NCBI GenBank assembly: GCA_030706405.1
Contig: JAUZOO010000013.1
Location: 1 to 64,000, forward strand
DNA from: Bacteroidota bacterium
Lineage (GTDB): Bacteria > Bacteroidota > Bacteroidia > Bacteroidales > JAAUTT01
Reading direction: 5' to 3'
Length of the DNA: 64,000 nucleotides
Positions 1-64,000 of the stretch are shown piece after piece. A program made the translations under genes and the position numbers. Each line of letters begins with the position of its first letter. The first letter of the stretch is position 1. The notes below the pieces were generated by a model, which did no database searches, had not been told where the DNA came from, and worked only from the letters and a program-made list of their open reading frames with translations.

Positions 1-1
1 C

Positions 2-565
2 GTCCGTTTTAATGTTCCATTATTAGACATACCTAAGCAGATTCTAGACAAATATGCAAGTACACTACCCAATGGAATGGTGCTTCCTGTTCCAAGTAAC
101 CAAAAGATGAACGCATACCTGAAAGAGATTGGAGAGCTTTGTAATATTGATAAGGATTTGACATTTCATCTTGCCAGGCACACCTTTGCAACACTAACCC
201 TTAGTAAAGGTGTATCGATTGAAAGCGTTAGTAAAATGCTGGGGCATACCAATATCAAAACAACCCAAATTTATGCGAAAATTACTGACTCAAAAATTGG
301 GAATGACATGGCTGCTTTTGCCGAAAAATTAAAAGAACAAAAGTCAAAATCTAAGCTTGACCACTTTTTTGAATGCCTCTCGTTACACGAAAAAATGCAC
401 CTTTTTAACCTACCATTAACTTTGCCATTTGACGATCAACGAGGAAAAAGATTATCTGATTTATGGTATACTTTCTCTGATGATGAAAAATTTGCCCTTT
501 GGAAAAGGGCTTTTGAGGATAATGAAAATTTTATTTTAGCCCCCAGATTGCCTAAGGTAATATAA
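2..565 (+). CDS. Tyrosine recombinase/integrase, C-terminal part (cut by window edge)
   Basis: The frame is open from the first bases of the window, so this is the 3' part of a longer gene. It shows the C-terminal catalytic box of phage-type tyrosine recombinases: HLARHTFAT (catalytic His/Arg), then MLGHTNIKTTQIYAKI with the LGH histidine and the nucleophilic tyrosine. A charged tail of about 65 residues follows the Tyr, longer than in many Bacteroidota transposon integrases. Family knowledge says such enzymes cut and rejoin DNA at att sites of integrative elements. Nothing in the first 2 kb shows which element it serves. Its presence suggests that the left edge of the window is accessory DNA. 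Confidence 0.85.
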   Translation, partial: VRFNVPLLDIPKQILDKYASTLPNGMVLPVPSNQKMNAYLKEIGELCNIDKDLTFHLARHTFATLTLSKGVSIESVSKMLGHTNIKTTQIYAKITDSKIGNDMAAFAEKLKEQKSKSKLDHFFECLSLHEKMHLFNLPLTLPFDDQRGKRLSDLWYTFSDDEKFALWKRAFEDNENFILAPRLPKVI

Positions 566-668
566 TTATACAACTATAAATGGGCTAAAACAATCGTTAT
601 TATACCTCAATAAACCATCTTAAGATTTACGACTTCGGAGTAAATATCTCCCCTGATAAGGGCAAGAC

Positions 669-706
669 GTTTTGAGCGGCCGAAAGTATTTCGAGCGGCT
701 CAAAAC
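669..706. repeat. Imperfect hairpin downstream of integrase
   Basis: GTTTTGAGC is matched by GCTCAAAAC, with an inner CGAAA/TTTCG stem around GTA. It lies about 100 bp after the integrase stop. It could be a terminator-like or recombination-associated structure. No T-run follows. Confidence 0.4.
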
Positions 707-1007
707 ACAGCTTGCTGTTACTTCGTAGCAAATAAATTCCTCCCTAACATCGGATTCGTGTTAGTTTCATCGACTTTGAAGGATAATTGATAGGCTTTGG
801 ATTACACAAAGTAGTAATAACGTCTTGTATGTAAATACATTACAGCCATACAATAACCAGACGAACTTTTAAAGTTCAATAATATCACCTTAAAGATGTA
901 TTCTTATTGGCTTTAAAAGCAGCTTTACAGCTTAATTGCCTTCCATCAAACAAAATTCCTTTCAAGATTAATTGAATGAAAAGAATTTGGAATGTAATAA
1001 AGGAAGA

Positions 1008-1041
1008 CAGATTTCATGAAAGCAAGTTTTCATGAAATCTG
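1008..1041. repeat. Perfect 14-bp inverted repeat, 6-nt loop
   Basis: CAGATTTCATGAAA at 1008-1021 is exactly complementary to the arm at 1028-1041 around the loop GCAAGT. No T-tract follows, so a terminator is not favoured. A protein-binding or recombination palindrome is possible. Confidence 0.6.
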
Positions 1042-1482
1042 GTAAACTTGACTGAGTTATATAAAGAATGTATGGAATAAATTTAAACCTCCTTCAAATT
1101 TATTCGGATGATTATATTTTATGCGGATTTGAGAGTAAAGGGAGTTGAGTTTCATTTGTACCTACTCTTGAATGCGACATTTTTTTTGCGTCTTTTGGTC
1201 GGGTCGGTCGTTTTCGTTTCGTGGCTAAAAGATTGCAGGCTTTTGAGCGTACAAGGTTTTTGATGAAATTACTACCCCGAAGGTGTGGAGAATTTTATCA
1301 AAACCGGCACCGGCTTGACCTTGTACGCGTTAAGAAAGCCGAAAATATCTTTGCCACTGAAAACGAAAATACCGATCTGACAAAACAAGACTATTTGTGG
1401 AGAATAAAACTATAAAGCGTTTATTAGTTTAAAATTCAACATCTTAATTCGTTGCAATTTATTAAGATCAGAAATTATGCAC

Positions 1483-1890
1483 CTATTCTTTAACTGATCT
1501 TTCTTCAAAACACATTCCTATCACATCCGTTATTCCCGTATTCCCGATCTTCATACCTTCCAGGTAGCATTTTAGCAAATGTACCGACTTGTCAGCATGT
1601 ACAATCCTAAACGTAAACCAGCGAGGTTTAAAAGTTTGCATAAACAGCTCCACATTATCAAACACCCGGCAAAAATCAGGCGGATAAATACATTCGACTA
1701 ACAATTCATATGACTCTTCGATATCCGAGTCTAGTCCCAGTAATTGAGAAAAGCCATCCGACCATGTAACCCTGTCTTCATAAACATACCAAATCCATTC
1801 TCCAAACTCAAAATCTCCTGAAATTGAATTTAATTCCGGCTTATTAGCACTCCGAAATAGAAGCTTATCTTTCTGTCTGACTGTTTCCAT
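1483..1890 (-). CDS. Stand-alone PAS-domain protein
   Basis: A 135-residue soluble protein that is essentially one PAS fold. The beginning of the fold is GEWIWYVYEDRVTWSDGFSQ and the PAC-like end runs from FTFRIVHADKSVHLLKC to TDVIGMCFEE. It has no kinase, HTH or membrane segment, so it may be a small sensory or regulatory module or a fragment of a longer sensor lineage. Its ligand is unknown. It sits alone between the integrase region and a divergent XRE regulator, which fits an accessory edge. Confidence 0.65.
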   Translation of the reverse strand: METVRQKDKLLFRSANKPELNSISGDFEFGEWIWYVYEDRVTWSDGFSQLLGLDSDIEESYELLVECIYPPDFCRVFDNVELFMQTFKPRWFTFRIVHADKSVHLLKCYLEGMKIGNTGITDVIGMCFEERSVKE

Positions 1891-2120
1891 GATTCTGATT
1901 CTAATGCTTGTAAACTATTCTTCTATTGTAAAATAATGGAAACCGACATTTCCATATAGGTTCCATTCTGTTATTTCATTACGTATATTCGCGCCCCTTA
2001 AATTATGGAGATAAAAGTCAAGGCAAAAATATAAAATGAACCAACAACTGCAACATATATGTTGCCTTAAAAATAGTTTCAATCAGACAAATTGCATTGT
2101 TACTAAAGAAATATTAGCCA

Positions 2121-2339
2121 ATGCAAAAAGATGAGTTTTTGGTGGCGCTTGGAGTACATTTAAGAAAAATTAGAGAGTCTCATAATCTCACCCAAGCCGA
2201 TTTAGCCAATTTGATAGGGAAAGACAGACAAAGTTACCAACGCATTGAGGCTGGAACAACAAATCCAACTATTTGGTATCTTCAAAATATTGCCGAGGCT
2301 TTAAATATTTCACTTAAAGAATTGCTGAATTTCAATTAA
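2121..2339 (+). CDS. XRE-family HTH regulator
   Basis: A 72-residue protein consisting of one Cro/C1-type helix-turn-helix: LRKIRESHNLTQADLANLIGKDRQSYQRIEAG is visible across residues 14-46. Single-domain XRE proteins of this size usually control accessory or stress genes. Here no partner toxin or phage gene is seen next to it. It is read away from the PAS gene and converges with the cystathionine lyase gene. The targets are unknown. Confidence 0.75.
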   Translation: MQKDEFLVALGVHLRKIRESHNLTQADLANLIGKDRQSYQRIEAGTTNPTIWYLQNIAEALNISLKELLNFN

Positions 2340-2540
2340 TATAAAAGTTGTAGTTGTAATTGAGGCCGGCTTAAATAAATACCTTAAGCATGCCAAAGGT
2401 ATTGGTAAAGTTAAGGTATGAAAAGAACCACTTAAAAAATGTCAGTGCTTACCATTAAGATTTTATATAGAATCTCTCATCTAATTAGTGATCATTCCTT
2501 CTTATTAATCAAATTATTTGTACGTGAATACCGAAAGTAG

Positions 2541-2576
2541 AAAAATATCGACGTAACTGGGCGCTACGTCGAATAT
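2541..2576 (-). terminator. Rho-independent terminator after the cystathionine lyase gene
   Basis: Read on the minus strand, CGACGTA and TACGTCG form a 7-bp stem around a 9-nt loop, followed directly by ATATTTTTC. It begins about 45 bp after the lyase stop codon. Confidence 0.65.
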
Positions 2577-2616
2577 AGGATTTACCGGAATAGACAAGAT
2601 GAAAAATTTAAACTTA

Positions 2617-3792
2617 TTATTTTTCCAACGCCTGCGCCAAATCGGCAATCAGGTCTTTGCTGTCTTCAATACCTACAGAGATACGGATGAGCGTATCGGT
2701 AATGCCGTTTTTTTCGCGGGCTTCTTTAGGGATTGAGGCATGGGTCATTGCGGCGGGGAGTTCAATGAGCGATTCGACCCCTCCGAGGCTTTCGGCAAGG
2801 GCAAACAGGTTGAGGTGTTCGAGGAAAGCTTTGGCATCATCAATAGATCCTTTGATTTCGAAGGTGATTACACCGCCGGAACCTGTTGTTTGCTGCTGAG
2901 CCAACTCGTATTGCGGATGGCTTTTAAGGCCGGGGTAAATTACTTTTTTTACCTGCGGATGTTTTTCGAGGAAACCGGCAATCTCCAAAGCATTCTGGTA
3001 ATGCCGCTCCATACGTATTTGTAAGGTTTTAATCCCCCGCATGGTCAGGTAGGAATCGAATGGAGGAAGAACGGCCCCTACGGCATTCTGGCGGTATTTA
3101 ATTTTTTCGTACAGGGAAGTGTCCGAGGTCATTACCGAACCTCCCAACACATCGCTATGGCCTCCGATATATTTGGTGGAACTGTGCACAACAATGTCGG
3201 CACCTAATTCGAGTGGTTTCTGGAAATAAGGGGATAGAAAGGTATTATCCACTACCAGCGTGATATTATGTTTTCGGGTAATATGCGCTACGGCTTTAAT
3301 GTCGCAAAGTTTAAGAAGCGGGTTGGATGGTGTTTCAATCCAGACAAGACGGGTATTGGGCTGAATAGCCTGCGCAACAAGCGATGCATCTGAGGCATCG
3401 ACATAAGTGATTTTAAAATCAAATTCTGAAAATACGTGGTTAAAAAGACGCTTGGTTCCACCATACAAATCGTCGAATGCAACAATATGGTCGCCGGGCT
3501 TTAACAAGGATAATAAAATGGTGGATTCGGCAGCCAGTCCGGATGAGAAAGCCAATCCGTAACGAGCATTTTCGAGCGCTGCCAGTTTTTCTTCGAGCGC
3601 TTTCCGGGTGGGGTTCAACGAACGGGTATAATCATAACCCAGCGTGGGTTCATCCACCTTTTTACGGGCAAACGTGGTTGATAAATGAATGGGCGAAACG
3701 ACATCGCCAGCTCCGCCATTGTTAAAATCGGGTTCTTCTCCTACATGGATTGCTTTGGTAGCAAATCCCAAATTTCTATTTTCTACAGACAT
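2617..3792 (-). CDS. Cystathionine gamma-lyase / gamma-synthase family enzyme
   Basis: A PLP enzyme of the Cys/Met-metabolism family, about 391 residues. The substrate-side motif YDYTRSLNPTRKALE and the PLP-lysine motif VHSSTKYIGGHSD are both visible, as is the C-terminal IRISVGIEDSKDLIADL. The in-frame ATG at 3792 is preferred over an upstream TTG because the homologous region begins shortly after it. Directly upstream on the same strand is cystathionine beta-synthase, so the pair would form cystathionine from homocysteine and then release cysteine (reverse transsulfuration). Gamma-synthase or H2S-producing side activities cannot be excluded from sequence alone. Confidence 0.87.
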   Translation of the reverse strand: MSVENRNLGFATKAIHVGEEPDFNNGGAGDVVSPIHLSTTFARKKVDEPTLGYDYTRSLNPTRKALEEKLAALENARYGLAFSSGLAAESTILLSLLKPGDHIVAFDDLYGGTKRLFNHVFSEFDFKITYVDASDASLVAQAIQPNTRLVWIETPSNPLLKLCDIKAVAHITRKHNITLVVDNTFLSPYFQKPLELGADIVVHSSTKYIGGHSDVLGGSVMTSDTSLYEKIKYRQNAVGAVLPPFDSYLTMRGIKTLQIRMERHYQNALEIAGFLEKHPQVKKVIYPGLKSHPQYELAQQQTTGSGGVITFEIKGSIDDAKAFLEHLNLFALAESLGGVESLIELPAAMTHASIPKEAREKNGITDTLIRISVGIEDSKDLIADLAQALEK

Positions 3793-3825
3793 ACGTAATG
3801 TTGTTTTTAAGTTCAATGTTTGGCG

Positions 3826-5214
3826 CTACGCCATTTCATATTGTGTAACTGTCGATTCGAATCGCAGATGGTTGATAAAATCGATGCGGGTAACCAGTCC
3901 CTGGAAGTTTCCGTGCTCGTCTTCCACAATAGCGACAAGGCCGTCGTTCAGGATTTTGGCCAGCTCGTCGCGATGGGCAGTATATTGAAGGGTTGTGAGT
4001 TCTTTAGTCATAATCTGACTTACAGGGGTGTTAATGTTATACCCTTTGGAATAAAGGGCCAGCAACAAATCAGATTCGTCGATGATACCAACCACCTTAT
4101 TCCCCTTTAGGACCGGCAACTGGGAGATGTCGTACAATTTCATCCTGCCATAAATGGCTTTGAGGGTATCGTCGGGCTTGGCATAAACGATGGCATTATC
4201 TTCGAACCGGCGGGAGATAAAATCGCGTAAATCACCATAGGTAACACGTTCGGTAAGTCCTTGGTCGAGCAGCCAGTAATCGTTGTACATTTTCGAAAGG
4301 TATTTGTTGCCACTGTCACAGGCAATGGTTACTACGCGTTTGGGCGAAGTTTGTTCACGGCAGTATTGGATGGCTGTGCTCAGCAACGTTCCGGTTGACG
4401 AACCGGCCAGGATACCTTCATTTTTAAGAAGGTCGCGCACGGCATCGAAGCTTTCTTTGTCGGTAACGCTATACGCCTTGTGAGTTAACGAAAAGTCGGC
4501 AATGGACGGGACAAAATCCTCGCCAATACCTTCCACCAGCCACGAACCGGCATGTGTCCGCAAATATCCATCGTTGATATAATCGGCAAGGATTGAACCA
4601 TGCGGATCCGCCAGTACAAATTCTGTTTTGGGCGATACTTTTTGAAAGTAATGGGTAAGTCCGGTAATGGTTCCCGACGACCCCACTCCAACCACAACCG
4701 CATCGACGTCATGTTCCAACTGTTCCCATATTTCGGGACCGGTGGTTGTTTCGTGAGCCAGCGGATTGGCGGGATTTTCGAACTGATTGATATAAAAAGC
4801 CCCTCTTTCCTTAGCCACACGCAAGGCATAATCCTGATAATATTCAGGATGGCCTTTTCCTACATCCGAACGAGTGAGCAATATTTCTACCCCGAGCGCC
4901 CGCAGGTGGTTAATCTTTTCCTGGCTCATCTTATCGGGGATTACCAGGATGAGTTTATAACCTTTCAAACGGGCTGCCAGAGCAAGACCAATACCGGTAT
5001 TGCCAGCCGTAGCTTCAATAAGGGTATCACCGGGTTTAATCCGGCCCTGCTGTTCGGCAACCGTAATCATCGAAAGTCCTACGCGGTCCTTGATAGAACC
5101 TCCGGGATTTTGGTTTTCGAGTTTAATAAACAACCGGCACAATCCGGTATCGGTGTGCGAGAGTTCGACCATGGGTGTATTACCTATGGTTTCGAGAATT
5201 GTTTTTGCTACCAT
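3826..5214 (-). CDS. Cystathionine beta-synthase (PLP core plus CBS domain pair)
   Basis: A 462-residue protein. Residues 1-320 are a cysteine synthase/CBS-type fold-II PLP enzyme with ETIGNTPMVEL, the PLP lysine K42 in NPGGSIKDRVG and the phosphate loop GVGSSGTITG. Residues about 335-455 carry two CBS motifs (DTLKAIYGRMKLYDISQLPV and PVSQIMTKELTTLQYTAHRD), typical of full-length cystathionine beta-synthases and absent from ordinary CysK. The reaction is homocysteine plus serine to cystathionine, but sulfide-using side reactions are common in the family. The gap to the gamma-lyase downstream is short, consistent with a two-gene operon. No conserved operator was seen upstream. Confidence 0.87.
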   Translation of the reverse strand: MVAKTILETIGNTPMVELSHTDTGLCRLFIKLENQNPGGSIKDRVGLSMITVAEQQGRIKPGDTLIEATAGNTGIGLALAARLKGYKLILVIPDKMSQEKINHLRALGVEILLTRSDVGKGHPEYYQDYALRVAKERGAFYINQFENPANPLAHETTTGPEIWEQLEHDVDAVVVGVGSSGTITGLTHYFQKVSPKTEFVLADPHGSILADYINDGYLRTHAGSWLVEGIGEDFVPSIADFSLTHKAYSVTDKESFDAVRDLLKNEGILAGSSTGTLLSTAIQYCREQTSPKRVVTIACDSGNKYLSKMYNDYWLLDQGLTERVTYGDLRDFISRRFEDNAIVYAKPDDTLKAIYGRMKLYDISQLPVLKGNKVVGIIDESDLLLALYSKGYNINTPVSQIMTKELTTLQYTAHRDELAKILNDGLVAIVEDEHGNFQGLVTRIDFINHLRFESTVTQYEMA

Positions 5215-5332
5215 AATAGTAATTTATTGATGTTAATAATATTTAAGAATTGTCAGCTTGATATATAAATAACTAGCTATCCTTTATTAGCTTAATCATC
5301 ATTCTAAGAAGAATAACTGTTAAAAAATATAA

Positions 5333-5409
5333 GACAGGATTACAGGATTGACATGTTTCCAGAAAACTTAAATCCTTCGCATAATCTTATTAATTCTGTA
5401 TTCCTGTCC
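5333..5409. repeat. Intergenic CAGGATT-type inverted repeat, copy 1
   Basis: GACAGGATTACAGGATTGACATG faces ATTCTGTATTCCTGTCC in inverted orientation. A second, better preserved copy lies at 28499-28562 and shares the GATTGACATGTT core. Confidence 0.6.
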
Positions 5410-5448
5410 AGTCTTTCTTATTCCCTTTTCAATTCAAAAGATATTCTT

Positions 5449-5775
5449 TCAGCCTTTTGAATCAGATTGAACCGGGGATTTTTCTTTGCAGGTATATCCC
5501 AGCTCCTCAATGGCTTTTTTCAATTTATCCACATTGGTTTTGGCGGTTTTGTAAATGATGGTGACTTCTTTCTTATCGAGGTTAACGTTTAGGTCTTTAA
5601 CCCCTTTTTCGAACGGGATTGCCGACTCTATGCGCTTTTTACAGGCTTCGCAGTGCATGCCAACCACAAAGGTTACCTCCTCCTGAGATTTCTTGGTTTC
5701 AGCTGTCTTATCCTGTGCATGCAATGCTACTGCAAAGAATAAGAAGGTGATAAGGGTGATTATTCTTGATTTCAT
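5449..5775 (-). CDS. Secreted heavy-metal-associated (HMA) domain protein
   Basis: A 108-residue protein with an N-terminal signal peptide (ITLITFLFFAVALHAQ) and one HMA ferredoxin-like domain. The metal motif GMHCEACKKRIES has the CxxC pair, and the C-terminal IEELGYTCKEK is typical of the fold. Such periplasmic HMA proteins bind Cu(I) or similar soft metals and pass them to partners. It is the last gene on the minus strand after the ABC importer and the two TonB receptors, and is likely part of that metal-related operon. The exact metal is not shown by the sequence. Confidence 0.75.
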   Translation of the reverse strand: MKSRIITLITFLFFAVALHAQDKTAETKKSQEEVTFVVGMHCEACKKRIESAIPFEKGVKDLNVNLDKKEVTIIYKTAKTNVDKLKKAIEELGYTCKEKSPVQSDSKG

Positions 5776-5834
5776 TTCGATTGGTTTGGATTAATGTTGA
5801 ATGGGTGATGATTATAACGTGTTGATTGATAAAA

Positions 5835-5870
5835 CCTCCCTTAACCCTCCTTGAAAAGGAGGGGATTTCA
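5835..5870. repeat. GGAGGGG palindromic intergenic repeat, copy 1
   Basis: CCTCCTTGAAAAGGAGGGG forms a short hairpin just after the ABC ATPase gene. Related copies lie at 28676-28754 and 38431-38460. It may also act as a transcript end. Confidence 0.5.
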
Positions 5871-5878
5871 GACTCAGT

Positions 5879-6709
5879 CTAAATAGCCTCGCCCAATCCA
5901 AGTACATTGATAAGTTCGACAGGGTCAACCAGCCGCGAGGGTATGTGCATCCCTGCCAGATGCAATTTTTCGAGCACTCGCCGACGCAGAATGATAAATT
6001 CATCGTCGTTACGGTCGCGTTCGGGTTTCAGCTTTACCTCAATAATTTCGTTAATCTTTCCGGGCCGGGCGGTCATAATCACAATCCTGTCGCTCAAATA
6101 AATAGCTTCGTCAACATCGTGGGTTACGAGAACAATGGTCGTCCTGGTGTTTTTCCATATTTTCCGGATGGTATTTTGCAAGTCGATGCGGGTAAAGGCG
6201 TCCAAAGCGCCTAAGGGTTCATCCAACAGCAACACCTTGGGTTCGTTGATTAATGCCCGGGCAATGGCAACACGTTGCGCCATCCCTCCGGAAATCTCGT
6301 GCGGATAAGCTTTTTCAAAACCTGTCAAACCAATCATGTCGATATACTGTTTAACCAGAGGCTTTTTCTCCTTATAAACATTTCTGGCTATTAACCCGAT
6401 GGCAATGTTTTCCTCAACCGTCTTCCACGGAAAAAGCGCTCCCTGCTGAAAGACATATCCACGTTCAAACCCGGGCTTTTCAACCGGGCTTTCATTCAAA
6501 AGCAATTGTCCAGCCTGAGGAGCATCGAGGCCGGCGATAAGCCTTAAAAGCGTAGTCTTGCCGCAACCGCTCGGGCCGATGAACGAAATAAGCTCGCCCT
6601 TTCGGATTTGGAGGTTAACATTCTGTAAAGCTTCGGTTTTTCTTCCGGTGGTATCGTAATAAACACGGTCCACACCACGGATATCGATTAATATACCTGG
6701 GTTACTCAT
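5879..6709 (-). CDS. ABC transporter ATP-binding protein, SsuB/TauB type
   Basis: ATPase of a nitrate/sulfonate/taurine-type importer, about 276 residues from the ATG at 6709. Walker A is GPSGCGKTTL, the signature is SGGMAQRVAIARAL and Walker B is VLLLDEPLGALDAF. The ATG overlaps the permease stop as ATGA, a classic coupled start, which is why the longer TTG-initiated frame is rejected. It lies directly after the permease and the substrate-binding lipoprotein, giving a complete importer. The substrate class could be a sulfonate, another small organosulfur compound, a pyrimidine or a metal chelate. Linkage to metal-type receptors leaves this open. Confidence 0.85.
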   Translation of the reverse strand: MSNPGILIDIRGVDRVYYDTTGRKTEALQNVNLQIRKGELISFIGPSGCGKTTLLRLIAGLDAPQAGQLLLNESPVEKPGFERGYVFQQGALFPWKTVEENIAIGLIARNVYKEKKPLVKQYIDMIGLTGFEKAYPHEISGGMAQRVAIARALINEPKVLLLDEPLGALDAFTRIDLQNTIRKIWKNTRTTIVLVTHDVDEAIYLSDRIVIMTARPGKINEIIEVKLKPERDRNDDEFIILRRRVLEKLHLAGMHIPSRLVDPVELINVLGLGEAI

Positions 6710-7707
6710 TGTACAATTCCATTTTTCCAACGTAAAACATAATTTCGAACGACCGTAAGAACGGCAAGAATGATAGAGAAGGCAATCGCCATGATGATGA
6801 TGGATGCATAAACCTTATCGTATGCCGACCATGCCTTGGCCCAGTTGATGTACCATCCCAGACCGGCTTTGGCGCCAATCATTTCCGAAACGATTAAGGT
6901 TAGGAAGGATAAACCGGTGGCCGTGGATATGCCGGAAAAAATGTCGGGGACAGCATTGGGCAGGGCTATGTGGAACAATAAAAAGGATTCGCCGGCTCCC
7001 AATGTTTTGGCTGCTTCGTAATAGACCTTCGGCGTTGAGGCAATTCCCCCGGAAACCATAAAAGCAACCGAAAACCACGAGGCTATGGCAATGAGGAAAA
7101 CCCCGGCCGAGAAACTGTTCGGCAACAGTACAATCGCTATTGGTAACCATGCAATTGCAGGTATTACGCCCGATATTTTAATAACCGGAAACAGCCAGTA
7201 ATACCATTGCCGGTACCAGCCTATTAAGATACCGGTTGCTATGCCCAACAACGTCCCCGAAACCAATCCCACAAAGAAAAGGCGCATGGAATAGTATGTA
7301 CTGATTAACAACGTTGTACGTTCTTTGACAATAACATCCACAATTTGGACTGGACCAGGAAAAAACGGAAGTTTGAAGATGCCGCTTTTTGTGGTTAGCA
7401 AGTCCCACAAAGCCAAAACAATACCTACTGCAAAGATAAACTGCGCTTTATGGTACAGCTTTTTGCGGATTGTACCGACGTAACGCGAAGCAATCCACAG
7501 CACAGTCAGAACAGCGGCGAAACCACCCAGAAAGACCTGATAAGAAACGGGATTGACAAACTGTACATTAGGAACCAGAACATCAACCAGTAATGCCAAA
7601 AGGACTGTAGCAATTGATGCTGCAACCCATATTTTTGATTTCGGTTTCCAATAAACACCGATGTCACTGCCAAGCACCTCGTGTTTTGATTTTTTATTTT
7701 TTTCCAA
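6706..7707 (-). CDS. ABC transporter permease, SsuC/TauC type
   Basis: Integral membrane protein of 333 residues with N-terminal hydrophobic helices and the permease EAA-type loop (YYEAAKTLGAGESFLLFHIALPNAVPDIF) around residues 230-260. It appears to begin with TTG at 7707, because no ATG is nearby and AGGAGG stands 8 nt upstream. Such a clear Shine-Dalgarno sequence is rare in Bacteroidota and decides the start. It would form the membrane channel of the importer with the ATPase that overlaps its end and the lipoprotein binding subunit encoded just before it. The N-terminal region (about 110 residues) is longer than in ordinary SsuC proteins. Confidence 0.83.
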   Translation of the reverse strand: MEKNKKSKHEVLGSDIGVYWKPKSKIWVAASIATVLLALLVDVLVPNVQFVNPVSYQVFLGGFAAVLTVLWIASRYVGTIRKKLYHKAQFIFAVGIVLALWDLLTTKSGIFKLPFFPGPVQIVDVIVKERTTLLISTYYSMRLFFVGLVSGTLLGIATGILIGWYRQWYYWLFPVIKISGVIPAIAWLPIAIVLLPNSFSAGVFLIAIASWFSVAFMVSGGIASTPKVYYEAAKTLGAGESFLLFHIALPNAVPDIFSGISTATGLSFLTLIVSEMIGAKAGLGWYINWAKAWSAYDKVYASIIIMAIAFSIILAVLTVVRNYVLRWKNGIVQ

Positions 7708-7721
7708 AGTAATGTCCTCCT

Positions 7722-8780
7722 TTACATTTTTTCGTGAGAGGACATGCCTCCATCATGAGATGTCTCTATATCCGTTGGAATCTCGTAGTATAAATTCTCA
7801 ACGAATTTTTGAGTATTCAGATTTTTGGGCAGGAATCCGGCCTTTTCCAATTGGTCGGTAAAATACAAAGCATCATTCTTTGCCCTGGCCCTGGTGTTTG
7901 CATTATGTTTAGCATGATATTTATAGCTTTTCACCAATTCGGTAATCAAAGCAGGATCGTCACTTGAAATGTATTTTTTATCAATCATGATTTGAGCTGT
8001 TTTTTCAGGATTCTGAGCAATCCATTCGCTCGATTTTTGAAGGGCTTTTAAAACAGCTTTAACTCGTTCCGGATTTTCTTTAATTTGCTGACTGGATGCG
8101 TATAAAAAGCAGCAATATTTTCCGGCGAACAAAGGGTGTGTGCCTATATCGCAAAGTACCCGATACCCTTTTTTAACAGCCAGTGTAGCAAATGGGTCCC
8201 ATAATGCAACGGCATCTACTTCTCCTTTTTCGGCCATTCCTTGTAAATGTTCGAGCGGATAAGGAAGCCAGGTAACGCCCGACGTGGGGTCTATATTGTT
8301 ATTGGCAAGAAATACACTCGAAATAGCCATCGGTGTCCCTCCAATTTCATCAACGCCTATTTTTTTATGGGCCAAATCTTTGGCTTCTTTAATAGGCGAA
8401 CCGGGAGGAACTAATAATTTAATACATCCATCGTGCAATCCGGCAATGAGTTTAATATCCAACCCTTCATTGACGGAAGGAAAATACTGGAAGTCGCCAA
8501 CAGCAACTGAGAATTTGCCACTTGCCAAACCTGTCTTATTCGATTCAAAATTTCCGCTTACCAGCGTTACATCAAGACCTTGGGCGGCAAAAAAACCATT
8601 TTCTTTGGCGATGTAGAAGGGAGCTCCACATGCCGCTCCACTCAAAGCCTGAATTTCAATTTTACCTAACGGAAATTTTTCGCTGGCTCCGTTGGTTTTA
8701 CTTGCATTATGTCCACAGCTACAAATTGTTATAGCCAGTAATGCCATTGCACTAATTCGTGATAATTTTGAATTTCTCAT
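7722..8780 (-). CDS. ABC importer substrate-binding lipoprotein, NMT1/SsuA-like
   Basis: A 352-residue lipoprotein (signal with C20/C22 in AITICSCG) of the SsuA/TauA/NMT1 periplasmic-binding class. Recognisable parts are GAPFYIAKENGFFAAQGLDV, LASGKFSVAVGD and EVDAVALWDPFATLAVKKGY. It contains unusual cysteines at likely pocket positions (SGAACGAP, HDGCIK, GKYCCF) and a His/Met-containing tail (HDGGMSSHEKM). These suggest a thiophilic or metal-bearing ligand, which is an inference. It sits directly between a TonB receptor and the permease, so it may take over a compound brought in by that receptor. Confidence 0.8.
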   Translation of the reverse strand: MRNSKLSRISAMALLAITICSCGHNASKTNGASEKFPLGKIEIQALSGAACGAPFYIAKENGFFAAQGLDVTLVSGNFESNKTGLASGKFSVAVGDFQYFPSVNEGLDIKLIAGLHDGCIKLLVPPGSPIKEAKDLAHKKIGVDEIGGTPMAISSVFLANNNIDPTSGVTWLPYPLEHLQGMAEKGEVDAVALWDPFATLAVKKGYRVLCDIGTHPLFAGKYCCFLYASSQQIKENPERVKAVLKALQKSSEWIAQNPEKTAQIMIDKKYISSDDPALITELVKSYKYHAKHNANTRARAKNDALYFTDQLEKAGFLPKNLNTQKFVENLYYEIPTDIETSHDGGMSSHEKM

Positions 8781-8809
8781 GGTTTTTAATTTTTAGTTAT
8801 TATTATCAG

Positions 8810-11134
8810 TTAATATATTTTACCTACCCTGAACCGCACACCGGCATATATTTTCCGTCCCATTGTCGGCCCCCACACCTGCGAAGCGTCAAAGCCTTTC
8901 ACAAATGGATTCTCGGCGTTGATTATCGGGTTTTGAAGCTGATAGTCCAGAATATTTTCGATGCCCAGATAAACATCAAGCCTCTTGGTATTTTTCGTTA
9001 TCTGGAAAAAATACATGGGGTAAGCGGGAGATTCGTTGGCCTGTGCCGTATATCCCGTTGCACTAGGAAGTCGGGACGGTCCATTAACCTGTGCAGTGAA
9101 GTCGAACACCCATTTCTTAAATTTGGTGGCATACGACAGGTTGACCAATCCCCTATACCTCGAAATCAAAGGCTTATCGACCTCATAACTTTGCTGTCCG
9201 TCATTCAGGGTTATCCGGTTACGGTTATAACGAAAAGCGGTAAACACGTCGAAACCACGGAGAGCAGTAAACGAAATATCGGCTTGCCAAACATCGGCAA
9301 ACGAGCGGCCGTTCAGGTTATAGAAATACACATAATTGCGGTTCCTGTCCAGGTCGACGATGGCCTGTTTTTCAAATTCGGTATGGAAATATTCGAGGCT
9401 TAGGGTAAGCTTTTCGCGGTTCCAGACGGGCAGGTAAAAGGTGGCATTACCGCCATAATTCCAGGCTTTTTCTATCTGCAAATTGTCGATGGCATCAATA
9501 TCGAATTTACGAGTAGAGGCCATTAGCCCAATGTTATCGGCAATGACGTTGGGCGAACGATAGCCACAGCCCGCCGAAGCCCGCAGCACAATATTTGGGG
9601 TAACACTGTATTTGACGTTGGTGCGCGGCGTAAACAACCATCCATAGCGGTAATTAAAATCTTCCCTGAGCCCGACGATCAACGTAAACTTCTGAAGATA
9701 AGAATAAGTGTATTGAGCAAAGGCTCCGGGGACAACTTCTGTGCGGTTTAACGGAGTTAACGGAGTGTTGTTCTCCGGCAGTTTATCGCGGAATACGGTT
9801 TTGAAATTGTCGTACAAAAAGCTTGCACCAACTGCATACTGGTGATTGGTATTTCCTATATATGAATTAAATATAACGTTGCTGTAAAACGTGTTCTGTG
9901 TTCCGTTATAAAGTTTATACGTTTTATCGGAACCAAAATAAGAATCGAGTTTATGAGTTGTAAAACTATTGATGATGCCGATGCTTTGCCCCGGTTTGGA
10001 GCCAATGGCAATTCCGGTTTTATTGTAAATGTTGAAATTCAGGTTATCAACATCGGTGATGTAATAAACATCGGCTTTGTGGCATAAAGGCGATTGTCCA
10101 CCTTGGCGGTCGTCGTACAGGAAACGGGCACCGGTGCGCGATTCCACACGTTTCGAGGGGCTAATGTACAACCACCGGTTAAACACGTTGACCGATTTGG
10201 TTAACGGCATGTCCATAAAATGGTCGCTATTGCGGTCATGGATGGTCGTGTTGCCGGTTTGGTAATTGATGTTGGTTTGCGTTGACCCTTGCACCAACAA
10301 ATTTGTCCACAGGTTATCGTTTATCTTTCTGGCACCGGTTATATTAGCCTCATACTTAAAGTATTCGTCAGCATATAATTCTGCAAAAAATTCTTCCGTT
10401 TTATCGGGCTTTTTAAATTCCAGATTGATTTGTCCAGTTACCGACTCGTAGCCATTAACCACCGACGATGCCCCTTTGGATATCTGGATTGACTCCAGCC
10501 AACTGCCTGGAATATAATTCCATCCATAGGTTGACGATAATCCCCGTAATACCGGGATATTCTCGCCCAACACCTGACTGTAAATGCCCGAAAGCCCCAA
10601 AAGCTGAACTTGTCGGGCACCGGAAACCGCATCGGCATAGCCAACGGTAATGGTAGCGCTGTTCTCAAAACTTTCGGCCAGGTTACAGCAGGCCATCTTC
10701 ATCAGCCCGGTTTTCGAAATCTGTTCGGTCTTTAAAACATTAAACCGCGAAATGAGGGTCCCGGCCTGACTGGCAGTGACTGCGACTTCTTTTAACTGCT
10801 GCTCGCGGGGAAGAATAAATTCGACATTGGAATTGACCACCCGGCCTGCAATTAAGGCACTGTCAACGGTAAGTCCCTTATAAGCAACAACCAAATAGGC
10901 AGAATCTTTGCCCGTCCCTGCGAGTGTAAATTGTCCGTTGGCGTCGGTGCTGGTTATTTTGGCAAGTCCGGCAAACCGGATATTGGCTCCCGCAACCGCT
11001 TCCTTTTCGCCCTTGGAATTTAACGAATATACGTGTCCGACAATGTTTTGAGCCCGGGGAATAGCAGGTATTCCCAACAGGCCAAAAAACATCAAACGCC
11101 TAACGCAAAGAAGTAAAAATTTATGGGCACTCAT
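8810..11134 (-). CDS. TonB-dependent receptor with carboxypeptidase-regulatory N-domain
   Basis: A 774-residue outer-membrane receptor. A signal peptide is followed by a CarboxypepD_reg-like beta domain (about 30-115), a plug and a beta barrel ending in the aromatic-rich RKIYAGVRFRVGKIY. The plug carries KMACCNLAESFENSATI (Cys149-Cys150), a motif I associate with Bacteroidota receptors encoded beside HMA metal proteins. It is encoded between another TonB receptor and the ABC binding protein, all in one direction with gaps of about 20-30 bp. It likely imports a metal complex or small chelate that the SsuABC-like transporter then carries inward. The substrate is not determined. Confidence 0.82.
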   Translation of the reverse strand: MSAHKFLLLCVRRLMFFGLLGIPAIPRAQNIVGHVYSLNSKGEKEAVAGANIRFAGLAKITSTDANGQFTLAGTGKDSAYLVVAYKGLTVDSALIAGRVVNSNVEFILPREQQLKEVAVTASQAGTLISRFNVLKTEQISKTGLMKMACCNLAESFENSATITVGYADAVSGARQVQLLGLSGIYSQVLGENIPVLRGLSSTYGWNYIPGSWLESIQISKGASSVVNGYESVTGQINLEFKKPDKTEEFFAELYADEYFKYEANITGARKINDNLWTNLLVQGSTQTNINYQTGNTTIHDRNSDHFMDMPLTKSVNVFNRWLYISPSKRVESRTGARFLYDDRQGGQSPLCHKADVYYITDVDNLNFNIYNKTGIAIGSKPGQSIGIINSFTTHKLDSYFGSDKTYKLYNGTQNTFYSNVIFNSYIGNTNHQYAVGASFLYDNFKTVFRDKLPENNTPLTPLNRTEVVPGAFAQYTYSYLQKFTLIVGLREDFNYRYGWLFTPRTNVKYSVTPNIVLRASAGCGYRSPNVIADNIGLMASTRKFDIDAIDNLQIEKAWNYGGNATFYLPVWNREKLTLSLEYFHTEFEKQAIVDLDRNRNYVYFYNLNGRSFADVWQADISFTALRGFDVFTAFRYNRNRITLNDGQQSYEVDKPLISRYRGLVNLSYATKFKKWVFDFTAQVNGPSRLPSATGYTAQANESPAYPMYFFQITKNTKRLDVYLGIENILDYQLQNPIINAENPFVKGFDASQVWGPTMGRKIYAGVRFRVGKIY

Positions 11135-11153
11135 TAATCTATAGCTAATTGTA

Positions 11154-13154
11154 TTACAATAAGTTTATTATTAAATTGATATAATAATTCCGGCCTTTGC
11201 GGGAAATATTATTCCAATCGGAATAGGTCGAATATTTCCTGTCGAACAGATTTTCAACCCCAACCTTTAGTTTGGGATTGTATGTTTTCAGGTGGAAATC
11301 ATACCCGGCCGAAGCCCCGAAAATCAGGTACGCCGGAGTCTGGTCCTCGCCATAGTCGGCACTGTATTTATACTGTTTGGCAGCGCCTTGCAGTTTGAGT
11401 TCGGCATACACCTGTTTCCGATTAAAACTCAGTGACGAGGAATAGGAAACCGGCGCTATTAAAGGCAGGGCGCGGTTATGGTCATCCCGTCCCAAACTGT
11501 ACGAAGCTTTGTTTGTCCAGATGAAATAATCAGCAAACGATTGCTTTACCGTCAAATCGGAAGTGAGGATGGTGGCATGATCCAGGTTCCGGTAAACTTT
11601 CACCCCCGAGGCATTCAGCGTCATGTGGGTTAAGGAGTTATCCGGCTTTCCGATGATATAATTATTCAGATAGAAACACGAACCTTCAAGGCTGACATTC
11701 AGTTTGCCCAAGGTGGCCGAAAAGGCGAGGTTTCCTTCCCACGACGATTCGTTTTTTAACTGCGGATTGCCCAGATAATCGTAATTATCAAAACTGTTAA
11801 ACAGGTAAAAACCATACGCTTCCGAAGACGAAGGGGCACGGAGCCCATACCCTCCCCCAACTTTAACCTGTATATTCTTCAGGTAATAGTGATATTTGGC
11901 GGCGACATTCCATAAAAGCCGGTTTTGAAACCTGCTCATTCCCGGATAATAAATCTGCAACGTACTCAGCCCGAAATCACTTCGGATACGGTCATGTTGC
12001 ACGGCAAGCCGGGCCGAAACCTGAAGAAACTTACGGGCAGTGAACTGGTATTTATCCTCAGCAAACAAACTGGTATTCAGCGTCCTCACGTCAGGCCAGG
12101 TGTACATAAACATTGGCTTTTCGTCCGGATTTTTCGAATACATGGTCATTTCCGCAAGCGACTGATTATAATACGAATCGAGGTTCAGCAGGAAATTATG
12201 CCGCGTCTTCCGGCCTTGCAGGGTAGAGTAAAACCCGGCCGTTTTGCTCTTGCCGGGCATATCCATGTGCATGGCCACATTGGGACGCTTAGTGTCGTCC
12301 ATAATGTGCGTTATTGTATTGAAATACAACTTGGTCTCCCATTTCGAGAATACCGGCGAAAGTTCCTCTTTTGTAAAACTTAACGAAGTTATCAGTCCTT
12401 TGGCCGATTTCACATCCATGGTAAGCGCCGGATAGCCCACGTTCGTGGCTACATCGTAAATAACCGAGGCTTCGACAGCCCGGTTTCCGGATAACCGTAA
12501 CCCGAAGTTGGACATGAGGTTGACCTTCTGAAATTGAGAAAACTGAACCTCTTCCCCGCCCCCGGCGCGATAATCATCGCTCTTGCGGACAAAAACACCG
12601 GAGTTCGAATAAAACGAAGGGTTCGAATAAGCCAAACTTCCCCCTAAAATCCGGTAATGCCCGTTGGTTTCGTACCCGCTGTTGACACTGGCACTCACAT
12701 TTTCCTTATGAAAACCGGCCTTGTAAAGTTTCATATCCAGACTACCACCAATGCTGTTGGTAGCGTAAGGGTTTCCACCAATACCCGAGGCTATGTGCAT
12801 TTTGTTTAAATTAATAACCTCAACATAGGAACTGACAGGATCCATACAGTCGGTGCAGGCACAAAAAATCTTCATGCCATCGATGGTCACGGAAGTGCGT
12901 TCCGAAGCCATGTTGTTGATGGTCGGTTCCCAGGCATAACTGCCGCGTTTAATGAGATTTATCCTGTCCTGTTGTTCCATATATTCATCGACAGAAGACA
13001 TGGGTTTGGGCTCATTTTTTGAACCCAAACCAGTCTTTCCAATTATGATTACTTCTTTTAAACATAAATTTCGAACAGAATCTGTTTTCTGCTGAGAATA
13101 AGCGAACTGAAGACTGAACAACCCAATTCCGGCATACAGTATCCGTTTGTTCAT
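11154..13154 (-). CDS. TonB-dependent receptor, OprC/NosA (copper receptor)-like
   Basis: A 666-residue receptor. The plug has DGMKIFCACTDCMDPVSSYVE, matching the Cys-containing plug motif of the OprC/NosA copper receptors. The CxxxM pattern is present as C100-T-D-C-M104. A Met/His patch MHMDM (295-299) lies in the barrel, where OprC contributes its His and Met ligands. The C-terminus (NYYINLIINLL) is a normal final barrel strand. Family knowledge points to outer-membrane copper uptake; assignment to copper here is inferred from these residues and from the neighbouring HMA and Met/His-rich proteins. Its operon begins at the shared operator-promoter near 14.6 kb. Confidence 0.75.
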   Translation of the reverse strand: MNKRILYAGIGLFSLQFAYSQQKTDSVRNLCLKEVIIIGKTGLGSKNEPKPMSSVDEYMEQQDRINLIKRGSYAWEPTINNMASERTSVTIDGMKIFCACTDCMDPVSSYVEVINLNKMHIASGIGGNPYATNSIGGSLDMKLYKAGFHKENVSASVNSGYETNGHYRILGGSLAYSNPSFYSNSGVFVRKSDDYRAGGGEEVQFSQFQKVNLMSNFGLRLSGNRAVEASVIYDVATNVGYPALTMDVKSAKGLITSLSFTKEELSPVFSKWETKLYFNTITHIMDDTKRPNVAMHMDMPGKSKTAGFYSTLQGRKTRHNFLLNLDSYYNQSLAEMTMYSKNPDEKPMFMYTWPDVRTLNTSLFAEDKYQFTARKFLQVSARLAVQHDRIRSDFGLSTLQIYYPGMSRFQNRLLWNVAAKYHYYLKNIQVKVGGGYGLRAPSSSEAYGFYLFNSFDNYDYLGNPQLKNESSWEGNLAFSATLGKLNVSLEGSCFYLNNYIIGKPDNSLTHMTLNASGVKVYRNLDHATILTSDLTVKQSFADYFIWTNKASYSLGRDDHNRALPLIAPVSYSSSLSFNRKQVYAELKLQGAAKQYKYSADYGEDQTPAYLIFGASAGYDFHLKTYNPKLKVGVENLFDRKYSTYSDWNNISRKGRNYYINLIINLL

Positions 13155-13158
13155 CCGC

Positions 13159-14034
13159 TTAAAATTCTAATTCAAAATAGATGCTACTTGCTGTGGTTGT
13201 GCCTGTTATGGCTTCACCTTTAAGCACCGTATTGCTGGCATCCTGCACAATCAGATTTATCTTCCAATAGCCTGTCATGGTGAGGTTTACCTTTCCCTGG
13301 TAGGATTGGGTAAATGAATCGTACGTCAGGTTCACATTGTTGGGCGACGTATGGTTGTCCATATCCGGCATGCGCGGGTCAATCTGGATGGTATAATTCT
13401 CTACCGGAGAAAACGTCAGCATATCAACCTTTTTGTAGAGATAAGCCTTTACATCGTTGGTACCCACCTGAGGTTTGGACGGTTCGACCAGTGCCAGGAA
13501 ATAACTGATATTATCGGCGCCTTTAAAGCTCTTGTAGCGTACCTTTCCGGTGGATGCAGCAACGGTTACCTGGTTGGATACCTTGGCAATAGTGTCGTTG
13601 CCATTCACGTAATTGTATGCTATCTCCCAGTATTCGGAACTATTGCTGGCCATGATGAAAATGAAATAACCTTTGTACAACGTATTGGTATTCGCAACTT
13701 TACTGATGGCCGAATACGGGCAGGCATGGCTCATGGAAGTCATGTGCATGAGGGGTTTCCACGACAGGTTGGCATCTTCCACGTATTTACCGGTGGCATT
13801 GTTCTTTACCTGTATGTAAACTTCGTTATAACCCACCACAAAATCGCCGGTATCTTTTTTAAAGATGTAAAAGGAATAATTGCCTTTGGTTATCGTATCA
13901 ACAGGCTGTAGGGCAGAAACTTCGTCCTGCGCGGTTACCACTTTAACCTCGTCCTTACTGCACGAGGTTATGAGTGTAGCTGTTACTATTATAAAAAGGG
14001 TGAAATATTTAAATTTGGTATTTAATAAGCTCAT
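13159..14034 (-). CDS. Met/His-rich lipoprotein, YtkA/FixH-like domain
   Basis: A lipoprotein of about 291 residues from the ATG at 14034 (MSLLNTKFKYFTLF, lipobox LITSC). An internal HMTSMSHACPYS segment and a C-terminal MPDMDNHTSPNN followed by MTGYWKINLIVQD resemble the YtkA/FixH-type domain seen in copper-related proteins. The Met/His/Cys clusters could bind Cu(I). It ends 4 bp before the OprC-like receptor gene and follows the small Cys-rich protein gene, so it is probably a surface or periplasmic partner of the receptor. The function is inferred from residues and context only. Confidence 0.6.
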   Translation of the reverse strand: MSLLNTKFKYFTLFIIVTATLITSCSKDEVKVVTAQDEVSALQPVDTITKGNYSFYIFKKDTGDFVVGYNEVYIQVKNNATGKYVEDANLSWKPLMHMTSMSHACPYSAISKVANTNTLYKGYFIFIMASNSSEYWEIAYNYVNGNDTIAKVSNQVTVAASTGKVRYKSFKGADNISYFLALVEPSKPQVGTNDVKAYLYKKVDMLTFSPVENYTIQIDPRMPDMDNHTSPNNVNLTYDSFTQSYQGKVNLTMTGYWKINLIVQDASNTVLKGEAITGTTTASSIYFELEF

Positions 14035-14108
14035 ATTGTTTAATTTATTAGGGTTAATTACATTAACATAAACCACATCTTGTGGTGTAATCCTAAGGAT
14101 TTAAACTC

Positions 14109-14516
14109 TTATCCAACAATGATATCAGAGTTTTCTTCTGCTTTCGGAGGCACAAATATGAGCGAAGCATACCCCTGCAATTGGGCAACTTCGAGGTTTG
14201 CCAATCGAAGCACCTTCACTTCAACGGGCTTAATCCTGAAAAAATAAGAGCACAAAAAATCCTGTTCCTCGTTATTCGTAGCTTTTTTATTATGACGGTT
14301 TTCGGTGTCGCTGTTGGTTTCTGCAACCATCTTTATCTGCTTCTTGAGAAAACATTTCCCATGGCAGCAGCTATTCTTCACATTCTTATTAACGCATAGG
14401 TTTTTAGCAATATAATCTTTGAAAATACCATATTGCACCTGAGGTATTTGATATTTGGAAATATTAAATACCATCACGAACAACATTGTAAAGGCAAAGA
14501 TTCTATACTTAATCAT
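14109..14516 (-). CDS. Small Cys-rich exported protein, first gene of the receptor operon
   Basis: A 135-residue protein with a hydrophobic N-terminus (signal or membrane anchor, FAFTMLFVMVF) and a Cys/Lys segment NSCCHGKCFLKKQIK. I do not recognise a named family, but small proteins with a CCHGKC motif commonly precede TonB-receptor operons in this phylum. It is the first gene after the operator-promoter at 14577-14668. The CC/C cluster suggests binding of a soft metal; this is not proven. Confidence 0.6.
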   Translation of the reverse strand: MIKYRIFAFTMLFVMVFNISKYQIPQVQYGIFKDYIAKNLCVNKNVKNSCCHGKCFLKKQIKMVAETNSDTENRHNKKATNNEEQDFLCSYFFRIKPVEVKVLRLANLEVAQLQGYASLIFVPPKAEENSDIIVG

Positions 14517-14576
14517 TTATGGGTTAGCTTAAACATTTTCATCATTGGCAATGCCTGTTTGGCACTTAATCCTGTG

Positions 14577-14668
14577 CAAAGGTGGGTGTTGTGCTTAAGC
14601 ATTGAAATAACACATATAAGGTATTTAAGGATACCATGTTTAAGGGAGTTAACAGTGGTATTTATGCG
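14577..14668 (-). promoter_or_regulatory. Operator-promoter 1 (metal-receptor operon)
   Basis: On the plus strand ATAAC-N8-GGTAT (14607-14624), 6 bp, then ATACC-N8-GGGAG (14631-14648), plus a distal GGTATTTATGCG (14657-14668). CAAA at 14577-14580 is the complement of the -7 TTTG, exactly 26 bp from the nearest half-site. Sequence and spacing match eight other sites in this window. Confidence 0.8.
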
Positions 14669-14774
14669 CATTTACCGTTAACGGGTTTAGGGTTGCACAA
14701 CACAACAAAAAACAAACCATAAAAAATTATTTTACAACCAATTACACTCCGGAACCTGGTTCCTTTCTGTAATA

Positions 14775-14842
14775 AAAAAGCCACGGAGCACCCGGATTTT
14801 CACTAATCTTTTAGTGTCAACCCGGATACTCCGTGGCTTTTA
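14775..14842. terminator. Bidirectional terminator
   Basis: AAAAAGCCACGGAG faces CTCCGTGGCTTTT, with a nested CACTAA-TCTT-TTAGTG stem between. It lies between the lipoprotein gene ending at 14903 and the receptor-operon promoter, so it can end transcripts from the right and insulate the operon. Confidence 0.8.
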
Positions 14843-14902
14843 TTTTGATAATGCAACCGCCTGCTTAAACAAAAGATAAGCTGGACATGAAGGCGAAATC
14901 CC

Positions 14903-15667
14903 TTATTTAATCTTCGGTTTCCAGAGGAATAAATCGTGTATGCGTACACTTCTGTTAACCAATGGGGTATCTTTTTCTGTTCCAAGGGTTACCGTACTCT
15001 TCTTTTCTGCCTTTATCTTCAGGATTACGTTTTTACTGTCAATTTTTACGGTGAACTTCTCCCCTTTCAGAGGGTCATGCGGAATATAGGTCCCTATTTT
15101 TATTGTGTCGGGGTCAGTTTCCGATTTCTTCCACAGCGACACACCTCCGGCATATCCATTCTCCGAATTATCCCCGTAAGAAACTGTAAATTCGATATAT
15201 GAAACAGAGGGTATGACGGAAATTTCCAAATAGCCATTGGTGTAATGATAGCAAGCCACATGCATCATGGGGCATTGAAGGGCTACATAACCAAGGCTCA
15301 CCTCCGAACTAACGGTTGACACACCTGCACTGTTTCCGCATTCGGGGTTAACCGCATAATCCACCAAGGCATAATTCACTGTTAAACTATCATAAATCAC
15401 CTTTATTCTGTTTGGCAGGTACGAAACAACATTCACGCTTTTCATCAGGTCGGTTTCGCAATCCAGTTTCGAAGTAAGGAAATAACCATCCCGGCTCCAT
15501 TTCTGAAAGTTCTCGTGATACAGTAACGTTCCTTTTACCGGGTCAACCACAGTATCGCCGCTGCTGTTAACAACGGGAATGTCCACCTCATCATCCAGAA
15601 TGATTTTATTATTACAGGAAAACAAAACCATCGCCGATAATAGTAAAAGAGCTGTAGTTGGTTTCAT
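14903..15667 (-). CDS. Lipoprotein of a SusCD locus (paralog A)
   Basis: A secreted lipoprotein of about 254 residues (MKPTTALLLLSAMVLFSC) without a family I recognise. It is clearly paralogous to the product at 20950-21702. Both share GTLxxHENFQKW, CETDLM, VNPxCGN, GYVALQCP and a C-terminal RSVRIHDLFLWKP or equivalent. The conserved cysteines and aromatic residues suggest a compact beta-rich, disulfide-bearing or ligand-binding surface protein. It is the third gene of a SusC-SusD-lipoprotein unit, where third genes often encode surface binding proteins or enzymes. No catalytic motif is apparent. Confidence 0.65.
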   Translation of the reverse strand: MKPTTALLLLSAMVLFSCNNKIILDDEVDIPVVNSSGDTVVDPVKGTLLYHENFQKWSRDGYFLTSKLDCETDLMKSVNVVSYLPNRIKVIYDSLTVNYALVDYAVNPECGNSAGVSTVSSEVSLGYVALQCPMMHVACYHYTNGYLEISVIPSVSYIEFTVSYGDNSENGYAGGVSLWKKSETDPDTIKIGTYIPHDPLKGEKFTVKIDSKNVILKIKAEKKSTVTLGTEKDTPLVNRSVRIHDLFLWKPKIK

Positions 15668-15787
15668 TACAAACATTTAGTTGTTTTAATTAGTTAAGAT
15701 TAGGGCTTTAAATACCTCCTAAGGAGATTTAAAACCCTAATCTTACAGTATTTAATTAAAGGGTCGTCTGCAACCGGTTACCTTCTA

Positions 15788-17395
15788 TTAATAACCAGGG
15801 TTTTGAGGAGTGATACCCAAATCCTCGCTGCTTTCGCCCAAAGGAATAGGGAAACGGTAGAACTTACCACTCACATTGGTATACTTGGCATGCAGGTGTT
15901 TGTATATTTTAGCAAAGAAAGCTGAATTTACGCTTACACCGGGGAAGGCTGCCGCAATGGTTGTTTCCGAAGCGTACTTATCTTTGAAATATTCAAAGCT
16001 GCTTACCGTTTTTACTGTCGAAATCAAAGTTCTCCAACGAACCAGATTAGTCCAGTGTTTTTGTTCATAGGTAAATTCCAAATCCCATTCTTTGTACAAA
16101 TCTTCTTTAGTAAGTGCACTCAGGTCATATTGGGTACTGCCATAGGCCCTTTCGCGAAGTTTATTAACCAAAGGCAGGGCTTCGCTTGCACGGTTTAAGA
16201 AAAATAAGGCTTCGGCTTTAATGAGGAATACTTCGGCATAGCGGAAGTCAATATGGTCGATATCGTTTGGCTGGTCATCGGTGGTTAATTCACTTCCTAC
16301 AGCGGCACGGTGAATAAATTTACCATAACGGGAAGTCGTTACCGGCCAGGCAAAAGAATAGGTTTTCAAATCCAGCGGATTAATCAATTGCGTGGTGTAC
16401 GAATACTTCTTACGGGTATCCTTATCGCTAAACCTGTCGATAAGAGTTGGGTCGGCAGGGCCAATATGGTTATCGGTCACTAAATCGAACTTATTGGTGA
16501 AAGCACAGTGCGTTTGGTGATTACCCTGAGCGTCAACACCATCGCCATCATGATGAATGGTGAAGATATGTTCATTGCCATTTTCCTGTGCGCTACCAAA
16601 GATTGCATTATAATCGGTTAGCAGGGAGTATTTACCTTTGCTGATTACCGAATCGGCAAATGCTACAGCCTTTTCGAGCTTGGCATTATCTACGGTGTGT
16701 GTAGGGTCGGTGGTGCTGGTTTTAATGGCTTCTATTTGGGATTGGGAGAGCGGGTTCTGTCCCCAGGTGAGGTAAACTTTTGCCAGAATGGTATTGGCAG
16801 CTCCCCTGCTGGGGTTAGATTTGTTGGCATCAACTTCGGGCAAACCGGTTTTAGCTTCGGTTAAATCCTTAACAATTTGGGCATATACCTCATCGATGGA
16901 TTTACGTGTTTTATCGGAACTGCTGGTGCTTAATACCAAAGGAATTTCGCCAAAGAGCTGTACCAGGTTAAAATAGTCATATCCCCTGATAAACTTAGCC
17001 CTTGCAATCGTAAGGGTCCGTGTTGCTTTTGAAACTTTTGAAGTATCGGCAGCACTAATCTTTTCGATGGCAGTATTGGCGGCACCGATACTCTTATACA
17101 ACCGGCTAAATACTTTTATGGGGTACCAAGTACTTGGTTTGGTCTCAAAACGGCTTACCAAAGGTCCGTCTTTATCTTCCGTACCTTCAAAGCTGATGGT
17201 ACTTTCAGTTTGAGACTCTACTAAAAATGAATACGAGGAGCTAAGGGTCTGCAATGGGCCATAAACAGCATTGGCAAGGGCCAACGCTTCAGCATCAGAC
17301 GTTACCCCACTAATAACACTGGCATCTTCTGTATCGCTCTTTTTGCAGGAAAGCAATGCCGTGGCTAAAAACAATGAGTAGAAAATTTTCTTCAT
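15788..17395 (-). CDS. SusD/RagB-family outer-membrane lipoprotein
   Basis: A 535-residue lipoprotein (MKKIFYSLFLATALLSCKKS) with the SusD features: an N-terminal TPR-like part including ARAKFIRGYDYFNLVQLFGE and RGAANTILAKVYLTWG, and a C-terminal section ending FPIPLGESSEDLGITPQNPGY. It would cap the SusC-type channel encoded just upstream and capture the nutrient at the cell surface. The locus has no glycoside hydrolase, so the substrate need not be a glycan. Upstream SusC is preceded by the shared operator, suggesting induction together with sulfur genes. Confidence 0.92.
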   Translation of the reverse strand: MKKIFYSLFLATALLSCKKSDTEDASVISGVTSDAEALALANAVYGPLQTLSSSYSFLVESQTESTISFEGTEDKDGPLVSRFETKPSTWYPIKVFSRLYKSIGAANTAIEKISAADTSKVSKATRTLTIARAKFIRGYDYFNLVQLFGEIPLVLSTSSSDKTRKSIDEVYAQIVKDLTEAKTGLPEVDANKSNPSRGAANTILAKVYLTWGQNPLSQSQIEAIKTSTTDPTHTVDNAKLEKAVAFADSVISKGKYSLLTDYNAIFGSAQENGNEHIFTIHHDGDGVDAQGNHQTHCAFTNKFDLVTDNHIGPADPTLIDRFSDKDTRKKYSYTTQLINPLDLKTYSFAWPVTTSRYGKFIHRAAVGSELTTDDQPNDIDHIDFRYAEVFLIKAEALFFLNRASEALPLVNKLRERAYGSTQYDLSALTKEDLYKEWDLEFTYEQKHWTNLVRWRTLISTVKTVSSFEYFKDKYASETTIAAAFPGVSVNSAFFAKIYKHLHAKYTNVSGKFYRFPIPLGESSEDLGITPQNPGY

Positions 17396-17442
17396 TCTTT
17401 TGATTTTTAATTGATTAATACTATATTTTAATTTACTCGCTA

Positions 17443-20400
17443 CTAAAAATTAACACCTACGCCCAACTGGTAATTCCTTGACGAAGGATAAATGCCTAAA
17501 TCTTTTCCACTGGCAACTTCCGGGTCGTACCCTTTGTATTTAGTGAAGGTGAGCACATTTTGCACCGAAGCAAAAAACCGGAGTTTTAAGGAGAGTTTGG
17601 GAGTTCTTACCGGCAAGGTATAGCCCAGGGTAATGGTTTTCAACTTCAGGTAAGAAGCATCCTCAACATAACGGCTGTCCAGATAAGAATTTACCGGGCT
17701 TCCAATTTTAGGAATGTTACCGGAAGGGTTTTCCTCCGTCCAACTGCTTAAAAGAGCCGCCGATAAATTGTAACTATCGTTCGGACGTTCCAGGTAACGA
17801 CGGAGCAGGTTATAAACTTTATTACCCTTTGAGCCTTGCAGGGAAATAAATACATCGAACCCATGATAGGTAAACGTAGAAGAAAGTCCATAAGTAAAAG
17901 CGGGCTGAACGTTGCCCAAAACCTTACGGTCATCTTTGTCTATTTTATTATCCCCGTTTACATCCACAAACTTGCTGTCGCCGGGTTGGGGGGTATTTCC
18001 GTCAACAGTGGGCAACTTGGAAACATCTTCATTTTTCTGTACAACACCATTAAAAATAAGGCCATAGAAGGAACCGAGCGATTCTCCAACCCGAAGGATT
18101 TCTTCCTGGTTTTTACCGGAAGTAAGTTCATTGTACGTTCCCATGCTGGTTATTTTGTTGATATTACGGGCAATGTTGGCCGACGCAGTCCATGTAAACC
18201 GCTTACGGTCGACGAGGTTTGCCGTAACCGCAAGCTCAATCCCTTTATTGGTTACATCGCCAACGTTTACCAACTGAGATTCGCTGGTGCCGCTCCAGGA
18301 ACTAACGGGCACTTTCAATAACAGATCAGACGTTTTTTTATAGTAAATGTCAGCCACCAAAGTGAAGCGGTCATTTAGGAACCCGGCGTCAATCCCTGCA
18401 TTATACTGGGCCGTAGTTTCCCATTTAAGGTTATCATTGCCCAGGTTTGTCAGGGTATAAGCAACCTGGCCGTTGTATATGCTGGCGGAAAAAAGTTGCG
18501 AATATTCATAATCGCCAATTTCTGTATTACCTACGGTACCATAGGTAGCCCGTAACTTAAGGCTACTTAATGCCCGGGGGAGTTTCTTAAAAAACCCTTC
18601 CTTGTTTACATTCCATGAAAAACCGAACGATGGGAAATAGCCCCAACGATTACCCTGCGAAAAACGGGAAGATTTGTCGCCCCTCATCGTAACGGTAAAA
18701 TTGTACCTGTCCAGCAAGGTATAGTTAACCCGGCTCAAAAGGGAATGAATATCCGACTCAGAAGCATTGGAAGATGGAGGGTAAGGATTTGAGCCGGCAG
18801 CCAGGTTTTTGAACGTAAGCAAATGCGATGTCAGGTTAATGGCATAATTTGTTTTTGTGGTCTGGTGGGTATATCCGGCAAGCACCTCAAGATAATTGGC
18901 ACTGTTTATTTTTTTACTGTAATTCAAGGTGTATTCCATTTGAGATACAGTCGTATTCTTATTTCCAATCCCTCCAATTCCTTGTTTTTCGAGCCCTAAA
19001 GCTGTGTAGGAAGGAGCATAAAAATTTTGTGTGACGTAATTAACATTGGTACCTGTATTGAACTTGGCCACCAATCCTTCCAGAATAGTATATTTGGCAT
19101 AAAAGCTGCCCAACAAGGATGTTTTAATCGTTTGTCCGATGCTGTTTTTCAGGTCCGACACCGGATTGGCCGATTTTCCGTAATACGTAAGATAATCGTG
19201 CTCATAGGAGTTGGTATAATTATAACTGCCATCGGCATTATAGATTGGCACAACCGGAGGCATGTACAGAGCATAGGTAAGCGAGTTGGTGATACCATGC
19301 GAGTAAGGCGAATCGTTATAATTCACATCTTCAAAAGTCGTCAGGCTGTTTTGCGTGCTCTTATCGGCTGTAACTGCAATACCAACGGAAAAATCTGAAG
19401 ACAAATCCCTGTCTAAATTCACCCTTCCGCTGTAACGTTCAAAACCGGAGTTAAGGACAATACCATTCTGATCGGAATAACTGCCCGATAAGAGGTAACG
19501 GGTTTTATCCCCACCGCTTAACGATAATTCGTGGGTCTGGGTCAGGCCGGTTTCCAGAACGGCATCCTGCCAGTTGTACCCTTGTCCCAGTTGGGCAATT
19601 TCTGCATCAGTATATTTATTGCTGTTAAAATAATCCTTTTGTATGCGCGCCCATTGCGTAGCATTTAACAGGTCCAGCTTTTTAACCGACTTACTCCAAC
19701 CAGTAGTATATTGATAATTAATTGAGTTACCGCCCTTCTTTCCTTTTTTGGTAGTTACAATAATAACCCCGTTAGCCCCGCGCGAACCATAAATAGCGGT
19801 AGCGGAAACATCCTTTAAAACCTCTATCGATTCAATATCTTTCGGATTGATGCTTGCCAGTGGGTTAAGGTTTCCTTCAATACCATTTAGCCCGGCTTTG
19901 GTCGATGAGTTGTCGCTGTAAAAAATGAAGCCGTCAATTACATACAACGGGTCGTTTTTGGCATAAACCGAGTTTCCGCCACGGATACGGATAGAAGCAG
20001 CAGAACCAGGCTGGCCCGAACTTTGCGTAACATTTACACCGGCCACAGCTCCGCCCAGGGCATTGTCAAACGAAACGGTTGATTGGGACAAAAAGGAGCT
20101 GGGAACGGTTGCGATGGCCCCGGTAAGTTCTTTGCGTTTCTGGGTACCGTAACCAACTACAACTACCGAATTTAACAGGTTTAAATCCTGTGTAAGATAA
20201 ATGGTTAGAGGGTCTGTATATTCATAAATGTCGATTTCCTGCTCCTTATAGCCCATCGAAGTAACCTTGAGCGTAACCGGAAGCGATTTAACCGCAATAC
20301 TAAAACTACCGCTAATATCTGTAAGGGCACTGCTCAGCTGTCCGCCCTGTTGTTCTTTAGCAGTAACATTTATACCGATTGCTGCCGATTTAGAACTTTC

Positions 20401-20535
20401 GTCGAATACTTTGCCCTGAATACTGATTTTTTGCTGTTGGGCATAAATAGAAAAGTTTATTAACAAAGATGTTAGTAAAAAAAAACTTTTAACAGAATAA
20501 TACCGTTTTATAAAACCATGTAATAATTGAAACAT
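17443..20535 (-). CDS. SusC/RagA-family TonB-dependent transporter
   Basis: A 1030-residue outer-membrane transporter. A signal peptide (FFLLTSLLINFSIYAQQ) is followed by a CarboxypepD_reg-like domain, the SusC linker SVVVVGYGTQKRKELTGAIA, a plug with the signature IRIRGGNSVYAKNDPLYVIDGF and IEVLKDVSATAIYGSRGANGVIIVTT, and a barrel ending in F. It forms the channel partner of the SusD protein 48 bp downstream. A close paralog is encoded at 23487-26660, giving a tandem duplication of the three-gene unit. Only this copy has the conserved operator-promoter (20712-20803), about 180 bp upstream. Confidence 0.93.
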   Translation of the reverse strand: MFQLLHGFIKRYYSVKSFFLLTSLLINFSIYAQQQKISIQGKVFDESSKSAAIGINVTAKEQQGGQLSSALTDISGSFSIAVKSLPVTLKVTSMGYKEQEIDIYEYTDPLTIYLTQDLNLLNSVVVVGYGTQKRKELTGAIATVPSSFLSQSTVSFDNALGGAVAGVNVTQSSGQPGSAASIRIRGGNSVYAKNDPLYVIDGFIFYSDNSSTKAGLNGIEGNLNPLASINPKDIESIEVLKDVSATAIYGSRGANGVIIVTTKKGKKGGNSINYQYTTGWSKSVKKLDLLNATQWARIQKDYFNSNKYTDAEIAQLGQGYNWQDAVLETGLTQTHELSLSGGDKTRYLLSGSYSDQNGIVLNSGFERYSGRVNLDRDLSSDFSVGIAVTADKSTQNSLTTFEDVNYNDSPYSHGITNSLTYALYMPPVVPIYNADGSYNYTNSYEHDYLTYYGKSANPVSDLKNSIGQTIKTSLLGSFYAKYTILEGLVAKFNTGTNVNYVTQNFYAPSYTALGLEKQGIGGIGNKNTTVSQMEYTLNYSKKINSANYLEVLAGYTHQTTKTNYAINLTSHLLTFKNLAAGSNPYPPSSNASESDIHSLLSRVNYTLLDRYNFTVTMRGDKSSRFSQGNRWGYFPSFGFSWNVNKEGFFKKLPRALSSLKLRATYGTVGNTEIGDYEYSQLFSASIYNGQVAYTLTNLGNDNLKWETTAQYNAGIDAGFLNDRFTLVADIYYKKTSDLLLKVPVSSWSGTSESQLVNVGDVTNKGIELAVTANLVDRKRFTWTASANIARNINKITSMGTYNELTSGKNQEEILRVGESLGSFYGLIFNGVVQKNEDVSKLPTVDGNTPQPGDSKFVDVNGDNKIDKDDRKVLGNVQPAFTYGLSSTFTYHGFDVFISLQGSKGNKVYNLLRRYLERPNDSYNLSAALLSSWTEENPSGNIPKIGSPVNSYLDSRYVEDASYLKLKTITLGYTLPVRTPKLSLKLRFFASVQNVLTFTKYKGYDPEVASGKDLGIYPSSRNYQLGVGVNF

Positions 20536-20711
20536 AAGACGACTGTAATGAAATGTTTATTTTAATGAACCGGAAAGGCACACTATTCCCATCTTCTTGA
20601 CTTTTTAAAAATTAACCTATTGTTATAAAATAAATTAACTTAGTCAAAAATCGACCTATAGCGATTCTGTCCTTTATAATTAACCAGATTGGATTGGTTG
20701 TTAATTCGACA

Positions 20712-20803
20712 CAAAGGTGGCTGTTACCGGGAAGCATTAAAATAACACATATAAGGTATTTAAGGATACCATGTTTAAGGGATTTAGCAGTGGTATTTAT
20801 GCG
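20712..20803 (-). promoter_or_regulatory. Operator-promoter 2 (SusCD-lipoprotein locus A)
   Basis: ATAAC-N8-GGTAT (20742-20759), 6 bp, ATACC-N8-GGGAT (20766-20783), then GGTATTTATGCG (20792-20803). CAAA (complement of TTTG) at 20712-20715 is 26 bp from the nearest half-site. It is nearly identical in sequence to operator-promoter 1 over 60 bp. Confidence 0.8.
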
Positions 20804-20949
20804 TATTTACTATAAACGGGTTGGGCATCAGACAGGTTTTGGTAGTAATCCAACCAAAACATGAATGAATCGGTCAGGTTCATCCTTGTTTCCGACAAAA
20901 ACATGAATGAATCGTAACAAGTCCCATTTAAAATCGGTTTGTTAATAGA

Positions 20950-21702
20950 TTATTCTTTAGGTTTCCAAATGTATATATCGTGTATCCTCACGGCCCGGTT
21001 AACCGTACTTTCGTTAGCTATTGTCACCATGCTGTTCTTTTCTGCTTTAAATTTGAGGACTACGTTTTTGGTGTTCAGCTTCACTGTAAATTTCTGTCCT
21101 TTTAGTGGATTGACAGGAACGTAGGTACCAACTTTGATCGTATCGGCATCTCCGTCAGCCTTTTTCCATAAGGAAATTCCTTCGGCATACGAATTTGAAT
21201 AGGAAACCGTAAATTCCACATAAGAGACCGAAGGAATGGGCGAAGTCACTAAGTCGCCTTTTGAGTAATGGCGGCAAGTATAATAAATCGGGCACTGAAG
21301 GGCCACATAGCCATTGCTGACCTCCGAGCTGTCGGTCGAAGTTCCGGCAGGGTTTCCGCATCCCGGATTAACGGCAAAATCAATCACCGCATAATTTACT
21401 GTTAATGAACCATAAGCAACTGAAATGGTAGTTGGTAAATAAGATACCGTTTCGGCACTTCGCATCAAATCGGTTTCACAATTCTGAAGCGATTGCACCA
21501 AATAGCCCTGCCACGCCCATTTCTGAAAATTCTCATGAAATACCAATGTTCCTTTAACCGAATCGTTTACAGTATTGGAGCTGTTATTGGTAATCTCCTC
21601 ATTTGTTTGTTCTTCCGGAAAAGAAACCTTACTGCATGAAATGACAAGGAAAAGGGACAGAAGTACGGCTGTATCTATAATATACCTGCTAATAAGCTGC
21701 AT
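20950..21702 (-). CDS. Lipoprotein of a SusCD locus (paralog B)
   Basis: A lipoprotein of about 250 residues from the ATG at 21702 (DTAVLLSLFLVISCSK); an upstream TTG frame only extends into repeat DNA. It shares GTLVFHENFQKW, NCETDLM, VNPGCGN, GYVALQCP and RAVRIHDIYIWKPKE with paralog A at 14903-15667. The family is unrecognised, and conserved Cys and Trp residues suggest the same fold and ligand class. It follows the SusC-SusD pair at 23487-26660/21805-23352 and completes the duplicated three-gene unit. Confidence 0.65.
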   Translation of the reverse strand: MQLISRYIIDTAVLLSLFLVISCSKVSFPEEQTNEEITNNSSNTVNDSVKGTLVFHENFQKWAWQGYLVQSLQNCETDLMRSAETVSYLPTTISVAYGSLTVNYAVIDFAVNPGCGNPAGTSTDSSEVSNGYVALQCPIYYTCRHYSKGDLVTSPIPSVSYVEFTVSYSNSYAEGISLWKKADGDADTIKVGTYVPVNPLKGQKFTVKLNTKNVVLKFKAEKNSMVTIANESTVNRAVRIHDIYIWKPKE

Positions 21703-21719
21703 AACTAATTTATTAATAT

Positions 21720-21800
21720 AAACGCAATGGCGCGAAGACGCTAAAAGAATTGATATTATAATCAATGCTTTGCGTCTCTGCGCCTTTGCGTTCAGTTTTT
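21720..21800. repeat. GCGTCTTTGCG-type intergenic inverted repeat
   Basis: AACGCAATGGCGCGAAGACGC faces GCGTCTCTGCGCCTTTGCGTT, an imperfect long hairpin between a SusD and a lipoprotein gene. A single-armed relative is seen at 56932-56960. It may end or stabilise transcripts. Confidence 0.55.
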
Positions 21801-21804
21801 AAAA

Positions 21805-23352
21805 TTACTTATGGGATGCGTCATAGAGCGTACTCACATCCGGGCCACCGTCCCAACCAGGGTTTTGTGTCAGGTTAGGATTGGTTGCACGTTCCGTCTG
21901 AGGAATTGGGAAACGGTAATTCTTAACAGAAACCTGCGATTTATTCTTTACCAGGGGGATGCTTGATTTTGCAGCAACTGCTTTCACTGTTGTTTGCAAA
22001 TTTTTCCACCGTACCAGGTTGAACCATCGTTGCTGTTCATAAGTAAATTCATGGAGCGACTCTTTCTGCAACGAGTCCCTGAATTGGGGTTGTGTCAGAT
22101 TTTTATAATCAAAAGCATCGGCTGCCAGATGCTGTGCATCGATGGTTTTCTTGTATGCCCTGCGGCGAACCTTATTAATAGCATCGTAAGCATCCGCAGT
22201 GGGGCCACTCAACTCATTAATAGCCTCAGCTTTGGAAAGCAGCACATCGGAATAACGTAGGATTGTCCTGTCGATAGACCGGGTTGTGGCACTGGTCAAA
22301 ACATTGATGGTATCGATGTATTTCCGGTAACGAGGTTCGTCAAAAGTAAACACCTTACCTGTAGTAGGATTGTAGAGATATTTGGCATAAGTCCCGTTTT
22401 TGCGTTGGTCGCGGTCATCCCATGTATTATAAAACAGGGAAGCATCAGAAACAATTAAGTGAGGGGTTTCCTGCGAGAAACCTGTCACAAAAGCACAGTG
22501 GGCCAAATGGTTGAACCCGTCGCCGGTATAGAATTGTCCGATTACATGACCTGCTTTAAAGATATTTTCGGTGAAATTGGTACGTTTACTAACATCCCAG
22601 TTATCAAGAAAATCGTTGGTCAGGGAGTAACCTGTTACGTTGTTGGCTGCATCAATGGCTTTTTGATACCTTGCTGAAGCTGCGGATGTAGAACCGGTCT
22701 GTGCCCATGCAAGATAAACTTTGGCCAGCAAACCATAAGCAGCACCTTTTGTAGCACGCCCCAAATCGCTTGTGGCAGTATAATCTGCCTGGGCAGGTAA
22801 AGCGGTGGCATCATTCAAGTCGGCAACAATTTGGGTATAGATAGCATCAACCGACGACCTTACAGGAGTTTTGCTATCCGTAGAATGCAGCACCAACGGG
22901 GCATCTCCCCAATACCGGACAATATAGAAGTAATACAATGCCCGGAGGAATTTCGCTTCGTTGATTGTTCGGGCTTTTATTGTCGAACTGATACCGCTTG
23001 CAGCCGACACCTGGTCAATTACATCGTTGGCAGCGGTAGCTCCCTGGTACAAGTAAGTCCAGGCTAAATAAATAATGGCATTGGAAGGAGTATGGTCATA
23101 CGTTCCGATGGGTGCACCGGCAGAGGTTATCGCCTCGCCGCATTTCTCCTCATCACTGGGCAAATCGGTCATATACGAGGTATAGGTACTGATTTGGGAA
23201 TTATAAACATAAGCACCATTGACTAAGGCTATCGCGTCAGCATCCGATTTGGGAAAGTTGGAGCTGGTTAATGAACCTACCGGCGTAACATCCAATTTAT
23301 TGCAGGATGCAAACAAGGCCGGAAGGATGGCTAGAAATATAACTTTTTTCAT
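21805..23352 (-). CDS. SusD/RagB-family lipoprotein (locus B)
   Basis: About 515 residues from the ATG at 23352 (MKKVIFLAILPALFASCNKLD), with a lipobox and SusD features: RTINEAKFLRALYYFYIVRYWGDAPLVL, GAAYGLLAKVYLAWA and a C-terminus with FPIPQTERATNPNLTQNPGW. A frame extended upstream would begin with GTG and lacks homology before the signal peptide. It partners with the SusC encoded just upstream. The substrate is not deducible; no carbohydrate enzyme is near. Confidence 0.92.
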   Translation of the reverse strand: MKKVIFLAILPALFASCNKLDVTPVGSLTSSNFPKSDADAIALVNGAYVYNSQISTYTSYMTDLPSDEEKCGEAITSAGAPIGTYDHTPSNAIIYLAWTYLYQGATAANDVIDQVSAASGISSTIKARTINEAKFLRALYYFYIVRYWGDAPLVLHSTDSKTPVRSSVDAIYTQIVADLNDATALPAQADYTATSDLGRATKGAAYGLLAKVYLAWAQTGSTSAASARYQKAIDAANNVTGYSLTNDFLDNWDVSKRTNFTENIFKAGHVIGQFYTGDGFNHLAHCAFVTGFSQETPHLIVSDASLFYNTWDDRDQRKNGTYAKYLYNPTTGKVFTFDEPRYRKYIDTINVLTSATTRSIDRTILRYSDVLLSKAEAINELSGPTADAYDAINKVRRRAYKKTIDAQHLAADAFDYKNLTQPQFRDSLQKESLHEFTYEQQRWFNLVRWKNLQTTVKAVAAKSSIPLVKNKSQVSVKNYRFPIPQTERATNPNLTQNPGWDGGPDVSTLYDASHK

Positions 23353-23486
23353 ACGTTCAAAATTTATAATTAAGGTCACATGGAATAGCCCGAATAATCA
23401 TGTTTGGAATGAGTTATCTCATAGCTATTTCATTGCCGTAATTTTATATCAATTAAAATGAAAGGCTGTCAGGTGAACTCATTGAT

Positions 23487-26400
23487 TTAAAAAGTAACGC
23501 TTGCACCAATATTAAATCCTGTGGATGAAGGATAAGCTCCTAAATCGATACCCTGGTACAAACCGTTGGTTTCATCGCCTCCGTAACGAGAGGCTTCCGG
23601 GTCGTAACCTTTATAGTTGGTAATTGTCAACAGGTTCTGAGCCGAGGCATAAATCCTGACCTTCGAATTTTTATTGCTGGTAATTTTGAAGGGCAACGTA
23701 TAACCAATCGTTAATGATTTCAATTTCAAGAAGGAAGCATCTTCAATATACCGGCTATCAAGATAGACTGACGAAACTTCATTAGCACGGGGCACTGTTT
23801 TAGATGGGTTCGAAGAAGTCCATCGTTGTAAAACCGTTGACGAAACGTTATAGGTTGACGAGTAGGATTCAAGATTCTGACGAAGTCCATTGTAGAGCTT
23901 GTTGCCATAGCTACCCTGAAACAATAACGAGACATCAAACCTCTTGTACGAAAACGAAGTTGAAAACCCATAGGTAAATTTGGGTTGAGAGTTACCCAAC
24001 ACCACTTTGTCATCTTCAGTGATTTTCTTATCACCGTTCTGATCTACCCATTTCGGGTCACCGGCAGTTACCTTACTATACCAGCTGGGTACAGGGGTGC
24101 TAGATTCTTCACCCGTTTGAACCACACCGGCAAACTGATACCCATAAAAGGTACCTAACGGTTCGCCAACCTTTACAAGGAGCGGTAAAATGGTTGCAAG
24201 CGGAGTTGAGCTGTTATCGGTAGTAAACGTAGGCTGGAAAGATTTGATACTACCCAGGCTGGTTACTTTATTGACATTGTGCGCAATATTGGCAGATACA
24301 GTCCAGTTTGCTGATTTATTTTTCAGAATTACACCATTAACCGCGAACTCAATCCCCTTATTGGTAACCGAACCCACATTTTGAAGCTGCGAAGTAAACC
24401 CTGTTGTTATAGGAACGGGAATATCGACCAACAAATCAGATGTTTTTTTCGAGTAAACATCGACAACAAAGTTCAGCTTGTCATTCCATAAACCTAAATC
24501 GAGACCGGCGTTGTACTGGCTGGTCGATTCCCATTTCAGGTCTGGATTAGCCAGTCGGCTACGGGTATAGTCGGTTACCAGGGTACCGCCGAACGAAACA
24601 TTGGTGGCTGCAGAATAAGTGGCCAGGTATTTATAATCACCAATTTCCTGGTTACCAACAGTACCAGCACTAAGGCGAAGTTTCAGGTTATTGATGGTCT
24701 TAAACTTGAAGAAAGGTTCCTGGTTGATATTCCACGACAAGCCTAACGAAGGGAAATAACCCCAACGGTGGCTCGAGGCAAACCGCGACGAACCGTCGGC
24801 ACGGATGGTTGCCGTTACATTATACCGGTCCTTGAACGTATAATTTACCCTGGCAATGTATGAGTTCAGGATTGACTCTGAACCTCCCGAAGTTGGCGCA
24901 CCATAGGTAGAACCTGCGGCAAGACTGGTGTAGGTTAACGATTCATTCGAAAAATTCGACGATGTAGCAGTAGCATATTCAACGTTAGTCTTTTGGGTTG
25001 TGTAACCGGCAAGAGCTTCGATGGAGTGGTCTTTAACCGTTTTGTTATAATTCAGGGTAAAAGCAGCCTGCCAGGTACCTGATTTCTTAAACCCAACCGA
25101 TGCTAATCCTTTAGGAATTAACCCTACAGCAGAATTTTTAGGGGCATAGAAATTTTGTTTAGCGCTGTTTAAATCGGCTCCCAAAATGGCTTTGGCCACC
25201 AAAGAAGGAACAATTGTGTAGTTGGCATAAAAATTACCAAACACATTGGTCAGTTTTGTTTCGGCAGTGGTATTAACAATATCCGAAATTCCATTGACCG
25301 TAACGTCGCCTAAACGGATATCCCCGGTTTCGTAAGGATTGGAATAATTAAAACTTCCATCGGCATTATACACACTGACTAACGGAGAAGTCCTGACCGC
25401 CAAATCGTAAGGATTGGACAAACGGCCTGGAGGTGTTAACGTTCCATAATTGGCCAGACCATTTTGCGTTGAACTGGTACCGCTGGCGTTAAGCCCTACC
25501 GTAAAACTTTCCGAAACAGTGCGGTCATAGTTTATACGCGCATTAATCTTCTGATAATCGGTATTTTTAATTATACCACTCTGGTCGGTATAATTTCCTG
25601 ATAACAAATAGCGCGATTTTTTATCGCCCCCGATAAAGGTAAGCTGGTGATTTTGAGAAGTCCCACTCTGAAGGGCAGCACTCTGCCAATCTTCCCCCTG
25701 GCCGAAGCTATTGATTTGCGCATCGGTAAAGCCAGTTTCACCGCGGTTTTGTTTTAACTCGGTATAAAGCTGTGCCCATTGTTTGCCATTAAGCAAGTCC
25801 AGTTTTTTACGGATTTTCTGAAAACCAAACGTGGTCTGATAGGTGATGTTATCCGTTCCTTTGCTTCCTTTTTTGGTGGTAATAATGATGACACCGTTTG
25901 CCCCGCGCGAACCGTAAATAGCTGTTGCCGATACATCTTTCAACACTTCGATAGACTCAATATCGCTGGTATTGATGCTTGAAAGAGGGTTCAGGCCGCC
26001 ATCAAAATTTCCGGCACCGGTGCGGGTTGTACTATTGTTGTTATAAAGAATATAACCGTCAATCACATACAACGGTTCGTTACCTCCGGTAATGGAGTTA
26101 CCCCCGCGGATGCGCAACGAGGAAGTTGACCCGGGCTGTCCGGAAGATTGGGTTACGTTCAACCCGGCTACAGCACCTCCAAGAGCATTATCAAAAGAGG
26201 TTGTAGAAGGCTGTGTCAGAAAGGTATTTGGTACGGAAGCTATTGCCCCGGTAAGTTCTTTACGCTTTTGGGTACCATAACCAACTACCACGACACTTTT
26301 CAATAAGTTTAAATCCTGGGCGAGATAAACACTAAACGGTTCGGTGTATTCGTAAACTTCAACATCTTGTTCCTGAAAACCAACAATGCTGACTTTTAAC

Positions 26401-26660
26401 GATACTGGCAACGATTTGACCGCAATGCTGAAACTACCGCTGATATCGGTAAGCCCGGATATTTGTTCGCCTTTGGAATCGTTTACTTTTATGTTTGCGC
26501 CTACTAACGGGGTCTTGGAGTTTTCGTCCAAAACCTTTCCTTGTATATTAACCTTTTGTTGCTGGGCAGAAACCGCATAGCTAACCAGCAAGAATGCCAG
26601 CAGGGCAATTCTTTTAGCAAAACGGTCCTGTTTTGAAATTATTTGTAATAAATTTGTCAT
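23487..26660 (-). CDS. SusC/RagA-family TonB-dependent transporter (locus B)
   Basis: A 1057-residue transporter with a signal peptide (LLVSYAVSAQQQK), a CarboxypepD_reg-like domain, the linker SVVVVGYGTQKRKELTGAIA, the plug motifs LRIRGGNSITGGNEPLYVIDGY and ATAIYGSRGANGVIIITT, and a C-terminal aromatic. It is closely similar to the product at 17443-20535, pointing to tandem duplication. Unlike that copy it has no ATACC/GGTAT operator upstream. Its leader instead has a 10-bp stem and a possible 43-codon ORF. Confidence 0.93.
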   Translation of the reverse strand: MTNLLQIISKQDRFAKRIALLAFLLVSYAVSAQQQKVNIQGKVLDENSKTPLVGANIKVNDSKGEQISGLTDISGSFSIAVKSLPVSLKVSIVGFQEQDVEVYEYTEPFSVYLAQDLNLLKSVVVVGYGTQKRKELTGAIASVPNTFLTQPSTTSFDNALGGAVAGLNVTQSSGQPGSTSSLRIRGGNSITGGNEPLYVIDGYILYNNNSTTRTGAGNFDGGLNPLSSINTSDIESIEVLKDVSATAIYGSRGANGVIIITTKKGSKGTDNITYQTTFGFQKIRKKLDLLNGKQWAQLYTELKQNRGETGFTDAQINSFGQGEDWQSAALQSGTSQNHQLTFIGGDKKSRYLLSGNYTDQSGIIKNTDYQKINARINYDRTVSESFTVGLNASGTSSTQNGLANYGTLTPPGRLSNPYDLAVRTSPLVSVYNADGSFNYSNPYETGDIRLGDVTVNGISDIVNTTAETKLTNVFGNFYANYTIVPSLVAKAILGADLNSAKQNFYAPKNSAVGLIPKGLASVGFKKSGTWQAAFTLNYNKTVKDHSIEALAGYTTQKTNVEYATATSSNFSNESLTYTSLAAGSTYGAPTSGGSESILNSYIARVNYTFKDRYNVTATIRADGSSRFASSHRWGYFPSLGLSWNINQEPFFKFKTINNLKLRLSAGTVGNQEIGDYKYLATYSAATNVSFGGTLVTDYTRSRLANPDLKWESTSQYNAGLDLGLWNDKLNFVVDVYSKKTSDLLVDIPVPITTGFTSQLQNVGSVTNKGIEFAVNGVILKNKSANWTVSANIAHNVNKVTSLGSIKSFQPTFTTDNSSTPLATILPLLVKVGEPLGTFYGYQFAGVVQTGEESSTPVPSWYSKVTAGDPKWVDQNGDKKITEDDKVVLGNSQPKFTYGFSTSFSYKRFDVSLLFQGSYGNKLYNGLRQNLESYSSTYNVSSTVLQRWTSSNPSKTVPRANEVSSVYLDSRYIEDASFLKLKSLTIGYTLPFKITSNKNSKVRIYASAQNLLTITNYKGYDPEASRYGGDETNGLYQGIDLGAYPSSTGFNIGASVTF

Positions 26661-26673
26661 AGCTCTTATCTAT

Positions 26674-26805
26674 TTAGGGTAAAGTGTCCTTGAAACCAAT
26701 TGCAGCCGGGATCGAGGACACTTTTTTATTAATTAAAATGGTGAATGACATTGCATTCACTTCTGAAAATGAAAACCTGGTTCTCAGGCAAATTCCATTC
26801 ACCAT
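26674..26805 (-). promoter_or_regulatory. Leader of SusC locus B: hairpin and possible 43-codon ORF
   Basis: AAAGTGTCCT (26681-26690) is exactly complementary to AGGACACTTT (26715-26724). On the plus strand a T-run follows, on the minus strand it does not. A frame from an ATG at 26805 runs to TAA at 26674-26676 through the hairpin. It could be an attenuator leader or a fortuitous frame; no known riboswitch was recognised. Confidence 0.3.
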
Positions 26806-26943
26806 CAACAATAGTAGGATTTGTATATTCCTAATATTGAATAATTTTTCCGTTGTTTAATTATCTCAATTTCAAACACAATCATTGATTTAGATTTGTT
26901 GGGAAACTTTTAAATTTTTATTCTCCACGTTAGACGGATGGTT

Positions 26944-27054
26944 CGGCTTAGGTTTTACCTAAGTCGAATGTATTATGGCAGGCTAAGCCTGCCGGGATAT
27001 ATCCGACGGAGGCAGAGCCTCCGCTGAGCGAAGGAAGAGCGAAGGAAGAGCGAA
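26944..27054. repeat. Three consecutive hairpins plus short direct repeats
   Basis: CGGCTTAGGT/ACCTAAGTCG (26944-26966), GGCAGGC-TAA-GCCTGCC (26977-26993) and GGAGGC-AGA-GCCTCC (27008-27022) are followed by two and a half copies of GAGCGAAGGAA (27026-27054). They lie immediately downstream of metY on its transcribed strand. They may end the transcript, but the density of palindromes is unusual. Confidence 0.6.
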
Positions 27055-27069
27055 CCGAGAGGATGAATT

Positions 27070-28347
27070 TTAATTCTCAAAAGCTTGTTTCAGGTCGGCA
27101 ATCAAATCATTAACATCTTCTAGACCGATGGACAGACGAACTGTTTCGGGTTTGATACCGGCCTTGCTTTGTTCTTCTTCGGTAAGTTCGTGGTGGGTGG
27201 TTTGTGCCGAATTGATGACCAAGGAACGGGCATCACCAACATTGGCGTGATAAGCGAAAAGTTCCAGTTTTTCAATAAACTGATTTACCTCTTCTTCCGT
27301 ACCTTTAAATCCAAACGAGAAAGTACCGCCAGCACCTTTGGTTAAATATTTTTTAGCCAAGGCATTGTATTTACTTCCCGGCAAGGTTGGCAAACTAACC
27401 CATGATACTTTGGGATGCGTTGTCAGAAATTCGGCAATCTTCTGGGCCGATTCGGTTTGTTTTTTAACACGTTCGCTCAAAGTTTCAATTCCCTGTAAAA
27501 CGAGGTAAGCATCAAACGGACTGAGGGTTGCACCAAGCAATCCAAGGAGGTTGGTACGAATACGACCCACAAATGGAAAATCGGGCAAAGCCTCAATAAT
27601 ACTCCGGTCGCCAAGGGTATAATGCTTTTCGGTAAATTGAGGGTGACGACCGCCAGCCCAGTTAAATTTACCCGATTCCAATACCAAACCGGCAATAACC
27701 GAACCATGCCCGCTAAGAGCTTTGGTGGCAGAATAAACCACCACGTCGGCCCCGTGTTTTATAGGATTAAGCAAATAAGGGGTTGCAAAGGTATTATCAA
27801 CGATTAACGGCAATCCGTTTTTGTGGGCAAGGTTGGCAATCGCTTCGATATCGGCCACAACATTAATAGGATTACTAATCGACTCGATAAAAATAGCGCG
27901 GGTGTCGTCCTTGATTAAAGCTTTAATTGCCTCCAGGTCATTCACATCTTCCAAAATATCAACCTGAACGCCAAGACGGGGATAAATCTTCTTGTAAGCA
28001 TCGTACGTACCACCATAAATCTGGGCAGCAACAATAACACGACCACCTTCGCCAACATTAAGCAAGGCATAGGAAATAGCGGCCATACCCGAAGCGACCG
28101 ACACTGCTCCGGAAGCACCATCCAAAGCAGCTACACGGGCTTCGAGGGCAGCATTCGTAGGGTTTCCAACACGGGTATATACATAAGCCAGTTCCTCCAT
28201 CCGCAGTATCCGATGGGCACGTTCGGTTGATATTAAATCAAACGCAGCGGTTTGATAAATAGGAACCTGAATTGAATTACCATGTTCGGCGGGATTGTAC
28301 CCGGCACGAATCTTCAAGGTGTCAAATTGATAATCAGCAGTACTCAT
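27070..28347 (-). CDS. metY: O-acetylhomoserine sulfhydrylase (MetY type) beside the nitrogenase-like operon
   Basis: A 425-residue PLP enzyme of the Cys/Met-metabolism family. MetY-type features are YTRVGNPTNAALEARVAALDGASGAV, the PLP lysine in VVYSATKALSGHGSVIAG and the length (about 425, longer than gamma-lyases). It joins sulfide or methanethiol to O-acetylhomoserine, giving homocysteine or methionine. It is the first gene after the nitrogenase-like nifDK pair on the same strand, with 421 bp of repeat-rich DNA between them. In known methylthio-alkane reductase systems, methanethiol released from volatile organosulfur compounds is captured by this kind of enzyme, so a functional link is plausible. 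A second family member is encoded at 58895-60136. Confidence 0.88.
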   Translation of the reverse strand: MSTADYQFDTLKIRAGYNPAEHGNSIQVPIYQTAAFDLISTERAHRILRMEELAYVYTRVGNPTNAALEARVAALDGASGAVSVASGMAAISYALLNVGEGGRVIVAAQIYGGTYDAYKKIYPRLGVQVDILEDVNDLEAIKALIKDDTRAIFIESISNPINVVADIEAIANLAHKNGLPLIVDNTFATPYLLNPIKHGADVVVYSATKALSGHGSVIAGLVLESGKFNWAGGRHPQFTEKHYTLGDRSIIEALPDFPFVGRIRTNLLGLLGATLSPFDAYLVLQGIETLSERVKKQTESAQKIAEFLTTHPKVSWVSLPTLPGSKYNALAKKYLTKGAGGTFSFGFKGTEEEVNQFIEKLELFAYHANVGDARSLVINSAQTTHHELTEEEQSKAGIKPETVRLSIGLEDVNDLIADLKQAFEN

Positions 28348-28498
28348 TGTTAAATCGTTTAATTTGTTGGTATTCTTTTCTTAATCAACAACCAGTTGAT
28401 GCCGGTTGGAGGTAAAATTTCATTATCAGGAGAATCCCCTCCATTTCAAGGTATAGCCGTCAGGTAAAGAAGTAACAGTGAACCATAAAAGAGGTACA

Positions 28499-28562
28499 GA
28501 CAGGATTAACAGGATTGACATGTTATTCGTAAAGCCTATCCTGTTAATCCTGTAATCCTGTC
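28499..28562. repeat. Intergenic CAGGATT-type inverted repeat, copy 2
   Basis: GACAGGATTAACAGGATTGA faces TCCTGTTAATCCTGTAATCC, with CCTGTC at the outer end. It shares the core and orientation with the copy at 5333-5409. Such elements are dispersed intergenic repeats in many genomes. Confidence 0.65.
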
Positions 28563-28675
28563 CACATCCCTTATTCCTGACATCCATATTTATAAAGACT
28601 AAGGATTCGACTTCTGTCAAACTTATCATAGGAAGCAGAGCCTTAGTTAAACAAAGGGGAAAATAACCCTCTGTG

Positions 28676-28754
28676 TATCCCCTTGAAAAGGGGAGAATCC
28701 TCAGCTCAGCGGTGGGAATCCCCTCCTTTCCAAGGAAGGGTCAGGGGAGGTTTT
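28676..28754. repeat. GGAGGGG palindromic intergenic repeats, copy 2
   Basis: CCCCTTGAAAAGGGG and CCCCTCCTTTCCAAGGAAGGG, two hairpin units in tandem, related to 5835-5870 and 38431-38460. Confidence 0.5.
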
Positions 28755-28768
28755 AGGCTAAATATTAA

Positions 28769-30085
28769 CTAATTAAAACTCTGATAAACACTGGAGTAAA
28801 TATCTTCTAACAGTTTTAAGCCTCCGTGGTAACCTACATAGGAACTGTGCAGGATCACTTTTTCTTTAATGGGAACACTGATACACACAAAGTTACCATC
28901 AAGCTTACGCGCCAGTTTCTTCTCGAAAATGCTCCCAATGATTAACGGTGCACCGGCAAAGTCTTCCTGTTCAATCTGTTCGTGTACTTTGTAGCCGTCG
29001 GTCGAAAAAACAACATCGGCTTTAATGCCATAACTAAACCCGTTGAAATATTCGGCCACCCGTTGCTGATGTTCTTCCGGCACCCCTTCGGTAATAAACT
29101 GGGTATTTGGCATCAATCCCAAATCATTAACCAGGAACTTGGAAACAGCAAGTGCATTGGCTGCGGTTGTAACCGTTGAGAACTTTTTGGATGCTGTACG
29201 GTTTTCGAAAAAAATATCCACCGAGCGTTCCAGATAGAAGTAATATTCGGTTTCGTGTTTTTGAATAATCGCTTCAACATGCTTAGGGTCAATGCCGGCG
29301 AAATCGCCTACCGCATGCAGGAAAGCCGAAGTTTCGTGAGCCCCGATCGGCAGTGTCGGGTAGTGCAGATAAGGGGTACCGAACTTCTTTTCGAGCAGTT
29401 TTACGTTATCCAGTCCTACCCACGGCGATACCAGAAGGTTAAACTCAGCTTGCGGTACTTTATCCACATTTTCGATTCCCCGAAATTCGCCGAAAATAGA
29501 GTTTGGCGTTAACCCAAGTTTGCGTATCAGGTTTTCGAGCTCGCGGATATTGCCCAGCCAATACGGGTCGTACGATGGCACCGGCCCCCAGATATTCACC
29601 AGCCCCTTAATCACGTCCTTTTTAGGTTGACGTGCAAGATACTGATTGATAATACCGTTCACCACCCATTCGTGACCTTCGAGGTTAGTTCCTTTAAACC
29701 CTGCAGTAGCCACCGATATAACCGGTTTTTCGGCATCCCGGAACTCACTCACCACCTGGTCAATGTCGTCGCCAACAATTTCGACCGTGCAACCGGACAG
29801 CACCACAAACAGGTCGCCATCCATCACTTTCAATGAATTTTCGATGATGGTGCGCAGTTTTTCCTCTCCGCCAAAAACTACTTCAGTTTCGCCAATATTG
29901 GTACAGGGATAGGTTTGAGGGTTCAGGTAACCTGAATCTCCGGTGGTTCCGGCAATACATCCGGCAAGTTTGGATGCACAACCCGGCCCTGCATGGATGA
30001 TGGGAATTGCCCGGCTAATCGCCTGAACGGTTTGCATAGCGCCTAATGCACATACGTATCTTGGTTCGTCTAAAATCTTTGCCAT
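28769..30085 (-). CDS. NifK-like subunit of a nitrogenase-like reductase
   Basis: A 438-residue protein of the nitrogenase component-1 family, beta-type. All three P-cluster-type cysteines are present: C12, C36 in HAGPGCASKL and C99 in SGCTVEIVGDDID. It is shorter than NifK (about 520), lacking the NifK N-terminal extension. It would pair with the NifD-like protein encoded 33 bp upstream and carry the bridging Fe-S cluster that feeds electrons to the active-site cofactor. Absence of NifE/NifN and of NifV argues against a molybdenum nitrogenase. A methylthio-alkane reductase MarK-like role is the best guess. Confidence 0.82.
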   Translation of the reverse strand: MAKILDEPRYVCALGAMQTVQAISRAIPIIHAGPGCASKLAGCIAGTTGDSGYLNPQTYPCTNIGETEVVFGGEEKLRTIIENSLKVMDGDLFVVLSGCTVEIVGDDIDQVVSEFRDAEKPVISVATAGFKGTNLEGHEWVVNGIINQYLARQPKKDVIKGLVNIWGPVPSYDPYWLGNIRELENLIRKLGLTPNSIFGEFRGIENVDKVPQAEFNLLVSPWVGLDNVKLLEKKFGTPYLHYPTLPIGAHETSAFLHAVGDFAGIDPKHVEAIIQKHETEYYFYLERSVDIFFENRTASKKFSTVTTAANALAVSKFLVNDLGLMPNTQFITEGVPEEHQQRVAEYFNGFSYGIKADVVFSTDGYKVHEQIEQEDFAGAPLIIGSIFEKKLARKLDGNFVCISVPIKEKVILHSSYVGYHGGLKLLEDIYSSVYQSFN

Positions 30086-30118
30086 TATTTTGTTCGTATT
30101 CTTTTAGTAATTAACACT

Positions 30119-31627
30119 TTATTTAACATCCACCAATTCTTTCACTTCAGAACCTTCGTATAACGCGTCGTATTTTTGCTCCATCCACCACTTGGAATAA
30201 GGTAAGCGTACATGTTTGGAAAGATTTTCGGCAAAACTCCGATTGGTGATAATATCCAGCAGTGTTTGTGCAAACCGCAGCGTACCCCGGTAACCGAATG
30301 AATTATACTCGTCGTAAACGCAATAAGCCGGGACACCGATTTTCATCGCCCAAACGGTTGAGCCCGGATGCCGCGATACAAATACATCGGGTTTAACATT
30401 GTTCAGGATATTCATAAACTCATAATTCTGAAGGTCGTTTACCGAATAATTGAAATTGTTCGGCGAATTCTCGGTCAGATATTTTAAAGCGGTAGGCTGT
30501 TTTCCGTCATCGTATTGTTTGTCGAGGTGCCATGCCAATAAATGTTCTATTTTGATACCAAATTCCTGCAAAATACGGGTATAATTGGCGCCAAAGCCGG
30601 GTCCCATAGCGATTACGGCACGTTTACCGCGAAGTTTTTCCTTCACCTTTTCCAGTTTGGGAAGATAGAAATCCCGCTCCTTCTGAAGGTAAGCTTCCAT
30701 TTCGGCTTCTTTGCCCACGATTTTAGCCAGCTGACGGGCATAATCTTCAAACCCAACAATGCCGTGAGGTGGTAACGACCGAACAAACGGTACTCCATAA
30801 GCTTTCTCTAACCCGATACCAAGATAAGAACCTAGTGTGCTGCATGTTGTTACCGTTGCAACAGCCTCTGAGAGATGTTCCAGTTCTTCCACCGAGGCCG
30901 ATGCCGGGAGATAAGTTGCCTCAAGACCAATGGCACCAAGCATTTGCTTAATGTCGCTGCGGGTATTCCACGACAAGCCCTGGGTAAAACCATAAATATT
31001 GACCTTATTACTTTTCTTCTGAGGTGGTTTTACAATGTATTTAAGAATAGCATGTTGAGCCAAATCAAATCCTGTTGCCCAAATTTGCGATTTAAATCCT
31101 TCGCAATGTACCGGAGCAATCGGGATGTCGATTTCTCCTTTAAAATCATCGAGAAGTCCTTCCAAATCCTCGCCAATCACGCCGCTTACGCACGATGCCC
31201 CGATAAAAATTACCTTGGGATGATACCGGTGGTACGTTTCAAGGATTACTTCTTTGAGGGTTTCGATGGAACCAAAAACCGTGTCGGCTTCCTTCATGTC
31301 GGTGCAGGTATAAGCAAAATGAGAACGGTCGCGGCCCAAGGCACCTGCCAGCAAATCGTAATTACTCGAAATTCCGATTGCCGTAGCCGCACATCCCGAC
31401 GGGCCATGATGCACAATAGCCGCATCGTTAATGCCCGACAGCTGTCCTAACGCGCAGTTTGAGGGACAGGAAGAAGCCTGGCTGAAACAACGGCCTTTGT
31501 TTTCGACACATCCGCCGCCACAAGACAAATCCTGTTTAAGGTCATTCAACGACCCCGAAAAACCGGTTATCGAACCCAGTCGGGATTCGCGGGAGTCGCA
31601 TAGTTTACTGTTTATGTTAATTGCCAT
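30119..31627 (-). CDS. NifD-like catalytic subunit of a nitrogenase-like reductase
   Basis: A 502-residue component-1 alpha-type protein. P-cluster ligands are predicted at C54, C79 (HHGPSGCA) and C146 (GASCVSGVIGEDLEG). C262 in TTCSTLGSYLG aligns with the NifD Cys275 that anchors the active-site cofactor, so a complex cofactor is expected rather than the simpler clusters of chlorophyll or F430 reductases. At the position of NifD His442, my eye alignment of KIGVPAYCVYDEY with the NifD region gives Tyr438. An extra Cys-rich N-terminus (SCGGGCVENKGRC) is present. With nifH-, nifB- and nifK-like genes plus adjacent metY this fits MarD of methylthio-alkane reductase. Another group-IV nitrogenase-like activity remains possible. 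Confidence 0.82.
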   Translation of the reverse strand: MAININSKLCDSRESRLGSITGFSGSLNDLKQDLSCGGGCVENKGRCFSQASSCPSNCALGQLSGINDAAIVHHGPSGCAATAIGISSNYDLLAGALGRDRSHFAYTCTDMKEADTVFGSIETLKEVILETYHRYHPKVIFIGASCVSGVIGEDLEGLLDDFKGEIDIPIAPVHCEGFKSQIWATGFDLAQHAILKYIVKPPQKKSNKVNIYGFTQGLSWNTRSDIKQMLGAIGLEATYLPASASVEELEHLSEAVATVTTCSTLGSYLGIGLEKAYGVPFVRSLPPHGIVGFEDYARQLAKIVGKEAEMEAYLQKERDFYLPKLEKVKEKLRGKRAVIAMGPGFGANYTRILQEFGIKIEHLLAWHLDKQYDDGKQPTALKYLTENSPNNFNYSVNDLQNYEFMNILNNVKPDVFVSRHPGSTVWAMKIGVPAYCVYDEYNSFGYRGTLRFAQTLLDIITNRSFAENLSKHVRLPYSKWWMEQKYDALYEGSEVKELVDVK

Positions 31628-31698
31628 AATGATATTATATATAATTATAAATTAGTTACATGCACCGATTTGGCATCCGGCTCACCGGAAAGGCTTTT

Positions 31699-32046
31699 TC
31701 AGAATAATTTAACCCGTCCGTTTTGTCTTTTCAGAAGGGTGGTAAGGATATGGTTCACAGAGAAATCGACGGCAAAGCTTTTTATACCGTTCAAAAGGAG
31801 GTGCCTTTCAGCACGTTTGCCAATCCGTTGAACAAAAACAACTTTACAATCGCTTAACAGGTTGGCAATCCGTTCGAGGTTGGCTTCCGAATGGCCTATT
31901 TCATCTTCAAAATGAGGAACTTCACGGTCTTCAACAAATTCGGCATTACCGTCCGACACCTCATAAACCAGAAAATTTTCAGCTTGACCAAAATGTTGAT
32001 CTACAAGCACACCATCGTTGCTTGCTATGGCTATTCTGTACGACAT
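31699..32046 (-). CDS. NifX/NifB-C-terminal-type cofactor-binding protein
   Basis: A 115-residue single-domain protein of the dinitrogenase iron-molybdenum-cofactor-binding family. The fold is shown by RIAIASNDGVLVDQHFGQAENFLVYEV, and KVVFVQRIGKRAERHLLLNGI lies near the middle. The same domain is fused to the C-terminus of the NifB-like protein encoded 3 bp upstream. Such proteins carry cofactor precursors between NifB and the acceptor, so it probably passes a NifB-derived Fe-S-C cluster to the NifDK-like pair. It replaces the missing scaffold NifEN only in part, and this role is inferred. Confidence 0.8.
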   Translation of the reverse strand: MSYRIAIASNDGVLVDQHFGQAENFLVYEVSDGNAEFVEDREVPHFEDEIGHSEANLERIANLLSDCKVVFVQRIGKRAERHLLLNGIKSFAVDFSVNHILTTLLKRQNGRVKLF

Positions 32047-32049
32047 AGG

Positions 32050-33312
32050 CTAACTATTGCATCCACCGCCAGAGCCGGAACACCCTCCTCCTACCCCACA
32101 ATTCCCGGCTAACCGCAACGATTTTTTGGGGATAGGGTGACCGGAAAACAACGCTTCGGTGCTTTCCTTTACCGACCCACTGACGGCTTCCACAAAAATC
32201 CCTTTGTTTTTGAGTATTTCCAGAGGAACAGGCCCGATACCGCTAACCAATAAGGACGCGCAATCGGACAACGAACCGGCAATGTCTTCCCAACGGGTTT
32301 GACTGGTGCGGGAAGCATGTACAGATCGTTTTTCAATTAATTCGACGCTTCCGTTTACAAAACCATAAATCAGTAAATCAGAAGCTTCGCCTAAGTGTTG
32401 ATTAACAGAAAATCCATCCGAAGAACCCACTGCGATATAAGGCTTTGTGGTAAACGACAGTTGCAATTTCGACTGGCTTAACAGCTGTTCCGATTCTGCG
32501 CTGTTGTCCTGTCCCAACAATCCCACGGCATCGGCACGGCAACGCGCACAGTGAGCCATCTGATTGATATGTAACGATGTTTGTGCACGGACAGCTCGCA
32601 TACTGGCAGGAGAAGGCTCGTACAAATTACCAAACGGAGTACCTTCAACCGGGATAAGCGGGATACAATTCTGGACATCAGCCCCAAGCTCAGCAACATA
32701 CCGGGCAATTTCAGGTACATGATGTTCGTTAACCCGTGGAACCACCACGGTATTTATTTTAACGGTAATTCCATGTTTTTTCAACGCTTTGATGGCTTCC
32801 GTTTGCCTGTCCAACAATATCTTAGCACCTTCTACACCGTGATAGGTTTTCTTATTATAGTAAACCCATTCATAAATTTGCGCCCCAACTAACGGATCAA
32901 CGGCATTTACAGTAATGGTTACATGCGAAACATTAAGCATTGCCAGGTACGGAATATGCTCCAGTAACGAAAGTCCGTTGGTGGATATGCACAACAATTT
33001 ATCGGGATATTGTTCGCGGACTAATTCGAGCGTTCCAATGGTTTTATCAGCATTGGCAAAAGGGTCTCCGGGTCCGGCAATACCTACAACTGCAAGATTA
33101 GAAATCTTTTGCTCCACCTCGTTCAGATAATTGAGAGCCTGCAACGGACTTAATATTGCGGTGGAGACACCCGGACGGCTTTCGTTGGCACAATCGAATT
33201 TCCGGTTACAGAAATTACATTGCACATTGCATTTAGGGGCAACAGGTAAATGAATTCGTCCCGTCCGGTGTCTGGCTTCGGCATTAAAACAAGGGTGATT
33301 GCTTATCTCCAT
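32050..33312 (-). CDS. NifB-like radical SAM cofactor-core synthase
   Basis: A 420-residue protein with NifB architecture. HPCF (6-9) is followed by the radical SAM cluster motif C28-x3-C32-x2-C35 (PKCNVQCNFC) and GPGDPFAN, then HCARCRADAVGLLGQD (about 255-275), and a C-terminal NifX-like domain from about 290. It ends with a Gly/Cys-rich tail (CGVGGGCSGSGGGC), an unusual addition that could hold or accept an Fe-S cluster. NifB fuses two 4Fe-4S units around a SAM-derived carbide. Its presence next to DK-like genes that retain the cofactor cysteine strongly suggests that the reductase uses a NifB-co-type cluster. Confidence 0.88.
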   Translation of the reverse strand: MEISNHPCFNAEARHRTGRIHLPVAPKCNVQCNFCNRKFDCANESRPGVSTAILSPLQALNYLNEVEQKISNLAVVGIAGPGDPFANADKTIGTLELVREQYPDKLLCISTNGLSLLEHIPYLAMLNVSHVTITVNAVDPLVGAQIYEWVYYNKKTYHGVEGAKILLDRQTEAIKALKKHGITVKINTVVVPRVNEHHVPEIARYVAELGADVQNCIPLIPVEGTPFGNLYEPSPASMRAVRAQTSLHINQMAHCARCRADAVGLLGQDNSAESEQLLSQSKLQLSFTTKPYIAVGSSDGFSVNQHLGEASDLLIYGFVNGSVELIEKRSVHASRTSQTRWEDIAGSLSDCASLLVSGIGPVPLEILKNKGIFVEAVSGSVKESTEALFSGHPIPKKSLRLAGNCGVGGGCSGSGGGCNS

Positions 33313-33365
33313 ATTTTCTTTTTTAACCTCTATTACATCACAAAAACATTTCCCAATAGGTTTTC

Positions 33366-34241
33366 TTAAACACCAGCCTTCTCGCCTTTGACTTCGCCCG
33401 ATTCAATGGCTAATAATTGATCCGCCCAATCGGCCGACCATTGGCGTAACTCATCAATATCAAGAGGAGAAGGCACGCGAGACTGCGTATGTTCATGAAT
33501 TTTACGCGCCAAACGGCGGTAAACATTGGCCTGAACGGAGTTTGGGGCTGCCTCAATAGTAGTACGGCCCGACAATTCGGCCTGGGTAACGGTTATGGAA
33601 CGAGGTACAGATTCTACCACTTCCGTTCCGGTACGTTTAGCAAAATCTTCAATAATAGACTGTTGATAAGGGCTGTTGATGGAGTTGGCAATAATACCTC
33701 CAAATAATGCCCCTCCGGTATTCGAATACTTCTTAATACCTTTCATCAGGTTATTGGCTGCATAAACCGCCATAAAATCGGACGAAGAAACGGTAAACAC
33801 ATGCTCGGCAATACCTTCGCGGATGGGCACGGCAAACCCGCCACAAACCACATCTCCTAACACGTCAAATATCACGTAATCAAGATCTAATTCTTCAAAA
33901 ATATTTTGATTTTTTAATAATTCAACGGCTGTAATAATACCGCGTCCGGCGCAACCAACTCCCGGAGCCGGACCACCAGCCTCTACGCAATACACCCCCT
34001 GAAATCCCTGAAAAATAGCATCGTGAGCATCTACCTTTGGGTTTTTGCGTAACAAATCCAAAACTGTAGGGATATACTTTCCATCCCGTAACGTATTGGT
34101 CGAATCACTTTTGGGGTCGCATCCAAATTGAAGTACCTTATACCCGGCTTCAACAAGGGCTGCACTGATGTTAGAGGTTGTTGTAGATTTTCCGATACCA
34201 CCTTTTCCATAGATTGCAATTTGTTTAATCTTTTTTGCCAT
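33366..34241 (-). CDS. NifH-like iron protein (ATP-dependent reductase)
   Basis: A 291-residue protein of the NifH/BchL family with Walker A GKGGIGKST (12-20), CDPKSDST, and the two bridging cluster ligands C97 in GVGCAGRG and C133 in DVLGDVVCGGFA. It would be the ATP-driven electron donor to the DK-like complex. It is the first gene of the operon (H-B-X-D-K order), about 120 bp after the shared operator-promoter. A GEKAGV tail extends the usual C-terminus. By itself NifH cannot tell nitrogenase from nitrogenase-like systems; the operon content argues for the latter. Confidence 0.88.
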   Translation of the reverse strand: MAKKIKQIAIYGKGGIGKSTTTSNISAALVEAGYKVLQFGCDPKSDSTNTLRDGKYIPTVLDLLRKNPKVDAHDAIFQGFQGVYCVEAGGPAPGVGCAGRGIITAVELLKNQNIFEELDLDYVIFDVLGDVVCGGFAVPIREGIAEHVFTVSSSDFMAVYAANNLMKGIKKYSNTGGALFGGIIANSINSPYQQSIIEDFAKRTGTEVVESVPRSITVTQAELSGRTTIEAAPNSVQANVYRRLARKIHEHTQSRVPSPLDIDELRQWSADWADQLLAIESGEVKGEKAGV

Positions 34242-34364
34242 TTCAAAAATTGTTTAATATAAATTTATTTATTAAAAACAAAAACTCATTCCAGAAGTAA
34301 ACTTTATAAAAAAGCCTTTGTTATTAGGACATTGGTGCTTATTCTTTACTTCATTGGAGTATTA

Positions 34365-34456
34365 CAAAAATGACAAAAGGGATATTTTTTTAATATAACT
34401 CATATATGGTATTTTAAAATACCGTGTTTAAGGGAGCGGAAAGTGGTATTTTTACG
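34365..34456 (-). promoter_or_regulatory. Operator-promoter 3 (nitrogenase-like operon)
   Basis: ATAAC-N8-GGTAT (34395-34412), 6 bp, ATACC-N8-GGGAG (34419-34436); the inner pair forms the perfect palindrome GGTATTTTAAAATACC. GGTATTTTTACG lies distal (34445-34456). CAAA (minus-strand TTTG) at 34365-34368 is 26 bp from the nearest half-site. Confidence 0.82.
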
Positions 34457-34794
34457 TATTTGCAGACCAACAACAACTAGAACTTAACTTATTATTTATA
34501 AATAACTTACACTATTATACTTAGTTAAAAATGTGCTACAATTTCTAACTAAAGTTTATTATCTTATTCCATGTTCCAACCTCTCGAAAACACAATATTG
34601 GGACATGATTAAAACAATTTTTATCAATGCTAAATTTATTATGACACGAACCTGAACATAAATTTTCAAAGCATATTTTCCTCGGAAAGGGAAATGTCTA
34701 TCTTGATTGATAAGTTTAATTATCAACATTTTACAAATAACACTAACTCTTGTATTCTTTTTTAAATAATTTTTCGAAATTCCGATAAATTGTA
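34457..34794. other. AT-rich gap, nothing recognised
   Basis: Between the nif-like promoter and the terminator of the encapsulin operon. No gene, RNA or repeat was recognised. A 92-codon minus frame spanning the terminator has no domain and is rejected. Confidence 0.5.
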
Positions 34795-34833
34795 AAACAA
34801 AAAAGAGGATACCCGGTAACCAGGCATCCTCCA
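34795..34833 (-). terminator. Rho-independent terminator of the cysK-encapsulin-desulfurase operon
   Basis: On the minus strand GAGGATGCCTGG-TTA-CCGGGTATCCTC followed by TTTTTTG, starting about 25 bp after the desulfurase stop codon. It separates this operon from the nitrogenase-like operon. Confidence 0.85.
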
Positions 34834-34859
34834 CCAAAAATCAAACAACACAAACAATA

Positions 34860-36767
34860 TTAAAATATCCGATGACGTATGTTTTTCAATGCATCAACCA
34901 GACGGTCTATTTCTTCTTTGGTATTATAAAGCGATAGCGACGGACGAACGGTCCCTTCGACGCCAAACCGGCGCAACGACGGCTGTGTACAATGATGCCC
35001 TGCGCGGACAGCAATTCCCCGCTCATCGAGGTATTTACCCACCTGTTCTATTGGAATATCATTCAGCACAAATGATAAAACGCCAACTTTGTTTCGCGCC
35101 GTACCAATGATGCGTAAACCCGGAACCTGGCTAAGTTGCTGCGTTCCGTAATCGGTAAGCAGATGTTCGTACCGGGCAATATTTTCGAGCCCTATTTTGG
35201 TCACGTAATCAAGGGCAGCCCCCAGCCCGATGGCGTCGGCAACATTAGGCGTACCGGCCTCAAACTTGTTGGGAATACCGTTATAAACAGTTTCCTCCAG
35301 CCTTACGTCTTTAATCATGTTACCGCCTCCGTGCCATGGCGGCATCACCTCGAGCAATGCTCGTTTGCCGTAAACCGCACCGATACCGTTGGGAGCAAAA
35401 ATCTTATGTCCGGAGAAGACAAAAAAGTCTGCATCGAGTTCCTGCACGTTTACCGGAATATGAGCTACCGACTGTGCACCGTCCACCAAAACTTTGATGT
35501 CGTATTGCCGTGCCAGCTGAATCATCTCCTTTAGGGGAAGGATCGTTCCTAGGCCATTCGAAGCCTGCGTTACTGCCAAAAGTTTAACGCGCGGGTTCAG
35601 CAAACGGGTATATTCTTCCATGATAATCTCGCCGTTTTCGTTCACTGGGATAGCTTTCAGCACAGCACCCTTTTCTTTGGCCAGCATTTGCCAGGGAACG
35701 ATGTTGGCATGATGTTCGAGCAGCGAAATCAGAATTTCGTCGCCCGGCTGGATGAATTTCCGTCCCCAGGTTTGGGCTACCAGGTTAATTCCTTCGGTAG
35801 TTCCGCGCACGAAGATAATTTCGTCGGTGGAAGCAGCTCCCACAAAGTGACGTACCTTTTTGCGGGCTCCTTCGTAAGCATCGGTAGCGCGGACAGCCAG
35901 CGTATGAGCGCCGCGGTGGATATTCGAATTATCTTCGTAGTAAAACTTCGAGATAGCGTCAATCACACTTTTAGGTTTCTGCGTGGTGGCAGCATTATCG
36001 AACCATACCAGCGGTTTGCCGTGTACATACTGATGAAGTACCGGAAAATCATTACGGATGGCCTGCACATCAAAAATATTGTGCGTATAAAGCGGCAGCT
36101 TTGGCTCGCGCAGAAAGTAATACCCTGTAGAAGGCTCCGTTGGCACCTCCTGAGCCGATTCGGCTACATTGGCATACAAAAACGATAAATCAATTTGATC
36201 CGATGGAAACCCACTGCCCAGCAACTGAAACAGCTGGGAGGGCTGTCCGCTTTCAGAAAGTCCGCCGGATACCGATTGCACTTTATGTACAAATTGATGC
36301 AGGTTGGGCGCATTGTCCTTATTCCCATTCAACGTCTGCTGGCTTACCAGGTAATCGGCATGGCTCGACAACGGAGCTGAAGTGGCAGGTTTATTACCCG
36401 ATAAAAAATAACAATTCGAGAGATCGGCATTAAACGGATTTTCAGAAATAACAAGAAGCTGAGGAATTTCCTCTTGCGAAGGTGCAAACAACGGCAATGA
36501 AGCCGCCTGCCCGCCAATATTGGTTAACCCGTCGAAGTTAAGCGTATCTCCCAACTCCGTTGCAGGGGTTACGGGCAATGCTTGAGGTTCAGGAAAAGCT
36601 GATTCCCTAAAATAGTCTGACGTATGTTTAACATCCTGCTCATTTTTAGATATCTCGGCAGCTCCCGGAAACTCGTTGTAAATCCGGCTTGCCAATTGGG
36701 CAAATGCGGTCGGATTTAACAAATCATCACCGAGAGGCGATCCTAATGTCAGTTTATCTATCGACAT
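34860..36767 (-). CDS. Encapsulin-cargo cysteine desulfurase (SufS-like with long N-terminal extension)
   Basis: A 635-residue protein. Residues about 230-635 are a SufS/class-II cysteine desulfurase with PLP lysine K455 (FSGHKIFAPNG) and catalytic C593 (RAGHHCTQPSLRRFG). It takes sulfur from cysteine as a protein-bound persulfide. Residues 1-225 form a Pro/Ser/Gln-rich, low-complexity extension absent from ordinary SufS (about 405 residues), as in the cargo desulfurases of family 2 encapsulins, where this disordered region directs loading. Its start is 7 bp after the shell gene, so the pair is co-transcribed. Related encapsulated desulfurases are linked to sulfur storage; here that is an inference. 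Confidence 0.9.
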   Translation of the reverse strand: MSIDKLTLGSPLGDDLLNPTAFAQLASRIYNEFPGAAEISKNEQDVKHTSDYFRESAFPEPQALPVTPATELGDTLNFDGLTNIGGQAASLPLFAPSQEEIPQLLVISENPFNADLSNCYFLSGNKPATSAPLSSHADYLVSQQTLNGNKDNAPNLHQFVHKVQSVSGGLSESGQPSQLFQLLGSGFPSDQIDLSFLYANVAESAQEVPTEPSTGYYFLREPKLPLYTHNIFDVQAIRNDFPVLHQYVHGKPLVWFDNAATTQKPKSVIDAISKFYYEDNSNIHRGAHTLAVRATDAYEGARKKVRHFVGAASTDEIIFVRGTTEGINLVAQTWGRKFIQPGDEILISLLEHHANIVPWQMLAKEKGAVLKAIPVNENGEIIMEEYTRLLNPRVKLLAVTQASNGLGTILPLKEMIQLARQYDIKVLVDGAQSVAHIPVNVQELDADFFVFSGHKIFAPNGIGAVYGKRALLEVMPPWHGGGNMIKDVRLEETVYNGIPNKFEAGTPNVADAIGLGAALDYVTKIGLENIARYEHLLTDYGTQQLSQVPGLRIIGTARNKVGVLSFVLNDIPIEQVGKYLDERGIAVRAGHHCTQPSLRRFGVEGTVRPSLSLYNTKEEIDRLVDALKNIRHRIF

Positions 36768-36774
36768 AAGTCAA

Positions 36775-38211
36775 TTATTTTTGTTTAATGCTCTTGTGCT
36801 GATAATCGTGATAGTATCCTACCTCAACATTTTCGAGTACGGCCAGGGCATCGCCTGTGAGCACTGCCAACGAAAAATACTGCGTTAACAGGTAAGAAGC
36901 TACACCTAAGGTATCGAGGCCCATTAACCGCGCCGACAAACTTGGTGAAATCTCACCGGGAATACCTGCCTGATGAAGCCCAACTACGCCTTGCTCCTCT
37001 TCGCCCACACGTACCAAAAGGATGTTGGTAGTTCCCAGCCCGCGATTGGCCAATGGACCGCTAACTTCAAGCTTATCCGAAGGGATGATGGGAACACCGC
37101 GCCAAGTAATTACCGGAGCTCCAAATAACTGGATAGTTACCGGAGGAACGCCACGCCAGGTGCATTCGCGTTCGAAAGCGGCAATGGCTTTGGGGTGTGC
37201 AAGGAAGAAAGCCGGCTTTTTCCATACCAGGGCGAGAAGTTCGTCGAGATCGTCGGGGGTTGGGGTTCCGTAACGACTGCTGATGCGCTGACTTGGGTCA
37301 ACGTTGTGCAGAAGTCCAAAATCCTTGTTGTTGATGAGTTCCCATTCCTGTTTTTCCTTCATCCCCTCGATGGTGAGGCGTAATTGTTGTTCAAGCTGGT
37401 TGTGCGGATCGTTGTACAAGTCGGACACTCGGGTATGCACACGAACAATGGTTTGGATGGCGTTGAGCGAATACTCCCGTGGCTTTAAGGTATAATCAAC
37501 ATAGGTTTCGGGGATGATATGGTTTTCTTCGAGGCCGGAAACCAGGTCGATATGACGTTCGCCGTATTTGTTCACGGTCGATTTCAGACGGATAAAATCT
37601 TCTACCGCCTTTTCGAATTTCTTACGCGAATCAGGTATTTCTTTAAAGATGTTTTCAAGGTCCTTGCCCGAAAAAGTAAGAAACACGCCCGGGGTGATGG
37701 TGCGGATGGTTACCTTGGAAGGCTGGTTAGTCACGAAATCATCTTCACCAAAATATTCTCCTTCCGAAAGCAGGGCAATCCGAAGTTCTTCGCCATGAAG
37801 CCCTTTGCTGAGAACTTCCACCTGGCCATGGGCAATGATAAAAAATTTATGATGATCGTCACCTTCAAGGATCAGATTATTGTTAAGGTCAGCTTCCTCG
37901 GTACTGAAATGGGCCGCCATCCGTTGAAGAATATCCTCGTCAAAGCTAGAGAACAAAGGGATACTGCGTAATGCCGAAGCCTGAAAAGAGGCAACCCCGT
38001 CGTGATAATTAATTTCTACGCGTTCGGCCTTTTTTAATTCAATTTTGGTGCGGTTTACACGATAAGTTCCCGAACCTACATGCACCCAGGGTAAAACTTT
38101 TAACAGCCACCGCGGGGTAATGGATTCCATTTGAGGCACCGTCTTAGTGGTAGTGGCAAGGTTTCGGGCTACAATAGTTGTAACGCTGCGTTGTGAAGGA
38201 TTGTTCGACAT
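36775..38211 (-). CDS. Family 2B encapsulin shell protein with inserted cNMP-binding-like domain
   Basis: A 478-residue protein. The HK97-type shell sequence is split: residues about 25-80 (ITPRWLLKVLPWVHVGSGTYRVNR) and 205-478 (VSGLEENHIIPETYVDYTLKPREY, SRYGTPTPDDLDELLALVWKKP, EISPSLSARLMGLDTLGVASYLLTQYFS) flank a Crp-like cyclic-nucleotide-binding domain at about 83-200. This insertion defines family 2B. In the phosphate-binding loop FGED is kept but the expected Arg position reads PSKVT, so ligand binding may be lost. The shell would enclose the desulfurase encoded next. Family knowledge supports icosahedral nanocompartments; no particle evidence exists here. Confidence 0.9.
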   Translation of the reverse strand: MSNNPSQRSVTTIVARNLATTTKTVPQMESITPRWLLKVLPWVHVGSGTYRVNRTKIELKKAERVEINYHDGVASFQASALRSIPLFSSFDEDILQRMAAHFSTEEADLNNNLILEGDDHHKFFIIAHGQVEVLSKGLHGEELRIALLSEGEYFGEDDFVTNQPSKVTIRTITPGVFLTFSGKDLENIFKEIPDSRKKFEKAVEDFIRLKSTVNKYGERHIDLVSGLEENHIIPETYVDYTLKPREYSLNAIQTIVRVHTRVSDLYNDPHNQLEQQLRLTIEGMKEKQEWELINNKDFGLLHNVDPSQRISSRYGTPTPDDLDELLALVWKKPAFFLAHPKAIAAFERECTWRGVPPVTIQLFGAPVITWRGVPIIPSDKLEVSGPLANRGLGTTNILLVRVGEEEQGVVGLHQAGIPGEISPSLSARLMGLDTLGVASYLLTQYFSLAVLTGDALAVLENVEVGYYHDYQHKSIKQK

Positions 38212-38532
38212 ACGATTTGTTTTAAAAATTTGTTATTAGTTTGATTTTGCTCCTGTTTATTTAAAAAAATATGAATATTCTCCCGGTTTTTCTTCAAATA
38301 AATACGAATCCCCTCCTTTAAAAAAGATAAGGGAAGGTCTTTTATTTAATCTTACAATTTGCCATTTTAAATTTTATCTAATTCGTTATTATATATTTAC
38401 ATAATTCAGATATTCTTAAGAGATGAATCTTCCCCGGCCCCTCCTTTTCAAGGAGGGGAAATGATGACTCGTTGTTAAAAGAGTTTAAAGGACTTTTTAT
38501 AATACTTTAGAATTAGGCGGAATGGCCGCAGG
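38212..38532. other. Gap upstream of the encapsulin gene
   Basis: No gene was recognised. It contains a GGAGGGG palindrome (38431-38460) and AT-rich DNA near the shell start codon. It lacks the shared operator, so the shell gene is either read from the cysK promoter or from an undetected promoter here. Confidence 0.45.
38431..38460. repeat. GGAGGGG palindromic intergenic repeat, copy 3
   Basis: CCCCTCCTTTTCAAGGAGGGG, a near-perfect hairpin related to 5835-5870 and 28676-28754. Confidence 0.55.
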
Positions 38533-38634
38533 TTATTCGCCCCACAGAGGAATATATTCGTAATCAATAGTATCCACATCGGATAAAAGCCAAATCGTTT
38601 CGTCCAGGGTAGTTGCAACGTCAAAGAGTTTCAT
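38533..38634 (-). CDS. 33-aa acidic ORF between tusA and the encapsulin gene
   Basis: ATG at 38634, TAA at 38533-38535. The product begins MKLFDVATTLDE and ends YEYIPLWGE, is acidic and contains two tryptophans. It lies in the same direction as its neighbours, about 30 bp after the tusA stop codon. It has no recognisable family. The in-operon position and the balanced amino-acid make-up suggest a real small protein, possibly a partner of the desulfurase, TusA or shell. It could still be a chance frame. Confidence 0.45.
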   Translation of the reverse strand: MKLFDVATTLDETIWLLSDVDTIDYEYIPLWGE

Positions 38635-38665
38635 GTTTCTTGGGCTTGATTATACTGCTTATTGA

Positions 38666-38890
38666 CTATTTCTCAATAAGGATTTTGTGCACATTCCCGG
38701 CAACATGGCTTACTTCCAAAACGTTGAAACCTTGTTCGGTAGCGCTTTTGGGAATATTTTCGAGCGGTTCGCCTTCGGTAACCAGCACTTCGAGCCGGTC
38801 GCCCTTATCGAGCTTTGCCAGTGCAATCTTTGTTTTTACAAACGTCATCGGGCAGTGCTCTTTGGTTATATCTATTTGTATTTGGGACAT
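38666..38890 (-). CDS. tusA: TusA-family sulfurtransferase
   Basis: A 74-residue single-domain TusA/SirA-like protein. The sulfur-carrying cysteine is in the hallmark CPMTFVKTKIAL (C14-P-M), followed by GDRLEVLVTEGEPLENIPKSA. Such proteins accept persulfide sulfur from cysteine desulfurases and hand it to DsrE-type or other acceptors. It is encoded between a DsrE-like gene and the encapsulin/desulfurase genes, an obvious relay. A second TusA domain with the same CPMxFVKTKI motif is fused to the sulfite reductase at 54556-56883. Confidence 0.87.
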   Translation of the reverse strand: MSQIQIDITKEHCPMTFVKTKIALAKLDKGDRLEVLVTEGEPLENIPKSATEQGFNVLEVSHVAGNVHKILIEK

Positions 38891-38958
38891 TTTTGTAAGG
38901 GATTATGTAATTAAGTTACCAGGTGATTAAGTAAATCTCATATTAAGACATTGTCTCA

Positions 38959-39447
38959 TTAAATAAAAAGCTTATCGCCACCTTCGGAAAGTTCGAGAAA
39001 TGTGGCAACGCCGAGAACACCCTTCACTTCGGGAATAAAATCATCTTTGGTAAGTCCGAGGATGTGCATCGACATTTCGCAGGCATAAAGGTTGACGTTA
39101 AGGGCAATGGCTGCTTCAACCAGTTCGTTGAGCGTGGCTACGTTGCGTTTGCGCATCATGTAGGTCATCAGCTTAGGACTTGCCCCGCCAAAATTGAGAC
39201 GACTGAGCGGAACATTGTTAATGCCTCCCATCAGAAACCCAAAGAAACGGGCAAGAAAACCTTTGCCCAGAAAAGTACGACCGCGCTTTTTCTTCACGGC
39301 ATTCAGTCCCCAGAAGGTGAAAAAGATGTTCACCTCGTAATTTACAGCTGCCGAACCTGAAGCCAGGGTAAAAGCAGCCACCAGCTTGTCGAAGTCGCCG
39401 CTAAAGCTGATGATGGAGAGTTTTTTGGTTTTAGTATTGTCTGACAT
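38959..39447 (-). CDS. DsrE/F/DrsH-family sulfur-relay protein
   Basis: A 162-residue protein with the DsrE-like alpha/beta fold: an N-terminal LSIISFSGDFDKLVAAFTLASGSAA, the long insert typical of the DsrE2/DrsH subgroup (KRGRTFLGKGFLARFFGFLMGG) and a conserved Cys in LYACEMSMHILGL. DsrE-type proteins exchange persulfide sulfur with TusA, whose gene is next on this strand. Its operon place between a ThiS-like carrier and TusA suggests transfer between cysteine desulfurase, TusA and the thiocarboxylate carrier. The direction of flow is inferred. Confidence 0.82.
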   Translation of the reverse strand: MSDNTKTKKLSIISFSGDFDKLVAAFTLASGSAAVNYEVNIFFTFWGLNAVKKKRGRTFLGKGFLARFFGFLMGGINNVPLSRLNFGGASPKLMTYMMRKRNVATLNELVEAAIALNVNLYACEMSMHILGLTKDDFIPEVKGVLGVATFLELSEGGDKLFI

Positions 39448-39548
39448 GGTTGTGTGATTTGTGTTGTTTTAATTTGATTTTAAACGCAAAAACATGATGA
39501 TCGTATATTAAACCTTTGCTCCATCGCGGCTTTGCATTTATCGGTATT

Positions 39549-39761
39549 TTATCGCTGGCCTCCACCCATGAAATAGAGAAAATCCACTTCGTCGCCTTCG
39601 GTAAGTTCTGTCGAAGTAAAATTGTCGCGTTGTACAAATTCTCCGTTCAGCTGAACCGATACCATATCGGGTTGTTGAACTTTGTTAAGTTTAATGAGTT
39701 CGAGCAATTGTAACTTACTTTCGTTATAGCTCTGTTCCTTTCCGTTTACTACAATTTTCAT
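39549..39761 (-). CDS. ThiS/MoaD-like sulfur carrier with a blocked Gly-Gly end (HcyS/CysO-like)
   Basis: A 70-residue ubiquitin-like carrier from the ATG at 39761 (MKIVVNGKEQS); a longer frame would add an uncharacteristic basic segment. It ends FLYFMGGGQR: the Gly-Gly needed for thiocarboxylation is followed by extra residues, as in CysO and HcyS carriers that need trimming by a JAMM protease. The matching JAMM protease and MoeB/ThiF-like enzyme are encoded about 18 kb away (57523-57921, 58050-58856). It follows cysK directly, so it may deliver sulfide to CysK or to MetY. Confidence 0.78.
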   Translation of the reverse strand: MKIVVNGKEQSYNESKLQLLELIKLNKVQQPDMVSVQLNGEFVQRDNFTSTELTEGDEVDFLYFMGGGQR

Positions 39762-39800
39762 TTGAATTAAGTGTTTATGTTTGTTCTTAATGCTCAATAG

Positions 39801-40739
39801 TTAATCTTCAAACTGGTACAGGGGGGTAGAAAGATATCGTTCGCCGGTATCGGGTAGTAATACAACAATGTTCTTACCTTTATTTTCGGGACGTTTGGCC
39901 ACTTTAATGGCCGCATAAGCAGCTGCTCCGGATGAAATCCCAACTAACAAACCTTCGTGACGGGCGAGCTCACGGCCGGTTTCAAAGGCTTCGTCGTTCT
40001 TTACCTTAAAAATTTCGTCGATTACGCCCAGTTTCAACACATCGGGAACAAAACCAGCCCCAATTCCCTGAATCTTGTGCGGCCCCGGCCGGCCTTCGGA
40101 TAATACCGGGGAGTCGAACGGTTCTACCGCAATAATTTTAATATTTGGATTGCGTTTTTTCAGCACCTCTCCTACTCCGGTAATTGTACCGCCGGTACCT
40201 ACTCCGGCAATAAAAATATCAACATTGCCATCGGTGTCGCGCCATATTTCTTCGGCAGTAGTATTGCGGTGAATTTCGGGATTCGCTGGATTCTTAAATT
40301 GTTGCGGAATGTACGAGTTTGGTGTCTTCTCCTGAATTTCTTCGGCACGGCGAACAGCGCCTTTCATCCCTTCGTGGCCGGGGGTAAGGACCAATTCGGC
40401 GCCTAAAGCTTTCAGCAGATTCCGTCGTTCAATGCTCATGGTTTCGGGCATTACCAAGATTAGCTTGTAATTTCGAGCCGCAGCCACATAAGCTAAGGCT
40501 ATGCCAGTGTTTCCGCTGGTTGGCTCAATCAGAGTGGTATCCTTATTAATTAGGCCGTTCTTTTCAGCAGCGTCAATCATGGCCAACCCAATACGGTCCT
40601 TAACGCTGCGGGCAGGATTAAAATATTCGAGCTTGGCAATAACGGTTCCGTACGTATTATGCTCTTTATTGATATTTGAGAGTTCGAGCAGAGGCGTATT
40701 GCCAATGAGATCTGTTAAATTTTTTACAATTTCTGCCAT
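39801..40739 (-). CDS. cysK: Cysteine synthase
   Basis: A 312-residue fold-II PLP enzyme. [15 protein letters not shown] lysine K47 in [22 protein letters not shown] and the phosphate loop [12 protein letters not shown] are intact, and the length matches CysK/CysM. It makes cysteine from O-acetylserine and sulfide, or possibly from a protein thiocarboxylate given the carrier gene that follows. It is the first gene of a minus-strand operon with ThiS-like, DsrE-like, TusA, a 33-aa ORF, encapsulin and desulfurase genes. The shared operator-promoter stands 38 bp upstream of its ATG. Confidence 0.92.
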
Positions 40740-40776
40740 TGTATTTGTCTTTGAATTTGTGTTTGATTTTATAATT

Positions 40777-40866
40777 CAAAGATCGAACTCTTTAGGGGTG
40801 GTTAAAATACCCTAGATCCGGTATAATCAAGTACCTAAATTTAGGTATATGGGTATTAATGCGTAG
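40777..40866 (-). promoter_or_regulatory. Operator-promoter 5 (cysK-encapsulin operon)
   Basis: ATACC-N8-GGTAT (40807-40824), 6 bp, GTACC-N8-GGTAT (40831-40848; contains the palindrome TACCTAAATTTAGGTA), then GGTATTAATGCG (40852-40863). CAAA at 40777-40780 is 26 bp from the nearest half-site. This is one of the best-preserved copies. Confidence 0.85.
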
Positions 40867-40950
40867 TTTTTCAACATCACATTGGCACGATAACTATTTA
40901 CATATAAACGAACTAACAAATAACAACAAGTTACAGTTATCAATAATACA

Positions 40951-41008
40951 AAATCGGGCTACCACGGAAAATATCTCCGATTATGGCAGATATTCTCCAG
41001 GTAACCCG
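40951..41008 (-). terminator. Terminator after the threonine-synthase-like gene
   Basis: CGGGTTACC...GGTAGCCCG with inner AATATCT/AGATATT forms a long minus-strand hairpin followed by ATTTTG, 18 bp after the stop codon. Confidence 0.7.
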
Positions 41009-41025
41009 GCACAGTTAACCTAATT

Positions 41026-42234
41026 TTATTTAAAAATATTTTCGGTGTATTTATAGCCACTTCCAGTATTAACCAGAACCACTTTTTCCGATTCCTGAAC
41101 AATACCTTCCAATTTTAGTCTTTTAACAGCAGCCCATAATGCTGCGCCTTCCGGGGCAATAAACATACCTTCCAAACGGGCAACCTCACTAAGAGCCTGA
41201 CTTATCTCTTCATCATTGATACTAATTGCGGTTCCTTTGGTATATTTTAATATTTTGAGGATTAGCTTATCGGCATACGATTTAGGAACGCGTAACCCGT
41301 TGGCTATGGTAAACCCTTTGTCTACTGCTACTGCCTTAGGTTCGCTATTATGAAATGCAGAAACAATACTGTCGCAATTTGCCGATTGTACCGCAATTAA
41401 CCGTGGTCGCTTTGAACCTATCCACCCGATTTGTTCGAGTTCTTCGAAAGCTTTCCAGAACCCGATAAGCCCGGTGCCTCCGCCTGTTGGATAAAGAATA
41501 ACATCAGGTAGTTCCCAGTTTAGCTGTTCTGCCAGTTCGTATCCCATGGTTTTCTTACCTTCCAGACGATAGGGTTCTTTTAACGTGGATACATTGAACC
41601 ATCCGTTTTTTGGAGACAATTCGGCAACCAGCTTTCCGCAATCACCAATATTTCCATCAACTTCGGTTAAATGGGCTCCATAAAACTCTACCTCTTTTTT
41701 ATGTTGCGCGGGAGTCTCCTTTGGCATAAAAACATGCACTTCCATGCCGGCACGAACACCATAGGCAGCAAGGGCTACCCCGGCATTACCGGCTGTAGGA
41801 ATGGCCATTTTTTTTATTCCGAGTTCTTTCGCCTTTGAAACAGCGGCACTCATGCCACGTGCTTTAAACGAGCCAGTTGGGTTTCCGGCTTCATCTTTCC
41901 AGTAAAGCTCGGGGATTCCTACTATTTTGGACAGATTTTTTGCTTTAAAGAGCGGGGTTCCGCCTTCGCCAAGCGAAACAATATTTTTGGGGTCAAGAAC
42001 GGGCAAAAATTCCCGATAACGCCACATGGTAAATGGGCGGTTTTTCAAAACATCTTTTGACAGGCCCAGAACAAAATCGTAACAAGCCAGAAGAGCCTCC
42101 TGGCAAGAAGGATCTTTACATACGTTTTGTATTTCATCGTATTGATGTACGGTATTACAACCCGAACAGATAATATTGGAAAAATTACTGTGCTTAGAAA
42201 GACTATGTACGTTGGAGGAGCTCAGATTAATCAT
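41026..42234 (-). CDS. Threonine-synthase-like PLP enzyme with zinc ribbon
   Basis: A 402-residue fold-II PLP enzyme. An N-terminal zinc ribbon has C23, C26, C39 and C44. PLP lysine K124 lies in GNPTGSFKARG, with TAGNAGVALAAYG and TGGGTGLIGFWKAF typical of threonine synthase. The usual reaction is O-phosphohomoserine to threonine. It stands alone, not with thrA or thrB, and has its own sulfur-type operator-promoter, which is odd for a threonine gene. Cysteate synthase of methanogens belongs to this same family, so a sulfur-related side chemistry is a reasonable alternative. Sequence alone does not decide. Confidence 0.72.
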   Translation of the reverse strand: MINLSSSNVHSLSKHSNFSNIICSGCNTVHQYDEIQNVCKDPSCQEALLACYDFVLGLSKDVLKNRPFTMWRYREFLPVLDPKNIVSLGEGGTPLFKAKNLSKIVGIPELYWKDEAGNPTGSFKARGMSAAVSKAKELGIKKMAIPTAGNAGVALAAYGVRAGMEVHVFMPKETPAQHKKEVEFYGAHLTEVDGNIGDCGKLVAELSPKNGWFNVSTLKEPYRLEGKKTMGYELAEQLNWELPDVILYPTGGGTGLIGFWKAFEELEQIGWIGSKRPRLIAVQSANCDSIVSAFHNSEPKAVAVDKGFTIANGLRVPKSYADKLILKILKYTKGTAISINDEEISQALSEVARLEGMFIAPEGAALWAAVKRLKLEGIVQESEKVVLVNTGSGYKYTENIFK

Positions 42235-42266
42235 AATTCTTTGGATTTTCTGGTTGAAATGTTGGA

Positions 42267-42366
42267 CAAAGATGGCAGGTATCTGCTCTCCGATAAATAC
42301 CTTTTGTTAGGTATTTCTGCATACCAAGAACATGGTACTTATGCTACCGTAAACATGGTATTTATG
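42267..42366 (-). promoter_or_regulatory. Operator-promoter 4 (threonine-synthase-like gene)
   Basis: ATACC-N8-GGTAT (42297-42314), 6 bp, ATACC-N8-GGTAC (42321-42338), and a third pair CTACC-N8-GGTAT (42344-42361). CAAA at 42267-42270 is 26 bp from the nearest half-site and 33 bp from the start codon. Confidence 0.82.
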
Positions 42367-42511
42367 TCATTCCAAAGTATTAAAAACCGCAATAACTATC
42401 TCAATTTAATTGTTTCTGTCATTAACTTTTTCCCGATCTATAACATAAACAACTGCTTTTAAACACTATCCCTGCAAGTAATTTGGGGCCGTTAAAACCA
42501 TAGAAACAAAA

Positions 42512-42605
42512 TACGTCTTTTTACCTACTAACAGTACCCCAATATAGGTATGTAAAAATGCCTCATTTAGGGTATGATTCCTGCCGAAACATACTTTCAT
42601 CTTTG
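42512..42605 (+). promoter_or_regulatory. Operator-promoter 6 (SusC-SusD-M14 locus)
   Basis: Same architecture on the plus strand: TACGTCTTTTTACC (42512-42525), GTACC-N8-GGTAT (42534-42551), 6 bp, ATGCC-N8-GGTAT (42558-42575), 26 bp, then TTTG (42602-42605). It faces away from operator-promoter 4. Confidence 0.82.
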
Positions 42606-42697
42606 TCCTGCTTTTTAACCAAATCTGAGACCTTAACTTTTGTTTTGTCCATCAATAGATTCAAATAGTTTAAATACAATCTAATAATTTATCATTT

Positions 42698-42754
42698 ATG
42701 CATAGTTTATGGTTTTTATCCCCATCCGGAAATTCACTATCCCGATGTTGTTGA
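42698..42754 (+). CDS. Leader peptide ORF ending in Cys-Cys (upstream of SusC)
   Basis: An 18-codon ORF, MHSLWFLSPSGNSLSRCC, followed by TGA. It lies in the leader between operator-promoter 6 and the SusC gene. Tandem terminal cysteines suggest a cysteine-sensing attenuator peptide. The ORF at 52836-52892, behind another copy of the same promoter, has the same length and a similar RCC end. Confidence 0.5.
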   Translation: MHSLWFLSPSGNSLSRCC

Positions 42755-42854
42755 ACTGATATTCATAAAATTACATCATCTGCACTTTATCCTAAAAAGT
42801 TCAGAAAACATCTCGATATCAAATTTCCATTCATTAAAAGGAATCTATTTAACA

Positions 42855-45800
42855 ATGAAAACATCCAATCATAACCAACAGCATTTCCGTCCTGCAACTT
42901 TGCTTGTTCTGCTGAGTTTATTTTTTTCGTCGGCTTTTGCCCAACAAACAATAACTCTAACTGGTAAGGTAATTGAAGAATCAAATCAAAAGCCTGTACC
43001 GGGTGCAACTATTAGCCTTAAAGGCTCGCAATCCGGGGTTATCAGCGCAATTGATGGTGTGTTCAGCTTACCCGTTAAACAAAAATTGCCAGTAACTCTA
43101 TCTATCAGTTTTGTTGGTCTGGAAACTCAGGAAATAGACGTATATGAAGCTGAACCATTAACCATTCAGCTTAAGGAAGGCACCGGCAACAAACTAAACG
43201 AAGTTGTAGTGGTAGGTTACGGAACCCAAACCCGTAAAGACCTTACCAGTGCGATTGTATCGGTAAAACCCGATGAAATTCAGAATATCCCTAAAGTGAG
43301 TATAAATGAACAGCTTCAGGGTAAAGCTGCGGGAGTTCAAATATCGTCGAACACCGGGATACCGGGCGAAGGAGTCTTTTTCAGAATTCGTGGCGCTACC
43401 TCTATAAATGCTACCAACGACCCTCTATATGTAGTCGACGGGGTATTTATCAATAGTCAGTCGCTCCAGTCAATGACAACCCAAGGGCAACGTACCAATC
43501 CTCTTGCCGATATTGCGGCTTCGGATATAGAATCGATTGAAATATTAAAAGACGCAAGTGCTACGGCTATTTACGGAGCCAGGGCAGCCAACGGGGTAGT
43601 CATCATTACAACCAAACGGGGAAAATATAATTCTCGTCCCAAGGTTAACCTGAATTCAACCGTAGGTTGGGCGTGGACTCCAAAACTATGGAATCTGGTG
43701 ACCGGGCCAGAACATGCCTCCATCATTAACGAAGCATGGATTAACGATGGAAAAAGTTTTGCAACCAGACCTTTCCGTCCTGTTAGTGAAGGAGGCCGGG
43801 GATTGCCTGAAGAACAAAAAACGTACGACAGACTTAACGATGTATTCCGAACAGGTCTTCTGCAATCTTACAGTGCGTCAGTTTCCGGAGGAACACAAAA
43901 TACCAAGTATTATATAGGGGGCGATTATACCAAACAGGAAGCCACAATGAGACCTGTTTATTTTCAGCGAGAAGGGGGCAAAATTAACCTCGATCAGAAG
44001 ATTTCTAAATATGTAACCTTAAGTATTAGTAATTCTATTTCAAAAACTTACCGAAAACAAGCCCGTATTGGAGATGGGCCTAATGGCGGAATGTTACAAG
44101 CTGCGTTGCACACCCCAACATATTTGCCAAAGTTTAATGCAGACGGAAGCTATGCCAAATGGGCTGGTTTTGATAACCTCGATGTGTTAATCAAATACAC
44201 CAATATGAACTCGAACAGTTACCGTTATATTGGAAATTTTAAAGCTCAGGTTGATGTGCTACCTAACGTGCACTTTACATCTAGCTGGGGAATTGACCTT
44301 AATGATTATGACGAATTTCAATATTGGAACTCATTTACTAGTCTTGGGGCTCCTACAACTGCCGGAGCTCCTGGCGGTTCGGGTAGTGAAGCAAATACCA
44401 AAAATATTGTTTGGACCAATGAGCAAACCTTCGAATTTGTACCCAAACTGGGTAATAAGCAAAGCTTATCGGTGTTGGTCGGAAACTCGCTGCTGGATAA
44501 TCGCAAAACTTTTCTTTCGGCCAATGGTAGCGGATTTCCAAATGATGCATTCGAACTAATAACCTCGGCAGCCACCCGTACCAGTGATAACGACCACACC
44601 GAATCGGGGCTGGCCTCATACTTTGGAAGAGTTAATTACGACTTTGCTAAGAAATATTTCCTGACCTTCAGCTTAAGGTTTGACGGTTCTTCTAAGTTTG
44701 GCTCAAAAAATAAATGGGGAACATTTCCGTCGGTTGGGCTCGCCTGGCAGTTAAAAGAAGAGGCTTTTCTGAAAAATGTGGAATGGCTTAACAGCTTAAA
44801 ACTGAGAGGAAGCTTTGGTATTATTGGTAACCAAAATGGCATCAACAACTTCGCATCCCAAGGTCTTTGGGGAGGAGGGTATAACTATGCCGGCCTGCCT
44901 GGTATAGCTCCGGAACAGTTAGCCAATGAAAACTTAAAATGGGAAACAACCCGGCAAACGGATTTCGGCCTTAACTTAAACATCCTCAATGGCATTTTAG
45001 ATCTGGAATTAGACTATTACCAAAAATATACCACTGGATTATTGCTTCAGTTTCCTCTTCCTTATAAAACCGGATATACGTCAATTTATAGAAACGACGG
45101 GGAGATTAGTAATAAAGGGTTTGAAGTAACATTAACTTCATTAAATATCAATAAAAAGAACATAAAGTGGTCTACGTCGATAAATATTGCTCAGAATAAG
45201 AACCTTATCGAAAAGTTATCGATACCTATTAACCAGTATACCCGCGAGTGGGTACGGATGGAGCAGGGACATCCTTTGTATTCATTTTATCTCTATAAAC
45301 AGCTATACGTTGATCCCCAAACCGGCAACTCGGTATTTGAAGGTCAGGATGCTTCCGGTAATGTTCCAACAAGTGCCCGACAGGTTATGGGCAATACCTG
45401 GCCAAAACTTTACGGAGGTATCACAAATAATTTTCAGTATAAAAACTTTGATCTTAGCATTTTCTTCAACTTTAACTATGGTAATGATGTATTTAACCTC
45501 AACCGTTATTTCCTTGAGTCGGGTGGAACCCGGGATGATAAACGCGCTTTACATGCCAATCAGCTAAAACGCTGGCAAAAACCTGGCGACATCACGGACG
45601 TTCCCCGTGTTACCACCATTGGAAATAACTATAATCTGCAACAAAACAGCCGGTTCCTTGAAGATGGTTCGTTTTTACGACTTTCGTCGCTTACCCTTGG
45701 TTATACATTGCCTGAAACCATTTCCCGCAAGATTAATCTTAACAAAGTTAAAGTGTACGTTACCGGCTCTAACCTTTGGTTGCTGAGAAAATACACTGAT

Positions 45801-45911
45801 CCGGATCCGGAAATTAACGTTGCCGGCGAAAACCAAAATGTACAAGGGCTTGATCTGGGTACGCCTCCTCAACCCCGCACTTTCCAGTTTGGGTTAAATC
45901 TTACATTTTAA
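42855..45911 (+). CDS. SusC/RagA-family TonB-dependent transporter (locus C)
   Basis: A 1018-residue transporter with a signal peptide (LLSLFFSSAFAQQ), a CarboxypepD_reg-like domain, the linker EVVVVGYGTQTRKDLTSAIV, plug motifs FFRIRGATSINATNDPLYVVDGVF and IEILKDASATAIYGARAANGVVIITT, and a C-terminal FQFGLNLTF. It is more diverged from the two copies at 17-27 kb than they are from each other. It is followed by SusD and an M14 metallopeptidase, so the cargo is more likely a peptide than a glycan. The operator-promoter and a Cys-Cys leader ORF upstream tie it to the sulfur regulon. Confidence 0.93.
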   Translation: MKTSNHNQQHFRPATLLVLLSLFFSSAFAQQTITLTGKVIEESNQKPVPGATISLKGSQSGVISAIDGVFSLPVKQKLPVTLSISFVGLETQEIDVYEAEPLTIQLKEGTGNKLNEVVVVGYGTQTRKDLTSAIVSVKPDEIQNIPKVSINEQLQGKAAGVQISSNTGIPGEGVFFRIRGATSINATNDPLYVVDGVFINSQSLQSMTTQGQRTNPLADIAASDIESIEILKDASATAIYGARAANGVVIITTKRGKYNSRPKVNLNSTVGWAWTPKLWNLVTGPEHASIINEAWINDGKSFATRPFRPVSEGGRGLPEEQKTYDRLNDVFRTGLLQSYSASVSGGTQNTKYYIGGDYTKQEATMRPVYFQREGGKINLDQKISKYVTLSISNSISKTYRKQARIGDGPNGGMLQAALHTPTYLPKFNADGSYAKWAGFDNLDVLIKYTNMNSNSYRYIGNFKAQVDVLPNVHFTSSWGIDLNDYDEFQYWNSFTSLGAPTTAGAPGGSGSEANTKNIVWTNEQTFEFVPKLGNKQSLSVLVGNSLLDNRKTFLSANGSGFPNDAFELITSAATRTSDNDHTESGLASYFGRVNYDFAKKYFLTFSLRFDGSSKFGSKNKWGTFPSVGLAWQLKEEAFLKNVEWLNSLKLRGSFGIIGNQNGINNFASQGLWGGGYNYAGLPGIAPEQLANENLKWETTRQTDFGLNLNILNGILDLELDYYQKYTTGLLLQFPLPYKTGYTSIYRNDGEISNKGFEVTLTSLNINKKNIKWSTSINIAQNKNLIEKLSIPINQYTREWVRMEQGHPLYSFYLYKQLYVDPQTGNSVFEGQDASGNVPTSARQVMGNTWPKLYGGITNNFQYKNFDLSIFFNFNYGNDVFNLNRYFLESGGTRDDKRALHANQLKRWQKPGDITDVPRVTTIGNNYNLQQNSRFLEDGSFLRLSSLTLGYTLPETISRKINLNKVKVYVTGSNLWLLRKYTDPDPEINVAGENQNVQGLDLGTPPQPRTFQFGLNLTF

Positions 45912-45935
45912 CAAATCTTAATTCAGGTTTTAATC

Positions 45936-47270
45936 ATGAAAAAATATTTATTATACATACCATTAGCGCTGTTCGCAAGCTGCAATATCTTGGATATTCA
46001 GCCCGAAACCAAAATCTCCAACGAGTCCGCAATTGTAGATGCAACCAGCCTCGAAACTGCTCTTACCGGAGCCTATAACAGTTTAAGATCAAGCCAGGGC
46101 GCTTCTTTTCAGTCTGTAGGTTATCTGAACGGCGACAATGTAAAATGGACAGGAACCTGGGCTTACCTTGCCCAGTTCAACCAACACAATGTTCGTCCGG
46201 ATAATTCATGGCTTCCCAGCGTATTTTCAGCATTTTATAACACAATCAATTCAGCAAACCTGGTTATTAATGCAGCTCCGGGCATAACCGATCCTTTGCT
46301 GGCTAGTAGCAGGCGAAAACAAATTCTTGGTGAAGCCTATTTCATCCGGGCTATTTCGTATTTCGATTTTTCAAGAATTTGGGGCGGGGCACAGCTTGTA
46401 ACTAAACCAACGATAGTCGAAACCGATAACATAAATATCGCCAGAAGTTCTTTGGCAGAAACACAGTCGTTCATATTGGATGATTTGAACAGAGCCGACA
46501 CATCATTGCTTACAACAACCAACCGTAACAAAATAACCCGTAAAACGGTTTGGGCGCTTAAAGCAAGATTTCATCTTTACCGGCAAGAATGGGTATTGGC
46601 CGATACTTTTGCAACCCGGCTCATCAAGGATAACGCCAATTACGGTCTGGTGTCTCCCTACAGTGCATTTTTTGCAAATAGTGCAGCCAATACCACGGAG
46701 TCTATTCTGGAATTGCAATATGCCACCGGAGAAACCAACGGACATAGTAATTATTGGCAACCATCAACAAATGGGGGGCGTTACGAATGGGCTCCATCCG
46801 ATGATATTGTTACACTGTTAAATGACCCGACAATTGGCGGAAACAGAAAAGCCCTGATAGCTAAAACATCGGCAGGGAAATGGTATGGAAATTTATATTA
46901 CCGAAAACCAGCTACCGATCCCACGTATGTATTTCGTATTGCCGAAATGTATCTGATCAGAGCAGAAGCCAAGGCCCACGAGAACAAAATTTCGGAAGGA
47001 TTGGCCGACCTTAATGCAATACGATCCAGAGCTGGTGTCGCTACTCTTTCATCCACAGCCATCGCCTCTGCCGATGCTCTTTTAACAGCAATAGAAACTG
47101 AACGCCGGGTTGAGTTTGCCCTTGAGCCTCACCGTTGGTTCGATCTGGTACGCACCGGAAGAGCCGGAGCAGTACTTGGAGTGACAGATACTAACAAATG
47201 GTTAATGCCTATTCCGCAGGATGCAATTAATGCGGATAATACGCTTACGCCAAACCCTGGTTACAATTAA
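45936..47270 (+). CDS. SusD/RagB-family lipoprotein (locus C)
   Basis: A 444-residue lipoprotein (MKKYLLYIPLALFASCNILDIQP) with SusD hallmarks RRKQILGEAYFIRAISYFDFSRIWGGAQLV, FRIAEMYLIRAEAKA and EFALEPHRWFDLVRTGRAGAVLG, ending MPIPQDAINADNTLTPNPGYN. At 444 residues it is shorter than the SusD proteins at 15.8 and 21.8 kb, the RagB/peptide-type size range. It starts 25 bp after SusC and is the surface lid of that transporter. Confidence 0.92.
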   Translation: MKKYLLYIPLALFASCNILDIQPETKISNESAIVDATSLETALTGAYNSLRSSQGASFQSVGYLNGDNVKWTGTWAYLAQFNQHNVRPDNSWLPSVFSAFYNTINSANLVINAAPGITDPLLASSRRKQILGEAYFIRAISYFDFSRIWGGAQLVTKPTIVETDNINIARSSLAETQSFILDDLNRADTSLLTTTNRNKITRKTVWALKARFHLYRQEWVLADTFATRLIKDNANYGLVSPYSAFFANSAANTTESILELQYATGETNGHSNYWQPSTNGGRYEWAPSDDIVTLLNDPTIGGNRKALIAKTSAGKWYGNLYYRKPATDPTYVFRIAEMYLIRAEAKAHENKISEGLADLNAIRSRAGVATLSSTAIASADALLTAIETERRVEFALEPHRWFDLVRTGRAGAVLGVTDTNKWLMPIPQDAINADNTLTPNPGYN

Positions 47271-47306
47271 ATATTTATCTCAACGACAATCATAAAATCA
47301 GATATC

Positions 47307-49880
47307 ATGAAAAGAATTTTTACGTCCCTTCTTCTGTTGGTTATAGTATTAACCTCAAGCAAAAACGGGTATAGTCAGGTTGCACTTTCCTACTATCTGC
47401 CACAAAATGTACAGTACAATCAATCGATTCCTAAGCCTAATGAGCTTTTGGGTTATCAGGTAGGCGAATGGCATGTAAGTCACGACCAAATCGTTTCATA
47501 TTTTCGTCAGTTAGCACAGGTTTCGGGAAGAATCAAATACGAAGTTTATGGCAAAACCCATGAAGGCAGACCTCTGACAGTTGCCATTATCAGTTCCGAA
47601 GCCAATATCAAACGTCTCGAAGAAATTCGCCGGCAACATCTTCAATTGAGTGATCCTTCGTTATCTTCAAAGGTAAACATCGACGAGCTGCCTGTAGTAG
47701 TTTGGCTTAGCCATAGCATTCACGGGAACGAGGCCAGCGGGGCAAACAGCGCCCTGTTAACAGGATATTATTTTGCTGCGGCTACCGGTAAAGAAATTGA
47801 CGATTTGCTCGACAAGACGATCATCATTATCGATCCGGCCACAAACCCCGATGGTATCCACCGTTTTTCAGGATGGGTTAATGCGAACAAGAGCATTCAG
47901 GGCAATACCGATCCCCTAAGCCGGGAGCATAACGAAGCCTGGCCCGGAGGACGCACCAACCATTATTGGTTCGACCTCAACAGGGATTGGCTTCCTATTG
48001 AACAACCGGAATCGGAAAACCGTATTAAGAAGCTTTTAACCTGGAAACCAAATATACTTGTAGATCAACACGAACAAGGAACTAATGCAACGTTCCATTT
48101 CTCTCCAGGCGAACCTAACCGTGTGAATCCACTTATTCCGAAAGAAAATCAAGAATTAACCCAAAAACTCGCCGATAATTATGCAAAAGCGTTCGACGCT
48201 ATTGGAACTTTCTACACTTCAGGCGAACGTTATGATGATTATTACATTGGCCGCGGTCCCACGTTCCTCGATTTAAACGGTGGAGTATCGCTTCTTTTTG
48301 AACAGGCCAGCGTCAGGGGCTTTGCTCAGGAATCGGATAACGGATTGCTTACTTTCCCTTATGCCATCCGCAACCAGTTTACAGGCGAACTCTCTACCGT
48401 AAAAACAGCGTTTAACCTTCGTAAGGATTTTATTAACTATCAGAAAAAATATTATTCGTCGGCCATTGACGATGCTGGTAAAAGCGTACAGAAAGCCTAT
48501 GTATTTGGTTCGGAATACGATCATACCACCACGTTTAAGCTTGCTCAATTTCTAAGTACTCACGGAATTAAATCGTACCTACTGAAACGTGATGTAAACA
48601 CCGCCAAACAGTCATTCAAATCAAGTCAGGCTTATGTTGTTCCTTTGGATCAACCGCAGTATCGCCTTATTCAATCAATCTTTGGAATACATAAAAACCC
48701 CAAAGACAGTATTTTTTATGATGTATCGGCATGGAATATTCCCCAAGCTTACAATCTCCCTTTTGACGGCGTAGCGAGTTATTCCGATTTGTCGGGCGAC
48801 GAATTTTCAGTTTCACAACAACCCAAAGGCAAGATTATTGGCAGTGGAACTGCTTATGCCTATATTTTTAAATGGGAAGATTATAATGCTCCAAAGGCTT
48901 TGTTCCGTTTAGAAAAAGAAGGCATCATTGTAAAAGTAGCCAACGAGTCCTTCGAAACTCTCGATGGTCTTAAATTCGACCGGGGAGCAATACTTATTCC
49001 GCTAGGTGTAATCAATACCGACCAAACCAAAGTTGATAAAATCATAGCCGAAATCACAGAAAAAGATGGCATTGATGTTTATCGTTTAAATACTGGCGAC
49101 AATAAATCTGTTGATTTGGGAAGTCCTTCGTTCTCTAAACTTACCCTACCACGTATTGCCATTCTTACCGAAGATGGAGTTAATGCTATCGGAGCCGGAC
49201 AAATATGGCACTTGCTCGATACCAAATATAACATTCCGGTTACGTTACTTCCTGTAAAGCTGTTGCGTTCTGCCGATTTGGATAAATTTAATGTCATTGT
49301 TTTACCCGATGGTAATTATCAGGCATTAGATGCTCGGGTAACTGAGAAAATCCAGAATTGGACGGCTTCAGGCAATACGCTCATTGCTATTGACAAAGCC
49401 ACCACCTGGCTAAACAGCATCAAACTTGTTTCTGTTGATTTCAAAAAGGATGAAGATAAAGCTCCCGGACTCGATTACAAAAACACGCTGGTATATAACG
49501 CTTCACGCGAAGTGCCAGGCTCCGTTTTCGAAACCAAACTTGATCTGACCCATCCGATTAACTATGGTTTTAAGAAAGATAAAGTGCCATTTTTTAAGGA
49601 TAATGATTTGATTCAGATTAAAACCGATGACAATGGACGTAACTATCCCGTTAAGTTTACCAAATCGTCGTTACTCGACGGATATGCACCTACCGGTTTT
49701 GAAAAGGCACTTGGAAATACTCCGGCATTTGGAATTTTTGCATCAAAACGCGGACGCGTCGTAGCCTTTTATAACAACATTAATTTCAGAGGATATTGGC
49801 TTGGAACCAACCGATTTTTTGCCAATGCACTGTTCTTTGGAGACATTATCCGTTTATCCTCTGGCTTCAATCGCGAATAA
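47307..49880 (+). CDS. Secreted M14-family zinc carboxypeptidase-like protein
   Basis: An 857-residue exported protein (signal LLLVIVLTSSKNGYSQ). The M14 catalytic fold covers about residues 45-370: EVYGKTHEGRPL, the zinc motif HGNE in SIHGNEASGANSA, IDPATNPDGI and the third ligand in ILVDQHEQG. The C-terminal 400 residues are probably beta-rich and include a glutamine-amidotransferase-like segment (LPDGNYQALDARVTEKIQNW). It directly follows SusC and SusD, so it likely trims peptides or amide-linked conjugates at the surface or in the periplasm for uptake. Whether substrates are cysteine-rich, such as glutathione-type peptides, is only suggested by the sulfur-type promoter. Confidence 0.85.
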   Translation: MKRIFTSLLLLVIVLTSSKNGYSQVALSYYLPQNVQYNQSIPKPNELLGYQVGEWHVSHDQIVSYFRQLAQVSGRIKYEVYGKTHEGRPLTVAIISSEANIKRLEEIRRQHLQLSDPSLSSKVNIDELPVVVWLSHSIHGNEASGANSALLTGYYFAAATGKEIDDLLDKTIIIIDPATNPDGIHRFSGWVNANKSIQGNTDPLSREHNEAWPGGRTNHYWFDLNRDWLPIEQPESENRIKKLLTWKPNILVDQHEQGTNATFHFSPGEPNRVNPLIPKENQELTQKLADNYAKAFDAIGTFYTSGERYDDYYIGRGPTFLDLNGGVSLLFEQASVRGFAQESDNGLLTFPYAIRNQFTGELSTVKTAFNLRKDFINYQKKYYSSAIDDAGKSVQKAYVFGSEYDHTTTFKLAQFLSTHGIKSYLLKRDVNTAKQSFKSSQAYVVPLDQPQYRLIQSIFGIHKNPKDSIFYDVSAWNIPQAYNLPFDGVASYSDLSGDEFSVSQQPKGKIIGSGTAYAYIFKWEDYNAPKALFRLEKEGIIVKVANESFETLDGLKFDRGAILIPLGVINTDQTKVDKIIAEITEKDGIDVYRLNTGDNKSVDLGSPSFSKLTLPRIAILTEDGVNAIGAGQIWHLLDTKYNIPVTLLPVKLLRSADLDKFNVIVLPDGNYQALDARVTEKIQNWTASGNTLIAIDKATTWLNSIKLVSVDFKKDEDKAPGLDYKNTLVYNASREVPGSVFETKLDLTHPINYGFKKDKVPFFKDNDLIQIKTDDNGRNYPVKFTKSSLLDGYAPTGFEKALGNTPAFGIFASKRGRVVAFYNNINFRGYWLGTNRFFANALFFGDIIRLSSGFNRE

Positions 49881-49922
49881 CTCATTAGTTTAAGAAATAA
49901 CAATAAATCCGCGGGGATTTTT

Positions 49923-49975
49923 CGATGCAGGTAAGGTTCATTTTAATGAATCTTGCTTTGCATCGATATTTTTTT
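49923..49975 (+). terminator. Rho-independent terminator after the M14 gene
   Basis: CGATGCA...TTGCATCG with inner TTCATT/AATGAA forms a long hairpin followed by ATATTTTTTT. Confidence 0.8.
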
Positions 49976-50081
49976 AATTGACTGATTTTATATCATATAA
50001 GTAATTTAATGCATCTGTAATAAAAACCAGCATTGAATTATAGGGATTGATTATTCGAACGTCTTGTAAAATATTCTAACA

Positions 50082-51320
50082 ATGAATTTAAATACTAAAA
50101 GTAAGTTTCCATTACATTTTCAGATACTCGCTGCATTGATTCTTGGTTCTGTTTTTGGCTATTTCCTGCCAGCATGGACCGACTATACTAACTGGATTGG
50201 AATTATATTCCTTCGAATTTTAAATATGGTAGTAATTCCACTGATTTTATGCTCTATTATCGGAGGAGTTGCTTCGCTAGGAAAATCAGAATCGATGGGG
50301 ACGTTAGCGTTAAAAACGATGGGGTTTTACCTCGTTACTACCGTATTAGCAATTATCACCGGCTTTACTTTGGTCTCACTCGTAAAGCCCGGAGTTGGAG
50401 TGCCCTTAAACCTTTCGGGTTCAGTTGAAAAGATAACTGTTGGAACTGACAAATTTGGAGAGATATTGCTAAACATTGTTCCTAAAAATATTTTTGAGGC
50501 ACTTGCTCAGGGACAAATGTTGCCGATTATCTTTTTTGCGGTTGTCTTTGGTTATTTTATTACCAAGACGTCAGATTCATCTCAAACATTTCTAAAGAAT
50601 TTCTTTGCATCAAGTCTTGATGCAATAATGCATATTACGCTGTTTGTTATCAGATTAGCACCTTTTGGTATTTTCAGTATAGCGGCTAAAGAAATCGCTC
50701 GTCAGGTTTTACTGGGAAATAATATCGAAGATTTATTAAGTCGTTTGGGACTATTTGTGCTTATTGTGATCATAGGGCTGCTTTTTCACGGAATAGTAAC
50801 CATGTCATTAATTCTTAAATTTGTGGGAAGGGTAAATCCATGGAAACATCTCCGAAATATGGCAACCCCTCTGATTACCGCTTTTACCACCTCTTCAACC
50901 AATGCTACCTTACCTCTGACAATGGAAGCAGTAGAAGAAAACGACGGAGTATCGCCCAGAATTATTGGCTTTACAATTCCCCTGGGAGCTACCATCAACA
51001 TGAATGGAACCGCATTATACGAATGTGTTGCAGCTCTTTTTATTGCACAGGTTTATGGCATCCATCTTACATTTGTACAACAATTGTTGGTTATCCTAAC
51101 CTCCCTGCTTGCTGCAGTTGGCGCAGCCGGTGTTCCCATGGCCGCAATAGTGATGATGGTAATAATATTTAAATCTGTAGGATTACCTCTCGAAGGTATC
51201 AGCCTTATTTTGCCCGTGGACCGTATTCTCGATATGTTCCGCACAGCAGTAAATACTTATGGCGATACATGTGCTGCCGTAGTTATTGCCCGATCTGAAG
51301 GCGAAGAATTATCCATCTAA
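50082..51320 (+). CDS. Dicarboxylate/amino acid:cation symporter (DAACS family)
   Basis: A 412-residue membrane protein with about eight helices and the DAACS signatures: the serine-rich AFTTSSTNATLPLTMEAVEE, GFTIPLGATINMNGTALYE and the C-terminal ILPVDRILDMFRTAVNTYGDTCAAVVIARSEGEEL. Members carry glutamate, aspartate, serine or cystine with Na+ or H+. It follows the SusCD-peptidase genes but after a strong terminator, so it may have its own promoter. A cystine/TcyP-like role would fit the surroundings, yet general glutamate uptake is equally possible from sequence. Confidence 0.85.
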   Translation: MNLNTKSKFPLHFQILAALILGSVFGYFLPAWTDYTNWIGIIFLRILNMVVIPLILCSIIGGVASLGKSESMGTLALKTMGFYLVTTVLAIITGFTLVSLVKPGVGVPLNLSGSVEKITVGTDKFGEILLNIVPKNIFEALAQGQMLPIIFFAVVFGYFITKTSDSSQTFLKNFFASSLDAIMHITLFVIRLAPFGIFSIAAKEIARQVLLGNNIEDLLSRLGLFVLIVIIGLLFHGIVTMSLILKFVGRVNPWKHLRNMATPLITAFTTSSTNATLPLTMEAVEENDGVSPRIIGFTIPLGATINMNGTALYECVAALFIAQVYGIHLTFVQQLLVILTSLLAAVGAAGVPMAAIVMMVIIFKSVGLPLEGISLILPVDRILDMFRTAVNTYGDTCAAVVIARSEGEELSI

Positions 51321-51343
51321 AATTCCATCTTTTACAAATGAAG

Positions 51344-51376
51344 AAAGGGCGGTTCTCACGAACGGCCCTTTGTTTT
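51344..51376 (+). terminator. Rho-independent terminator after the symporter gene
   Basis: AAAGGGCGGTTC-TCAC-GAACGGCCCTTT followed by GTTTT, about 25 bp after the stop codon. Confidence 0.8.
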
Positions 51377-51515
51377 ACAAACTACTAACTAACCTAATTT
51401 ATATATTTCAAATATGACACAGCTTTACTAATTCACAGATTACCAAAACGATTTCTAATCCGTTTTGGTGGTATTTGTCGAAATTCGGGGCTAAAACGAA
51501 TGGATTGTATCTTTT

Positions 51516-52487
51516 TTAAACATATTCCGAAACAAATTTATCAGTATCAACTTTACGTTCATCCAGGCAAGTAATTGATTGTATATGACGTTTTAGCTTA
51601 TGCGGAAAAATATCTTTTATCGTTATCAGAATGGCTATTTCGGCAATATCGTCGTACATTTTATTGGCATTGATGCCCATTACTTTCATCGTTGATGATA
51701 ACTTCATGTATGCACTCATCATGGGGGGCAGGGTTTCCCGATGTTTCCGTAAGGCTTTTAACAGAATAGAAAAATCTTCCTCCCGATTAGTACCCAAAAA
51801 CAATCCTACAGGTAATCTGGAAAGATCAGGCCGTAAAGGAGATAAGGAATCTATAAGATTTTCGTCATCTGGGAAATATATACTTAAATAATGAAATAGT
51901 ATATCCTGGGCTTGTGGATTAAAATGATGGAATAAGGTTACCTTGCCTATAAAATACCGCGCCGTTGGATACCTGACAATCAAGGCTCCTAACCCATCCC
52001 AAAGATTATCCAGGGCAAACAACGACTTACTTCCTGTCTTCGTAGCCTGATACTCCGGACGAATAAATGCCCTCCCTAATTCAATACAAAATGGCAAGTA
52101 TTTATTTTTAAACCGTTGCGAATAACGAAAACACCCTGTCATGGCAAAACTTAACTTTCCCTGATTATTATTGGCTTTCTGGTTACAGACTAAATACCGG
52201 TAACCGCCTATAATCTCTTGTGCTTCGGGATTCCAAACGATCAGTTGCCGGTATGGAACCTTCATGGTGTCAAAAATATCAATATCAATAATTCCGCCAC
52301 TTCCACCTCCGGCATTGCGATACGTTATTTCCCGTAACCTGGCCACTTCCAGCATCAGGTTGGGGGCTTCATGATATGAAAATGAATATATCTGGTTACC
52401 TCCTTTATTGGTATTTCGTAAAAAACGTTCGGGGGTAAGCTCCTCTATAAGTAAATTCTTATTAATTGGAGAGATTATATTTTTCAT
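51516..52487 (-). CDS. OlsB/GlsB-like GNAT-type N-acyltransferase (hemolysin-like)
   Basis: A 323-residue protein resembling the acyl-ACP-dependent N-acyltransferases (OlsB; GlsB of glycine-lipid synthesis, often annotated hemolysin). LMLEVARLREITYRNAGGGSGG, DTMKVPYRQLIVWNPEAQEIIGGYRYL and CIELGRAFIRPEYQ are characteristic. It would put a 3-hydroxy-fatty acid on an amino acid to start an aminolipid. No partner O-acyltransferase is nearby. The operator-promoter is only about 24 bp upstream of its start codon, so expression appears tied to the sulfur regulon. One reading is that sulfur shortage changes membrane lipid composition. The amino acid acylated is unknown. Confidence 0.65.
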   Translation of the reverse strand: MKNIISPINKNLLIEELTPERFLRNTNKGGNQIYSFSYHEAPNLMLEVARLREITYRNAGGGSGGIIDIDIFDTMKVPYRQLIVWNPEAQEIIGGYRYLVCNQKANNNQGKLSFAMTGCFRYSQRFKNKYLPFCIELGRAFIRPEYQATKTGSKSLFALDNLWDGLGALIVRYPTARYFIGKVTLFHHFNPQAQDILFHYLSIYFPDDENLIDSLSPLRPDLSRLPVGLFLGTNREEDFSILLKALRKHRETLPPMMSAYMKLSSTMKVMGINANKMYDDIAEIAILITIKDIFPHKLKRHIQSITCLDERKVDTDKFVSEYV

Positions 52488-52510
52488 TATATATCAGATA
52501 TTTTGATACA

Positions 52511-52602
52511 CAAACATATCACTTTAGCCTGCGACGTTCTATAACGGGAATATGGTATTTATTCATCCCTAAAATTCGGTAGGAACAGGTAGTATATATG
52601 CG
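52511..52602 (-). promoter_or_regulatory. Operator-promoter 7 (acyltransferase gene)
   Basis: ATAAC-N8-GGTAT (52541-52558), 6 bp, ATCCC-N8-GGTAG (52565-52582), then GTAGTATATATGCG (52589-52602). CAAA at 52511-52514 is 26 bp from the nearest half-site. Confidence 0.78.
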
Positions 52603-52711
52603 TACAAAATAATCAAGCATTAATAAAACCTTTATAATAACAGCTTAACGCACGTTCTATCCTTCCACATATCCTTATTTTAAGTATTGATAACTAAACA
52701 GATGAAGTATA

Positions 52712-52806
52712 AATAAGTAAAAACACTTATCACATCTCCCATAATGTCGGTATTCAAAATACCGCGTTGTTGGTATTAAAATGGCGATTTATTCCCTGCA
52801 TTTTTG
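52712..52806 (+). promoter_or_regulatory. Operator-promoter 8 (PBP-like gene)
   Basis: CTCCC-N8-GGTAT (52736-52753), 5 bp, ATACC-N8-GGTAT (52759-52776), 26 bp, TTTG (52803-52806). The inner pair makes CGGTATT-CAA-AATACCG. The distal element is weaker (TAAGTAAAAACAC near 52714). It is divergent from operator-promoter 7. Confidence 0.78.
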
Positions 52807-52835
52807 TATCGTAATAATTCACCAATGAGACAGAT

Positions 52836-52892
52836 ATGAATAAGCAAAGTTTTTTAACCAGGAAGATGTTGTTTGGCCGATGTTGCCAATAA
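52836..52892 (+). CDS. Leader peptide ORF with Cys-Cys near its end (upstream of PBP-like gene)
   Basis: An 18-codon ORF, MNKQSFLTRKMLFGRCCQ, then TAA, about 30 bp after the -7 box and 58 bp before the PBP-like start codon. The RCC close to the stop matches the ORF at 42698-42754. A cysteine-tRNA-sensing leader peptide is the simplest reading. Confidence 0.5.
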   Translation: MNKQSFLTRKMLFGRCCQ

Positions 52893-52950
52893 CTGTAAGT
52901 AAAAGTTTTAGTTAGCAAATCGTTTCATTCATTCTTAAACAACAAATATC

Positions 52951-53865
52951 ATGAGAGTACGTCATTTATCAAAAATAGCCATTTCGTTAGCGTTAGTAGT
53001 AAGTTCCAATCTTTACGCGCAAAATTCCAAAGAGTATATTTATCTGAGCGGAACACGTTTTACTTATCCGATTATCGAAAAGTGGATTACCGAATACCGC
53101 AAAGTCAACCCCACAGCCAAAATCAAGCTTCAATACTCAAAACTGAAGTCGGATAGTACAAACCTTAAAGTTGTGGCAAATAACATTGCCTCAAACGATT
53201 TGAAATCGGGTGAACAATTCTTCAGGGTAAACCGGTATGCTTTGTTGCCAATTGCGAACGAACGAAACCTGGAGTTCAAAAAAGCATTTAAAAAAGGACT
53301 GAAACAACAAGATTTGCGGAAAATATTCTTCAACGATCCCAACAGTATCTTTGAAGAAGCCGAAGTAAAGAAACCTTCTTATACCATCTATACACAAGCT
53401 AATCTGGCCAATTCGTCCATTGCCTTTGCTAATCATTTCGGCCAGTTACCAACAGGGTTTAAAGGCAAAAAAATCAGTGGCGACGACCAATATCTTACGC
53501 TTGCCGTACAAAAAGATACTACCGGAGTTACCTATAATAACCTTGGCTATATCTTTGATGTTAACAATCGTTTACCGGTAAAAGGGATTAAAGTGGTTCC
53601 AATCGACCTCAACGAAAACGGTAAAATAGATAAGGACGAACAGATTTATGACAACCTCGATGTTTTAACCAGTTATATCGAAAATCATCAGGAGAGTAAG
53701 GCTATTCCAATCGAATATATAAGCTTTGTGGTGAACAAAAACAACAATAACCTTGCTGTTCAGAAGTTCGTGAACTGGGTGTTAACAGAAGGTCAGAAGT
53801 ATAACCACACCTTTGGTTTCCTAAATAATGATAATAGTACAAAGACCATCTCTCAGAATTTATAA
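52951..53865 (+). CDS. Secreted PBP-like (PstS/substrate-binding-type) protein
   Basis: A 304-residue exported protein (signal ISLALVVSSNLYAQ) with a type-2 periplasmic-binding-like fold. YIYLSGTRFTYPIIEKWITEYRKVNPTAKIKLQYSKLKSDS resembles the PstS start, and it has a C-terminal IEYISFVVNKNNNNLAVQKFVNWVLTEGQKYNH. No permease or ATPase gene follows; only a short broken frame with one membrane-like segment is found downstream. It could bind phosphate, sulfate or another oxyanion. Control by the sulfur-type operator and the Cys-Cys leader favours a sulfur-related ligand, an inference. Confidence 0.7.
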   Translation: MRVRHLSKIAISLALVVSSNLYAQNSKEYIYLSGTRFTYPIIEKWITEYRKVNPTAKIKLQYSKLKSDSTNLKVVANNIASNDLKSGEQFFRVNRYALLPIANERNLEFKKAFKKGLKQQDLRKIFFNDPNSIFEEAEVKKPSYTIYTQANLANSSIAFANHFGQLPTGFKGKKISGDDQYLTLAVQKDTTGVTYNNLGYIFDVNNRLPVKGIKVVPIDLNENGKIDKDEQIYDNLDVLTSYIENHQESKAIPIEYISFVVNKNNNNLAVQKFVNWVLTEGQKYNHTFGFLNNDNSTKTISQNL

Positions 53866-53928
53866 TTAACGATCTCCGTTTTCCAATTCCTTTTTCAGTT
53901 AGGCAAAAGTTTGTTTCTAAAGTGTTTT

Positions 53929-54021
53929 ATGTTGCTCCCGGTAGCGGTGTTGATGGTTTCCATCGGCTCCGCTTACTTGTTTTTTAGACAACCTGTATCT
54001 GCTCCCCGACAGCGAAGATGA
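53929..54021 (+). pseudogene. Possible remnant of an inner-membrane component
   Basis: A 30-codon frame MLLPVAVLMVSIGSAYLFF with the tail RQPVSAPRQRR, open upstream without a start to at least 53878. It looks like one membrane helix plus a basic tail and may be a decayed permease or TonB-like gene after the PBP-like gene. It contains the 25-bp sequence repeated at 61518-61542. Confidence 0.25.
53955..53979 (+). repeat. 25-bp direct repeat, left copy
   Basis: GGTTTCCATCGGCTCCGCTT followed by ACTTG; identical to 61518-61542 with no similarity on either side. The two copies bracket the sulfite reductase-metY operon and the transposase debris. Confidence 0.6.
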
Positions 54022-54172
54022 TTTTGTAAACATGATGATGCCTCTTTAGATCAGCATAAATTCATTCCTGCTGAATACGGATTGTAACCATACTAACCGG
54101 TTGATATAAATGCAAACTACCGGCTGCTACACGCTTTCTGAGACATACTCAATTTCGAAGTAGCAACGGTAG

Positions 54173-54382
54173 TTTTGTTAATTGGGAAGAAATTCATTCA
54201 ACAAACCTTCCTTAGTTTGTTAATTGGGAAGGAAGGTTTGTTACAAACACTCCTTCTTTTGTTAGTTTGGAAGGAACCAAATTAACAAACGTTCCTTCCT
54301 TTGTTAATCGGGAAGGAACCAAATTAACAAACCTTCCTTCTTTTGTTAGTTGGGAAGGAAGGTTAGTAACAAACACTCCTTA
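54173..54382. repeat. Five tandem 42-bp repeats with internal hairpins
   Basis: Units start at 54173, 54215, 54257, 54299 and 54341. Each has GTTAATTGGGAAGGAA-type sequence and ACAAACxTTCCTT. In two units GTTAGTTTGG-AAGGAA-CCAAATTAAC makes a hairpin. The period is 14 codons: the plus strand reads FVNREGTKLTNLPS-like units and the minus strand reads LTKEGTFVNLVPS-like units. No start codon or expression signal is evident. Confidence 0.8.
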
Positions 54383-54555
54383 GTTTTTGATAAAAATAAA
54401 TAGCCGTTTCTACAGCAATTGAGTAAAAACGACTATTTAAGATTTTTCAGTAAGAATTGAATAAACTCCTTCAATTTTGAAAAGAAAAGCAAGAGAAAAC
54501 ATTTGATGTTATCCCTTGCCCGGAAAGAGGGCTAATCTTTCCGTTTATATAAACA

Positions 54556-56883
54556 TCAAGCCTTTTCGATGGTTACCGACCAATAATTGTCCACTTGTTT
54601 CAGGTCAAGAACTTTATGTCCTTCGCCTTTGATGGAGCCTGGCACGTTTTCAATGGGTTCCCCGTCGTCGAGAAGAATTTCGAGGATGTCGCCCGATTTA
54701 AGTGTAGAGAGTTCAATTTTTGTCTTTACAAAATTCATGGGACAGGCAACGCCTCTAAAGTCTTTGTTGCTCGTTACTTTATGTTTGGGCTGTTCCGGAT
54801 CACTAACGGATGCAGAACCGATATTTTTGAACTGGAGAGAATCGTCCATGCCTTCGTAAAGACTGGTTACCGCCCGAGCAAGGTCGAGGATAGTCTCTTT
54901 CTTTTCCGAAAAGTTAAAACCTTCGTTGTCGCGGGCCGTTTCTACAATTTCGCGAAATACGCTACTCACCAGTTTGGCATCGATAAACTTCCCGACAAAC
55001 TCGTTAAAAACGCCGGTAGTATCCTTTGGCTCTGCGCCGCGAGTTATAAGCAACATGCGCGACGAAGCAAAAATCAGGTTGTACAACAATTGGTTAAGTT
55101 TTGAGCCGGAAGGTGTCTTGTCGAGCTTTTCACGTATTTTATTGATGGTGTTAAGGTCCACATCAATCATATCGAACAAGCCGGCCGAGCACTCCCCTAC
55201 CCCTTTGGCTGCAACAGAAAATATTTGGTCGCTGCCCCAGTCGAAATAATAGTTTTTATCGTCGACAAAGGCCGGAATTTCCTTGTATTTTTCGCCGATA
55301 GCGGCAATATCCGCCTTACCTTCGCCCTCAACATAAGCGCTAAAGGTTTTGTACCGGTCCTGTTTTTTCAGATACTCCCTAAAAACATCGGCAGTAAACG
55401 CGGGAAGATCGTAAGCGCTGATTTCGGTAACTTTTTCAGCCAGTTTAGGATTACTGCCGATACTTGCTCCTGCCACTACATGATAAGCAGGATACATACG
55501 GTCGTTACGACCCACTTTTCCGTAAAAACCAAGATCGGAAACAACCTGCTGGCCACACGAATTAGGACACCCGGAAATGTTAACCCGTAAATCACCAAGT
55601 TTATCGAGCTGCAAATCACTTTTGGCAAGCGTTTTCCGAAGCGCATTGCTTGCACCTTTGGTCAAACAAAGTCCCAAACGACAGGTATCGGCTCCGGTAC
55701 AAGCCACCAATGTATTGAGTAAAAGCGGTTCGTTAACGTTAACTCCCAGTCGCGACAGAAAACTATATACATTGCCTAAATATTGATCGGGAATGTTTCG
55801 CAAATGCAGGTTTTGCCGTAATGAGAAACGGATGGAGTCATCGCCAAAATGAGCAATAAATTCGGACAGCCGGATTAACGCAGCCGGTTCGATGTTTCCG
55901 TGTTCAAAAGGAACAATTACCGTCCATAAACCAGCTTGTTGCTGTCCGGAAGCATAGCGCTTCTTCCATTGTTCAAACTCTACGGTTTCAACAGCTTTGG
56001 GCGCAAGACTAACGGAAGGTAAAACAGCATCGTATGTTCGAGGTTTGTACGAAATATCTTCGAGCTTTTTCAGCTCATTATAAATTTCGGAAAACAAACG
56101 AAAGACTTCGTCTTTGCCTAATTTATAAAAGACAAACCGAAGACGGGCCTTGTGTTTGTTTTTACGGTTTCCGTAACGCGAAAAAAGTTCTTTGGCAGCA
56201 TCAGCAATGTAATAAAGATCCTCTTCGGGCACAAAGTCGAATAATTGATGCCCTACCGTTGGTTTTGAACCTATTCCGCCTCCGAGAAATACTTTAAAGC
56301 CACGCTTTCCATCCTTAACCTGAGCAACAAATCCCAAATCGTTAAAAGCTGCCAGCGAATTGTCGTGGTCTGAATTGGAAAAGGCAATTTTAAATTTTCG
56401 AGGAAGGGTGAACGAATCGGACTTTGCAATAAGCCACGAGGTAAGGTCGGCCGCATAAGGGGCAACGTCAAAAACTTCATCGCGGGCAATACCGCTATCC
56501 ACCGAAACGAGTATGTTACGAACCGTATTTCCGCCACCACCTTTGGATGAAAGCCCGATTTCTTTCAGATTTTGAAGGATAGGAACGGTATCGCGAAGAT
56601 CAACGTTCTGAATTTGAATCTCCTGACGTGTGGTAAGATGTAAAAGATTGGAATGATAATGATTGGCAATCTCGGCCACTTTTTTAAGCTGGCCCGGGGT
56701 AATAAAACCTCCGGCGCAGCGTACCCGTACCATGTAAGTGCTATCCTTACGTTGTTCGTAAATTCCCATAGGAACGCGGATAGCTTTAAATTTTACAGGT
56801 TCAAGCCTGCCACTTTGAAACTCGTCAATAAGCGATTCAAAGTACTTAATGTCGTCGGACAATGTCTTTGGAAGAGAATACAT
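54556..56883 (-). CDS. Siroheme sulfite/nitrite reductase fused to a TusA domain
   Basis: About 775 residues from the ATG at 56883 (MYSLPKTLSDDIKY); upstream codons lack homology. Two ferredoxin-type half domains lead to the siroheme-4Fe4S site C395-x5-C401 (CTGADTC) and C439-x3-C443 (SGCPNSCG). A helical, HEPN-like linker (about 600-690) follows. The last 70 residues form a TusA domain with the sulfur-carrier motif ACPMNFVKTKIEL. The enzyme probably reduces sulfite to sulfide and passes it, bound to the attached TusA, to the carrier pathway encoded upstream. Nitrite reduction cannot be excluded. It is the last gene of the metY operon. Confidence 0.85.
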   Translation of the reverse strand: MYSLPKTLSDDIKYFESLIDEFQSGRLEPVKFKAIRVPMGIYEQRKDSTYMVRVRCAGGFITPGQLKKVAEIANHYHSNLLHLTTRQEIQIQNVDLRDTVPILQNLKEIGLSSKGGGGNTVRNILVSVDSGIARDEVFDVAPYAADLTSWLIAKSDSFTLPRKFKIAFSNSDHDNSLAAFNDLGFVAQVKDGKRGFKVFLGGGIGSKPTVGHQLFDFVPEEDLYYIADAAKELFSRYGNRKNKHKARLRFVFYKLGKDEVFRLFSEIYNELKKLEDISYKPRTYDAVLPSVSLAPKAVETVEFEQWKKRYASGQQQAGLWTVIVPFEHGNIEPAALIRLSEFIAHFGDDSIRFSLRQNLHLRNIPDQYLGNVYSFLSRLGVNVNEPLLLNTLVACTGADTCRLGLCLTKGASNALRKTLAKSDLQLDKLGDLRVNISGCPNSCGQQVVSDLGFYGKVGRNDRMYPAYHVVAGASIGSNPKLAEKVTEISAYDLPAFTADVFREYLKKQDRYKTFSAYVEGEGKADIAAIGEKYKEIPAFVDDKNYYFDWGSDQIFSVAAKGVGECSAGLFDMIDVDLNTINKIREKLDKTPSGSKLNQLLYNLIFASSRMLLITRGAEPKDTTGVFNEFVGKFIDAKLVSSVFREIVETARDNEGFNFSEKKETILDLARAVTSLYEGMDDSLQFKNIGSASVSDPEQPKHKVTSNKDFRGVACPMNFVKTKIELSTLKSGDILEILLDDGEPIENVPGSIKGEGHKVLDLKQVDNYWSVTIEKA

Positions 56884-57011
56884 AAAGCGAATATTTTTAA
56901 TATGATCGTTTGGTTTAAGTAAAATTTTTAAACGTAAAGTCACGAAGCCGCAAAGGAGTCTATGTTCAGTCACCTTGTTCTTTGCATCATTACGTTCTAA
57001 TGTTTGCCCTT

Positions 57012-57494
57012 TTATAAATCTTTTAGCATCCAGACATTGCAGGCAAAATGACCTGAATTTCCCAGAGCGTTGGGCAATCGTTTAAATCCTGCCCTTTCGT
57101 ACATTCCAATGGCCTTTGTCAGTTCTGGAAAGGATTCGATATACAATTGTTTATATCCTAACGTTCGGGCCTTATCGATGGATTGCCGCATCAATTGGCT
57201 TCCTAAACCTTGTCCTCTGGCGTTTGCCGACAGATAAAATTTAACCAGTTCTGCACAACCTTCGGGAAGTCCCGGAGTTGGGTAAATGCCACAACCTCCA
57301 AGGATAATCCCGTTTTCTTCTCCAATCAGGTAAGCTGATCCCGGCGTTTGAAACAAACTAAACAAATCGTCCGTTGCAGGATCGGTATAAACAGTTCCGG
57401 GTTTGTCAATTTTAAATTCACGAAACACCGTTCGAATAAGCGTTGCAATTTGCTGATTGTCGGCTTGTTTTATAGCACGTATAGAAATGCTCAT
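57012..57494 (-). CDS. GNAT-family N-acetyltransferase
   Basis: About 160 residues from the ATG at 57494 (MSISIRAIKQADNQQI); the longer frame starts inside the previous gene's end and lacks homology. GNAT motif A is FYLSANARGQGLGSQLMRQSIDKARTLGYKQLYIES, followed by MYERAGFKRLPNALGNSGH. The acceptor is unknown. It could acetylate an amino-acid intermediate of the operon (for example a serine or homoserine derivative), but general small-molecule acetylation is equally possible. It lies between the JAMM protease and the sulfite reductase genes, in the same direction. Confidence 0.8.
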   Translation of the reverse strand: MSISIRAIKQADNQQIATLIRTVFREFKIDKPGTVYTDPATDDLFSLFQTPGSAYLIGEENGIILGGCGIYPTPGLPEGCAELVKFYLSANARGQGLGSQLMRQSIDKARTLGYKQLYIESFPELTKAIGMYERAGFKRLPNALGNSGHFACNVWMLKDL

Positions 57495-57522
57495 CGGGCT
57501 GTTTTGATTACTAATCCTAATT

Positions 57523-57921
57523 TTAATTTTCCACCACAATTTCTTCCTTCTCCACTACTCCGTCTTTAATGCGGAACGACTTTACATCGGGAGTTTCTCC
57601 GGCCAGCGAGATAATAACATAGCTGATTTCCGGGTCAAATGCCAGGCGTATGTCCTCCTGCGATGGGCGTGCGGGTGTTTCGGGATGACTGTGGTAGTTG
57701 GCCACAATCTGAAGTCCCTTGTTACGGGCATCTTTCACGGTTCGAAACTGTTCAGCCGGATCGAACGAAAAATGTTCCGGGCTGTGATCCACGTTAGTCA
57801 ATGGATAACCGAACGATACGGAACCGTCGTTTCCGGCAAGATATCCGCAGGCTTCGTTAGGGAGATCAGCCTGTGCATGAGCTATTATCTGATCGAGAAC
57901 TTCACGTTTTATGGTAAGCAT
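57523..57921 (-). CDS. JAMM/Mov34 (M67) metalloprotease, HcyD/Mec-like
   Basis: A 132-residue single-domain JAMM protein. The zinc site is complete: E23 in NEACGYLAG, H77-S-H79-P and D90 (H-x-H-x10-D), with catalytic-loop SQED. Stand-alone JAMM proteins of this size next to MoeB/ThiF-like and MetY genes remove C-terminal residues from sulfur carriers, either to expose Gly-Gly or to release a thiol amino acid. The carrier at 39549-39761 ends GGGQR and needs such processing. Its position after the MoeB-like gene fits the HcyF-HcyD arrangement known from protein-thiocarboxylate methionine synthesis in Wolinella. Confidence 0.82.
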   Translation of the reverse strand: MLTIKREVLDQIIAHAQADLPNEACGYLAGNDGSVSFGYPLTNVDHSPEHFSFDPAEQFRTVKDARNKGLQIVANYHSHPETPARPSQEDIRLAFDPEISYVIISLAGETPDVKSFRIKDGVVEKEEIVVEN

Positions 57922-58049
57922 GGAAATGGCGTTTTTAAATAATTTAATAATTCAGATCCAGAGATTCTAAAATTCTGAATTCAATGTTCCCGGTTCAGGA
58001 TTCCGGGTTATCGGTACAACGCTGAACCCTGACTCCTGAATATTGAATC

Positions 58050-58856
58050 TTAATGACTCTTCAATTCACACGTTGGCAACTCATAGGTCTGTAACGCCGT
58101 GATGGTTGGATGCTCTCCGCAGATAGGACATTTGGGGTTTTTGCGAAATTTAATCGTCCGAAAGTCCATCGACAGGGCATTGAACGTGAGCAGACGGTTG
58201 GTGAGCAGTTCACCTTTCTCAACGAAGAACTTCAGCACTTCGGTAGCCTGGATAGTACCGAGCATTCCGGCAATGGAACCGAGTACCCCGGCTTGGGAAC
58301 AGGTTGGAACAGCATTGGGCGGTGGCGGACTGTTAAATGCACAACGGTAACAGGCAGTACCGGGAGTATGGGTAAATGTTTGCCCCTCAAACCGGAGAAT
58401 ACCTCCATGCGAAAAGGGTTTTCCGGCAAGTACGCAGGCATCGTTAATAAGAAACTTAGTTGGGAAGTTATCGGTTCCGTCCACCACAATATCATATTCC
58501 TTAATGATGTCGAAAATATTGTAGGTCGAGAGCAATTCCTGATAAACAACCACCTTTACATCGGGGTTTAACTGTTCAATCTTTTCTTTAGCCGACAAAA
58601 CCTTGGCTTTATTCACATCATCCGTAAAATGGATCACCTGGCGTTGCAGGTTAGTCATGTCCACCACATCACCATCGATAATTCCGATGGTGCCAACCCC
58701 GGCGGCAGCAAGATAAAGCGCCACGGGCGAACCCAGTCCGCCGGCTCCCACGATAAGAACCTTTCCGGCAGCAATTTTAAGTTGGCCTTCCACGCCAACA
58801 TCTTGTAAAATTATGTGCCGGCTGTATCGTTCAATTTGTAAATCGGTAAATTCCAT
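58050..58856 (-). CDS. MoeB/ThiF/HesA-type carrier adenylyltransferase (HcyF-like)
   Basis: A 268-residue E1-like enzyme with the ATP motif GAGGLGSPVALYLAAAG (37-53), DxxDLxNLQRQ-type DGDVVDMTNLQRQ, and zinc cysteine pairs CYRC and CPIC. A cysteine in PNAVPTCSQAGVLGS occupies the usual catalytic crossover position. It activates the C-terminal glycine of a ubiquitin-like carrier by adenylation so that sulfide can form a thiocarboxylate. The nearest candidate substrate is the ThiS-like carrier in the cysK operon. It stands 38 bp after metY and upstream of the JAMM gene. Confidence 0.85.
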   Translation of the reverse strand: MEFTDLQIERYSRHIILQDVGVEGQLKIAAGKVLIVGAGGLGSPVALYLAAAGVGTIGIIDGDVVDMTNLQRQVIHFTDDVNKAKVLSAKEKIEQLNPDVKVVVYQELLSTYNIFDIIKEYDIVVDGTDNFPTKFLINDACVLAGKPFSHGGILRFEGQTFTHTPGTACYRCAFNSPPPPNAVPTCSQAGVLGSIAGMLGTIQATEVLKFFVEKGELLTNRLLTFNALSMDFRTIKFRKNPKCPICGEHPTITALQTYELPTCELKSH

Positions 58857-58894
58857 AGCTATTATTTTAATCTTTTAGAAAAATCAATTGTAAA

Positions 58895-60136
58895 TTATTC
58901 AATCCTTTCTATGGCCTGATGTATATCGTTAATCAGGTCGTCAATATCTTCAATGCCCACCGACAGCCGGATGAGTGTATCGGAAACATTGATACTTTCG
59001 CGTGTTTCGGGTGTAAAATCTCCGAAAATGGTCGATGCCGGATGAATTGCCAGGCTGCGGTTGTCATAAATATTGGTTGCCCGGTTGATAATCTGAAGGT
59101 TATTCAGGAACCTGAAGCTTTCGGCACGCGAACGGAAGTCGAATGTTATGATAGCTCCCGGATTTTCCCCGAATTGTTTCCTTCCTAAATCATAAAAAGG
59201 AGAATTCTTTAGCCCCGGATAGTTTACCTGCTTAATCTTTGATTCAGTTTGGAGGTATTCAGCCAACAAAAGACTGTTGTTTGCGGCTTTATTAAACCGC
59301 AAGTCAAGAGTTTCCAGCCCAAGACTTTGCAGGTAGGCGTGGAATGGCGAAAGGCAGGCGCCGAGGTTTCGCTGTATTTCCTTACGAAGCTTGGCATTAA
59401 AGGCAAACGGGCCAAAGCGACGAGCAAAATCGTTGAGTTTGGCGTTCCGGCTCCAATCGAACCGCCCGTAATCGATGATGAGTCCTCCGGTAGAAGTTGC
59501 TCCTCCGGAAATAATCTTAGTACTCGAAATCACTTCGATGTCCACGCCAAATGCAGGAGCGTTAAACGTATTGGGAGGTGTAAGCGTACTGTCGGCAATC
59601 ACGGCGACTCCGTGTTCATGGGCAATCTTCGATAAAACAGCGATGTCCACAATTTCGAGCTGGGGATTGGTTATCGTTTCGAAAAACAAGGCAACGGTAT
59701 TTTCGTCGATGGCGGCTTTAACTTCCTCAAAATTGGTTAAATCTACCAGTTTTGTTTCCACGCCAAACGCCTTTAATGTTGAAGTTAAGAAAGACAACGA
59801 ATTACCAAAAAGATGTTTAGACGTAACGATGTTATCGCCAGCCTGAGTAAGCGTAAAAAAGGTATTGGAAATGGCTGCCATTCCAGAGCCGAGGGCAGTT
59901 ACGCCCAGAGCTCCGGTTATTGAACGCACGCGTTTTTCAAAATTTTCAACGGTAGGGTTGGAAACTCGCGAATAGGTATGGTCCGGGCGTCGGCCCTGAA
60001 AAGCGTCGGCCATCTCTTCGGCAGTTTCAAAATCGAAGGCAGCGTTACTGTATATCGGCAGGTGAAGGGCGTTGTGTGCATCCTTTCTGGCATAGCCGGT
60101 ATGGATTACTTTGGTTGAAAATCCTTTTAATTCCAT
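58895..60136 (-). CDS. metY: O-acetylhomoserine sulfhydrylase-family enzyme, first gene of the sulfite reductase operon
   Basis: About 413 residues from the ATG at 60136 (MELKGFSTKVIHTGY); an upstream TTG frame is not favoured. YSRVSNPTVENFEKRVRSI, the PLP lysine in ISSTKIISGGATSTGGLIID and the C-terminal IRLSVGIEDIDDLINDI define the Cys/Met-metabolism PLP family. It is only moderately like the MetY at 27070-28347. Operon partners (MoeB-like, JAMM, sulfite reductase-TusA) suggest the thiocarboxylate-using type that makes homocysteine from O-acetylhomoserine and sulfur carried on a small protein. Confidence 0.84.
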   Translation of the reverse strand: MELKGFSTKVIHTGYARKDAHNALHLPIYSNAAFDFETAEEMADAFQGRRPDHTYSRVSNPTVENFEKRVRSITGALGVTALGSGMAAISNTFFTLTQAGDNIVTSKHLFGNSLSFLTSTLKAFGVETKLVDLTNFEEVKAAIDENTVALFFETITNPQLEIVDIAVLSKIAHEHGVAVIADSTLTPPNTFNAPAFGVDIEVISSTKIISGGATSTGGLIIDYGRFDWSRNAKLNDFARRFGPFAFNAKLRKEIQRNLGACLSPFHAYLQSLGLETLDLRFNKAANNSLLLAEYLQTESKIKQVNYPGLKNSPFYDLGRKQFGENPGAIITFDFRSRAESFRFLNNLQIINRATNIYDNRSLAIHPASTIFGDFTPETRESINVSDTLIRLSVGIEDIDDLINDIHQAIERIE

Positions 60137-60251
60137 TTGTTTTATGTTGGTTTCGGGCAAAACACCCGAATATGTCGTGTTTTATTGATTGAAAGTTGGT
60201 TTTGGAAGAATCCTTATTCACATCGCGTTTGATAAGGATTAATACAGATTA

Positions 60252-60374
60252 TTATGCGCCAATGCGCATTCGTACCTTCGAAATAAAAGAAAAGGGTAAC
60301 ATGCCGGTTTTTGGTTCGGCGATAAAGAATAACTCAAATAAAAAATACAGATAGTTCGCTGTCCTTACATGCAT
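60252..60374 (-). CDS. 40-aa leader ORF upstream of the metY-sulfite reductase operon
   Basis: ATG at 60374, TAA at 60252-60254, starting about 40 bp after the -7 box of operator-promoter 9. The peptide is hydrophobic early (NYLYFLFELFFIAE), then has TGMLPF and ends KVRMRIGA. It is much longer than chance in an AT-rich leader would usually allow and contains no cysteine. It may be a leader peptide sensing methionine or another signal, or a small membrane peptide. No family was assigned. Confidence 0.45.
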   Translation of the reverse strand: MHVRTANYLYFLFELFFIAEPKTGMLPFSFISKVRMRIGA

Positions 60375-60412
60375 AGCGCAAATATTAAAATCGTTGATTG
60401 TCTGCTATGCTA

Positions 60413-60498
60413 CAAAGGTGCAACTCGTTGACAAGGTTATAAATACCTTGTATGAGGTATATTGGCATACCTAAATTTAGGTAGGGTATAAAAACGTA
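60413..60498 (-). promoter_or_regulatory. Operator-promoter 9 (metY-sulfite reductase operon)
   Basis: ATACC-N8-GGTAT (60443-60460), 6 bp, ATACC-N8-GGTAG (60467-60484; palindrome TACCTAAATTTAGGTA shared with operator-promoter 5), then GGTATAAAAACGTA (60485-60498). CAAA at 60413-60416 is 26 bp from the nearest half-site. Confidence 0.85.
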
Positions 60499-60662
60499 GG
60501 GACAGGTAGAACAAAACACTATAAAATGAAATTCATCTTTATCTGTCTCTTACTAATCCATGTACATTTTATAATAAACAGTATAGAGGGATGCTTAACA
60601 GAAAACCGGGGTGTATCACTACAGCCCGGCTTTAAACTATTACTAACCAATCAAACCTAAAT

Positions 60663-60725
60663 ATGAAAAAACTACTAACTATGCTTTTATATTTTTTAAT
60701 TTATTCTGTCAGTTCTCTAGTGTGA
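60663..60725 (+). pseudogene. Truncated gene start (signal peptide only)
   Basis: MKKLLTMLLYFLIYSVSSLV then TGA, a typical exported-protein N-terminus preceded by a Bacteroidota-like leader. It breaks off just before transposase debris, so an outer-membrane or secreted protein gene was probably cut here. Confidence 0.35.
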
Positions 60726-60890
60726 TGTTTTGTTGATACCAACATAGTGTAAAGTACTGTTAACGAAATGTAATGAACATTAAAGGTTGTTAAAAGTTAT
60801 GTTTTATTGATACAAACTTTAGAAGTTATAGTTACTTCCAGCTAGAATAGTTTCTAAAATTTATTAGGTAATAAAAAAATATATAAATGA

Positions 60891-61195
60891 TTATCGTACC
60901 CTGTACCTAAATTCATTTTTCGAAGCGACCGATACCACTAAAAGCCTATCAAACATAACTTCTCCCAAATACCGTCTATTGAACTTGTAGCAAAATTCGT
61001 TTAGATAACTCTGCAGAAACTCAGGTTTGATGCGATGATGGATATCCAAAGCATCCTTTTGGCATTACCAATAGCCAAATGTACCCATGGTAAAATTACA
61101 CCGATCTTTTCCTTGGGGATTACCTGAGCTTGGTGTTGGTTTACCATGTTTTCCAAGTCCACATAGGACGTGAAACCGTCCGGACCGCCAGATGT
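60891..61195 (-). pseudogene. ISXO2-like (IS1595-type) transposase C-terminal remnant
   Basis: Translation of the minus strand gives VILPWVHLAIGNAKRML, then after a one-base shift near 61050 HHRIKPEFLQSYLNEFCYKF and NRRYLGEVMFDRLL, and a stop at 60891. This is the C-terminal part of ISXO2-like transposases. The N-terminal half is missing and the frame is broken, so it is inactive. No terminal inverted repeats were recognised. Confidence 0.75.
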
Positions 61196-61221
61196 CTAAA
61201 ACAAAAGACGCCAAAAGTAAG

Positions 61222-61258
61222 AAAAACCTCTCAAATTCAGTGAATTTGAGAGGTTTTT
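61222..61258. terminator. Perfect 18-bp palindrome, bidirectional terminator
   Basis: AAAAACCTCTCAAATTCA at 61222-61239 and its exact complement at 61241-61258, A-rich and T-rich at the two ends. It stands between the transposase remnant and the Rrf2 gene. The rest of 61259-61605 holds no recognised gene. Confidence 0.75.
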
Positions 61259-61517
61259 TCGTTTATACACAGCCAGTTCCCGGCCACGAAAAAGCCCAAA
61301 AAAGACAAGTTTGGGGAATTTAACTGTACCCCCTCCTTTTTCATTTTAAAGGAGCGCAGCCTTTAGATCTACAAAGAGGGTCCTGCTTTTTCCTAAGTGA
61401 CGCACCTTTGTCGATTATTAGCGTTTGTATAGATGCTAAAACCGCCAAAGCAATCAGCAAAACAAAAGAGGCTTCGAGCTATAACTCCTTTCTTGACTCT
61501 ATTAAAGCGAGCATTTA

Positions 61518-61542
61518 GGTTTCCATCGGCTCCGCTTACTTG
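61518..61542 (+). repeat. 25-bp direct repeat, right copy
   Basis: Identical to 53955-53979; see that entry. It lies in a gene-free stretch next to transposase debris. Confidence 0.6.
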
Positions 61543-61605
61543 GGTTTGTGGCAAATGCTAATGCCAAATAATCATTCTACAAAAGCCTTATTTTAATTCT
61601 TAAAA

Positions 61606-62043
61606 TCAACTGTTTTCCAGTTCCAATTCTTTCGCCACTTCAAGATCTATAAGACCATGAAGGGTATGAGAAAGCATGAAATTTTTCATTTCAAGGTTAA
61701 ACTCTGAGAGGAAGCAATGTGCTCCACAAGTTGGCGATCTTTGGCAAATAGTTGAATCCAAAAGGCATGGATTGATATTCAATTCCGGTTCAAATGCCTT
61801 ATATATATCATAAATTGTAATCTCAGACGGGTCCTTTGTTAGTTTATAACCACCACTTTTTTTCCCGCCGATCCTATATATCAATCCGGCAACTTTTAAA
61901 GAATTAACGATCTGATCGAGAAACTTAACAGAAATATCCTGTTTTAGTGCAATATCCTTCTGCCTCAAGCCATTTGGATCCGAACTTTTGGCCAGTTCGA
62001 TAAGTGCTTTAATACCGCAATGTAATTTTGCGTTAATCTTCAT
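61606..62043 (-). CDS. Rrf2-family transcriptional regulator with cysteine cluster
   Basis: A 145-residue winged-helix Rrf2 protein: HCGIKALIELAKS, the recognition helix region LKQDISVKFLDQIVNSLKVAGLIYRIGGKKSGGYKL, and ITIYDIYKAFEPEL. Four cysteines (C93, C100, C106, C110) lie where IscR, NsrR and RsrR hold an Fe-S cluster, so it may sense Fe-S, redox or sulfur status. Family relatives include CymR, the cysteine regulator of Firmicutes. It is the only Rrf2 gene in the window and the nearest candidate for the ATACC/GGTAT operators, but no such site precedes its own gene. Confidence 0.82.
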   Translation of the reverse strand: MKINAKLHCGIKALIELAKSSDPNGLRQKDIALKQDISVKFLDQIVNSLKVAGLIYRIGGKKSGGYKLTKDPSEITIYDIYKAFEPELNINPCLLDSTICQRSPTCGAHCFLSEFNLEMKNFMLSHTLHGLIDLEVAKELELENS

Positions 62044-62247
62044 TTTGATGATTATCTAAAAATAATATTTACAAATTTCGTAATAATCCTGATGTTTACA
62101 ACTTTGATATTACCTTTTATAATTCCCCTGTCACAGCACTGGCAGATGGTTGTTATGGTAGATGCAACAGGGTTTACAGCAGATAACTCGCTATTGTTTG
62201 GAGACAATTCCTGAACAATAACATTGGTAAAGCGACTATAGTCCAAG

Positions 62248-63111
62248 TCAATTCTTAAATTGTTTCCGGTATTCCGACGGAGGCAGGCCGGTAGTTTTCT
62301 TAAATTGTTTATTAAAATGGCTCAGGTTATTGAAACCGCTGTCCAAGCAAACTTCCAAAACGCTCAGTTCAAAGTCCATCAACAGTTTACAGGCAAATTC
62401 AATTTTTATCAGGTTAAGATATTCAAACAGCGTCATTCCCATATTGGCGCGAAAAAAACGACACAACGACCCTTCTGCCATATTAACCATCGAAGCTAAA
62501 TTTTTCAGGTTCAGCTCCTCGCGATAGTTGTTCATTAAGTAATCATGAATTACTGCTATCCGCTTATTCGAGGTGGAGAACCGCTTCTTCAGATAATCTT
62601 TACTTGCCAACGGAACATTCGTTTCACTCTTCCCAATAATATCCATCAGCTTAAAGAACCCAAGCATCCGTTCAAAATTATCAAGGTACGGCAGTTGAAG
62701 CATTATCTCGCTGACTTTGTTAAGGGTATGGCCAACGATTTGAATGCCCCGGTCGGACAACGACAGTGCCTTGGAAACAAACTTAAATTCGGGCAGACCC
62801 AACATTTGCGGACTTAATAAGTCGGATGGAAACTGAAGGAACACCATTTCGAGGTTACGACTCGAAATCGATTGCGGCTCTTTATTGGCTATCCAAACAT
62901 GAGGAAGCCTTCGCCCTATAAATACCAGGTCGCCGGGCTGAAATTCCTCAATCGAATCACCAACAATCCTCTTTCCCGACCCCTCGGTAATAAAACTTAT
63001 CTCAAAATTATTATGATAATGCCAGGTACTTTTTTCGAGGTTATCCTGAAAAATCCCGATAAAGAACGATTCGTCTCCTTTTATACTTTTTTCTTCCAAT
63101 AAAGCCGGCAT
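62248..63111 (-). CDS. AraC-family transcriptional regulator with cupin sensor
   Basis: A 287-residue protein. The N-terminal cupin (WHYHNNFEISFITEGSGKRIVGD and FQPGDLVFIGRRLPHVW, about 30-80) would bind a small ligand. The C-terminal double HTH (about 190-285) has LNLKNLASMVNMAEGSLCRFFRANMGMTLFEYL and CLDSGFNNLSHFNKQFKKTTGLPPSEYRKQF. It is divergent from the MtaB-like gene across a 244-bp spacer, the usual layout for an AraC activator of a catabolic operon. The ligand is unknown; a methylated substrate or sugar is possible. Confidence 0.88.
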   Translation of the reverse strand: MPALLEEKSIKGDESFFIGIFQDNLEKSTWHYHNNFEISFITEGSGKRIVGDSIEEFQPGDLVFIGRRLPHVWIANKEPQSISSRNLEMVFLQFPSDLLSPQMLGLPEFKFVSKALSLSDRGIQIVGHTLNKVSEIMLQLPYLDNFERMLGFFKLMDIIGKSETNVPLASKDYLKKRFSTSNKRIAVIHDYLMNNYREELNLKNLASMVNMAEGSLCRFFRANMGMTLFEYLNLIKIEFACKLLMDFELSVLEVCLDSGFNNLSHFNKQFKKTTGLPPSEYRKQFKN

Positions 63112-63355
63112 AGTAATGGATATTGTACCCGAAAATAAATTAGGGTTAATATAGCATCAAAACTAGTAAATATTGATGTAGTTTCCGATAAGCTTCCTAT
63201 CTAATTTTGAACTATTCCCTGGTTGGTAAAAAGCTCATTTACAGAAATGCATTTCGTTGCAAGCAGCTGTCTGTTCAAATGTTTCCATGCATGGGGCGTA
63301 CCAATCAAACTAAAATTGCAGATGAACAATTAAACAATTATTAAAATAAAAATCG

Positions 63356-64000
63356 ATGAAATACAAAAACTTAGTAATAACCAATCCCGAAGATTTGATG
63401 TTTGGGATTGCTCCATCTCCGGTTAAAACTCGTCGCGGACTGGAAATTGGCGGTGGGCAGGTTTATACCGAACTGAACTTTACGCTTCCGGTAATGAGCA
63501 TTGACGACAATTCGTTAAACCAGGTTTACTCGCATTACCGCGACATCGCGCAGGGAGCTTTACAGCGTGCCTTGGAGTTAAACACCAAAGGCGTGGTGCT
63601 TGAGTTCGAAACTCTCCTTGAAATGACTAAAAAGCCGGATATTGCCGTGGAAATCGTTAAAATTATGAATGATATTTGCGAAAATTTCTATCAAAACCAC
63701 GGGCTTAAATCAGAAATAAGGCTTACCCCAAATGACTTGCGCGAATTTGAACGGCCGGCCAAACAACGAACCACTGCTTTACTGGAACCGATGATGGAAG
63801 TTTTTGAACGTGGCGCTATTGCCGGCGGTGATCTGTTATCAATTGAAAGTACGGGCGGAAAAGAAATCTCGGACGATGCATTAATGATGTGCGACATTAA
63901 AGCCGAGGTCTTTGCTCTGTCAGTTTTGGGTGTACGGGATATGAAGTTCCTTTGGCAAAAGATCGTTTCCATCGCCGATAAGACCGGCCGGATCGCTGCA
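63356..64000 (+). CDS. MtaB-like corrinoid-dependent methyltransferase (cut by window edge)
   Basis: An ATG at 63356 opens a frame that runs off the right edge (215 codons visible). DLMFGIAPSPVKTRRGLEIGGGQVYTELNFTLP and GGDLLSIESTGGKEISDDALMMCD and GVRDMKFLWQKIV match MtaB, the methanol:corrinoid methyltransferase subunit, typically about 460 residues. Such zinc enzymes move a methyl group from methanol or another methyl donor to a corrinoid protein. The corrinoid protein gene would be expected further right. The divergent AraC gene suggests substrate-induced expression. In Bacteroidota the substrate is uncertain. Confidence 0.75.
   Translation, partial: MKYKNLVITNPEDLMFGIAPSPVKTRRGLEIGGGQVYTELNFTLPVMSIDDNSLNQVYSHYRDIAQGALQRALELNTKGVVLEFETLLEMTKKPDIAVEIVKIMNDICENFYQNHGLKSEIRLTPNDLREFERPAKQRTTALLEPMMEVFERGAIAGGDLLSIESTGGKEISDDALMMCDIKAEVFALSVLGVRDMKFLWQKIVSIADKTGRIAA

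Follow-up and report, generated by a model that had tools for sequence, protein, structure and literature searches.

The closest described system to the operon analysed here is the methylthio-alkane reductase (MAR) MarBHDK of Rhodospirillum rubrum (PDB 9fmg, 9d9u; PMC12552129), for which an Arg-His pair is proposed as a hallmark in that structure paper. The isethionate reductase (Isr) IsrBHDK (PMC11423573) has in common with the operon the combination of a nitrogenase-like system with sulfur assimilation. A third group comprises the group IV-A pairs, among them NfaDK of Endomicrobium and NflDK1 of Heliophilum. For the clade that holds the operon, neither a function assignment nor a demonstrated activity of any member was found in the open-licence literature searched.

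Genes, ligands and predicted fold

The window is the whole stretch of DNA analysed (64 kb); all features given below lie on its minus strand. Five ORFs form an operon, nflH-nifB-nifX-nflD-nflK (34241-28769), with intergenic gaps of 53, 3, 71 and 33 nt, and each was confirmed at its annotated position. ORFs, family scans and alignment to MarD and MarK agree with the initial annotation, which had described a five-gene nifH-B-X-D-K-like operon with all of the expected cysteines. nflH (33366-34241) encodes the Fe-protein (reductase) component, which is MarH-like, matches Fer4_NifH and contains both NifH cluster ligands (C97 and C133). Its TIGR01287 score of 402.6 bits is just above the nifH cut-off of 394.35, so this NCBIfam model cannot separate MarH from NifH. 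The product of nifB (32050-33312; Radical_SAM and Nitro_FeMo-Co), a radical-SAM enzyme by which the Fe-S-C precursor cluster is made, has a C-terminal NifX-type domain and scored above the cut-off of TIGR01290 (393 bits). Over almost its entire length it is 62-65% identical to the NifB proteins of four Bacteroidota loci; its identity to the NifB encoded on contig C15 of the host is 48%. The nifX-like cofactor carrier (31699-32046; Nitro_FeMo-Co, PF02579 67 bits) has homologues at other Bacteroidota nfl loci. The catalytic subunits NflD (30119-31627) and NflK (28769-30085) both match Oxidored_nitro. The next gene on the strand is metY (27070-28347), as initially annotated, of the O-acetylhomoserine sulfhydrylase family (TIGR01326 485.5 bits, cut-off 495.1). 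It begins 421 nt past nflK and, given this spacing, is perhaps transcribed separately.

Cysteines were assigned by alignment to MarD and MarK. C54, C79 and C146 of NflD correspond to the MarD P-cluster residues Cys66, 91 and 158, and C12, C36 and C99 of NflK to MarK Cys32, 56 and 121. The MarD cofactor Cys270, loop-I His429 and Arg428 correspond to C262, H420 and R419, which were found in 39/39 window-clade rows. With the ligands placed by sequence in this way, the cluster content of the enzyme is a prediction. The Arg-His pair was present in 39/39 window-clade, 17/17 canonical Mar and 7/7 Nfa-like-side rows (24/24 on the Mar/Nfa side) and in 0/34 other rows, 6 of which were gapped at the site.

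MarD Trp195 and His375 are kept as W183 and H367, and Phe199 is likewise kept. MarD His194 is replaced by I182 (Ile or Val in 39/39 clade rows), leaving the His194-Trp195-His375 set around S2B incomplete, and His376, L368 in NflD, is replaced by Tyr, Phe, Leu or Met in 39/39 clade rows; both positions are His in 17/17 canonical Mar. As both histidines are absent throughout the clade, the chemistry may differ from that of MAR. NifD Val70, Gln191 and His195, also around S2B, align to G61/Q62, W183 and F187 of NflD.

Searches against the PDB gave 333 bits for NflD with R. rubrum MAR and 130 bits with the best nitrogenase; the corresponding values for NflK were 362 and 76 bits. An AlphaFold model of NflD (pLDDT 88.7) was used for a fold search, which returned 135 matches at E ≤ 0.001. 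The best match was 9fmg_A (TMq 0.87, rmsd 2.1). MAR accounted for the three highest-ranking chains, and the other 47 among the matches listed were nitrogenases, with TMq of 0.65-0.71.

Contig C15 of the same genome contains four PF00148 genes in the order nifD-K-E-N, of which nifD and nifE scored above NCBIfam cut-offs; K and N are named from order and tree position only. Also on the contig are a NifH-type gene and a nifB above cut-off, together with a nifV-like gene whose 430 bits fall short of the 463-bit cut-off. Absence of nifE, nifN and nifV, as first annotated, thus holds within the 64-kb window and not for the genome. Their presence elsewhere, with expression under nitrogen control, had been set down beforehand as evidence against a MAR-like role; the genes do occur, yet they sit with their own nifHDK and do not speak against a non-N2 role of the window operon. 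Given this separate cluster, the window operon is not the sole nitrogenase-type system of the host, and its candidacy as the host nitrogenase was rejected. Two enzymes of one cell may draw on a common supply of NifB-derived cofactor or have it partitioned between them.

Phylogeny and distribution

Relatives were gathered with two peptide patterns, and the best 80 of the 262 found were analysed. A 450-bit rule was passed by 66 of the 80; L109, whose D is cut, and L050, where the gene caller chose the opposite strand, were added to give 68 window-type loci. The D tree was built from D-like ORFs of ≥370 aa and ≥100 bits against the window D, with contained copies removed and 11 references added. 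Sampling took every sixth spirochaete D, six of loci L014-L036 and one of L037-L042. The tree carries a long-branch warning that includes the Bch and L170 rows. A K partner was found for 79/86 D rows; L053 and L111 each had a single K paired with two D rows, and these rows are absent from the concatenated tree. In the concatenated tree the L169 and host NifDK rows were of odd composition. The D, K and H trees were quick searches without bootstrap.

In the concatenated DK tree the window clade was separate (100/100) and sister to MarDK plus Nfa-like sequences (100/100). A clade of the window lineage and MarDK alone was rejected (AU p 0.00028), the tested group having been chosen after the trees had been seen. 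The window clade was also recovered in the separate D and K trees. The Nfa-like sequences, with Heliophilum standing in for Endomicrobium NfaDK, grouped with MarDK in the D tree (92) and the concatenated tree and with the window in the K tree (84); the concatenated tree and AU test favour the grouping with MarDK. Five Nif/Vnf/Anf/NifEN references formed a clade of their own in the concatenated tree (100/100) with the window DK outside, so the placement with bona fide nitrogenases that would have spoken against the initial proposal was not seen. In the H tree nflH was sister to H of proteobacterial canonical Mar loci (SH-aLRT 95), away from the NifH-type gene on C15.

The PDB matches, predicted fold, Arg-His pair, H tree and separate nif cluster support assignment of the window system as Mar-type and not as a nitrogenase. 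The initial annotation, a candidate methylthio-alkane reductase placed with MarDK or as its sister, is upheld as far as Mar-type character and a sister position to MarDK plus Nfa-like are concerned; membership of MarDK, or a clade with MarDK alone, is not. This sister position does not fix the substrate.

Among the best 80 of 262 relatives, the window clade was represented in Bacteroidota, Clostridia, Treponema, Geobacteraceae, Myxococcota, Actinomycetota and heliobacteria, the Bacteroidota members being the window and at least nine named loci. Occurrence in Bacteroidota, claimed at first annotation, is therefore confirmed, and is patchy: the operon type was found in 0 of 118 other relatives, including four congeners, searched at E 1e-60.

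Sulfur context and proposed reaction

A 72-nt element lies upstream of nflH (34390-34461) and contains the palindrome GGTATTTTAAAATACC at 34408-34423. A copy 79% identical to it precedes a SusC/SusD-type operon (element 20737-20808, operon from 20535 downwards), and a genome match gave a further copy before an SsuABC-like/TonB operon (element 14607-14673, operon from 14516 downwards). These were the three copies of the 67-72 bp element genome-wide. With ≤2 mismatches the window contained 52 palindrome matches where 26.7 were expected, and a longer pattern at ≤3 mismatches gave 13 in the genome and 8 in the control; as the genome count was near the control, only the three exact long matches were used. 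None of 13 related loci and neither of 2 host stretches contained the exact palindrome, and its conservation in relatives was rejected. A known riboswitch was likewise rejected, the Rfam gathering scan of the window giving 0 hits. The element is a putative operator or promoter, and the three operons may be under common regulation.

The SsuABC-like ABC transporter (5879-8780; Pfam, NCBIfam) is of the nitrate/sulfonate/taurine type. It consists of an ATPase (5879-6730) and a permease (6706-7707), both below all listed curated cut-offs, and an SsuA-family binding protein (7722-8780; SsuA_fam 105.7 bits, below the 163.5 cut-off). A TonB-dependent receptor (8810-11134; PF00593) belongs to the same operon. 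The outer-membrane pair under the shared element comprises SusC-like (17443-20535), named from size and order, and SusD-like (15788-17395), a weak NCBIfam match. Further genes encode a cystathionine beta-synthase-like protein (CBS; 3826-5214; 394 bits, below the 510 cut-off) and, by family scan, a member of the cystathionine gamma-synthase/lyase family (2617-3816). The metY, transporter and cystathionine genes and the shared element bear out the sulfur setting first assigned to the operon.

Same-strand gene runs were surveyed in 67 window-type loci (L050 left out) from the best 80 of 262 relatives, with a 300-nt rule under which metY of the window itself, at 421 nt, would be left out. metY, cysK-like or CBS genes were in the run at 39/67 loci (12/28 outside spirochaetes) and missing from it at 28/67. 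Such genes were present anywhere in 32/46 window-type loci of ≥15 kb, compared with 5/10 remaining loci, mostly canonical Mar, and 0/6 nif/anf/vnf stretches. metY directly adjoins nflD or nflK in L043, L044, L046, L051, L052, L054, L055 and L056, and cystathionine-gene homologues occur at L045, L048 and L051. The one spirochaete cysK-like protein tested scored 272 bits against a cysK cut-off of 351.

We consider that the operon probably encodes a Mar-type [Fe8S9C] C-S reductase, ATP-driven and two-component, acting on an imported organosulfur compound. NifB would build the [Fe8S9C] cluster and deliver it to the D subunit as in MAR, without NifEN or homocitrate. Electrons from NflH would pass to the P-cluster and on to the [Fe8S9C] cluster, held by D Cys262 and His420. 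A small organosulfur compound would enter through the TonB/SusCD-type and SsuABC-like importers sharing the element, and its C-S bond would be cleaved reductively by NflDK. The freed thiol or sulfide would pass to MetY, its likely sink, and then to the cystathionine enzymes, giving methionine and cysteine under sulfur scarcity. Given the distinct lineage and altered pocket, the substrate is probably not exactly that of MAR. More tentatively, the clade may represent a third kind of P-cluster plus 8Fe carbide reductase besides nitrogenase and MAR, with which widespread anaerobes desulfurise imported amino-acid- or sulfonate-like organosulfur to sulfide or thiol; this is a conjecture we entertain without preferring it. 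Were it true, part of the 'group IV-A nitrogenases' in the adjacent branch would have to be regarded as sulfur enzymes.

Alternative readings and comparison with known systems

A true MAR would convert MAR's own substrates (2-methylthioethanol, dimethyl sulfide, ethyl methyl sulfide) to methanethiol and hydrocarbon. We regard this as unlikely, though deserving of serious weight. The kept cofactor ligands, Trp195, Phe199, His375 and Arg-His pair are consistent with it, as are the adjoining metY, the MarH-like H, an NlpA/MetQ-type lipoprotein in L049 and L051 and a MetN-like ATPase in L048 and L051. The position outside MarDK plus Nfa-like, with the alternative rejected by the AU test, and the loss of His194 and His376 (each 0/39) argue against it. 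Heliophilum and Sporomusa each hold canonical Mar plus the window type, which suggests different jobs for the two.

The transporter under the shared element could serve an Isr-like sulfonate reductase releasing sulfite, a reading we hold improbable. According to PMC11423573, the D subunit of Isr has lost the equivalents of the P-cluster residues Cys62 and Cys154 and of the cofactor residue Cys275, all of which NflD has, and the radical-SAM partner of Isr is NifB-like in the radical-SAM motif only, whereas that of the window passes the nifB cut-off; identity with Isr was ruled out on these two grounds. Presumed Isr-like rows (family f19, L170) also fell far outside the window clade in the D tree.

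An alternative, NifEN-independent nitrogenase is very doubtful. Every P-cluster and cofactor cysteine is kept, and precedents have been claimed: PMC9147875 puts forward one Heliophilum pair of the adjacent branch as that organism's nitrogenase, and PMC11257099 calls the Endomicrobium group IV homologue, NfaDK, a functional nitrogenase. However, the NifD residues replaced in NflD (Val70, Gln191, His195) are essential for N2 reduction, the gene context is one of sulfur, the host has its separate nif cluster, and metY and cysK occur in the run of that Heliophilum pair itself. A scaffold for assembling the cofactor of the host nitrogenase, to which nifB and nifX in the operon might point, is scarcely credible, since C15 of the host carries NifB, NifE and a NifN-like gene, the operons with the same element encode importers, and Heliophilum holds the window type yet reportedly is without NifEN and classical NifDK (PMC9147875).

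With its ligands unchanged and its pocket different, this second Mar-type lineage allows one to ask which residues choose the substrate. It bears on sulfur acquisition by gut and soil anaerobes and on the biological release of ethylene and methane, and nifH-like surveys may misread such genes as nitrogen fixation.

Among known systems, MarHDK-like group IV-A genes near type I mlp clusters (PMC10418091, preprint) resemble the window in having metY and cysK in sulfur clusters. NflDK3 of Heliophilum fasciatum, with the label matched via gene order, branches deeply inside the window clade; its D is 48% identical to NflD, its run is without metY, and PMC9147875 assigns it no role. The Nfa-like group IV-A rows, Heliophilum NflDK1 among them, form one clade with the window DK and MarDK and share the Arg-His pair, but they keep His376, unlike the window clade. 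MarBHDK is the best structural match and has the same P-cluster cysteines, Cys270, His429, Arg428, Trp195, Phe199 and His375, with a NifB-type partner and corresponding H. It differs in D sequence (36% identity), in clade, and in His194, His376 and Cys73, all replaced in the window, where NifB carries a NifX-type domain and the importers are of Bacteroidota type. By these comparisons the window operon appears to be a distinct lineage of the Mar branch, with an altered substrate pocket, sister to MarDK plus the Nfa-like sequences.

The operon and the nif genes of the host

The operon nflH-nifB-nifX-nflD-nflK (34241-28769, minus strand) probably encodes a Mar-type [Fe8S9C] reductase from a lineage of its own, whose most likely role is C-S bond reduction in the assimilation of sulfur. 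Open reading frames for these five genes and for metY (27070-28347, minus strand), next on the strand, were found where the initial annotation had placed them, and every cysteine cited there was confirmed. In an NCBIfam scan NflH and NifB scored over the nifH and nifB cut-offs respectively; NflD and NflK fell far under the cut-offs of all 18 listed models for nitrogenase, NifEN, chlorophyll enzymes and F430 enzymes.

On another contig of the host genome (C15), nifD, nifE and nifB each scored over their NCBIfam cut-offs. K- and N-type genes were located there in nif order along with a NifH-type gene, and a nifV-like gene immediately after nifB scored 430 bits, under the cut-off of 463. Given this gene set the host probably fixes nitrogen, with the window operon as a second system beside the C15 nif genes. 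SusC/SusD-type pairs and the closest relatives point to Bacteroidota as its phylum.

Phylogeny and distribution

Relatives were collected by a pattern scan of an 84,980-species collection, which gave 262, and the best 80 of these 262 were used; 68 of the 80 were of the window type, that is, of the lineage of the operon's NflD and NflK (window clade). A careful tree of concatenated D and K sequences (49 rows, 929 columns) split off Nif, Vnf, Anf and NifEN at 100/100. The window clade was supported at 100/100, as was its grouping with the D and K subunits of methylthio-alkane reductase (MAR; MarDK) and the Nfa-like (group IV-A type) proteins. MarDK and the Nfa-like proteins grouped together at 99/96; in the K tree alone the Nfa-like proteins joined the window clade at 84. 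Forcing window and MarDK proteins into one clade cost 52.6 log units and was rejected (AU p 0.00028). The sister group being MarDK plus the Nfa-like proteins, the initial expectation of a placement with MarDK or as its sister holds only loosely, in the latter form. Nitrogenase activity has been proposed for a DK type within this sister group (PMC9147875). NflH clustered with the H proteins of proteobacterial Mar loci (SH-aLRT 95), apart from the C15 NifH-type protein.

Named window-type loci among the best 80 of 262 relatives were from Tannerellaceae, Dysgonomonadaceae, Prevotellaceae and Paludibacteraceae within Bacteroidota, and from Clostridium, Sporomusa, other Bacillota, Treponema, Geotalea, a myxobacterium, a coriobacterium and Heliophilum outside it. 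Among 395 sampled Bacteroidota genomes a close match to the window gene was found in the window genome only, the next-best matches being 27-30% identical over most of the length, and in a search of 119 relatives at E 1e-60 the host itself alone passed. The gene is rare among the Bacteroidota searched, and this patchy occurrence suggests horizontal spread.

Loci L014-L036, from one Bacteroidota family (f19), carry nitrogenase-like D/K proteins with D 27-30% identical to NflD; L035 has an in-frame TAG. The six f19 D rows aligned have Asp and Pro in place of two P-cluster cysteines, a loss as in isethionate reductase, for which Arg and Pro/Ser are reported at those positions (PMC11423573). Of the 24 PF00148 matches in the genome of Sporomusa sp. 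KB1, 18 lie in an ~85 kb island (L153-L157, ~2.888-2.973 Mb); its D/K genes are of canonical Mar, window, Nfa-like and unassigned types, with transporter-like genes interspersed.

Upstream elements and sulfur genes

An element of 67-72 bp, which contains the palindrome GGTATN6ATACC, was located upstream of nflH, a SusC/SusD-type operon (20535 downwards) and a TonB-receptor/SsuABC-like-transporter operon (14516 downwards). Searching the complete genome at the DNA level returned these three copies only, and the three exact matches to a longer pattern were identical to them. Counted on its own, the palindrome has 14 sites in the 4.93-Mb genome, five of them in the 64-kb window, versus 4 for a control pattern. 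The 'sulfur type' first ascribed to the promoter thus stands on the genes downstream of the element, not on a known regulator. The window metY, 421 nt from nflK, is not preceded by an exact palindrome.

Further GGTAT-N6-ATACC sites, two exact and two with one mismatch, were observed at 42310, 60456, 40820 and 42547, neighboured by cysK, a threonine-synthase-like ORF (41026-42234, named by eye) and an O-acetylhomoserine-sulfhydrylase-like gene; TAAATTTAGGTA follows the sites at 60456 and 40820. A 20-nt CCCCTCC-containing repeat is present in two copies before metY (28432-28451, 28716-28735) and two before the encapsulin operon (38306-38325, 38434-38453).

Family scans identified genes for a family-2 encapsulin shell, its cysteine desulfurase cargo, DsrE2-like and ThiS-like proteins and CysK beside the operon. 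The shell, of family 2B with a cNMP-binding domain, and the cargo occupy 34860-38211, directly upstream of the operon. In a cyanobacterium, sulfur starvation is reported to raise a related encapsulin, SrpI, together with its cargo (PMC8049743).

With gene runs defined as same-strand genes with gaps of <=300 nt, MetY, CysK-like or CBS proteins were encoded in the run at 39/67 window-type loci (12/28 outside spirochaetes). Anywhere in the locus, they were found at 32 of the 46 loci of at least 15 kb, compared with 5/10 remaining loci (mostly canonical Mar) and 0/6 nif/anf/vnf stretches. The reaction of the one spirochaete CysK-like protein scored is uncertain, as its 272 falls short of the cut-off of 351. 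metY directly adjoins nflD or nflK in L043, L044, L046, L051, L052 (myxobacterium) and L054-L056 (Sporomusa-type). NlpA/MetQ-type lipoproteins were found in L049 and L051, belonging to a cluster of eight alike proteins from Prevotellaceae, Paludibacteraceae and Treponema loci, and MetN-like ATPases in L048 and L051.

In the Paludibacteraceae locus (L051:9520-21283) three tandem nflD and one nflK are followed by metY, a MetQ-like lipoprotein gene (the first of three in tandem, ~300 aa each) and a MetN-like ATPase gene. Contig 7 of Heliophilum fasciatum (L158:2371-10008) carries the same-strand run metY-nflD-nflK-nflH-cysK-nifB. By gene order its DK pair matches NflDK1, proposed as the nitrogenase of this organism (PMC9147875), and it has the MarD-type Arg-His pair; for this run and pair sulfur assimilation would fit better than N2 fixation.

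Comparison with methylthio-alkane reductase

In sequence searches of PDB chains NflD matched R. rubrum MAR (9fmg_A) at 333 bits, versus 130 for the best nitrogenase chain, and NflK matched MarK at 362 bits, the next match being 76. MarD is 36% identical to NflD. An AlphaFold model of NflD (pLDDT 88.7, pTM 0.90) superposed on 9fmg_A at a TMq of 0.87 and an rmsd of 2.1; MAR provided the top three chains among the fold matches, and the 47 others listed were nitrogenases (TMq 0.65-0.71).

In MAR (R. rubrum numbering) the P-cluster is ligated by MarD Cys66/91/158 and MarK Cys32/56/121, and the [Fe8S9C] cluster by MarD Cys270 and loop-I His429; Arg428-His429 is suggested as a possible hallmark (PMC12552129). 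Alignment located equivalents of all these residues in NflD and NflK. The Arg-His pair was present in 39/39 window-clade, 17/17 canonical Mar and 7/7 Nfa-like-side D rows, and in none of the 34 other rows (Nif, Vnf, Anf, Bch, other Nfl), six of which are gapped there. The pair therefore marks a clade wider than MAR.

His194, Trp195 and His375 are named as residues that may take part in recognising the substrate and transferring protons in MAR (PMC12552129). Trp195 is retained in 38/39 and His375 in 39/39 window-clade rows. Two positions that are His in 17/17 canonical MarD are replaced in all 39 rows, 194 by Ile (31) or Val (8) and 376 by Tyr, Phe, Leu or Met, and Cys at position 73 occurs in 0/37 window-clade rows with a residue there versus 15/17 MarD. 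Judged by these alignments, the pocket of the window clade differs from that of canonical MarD.
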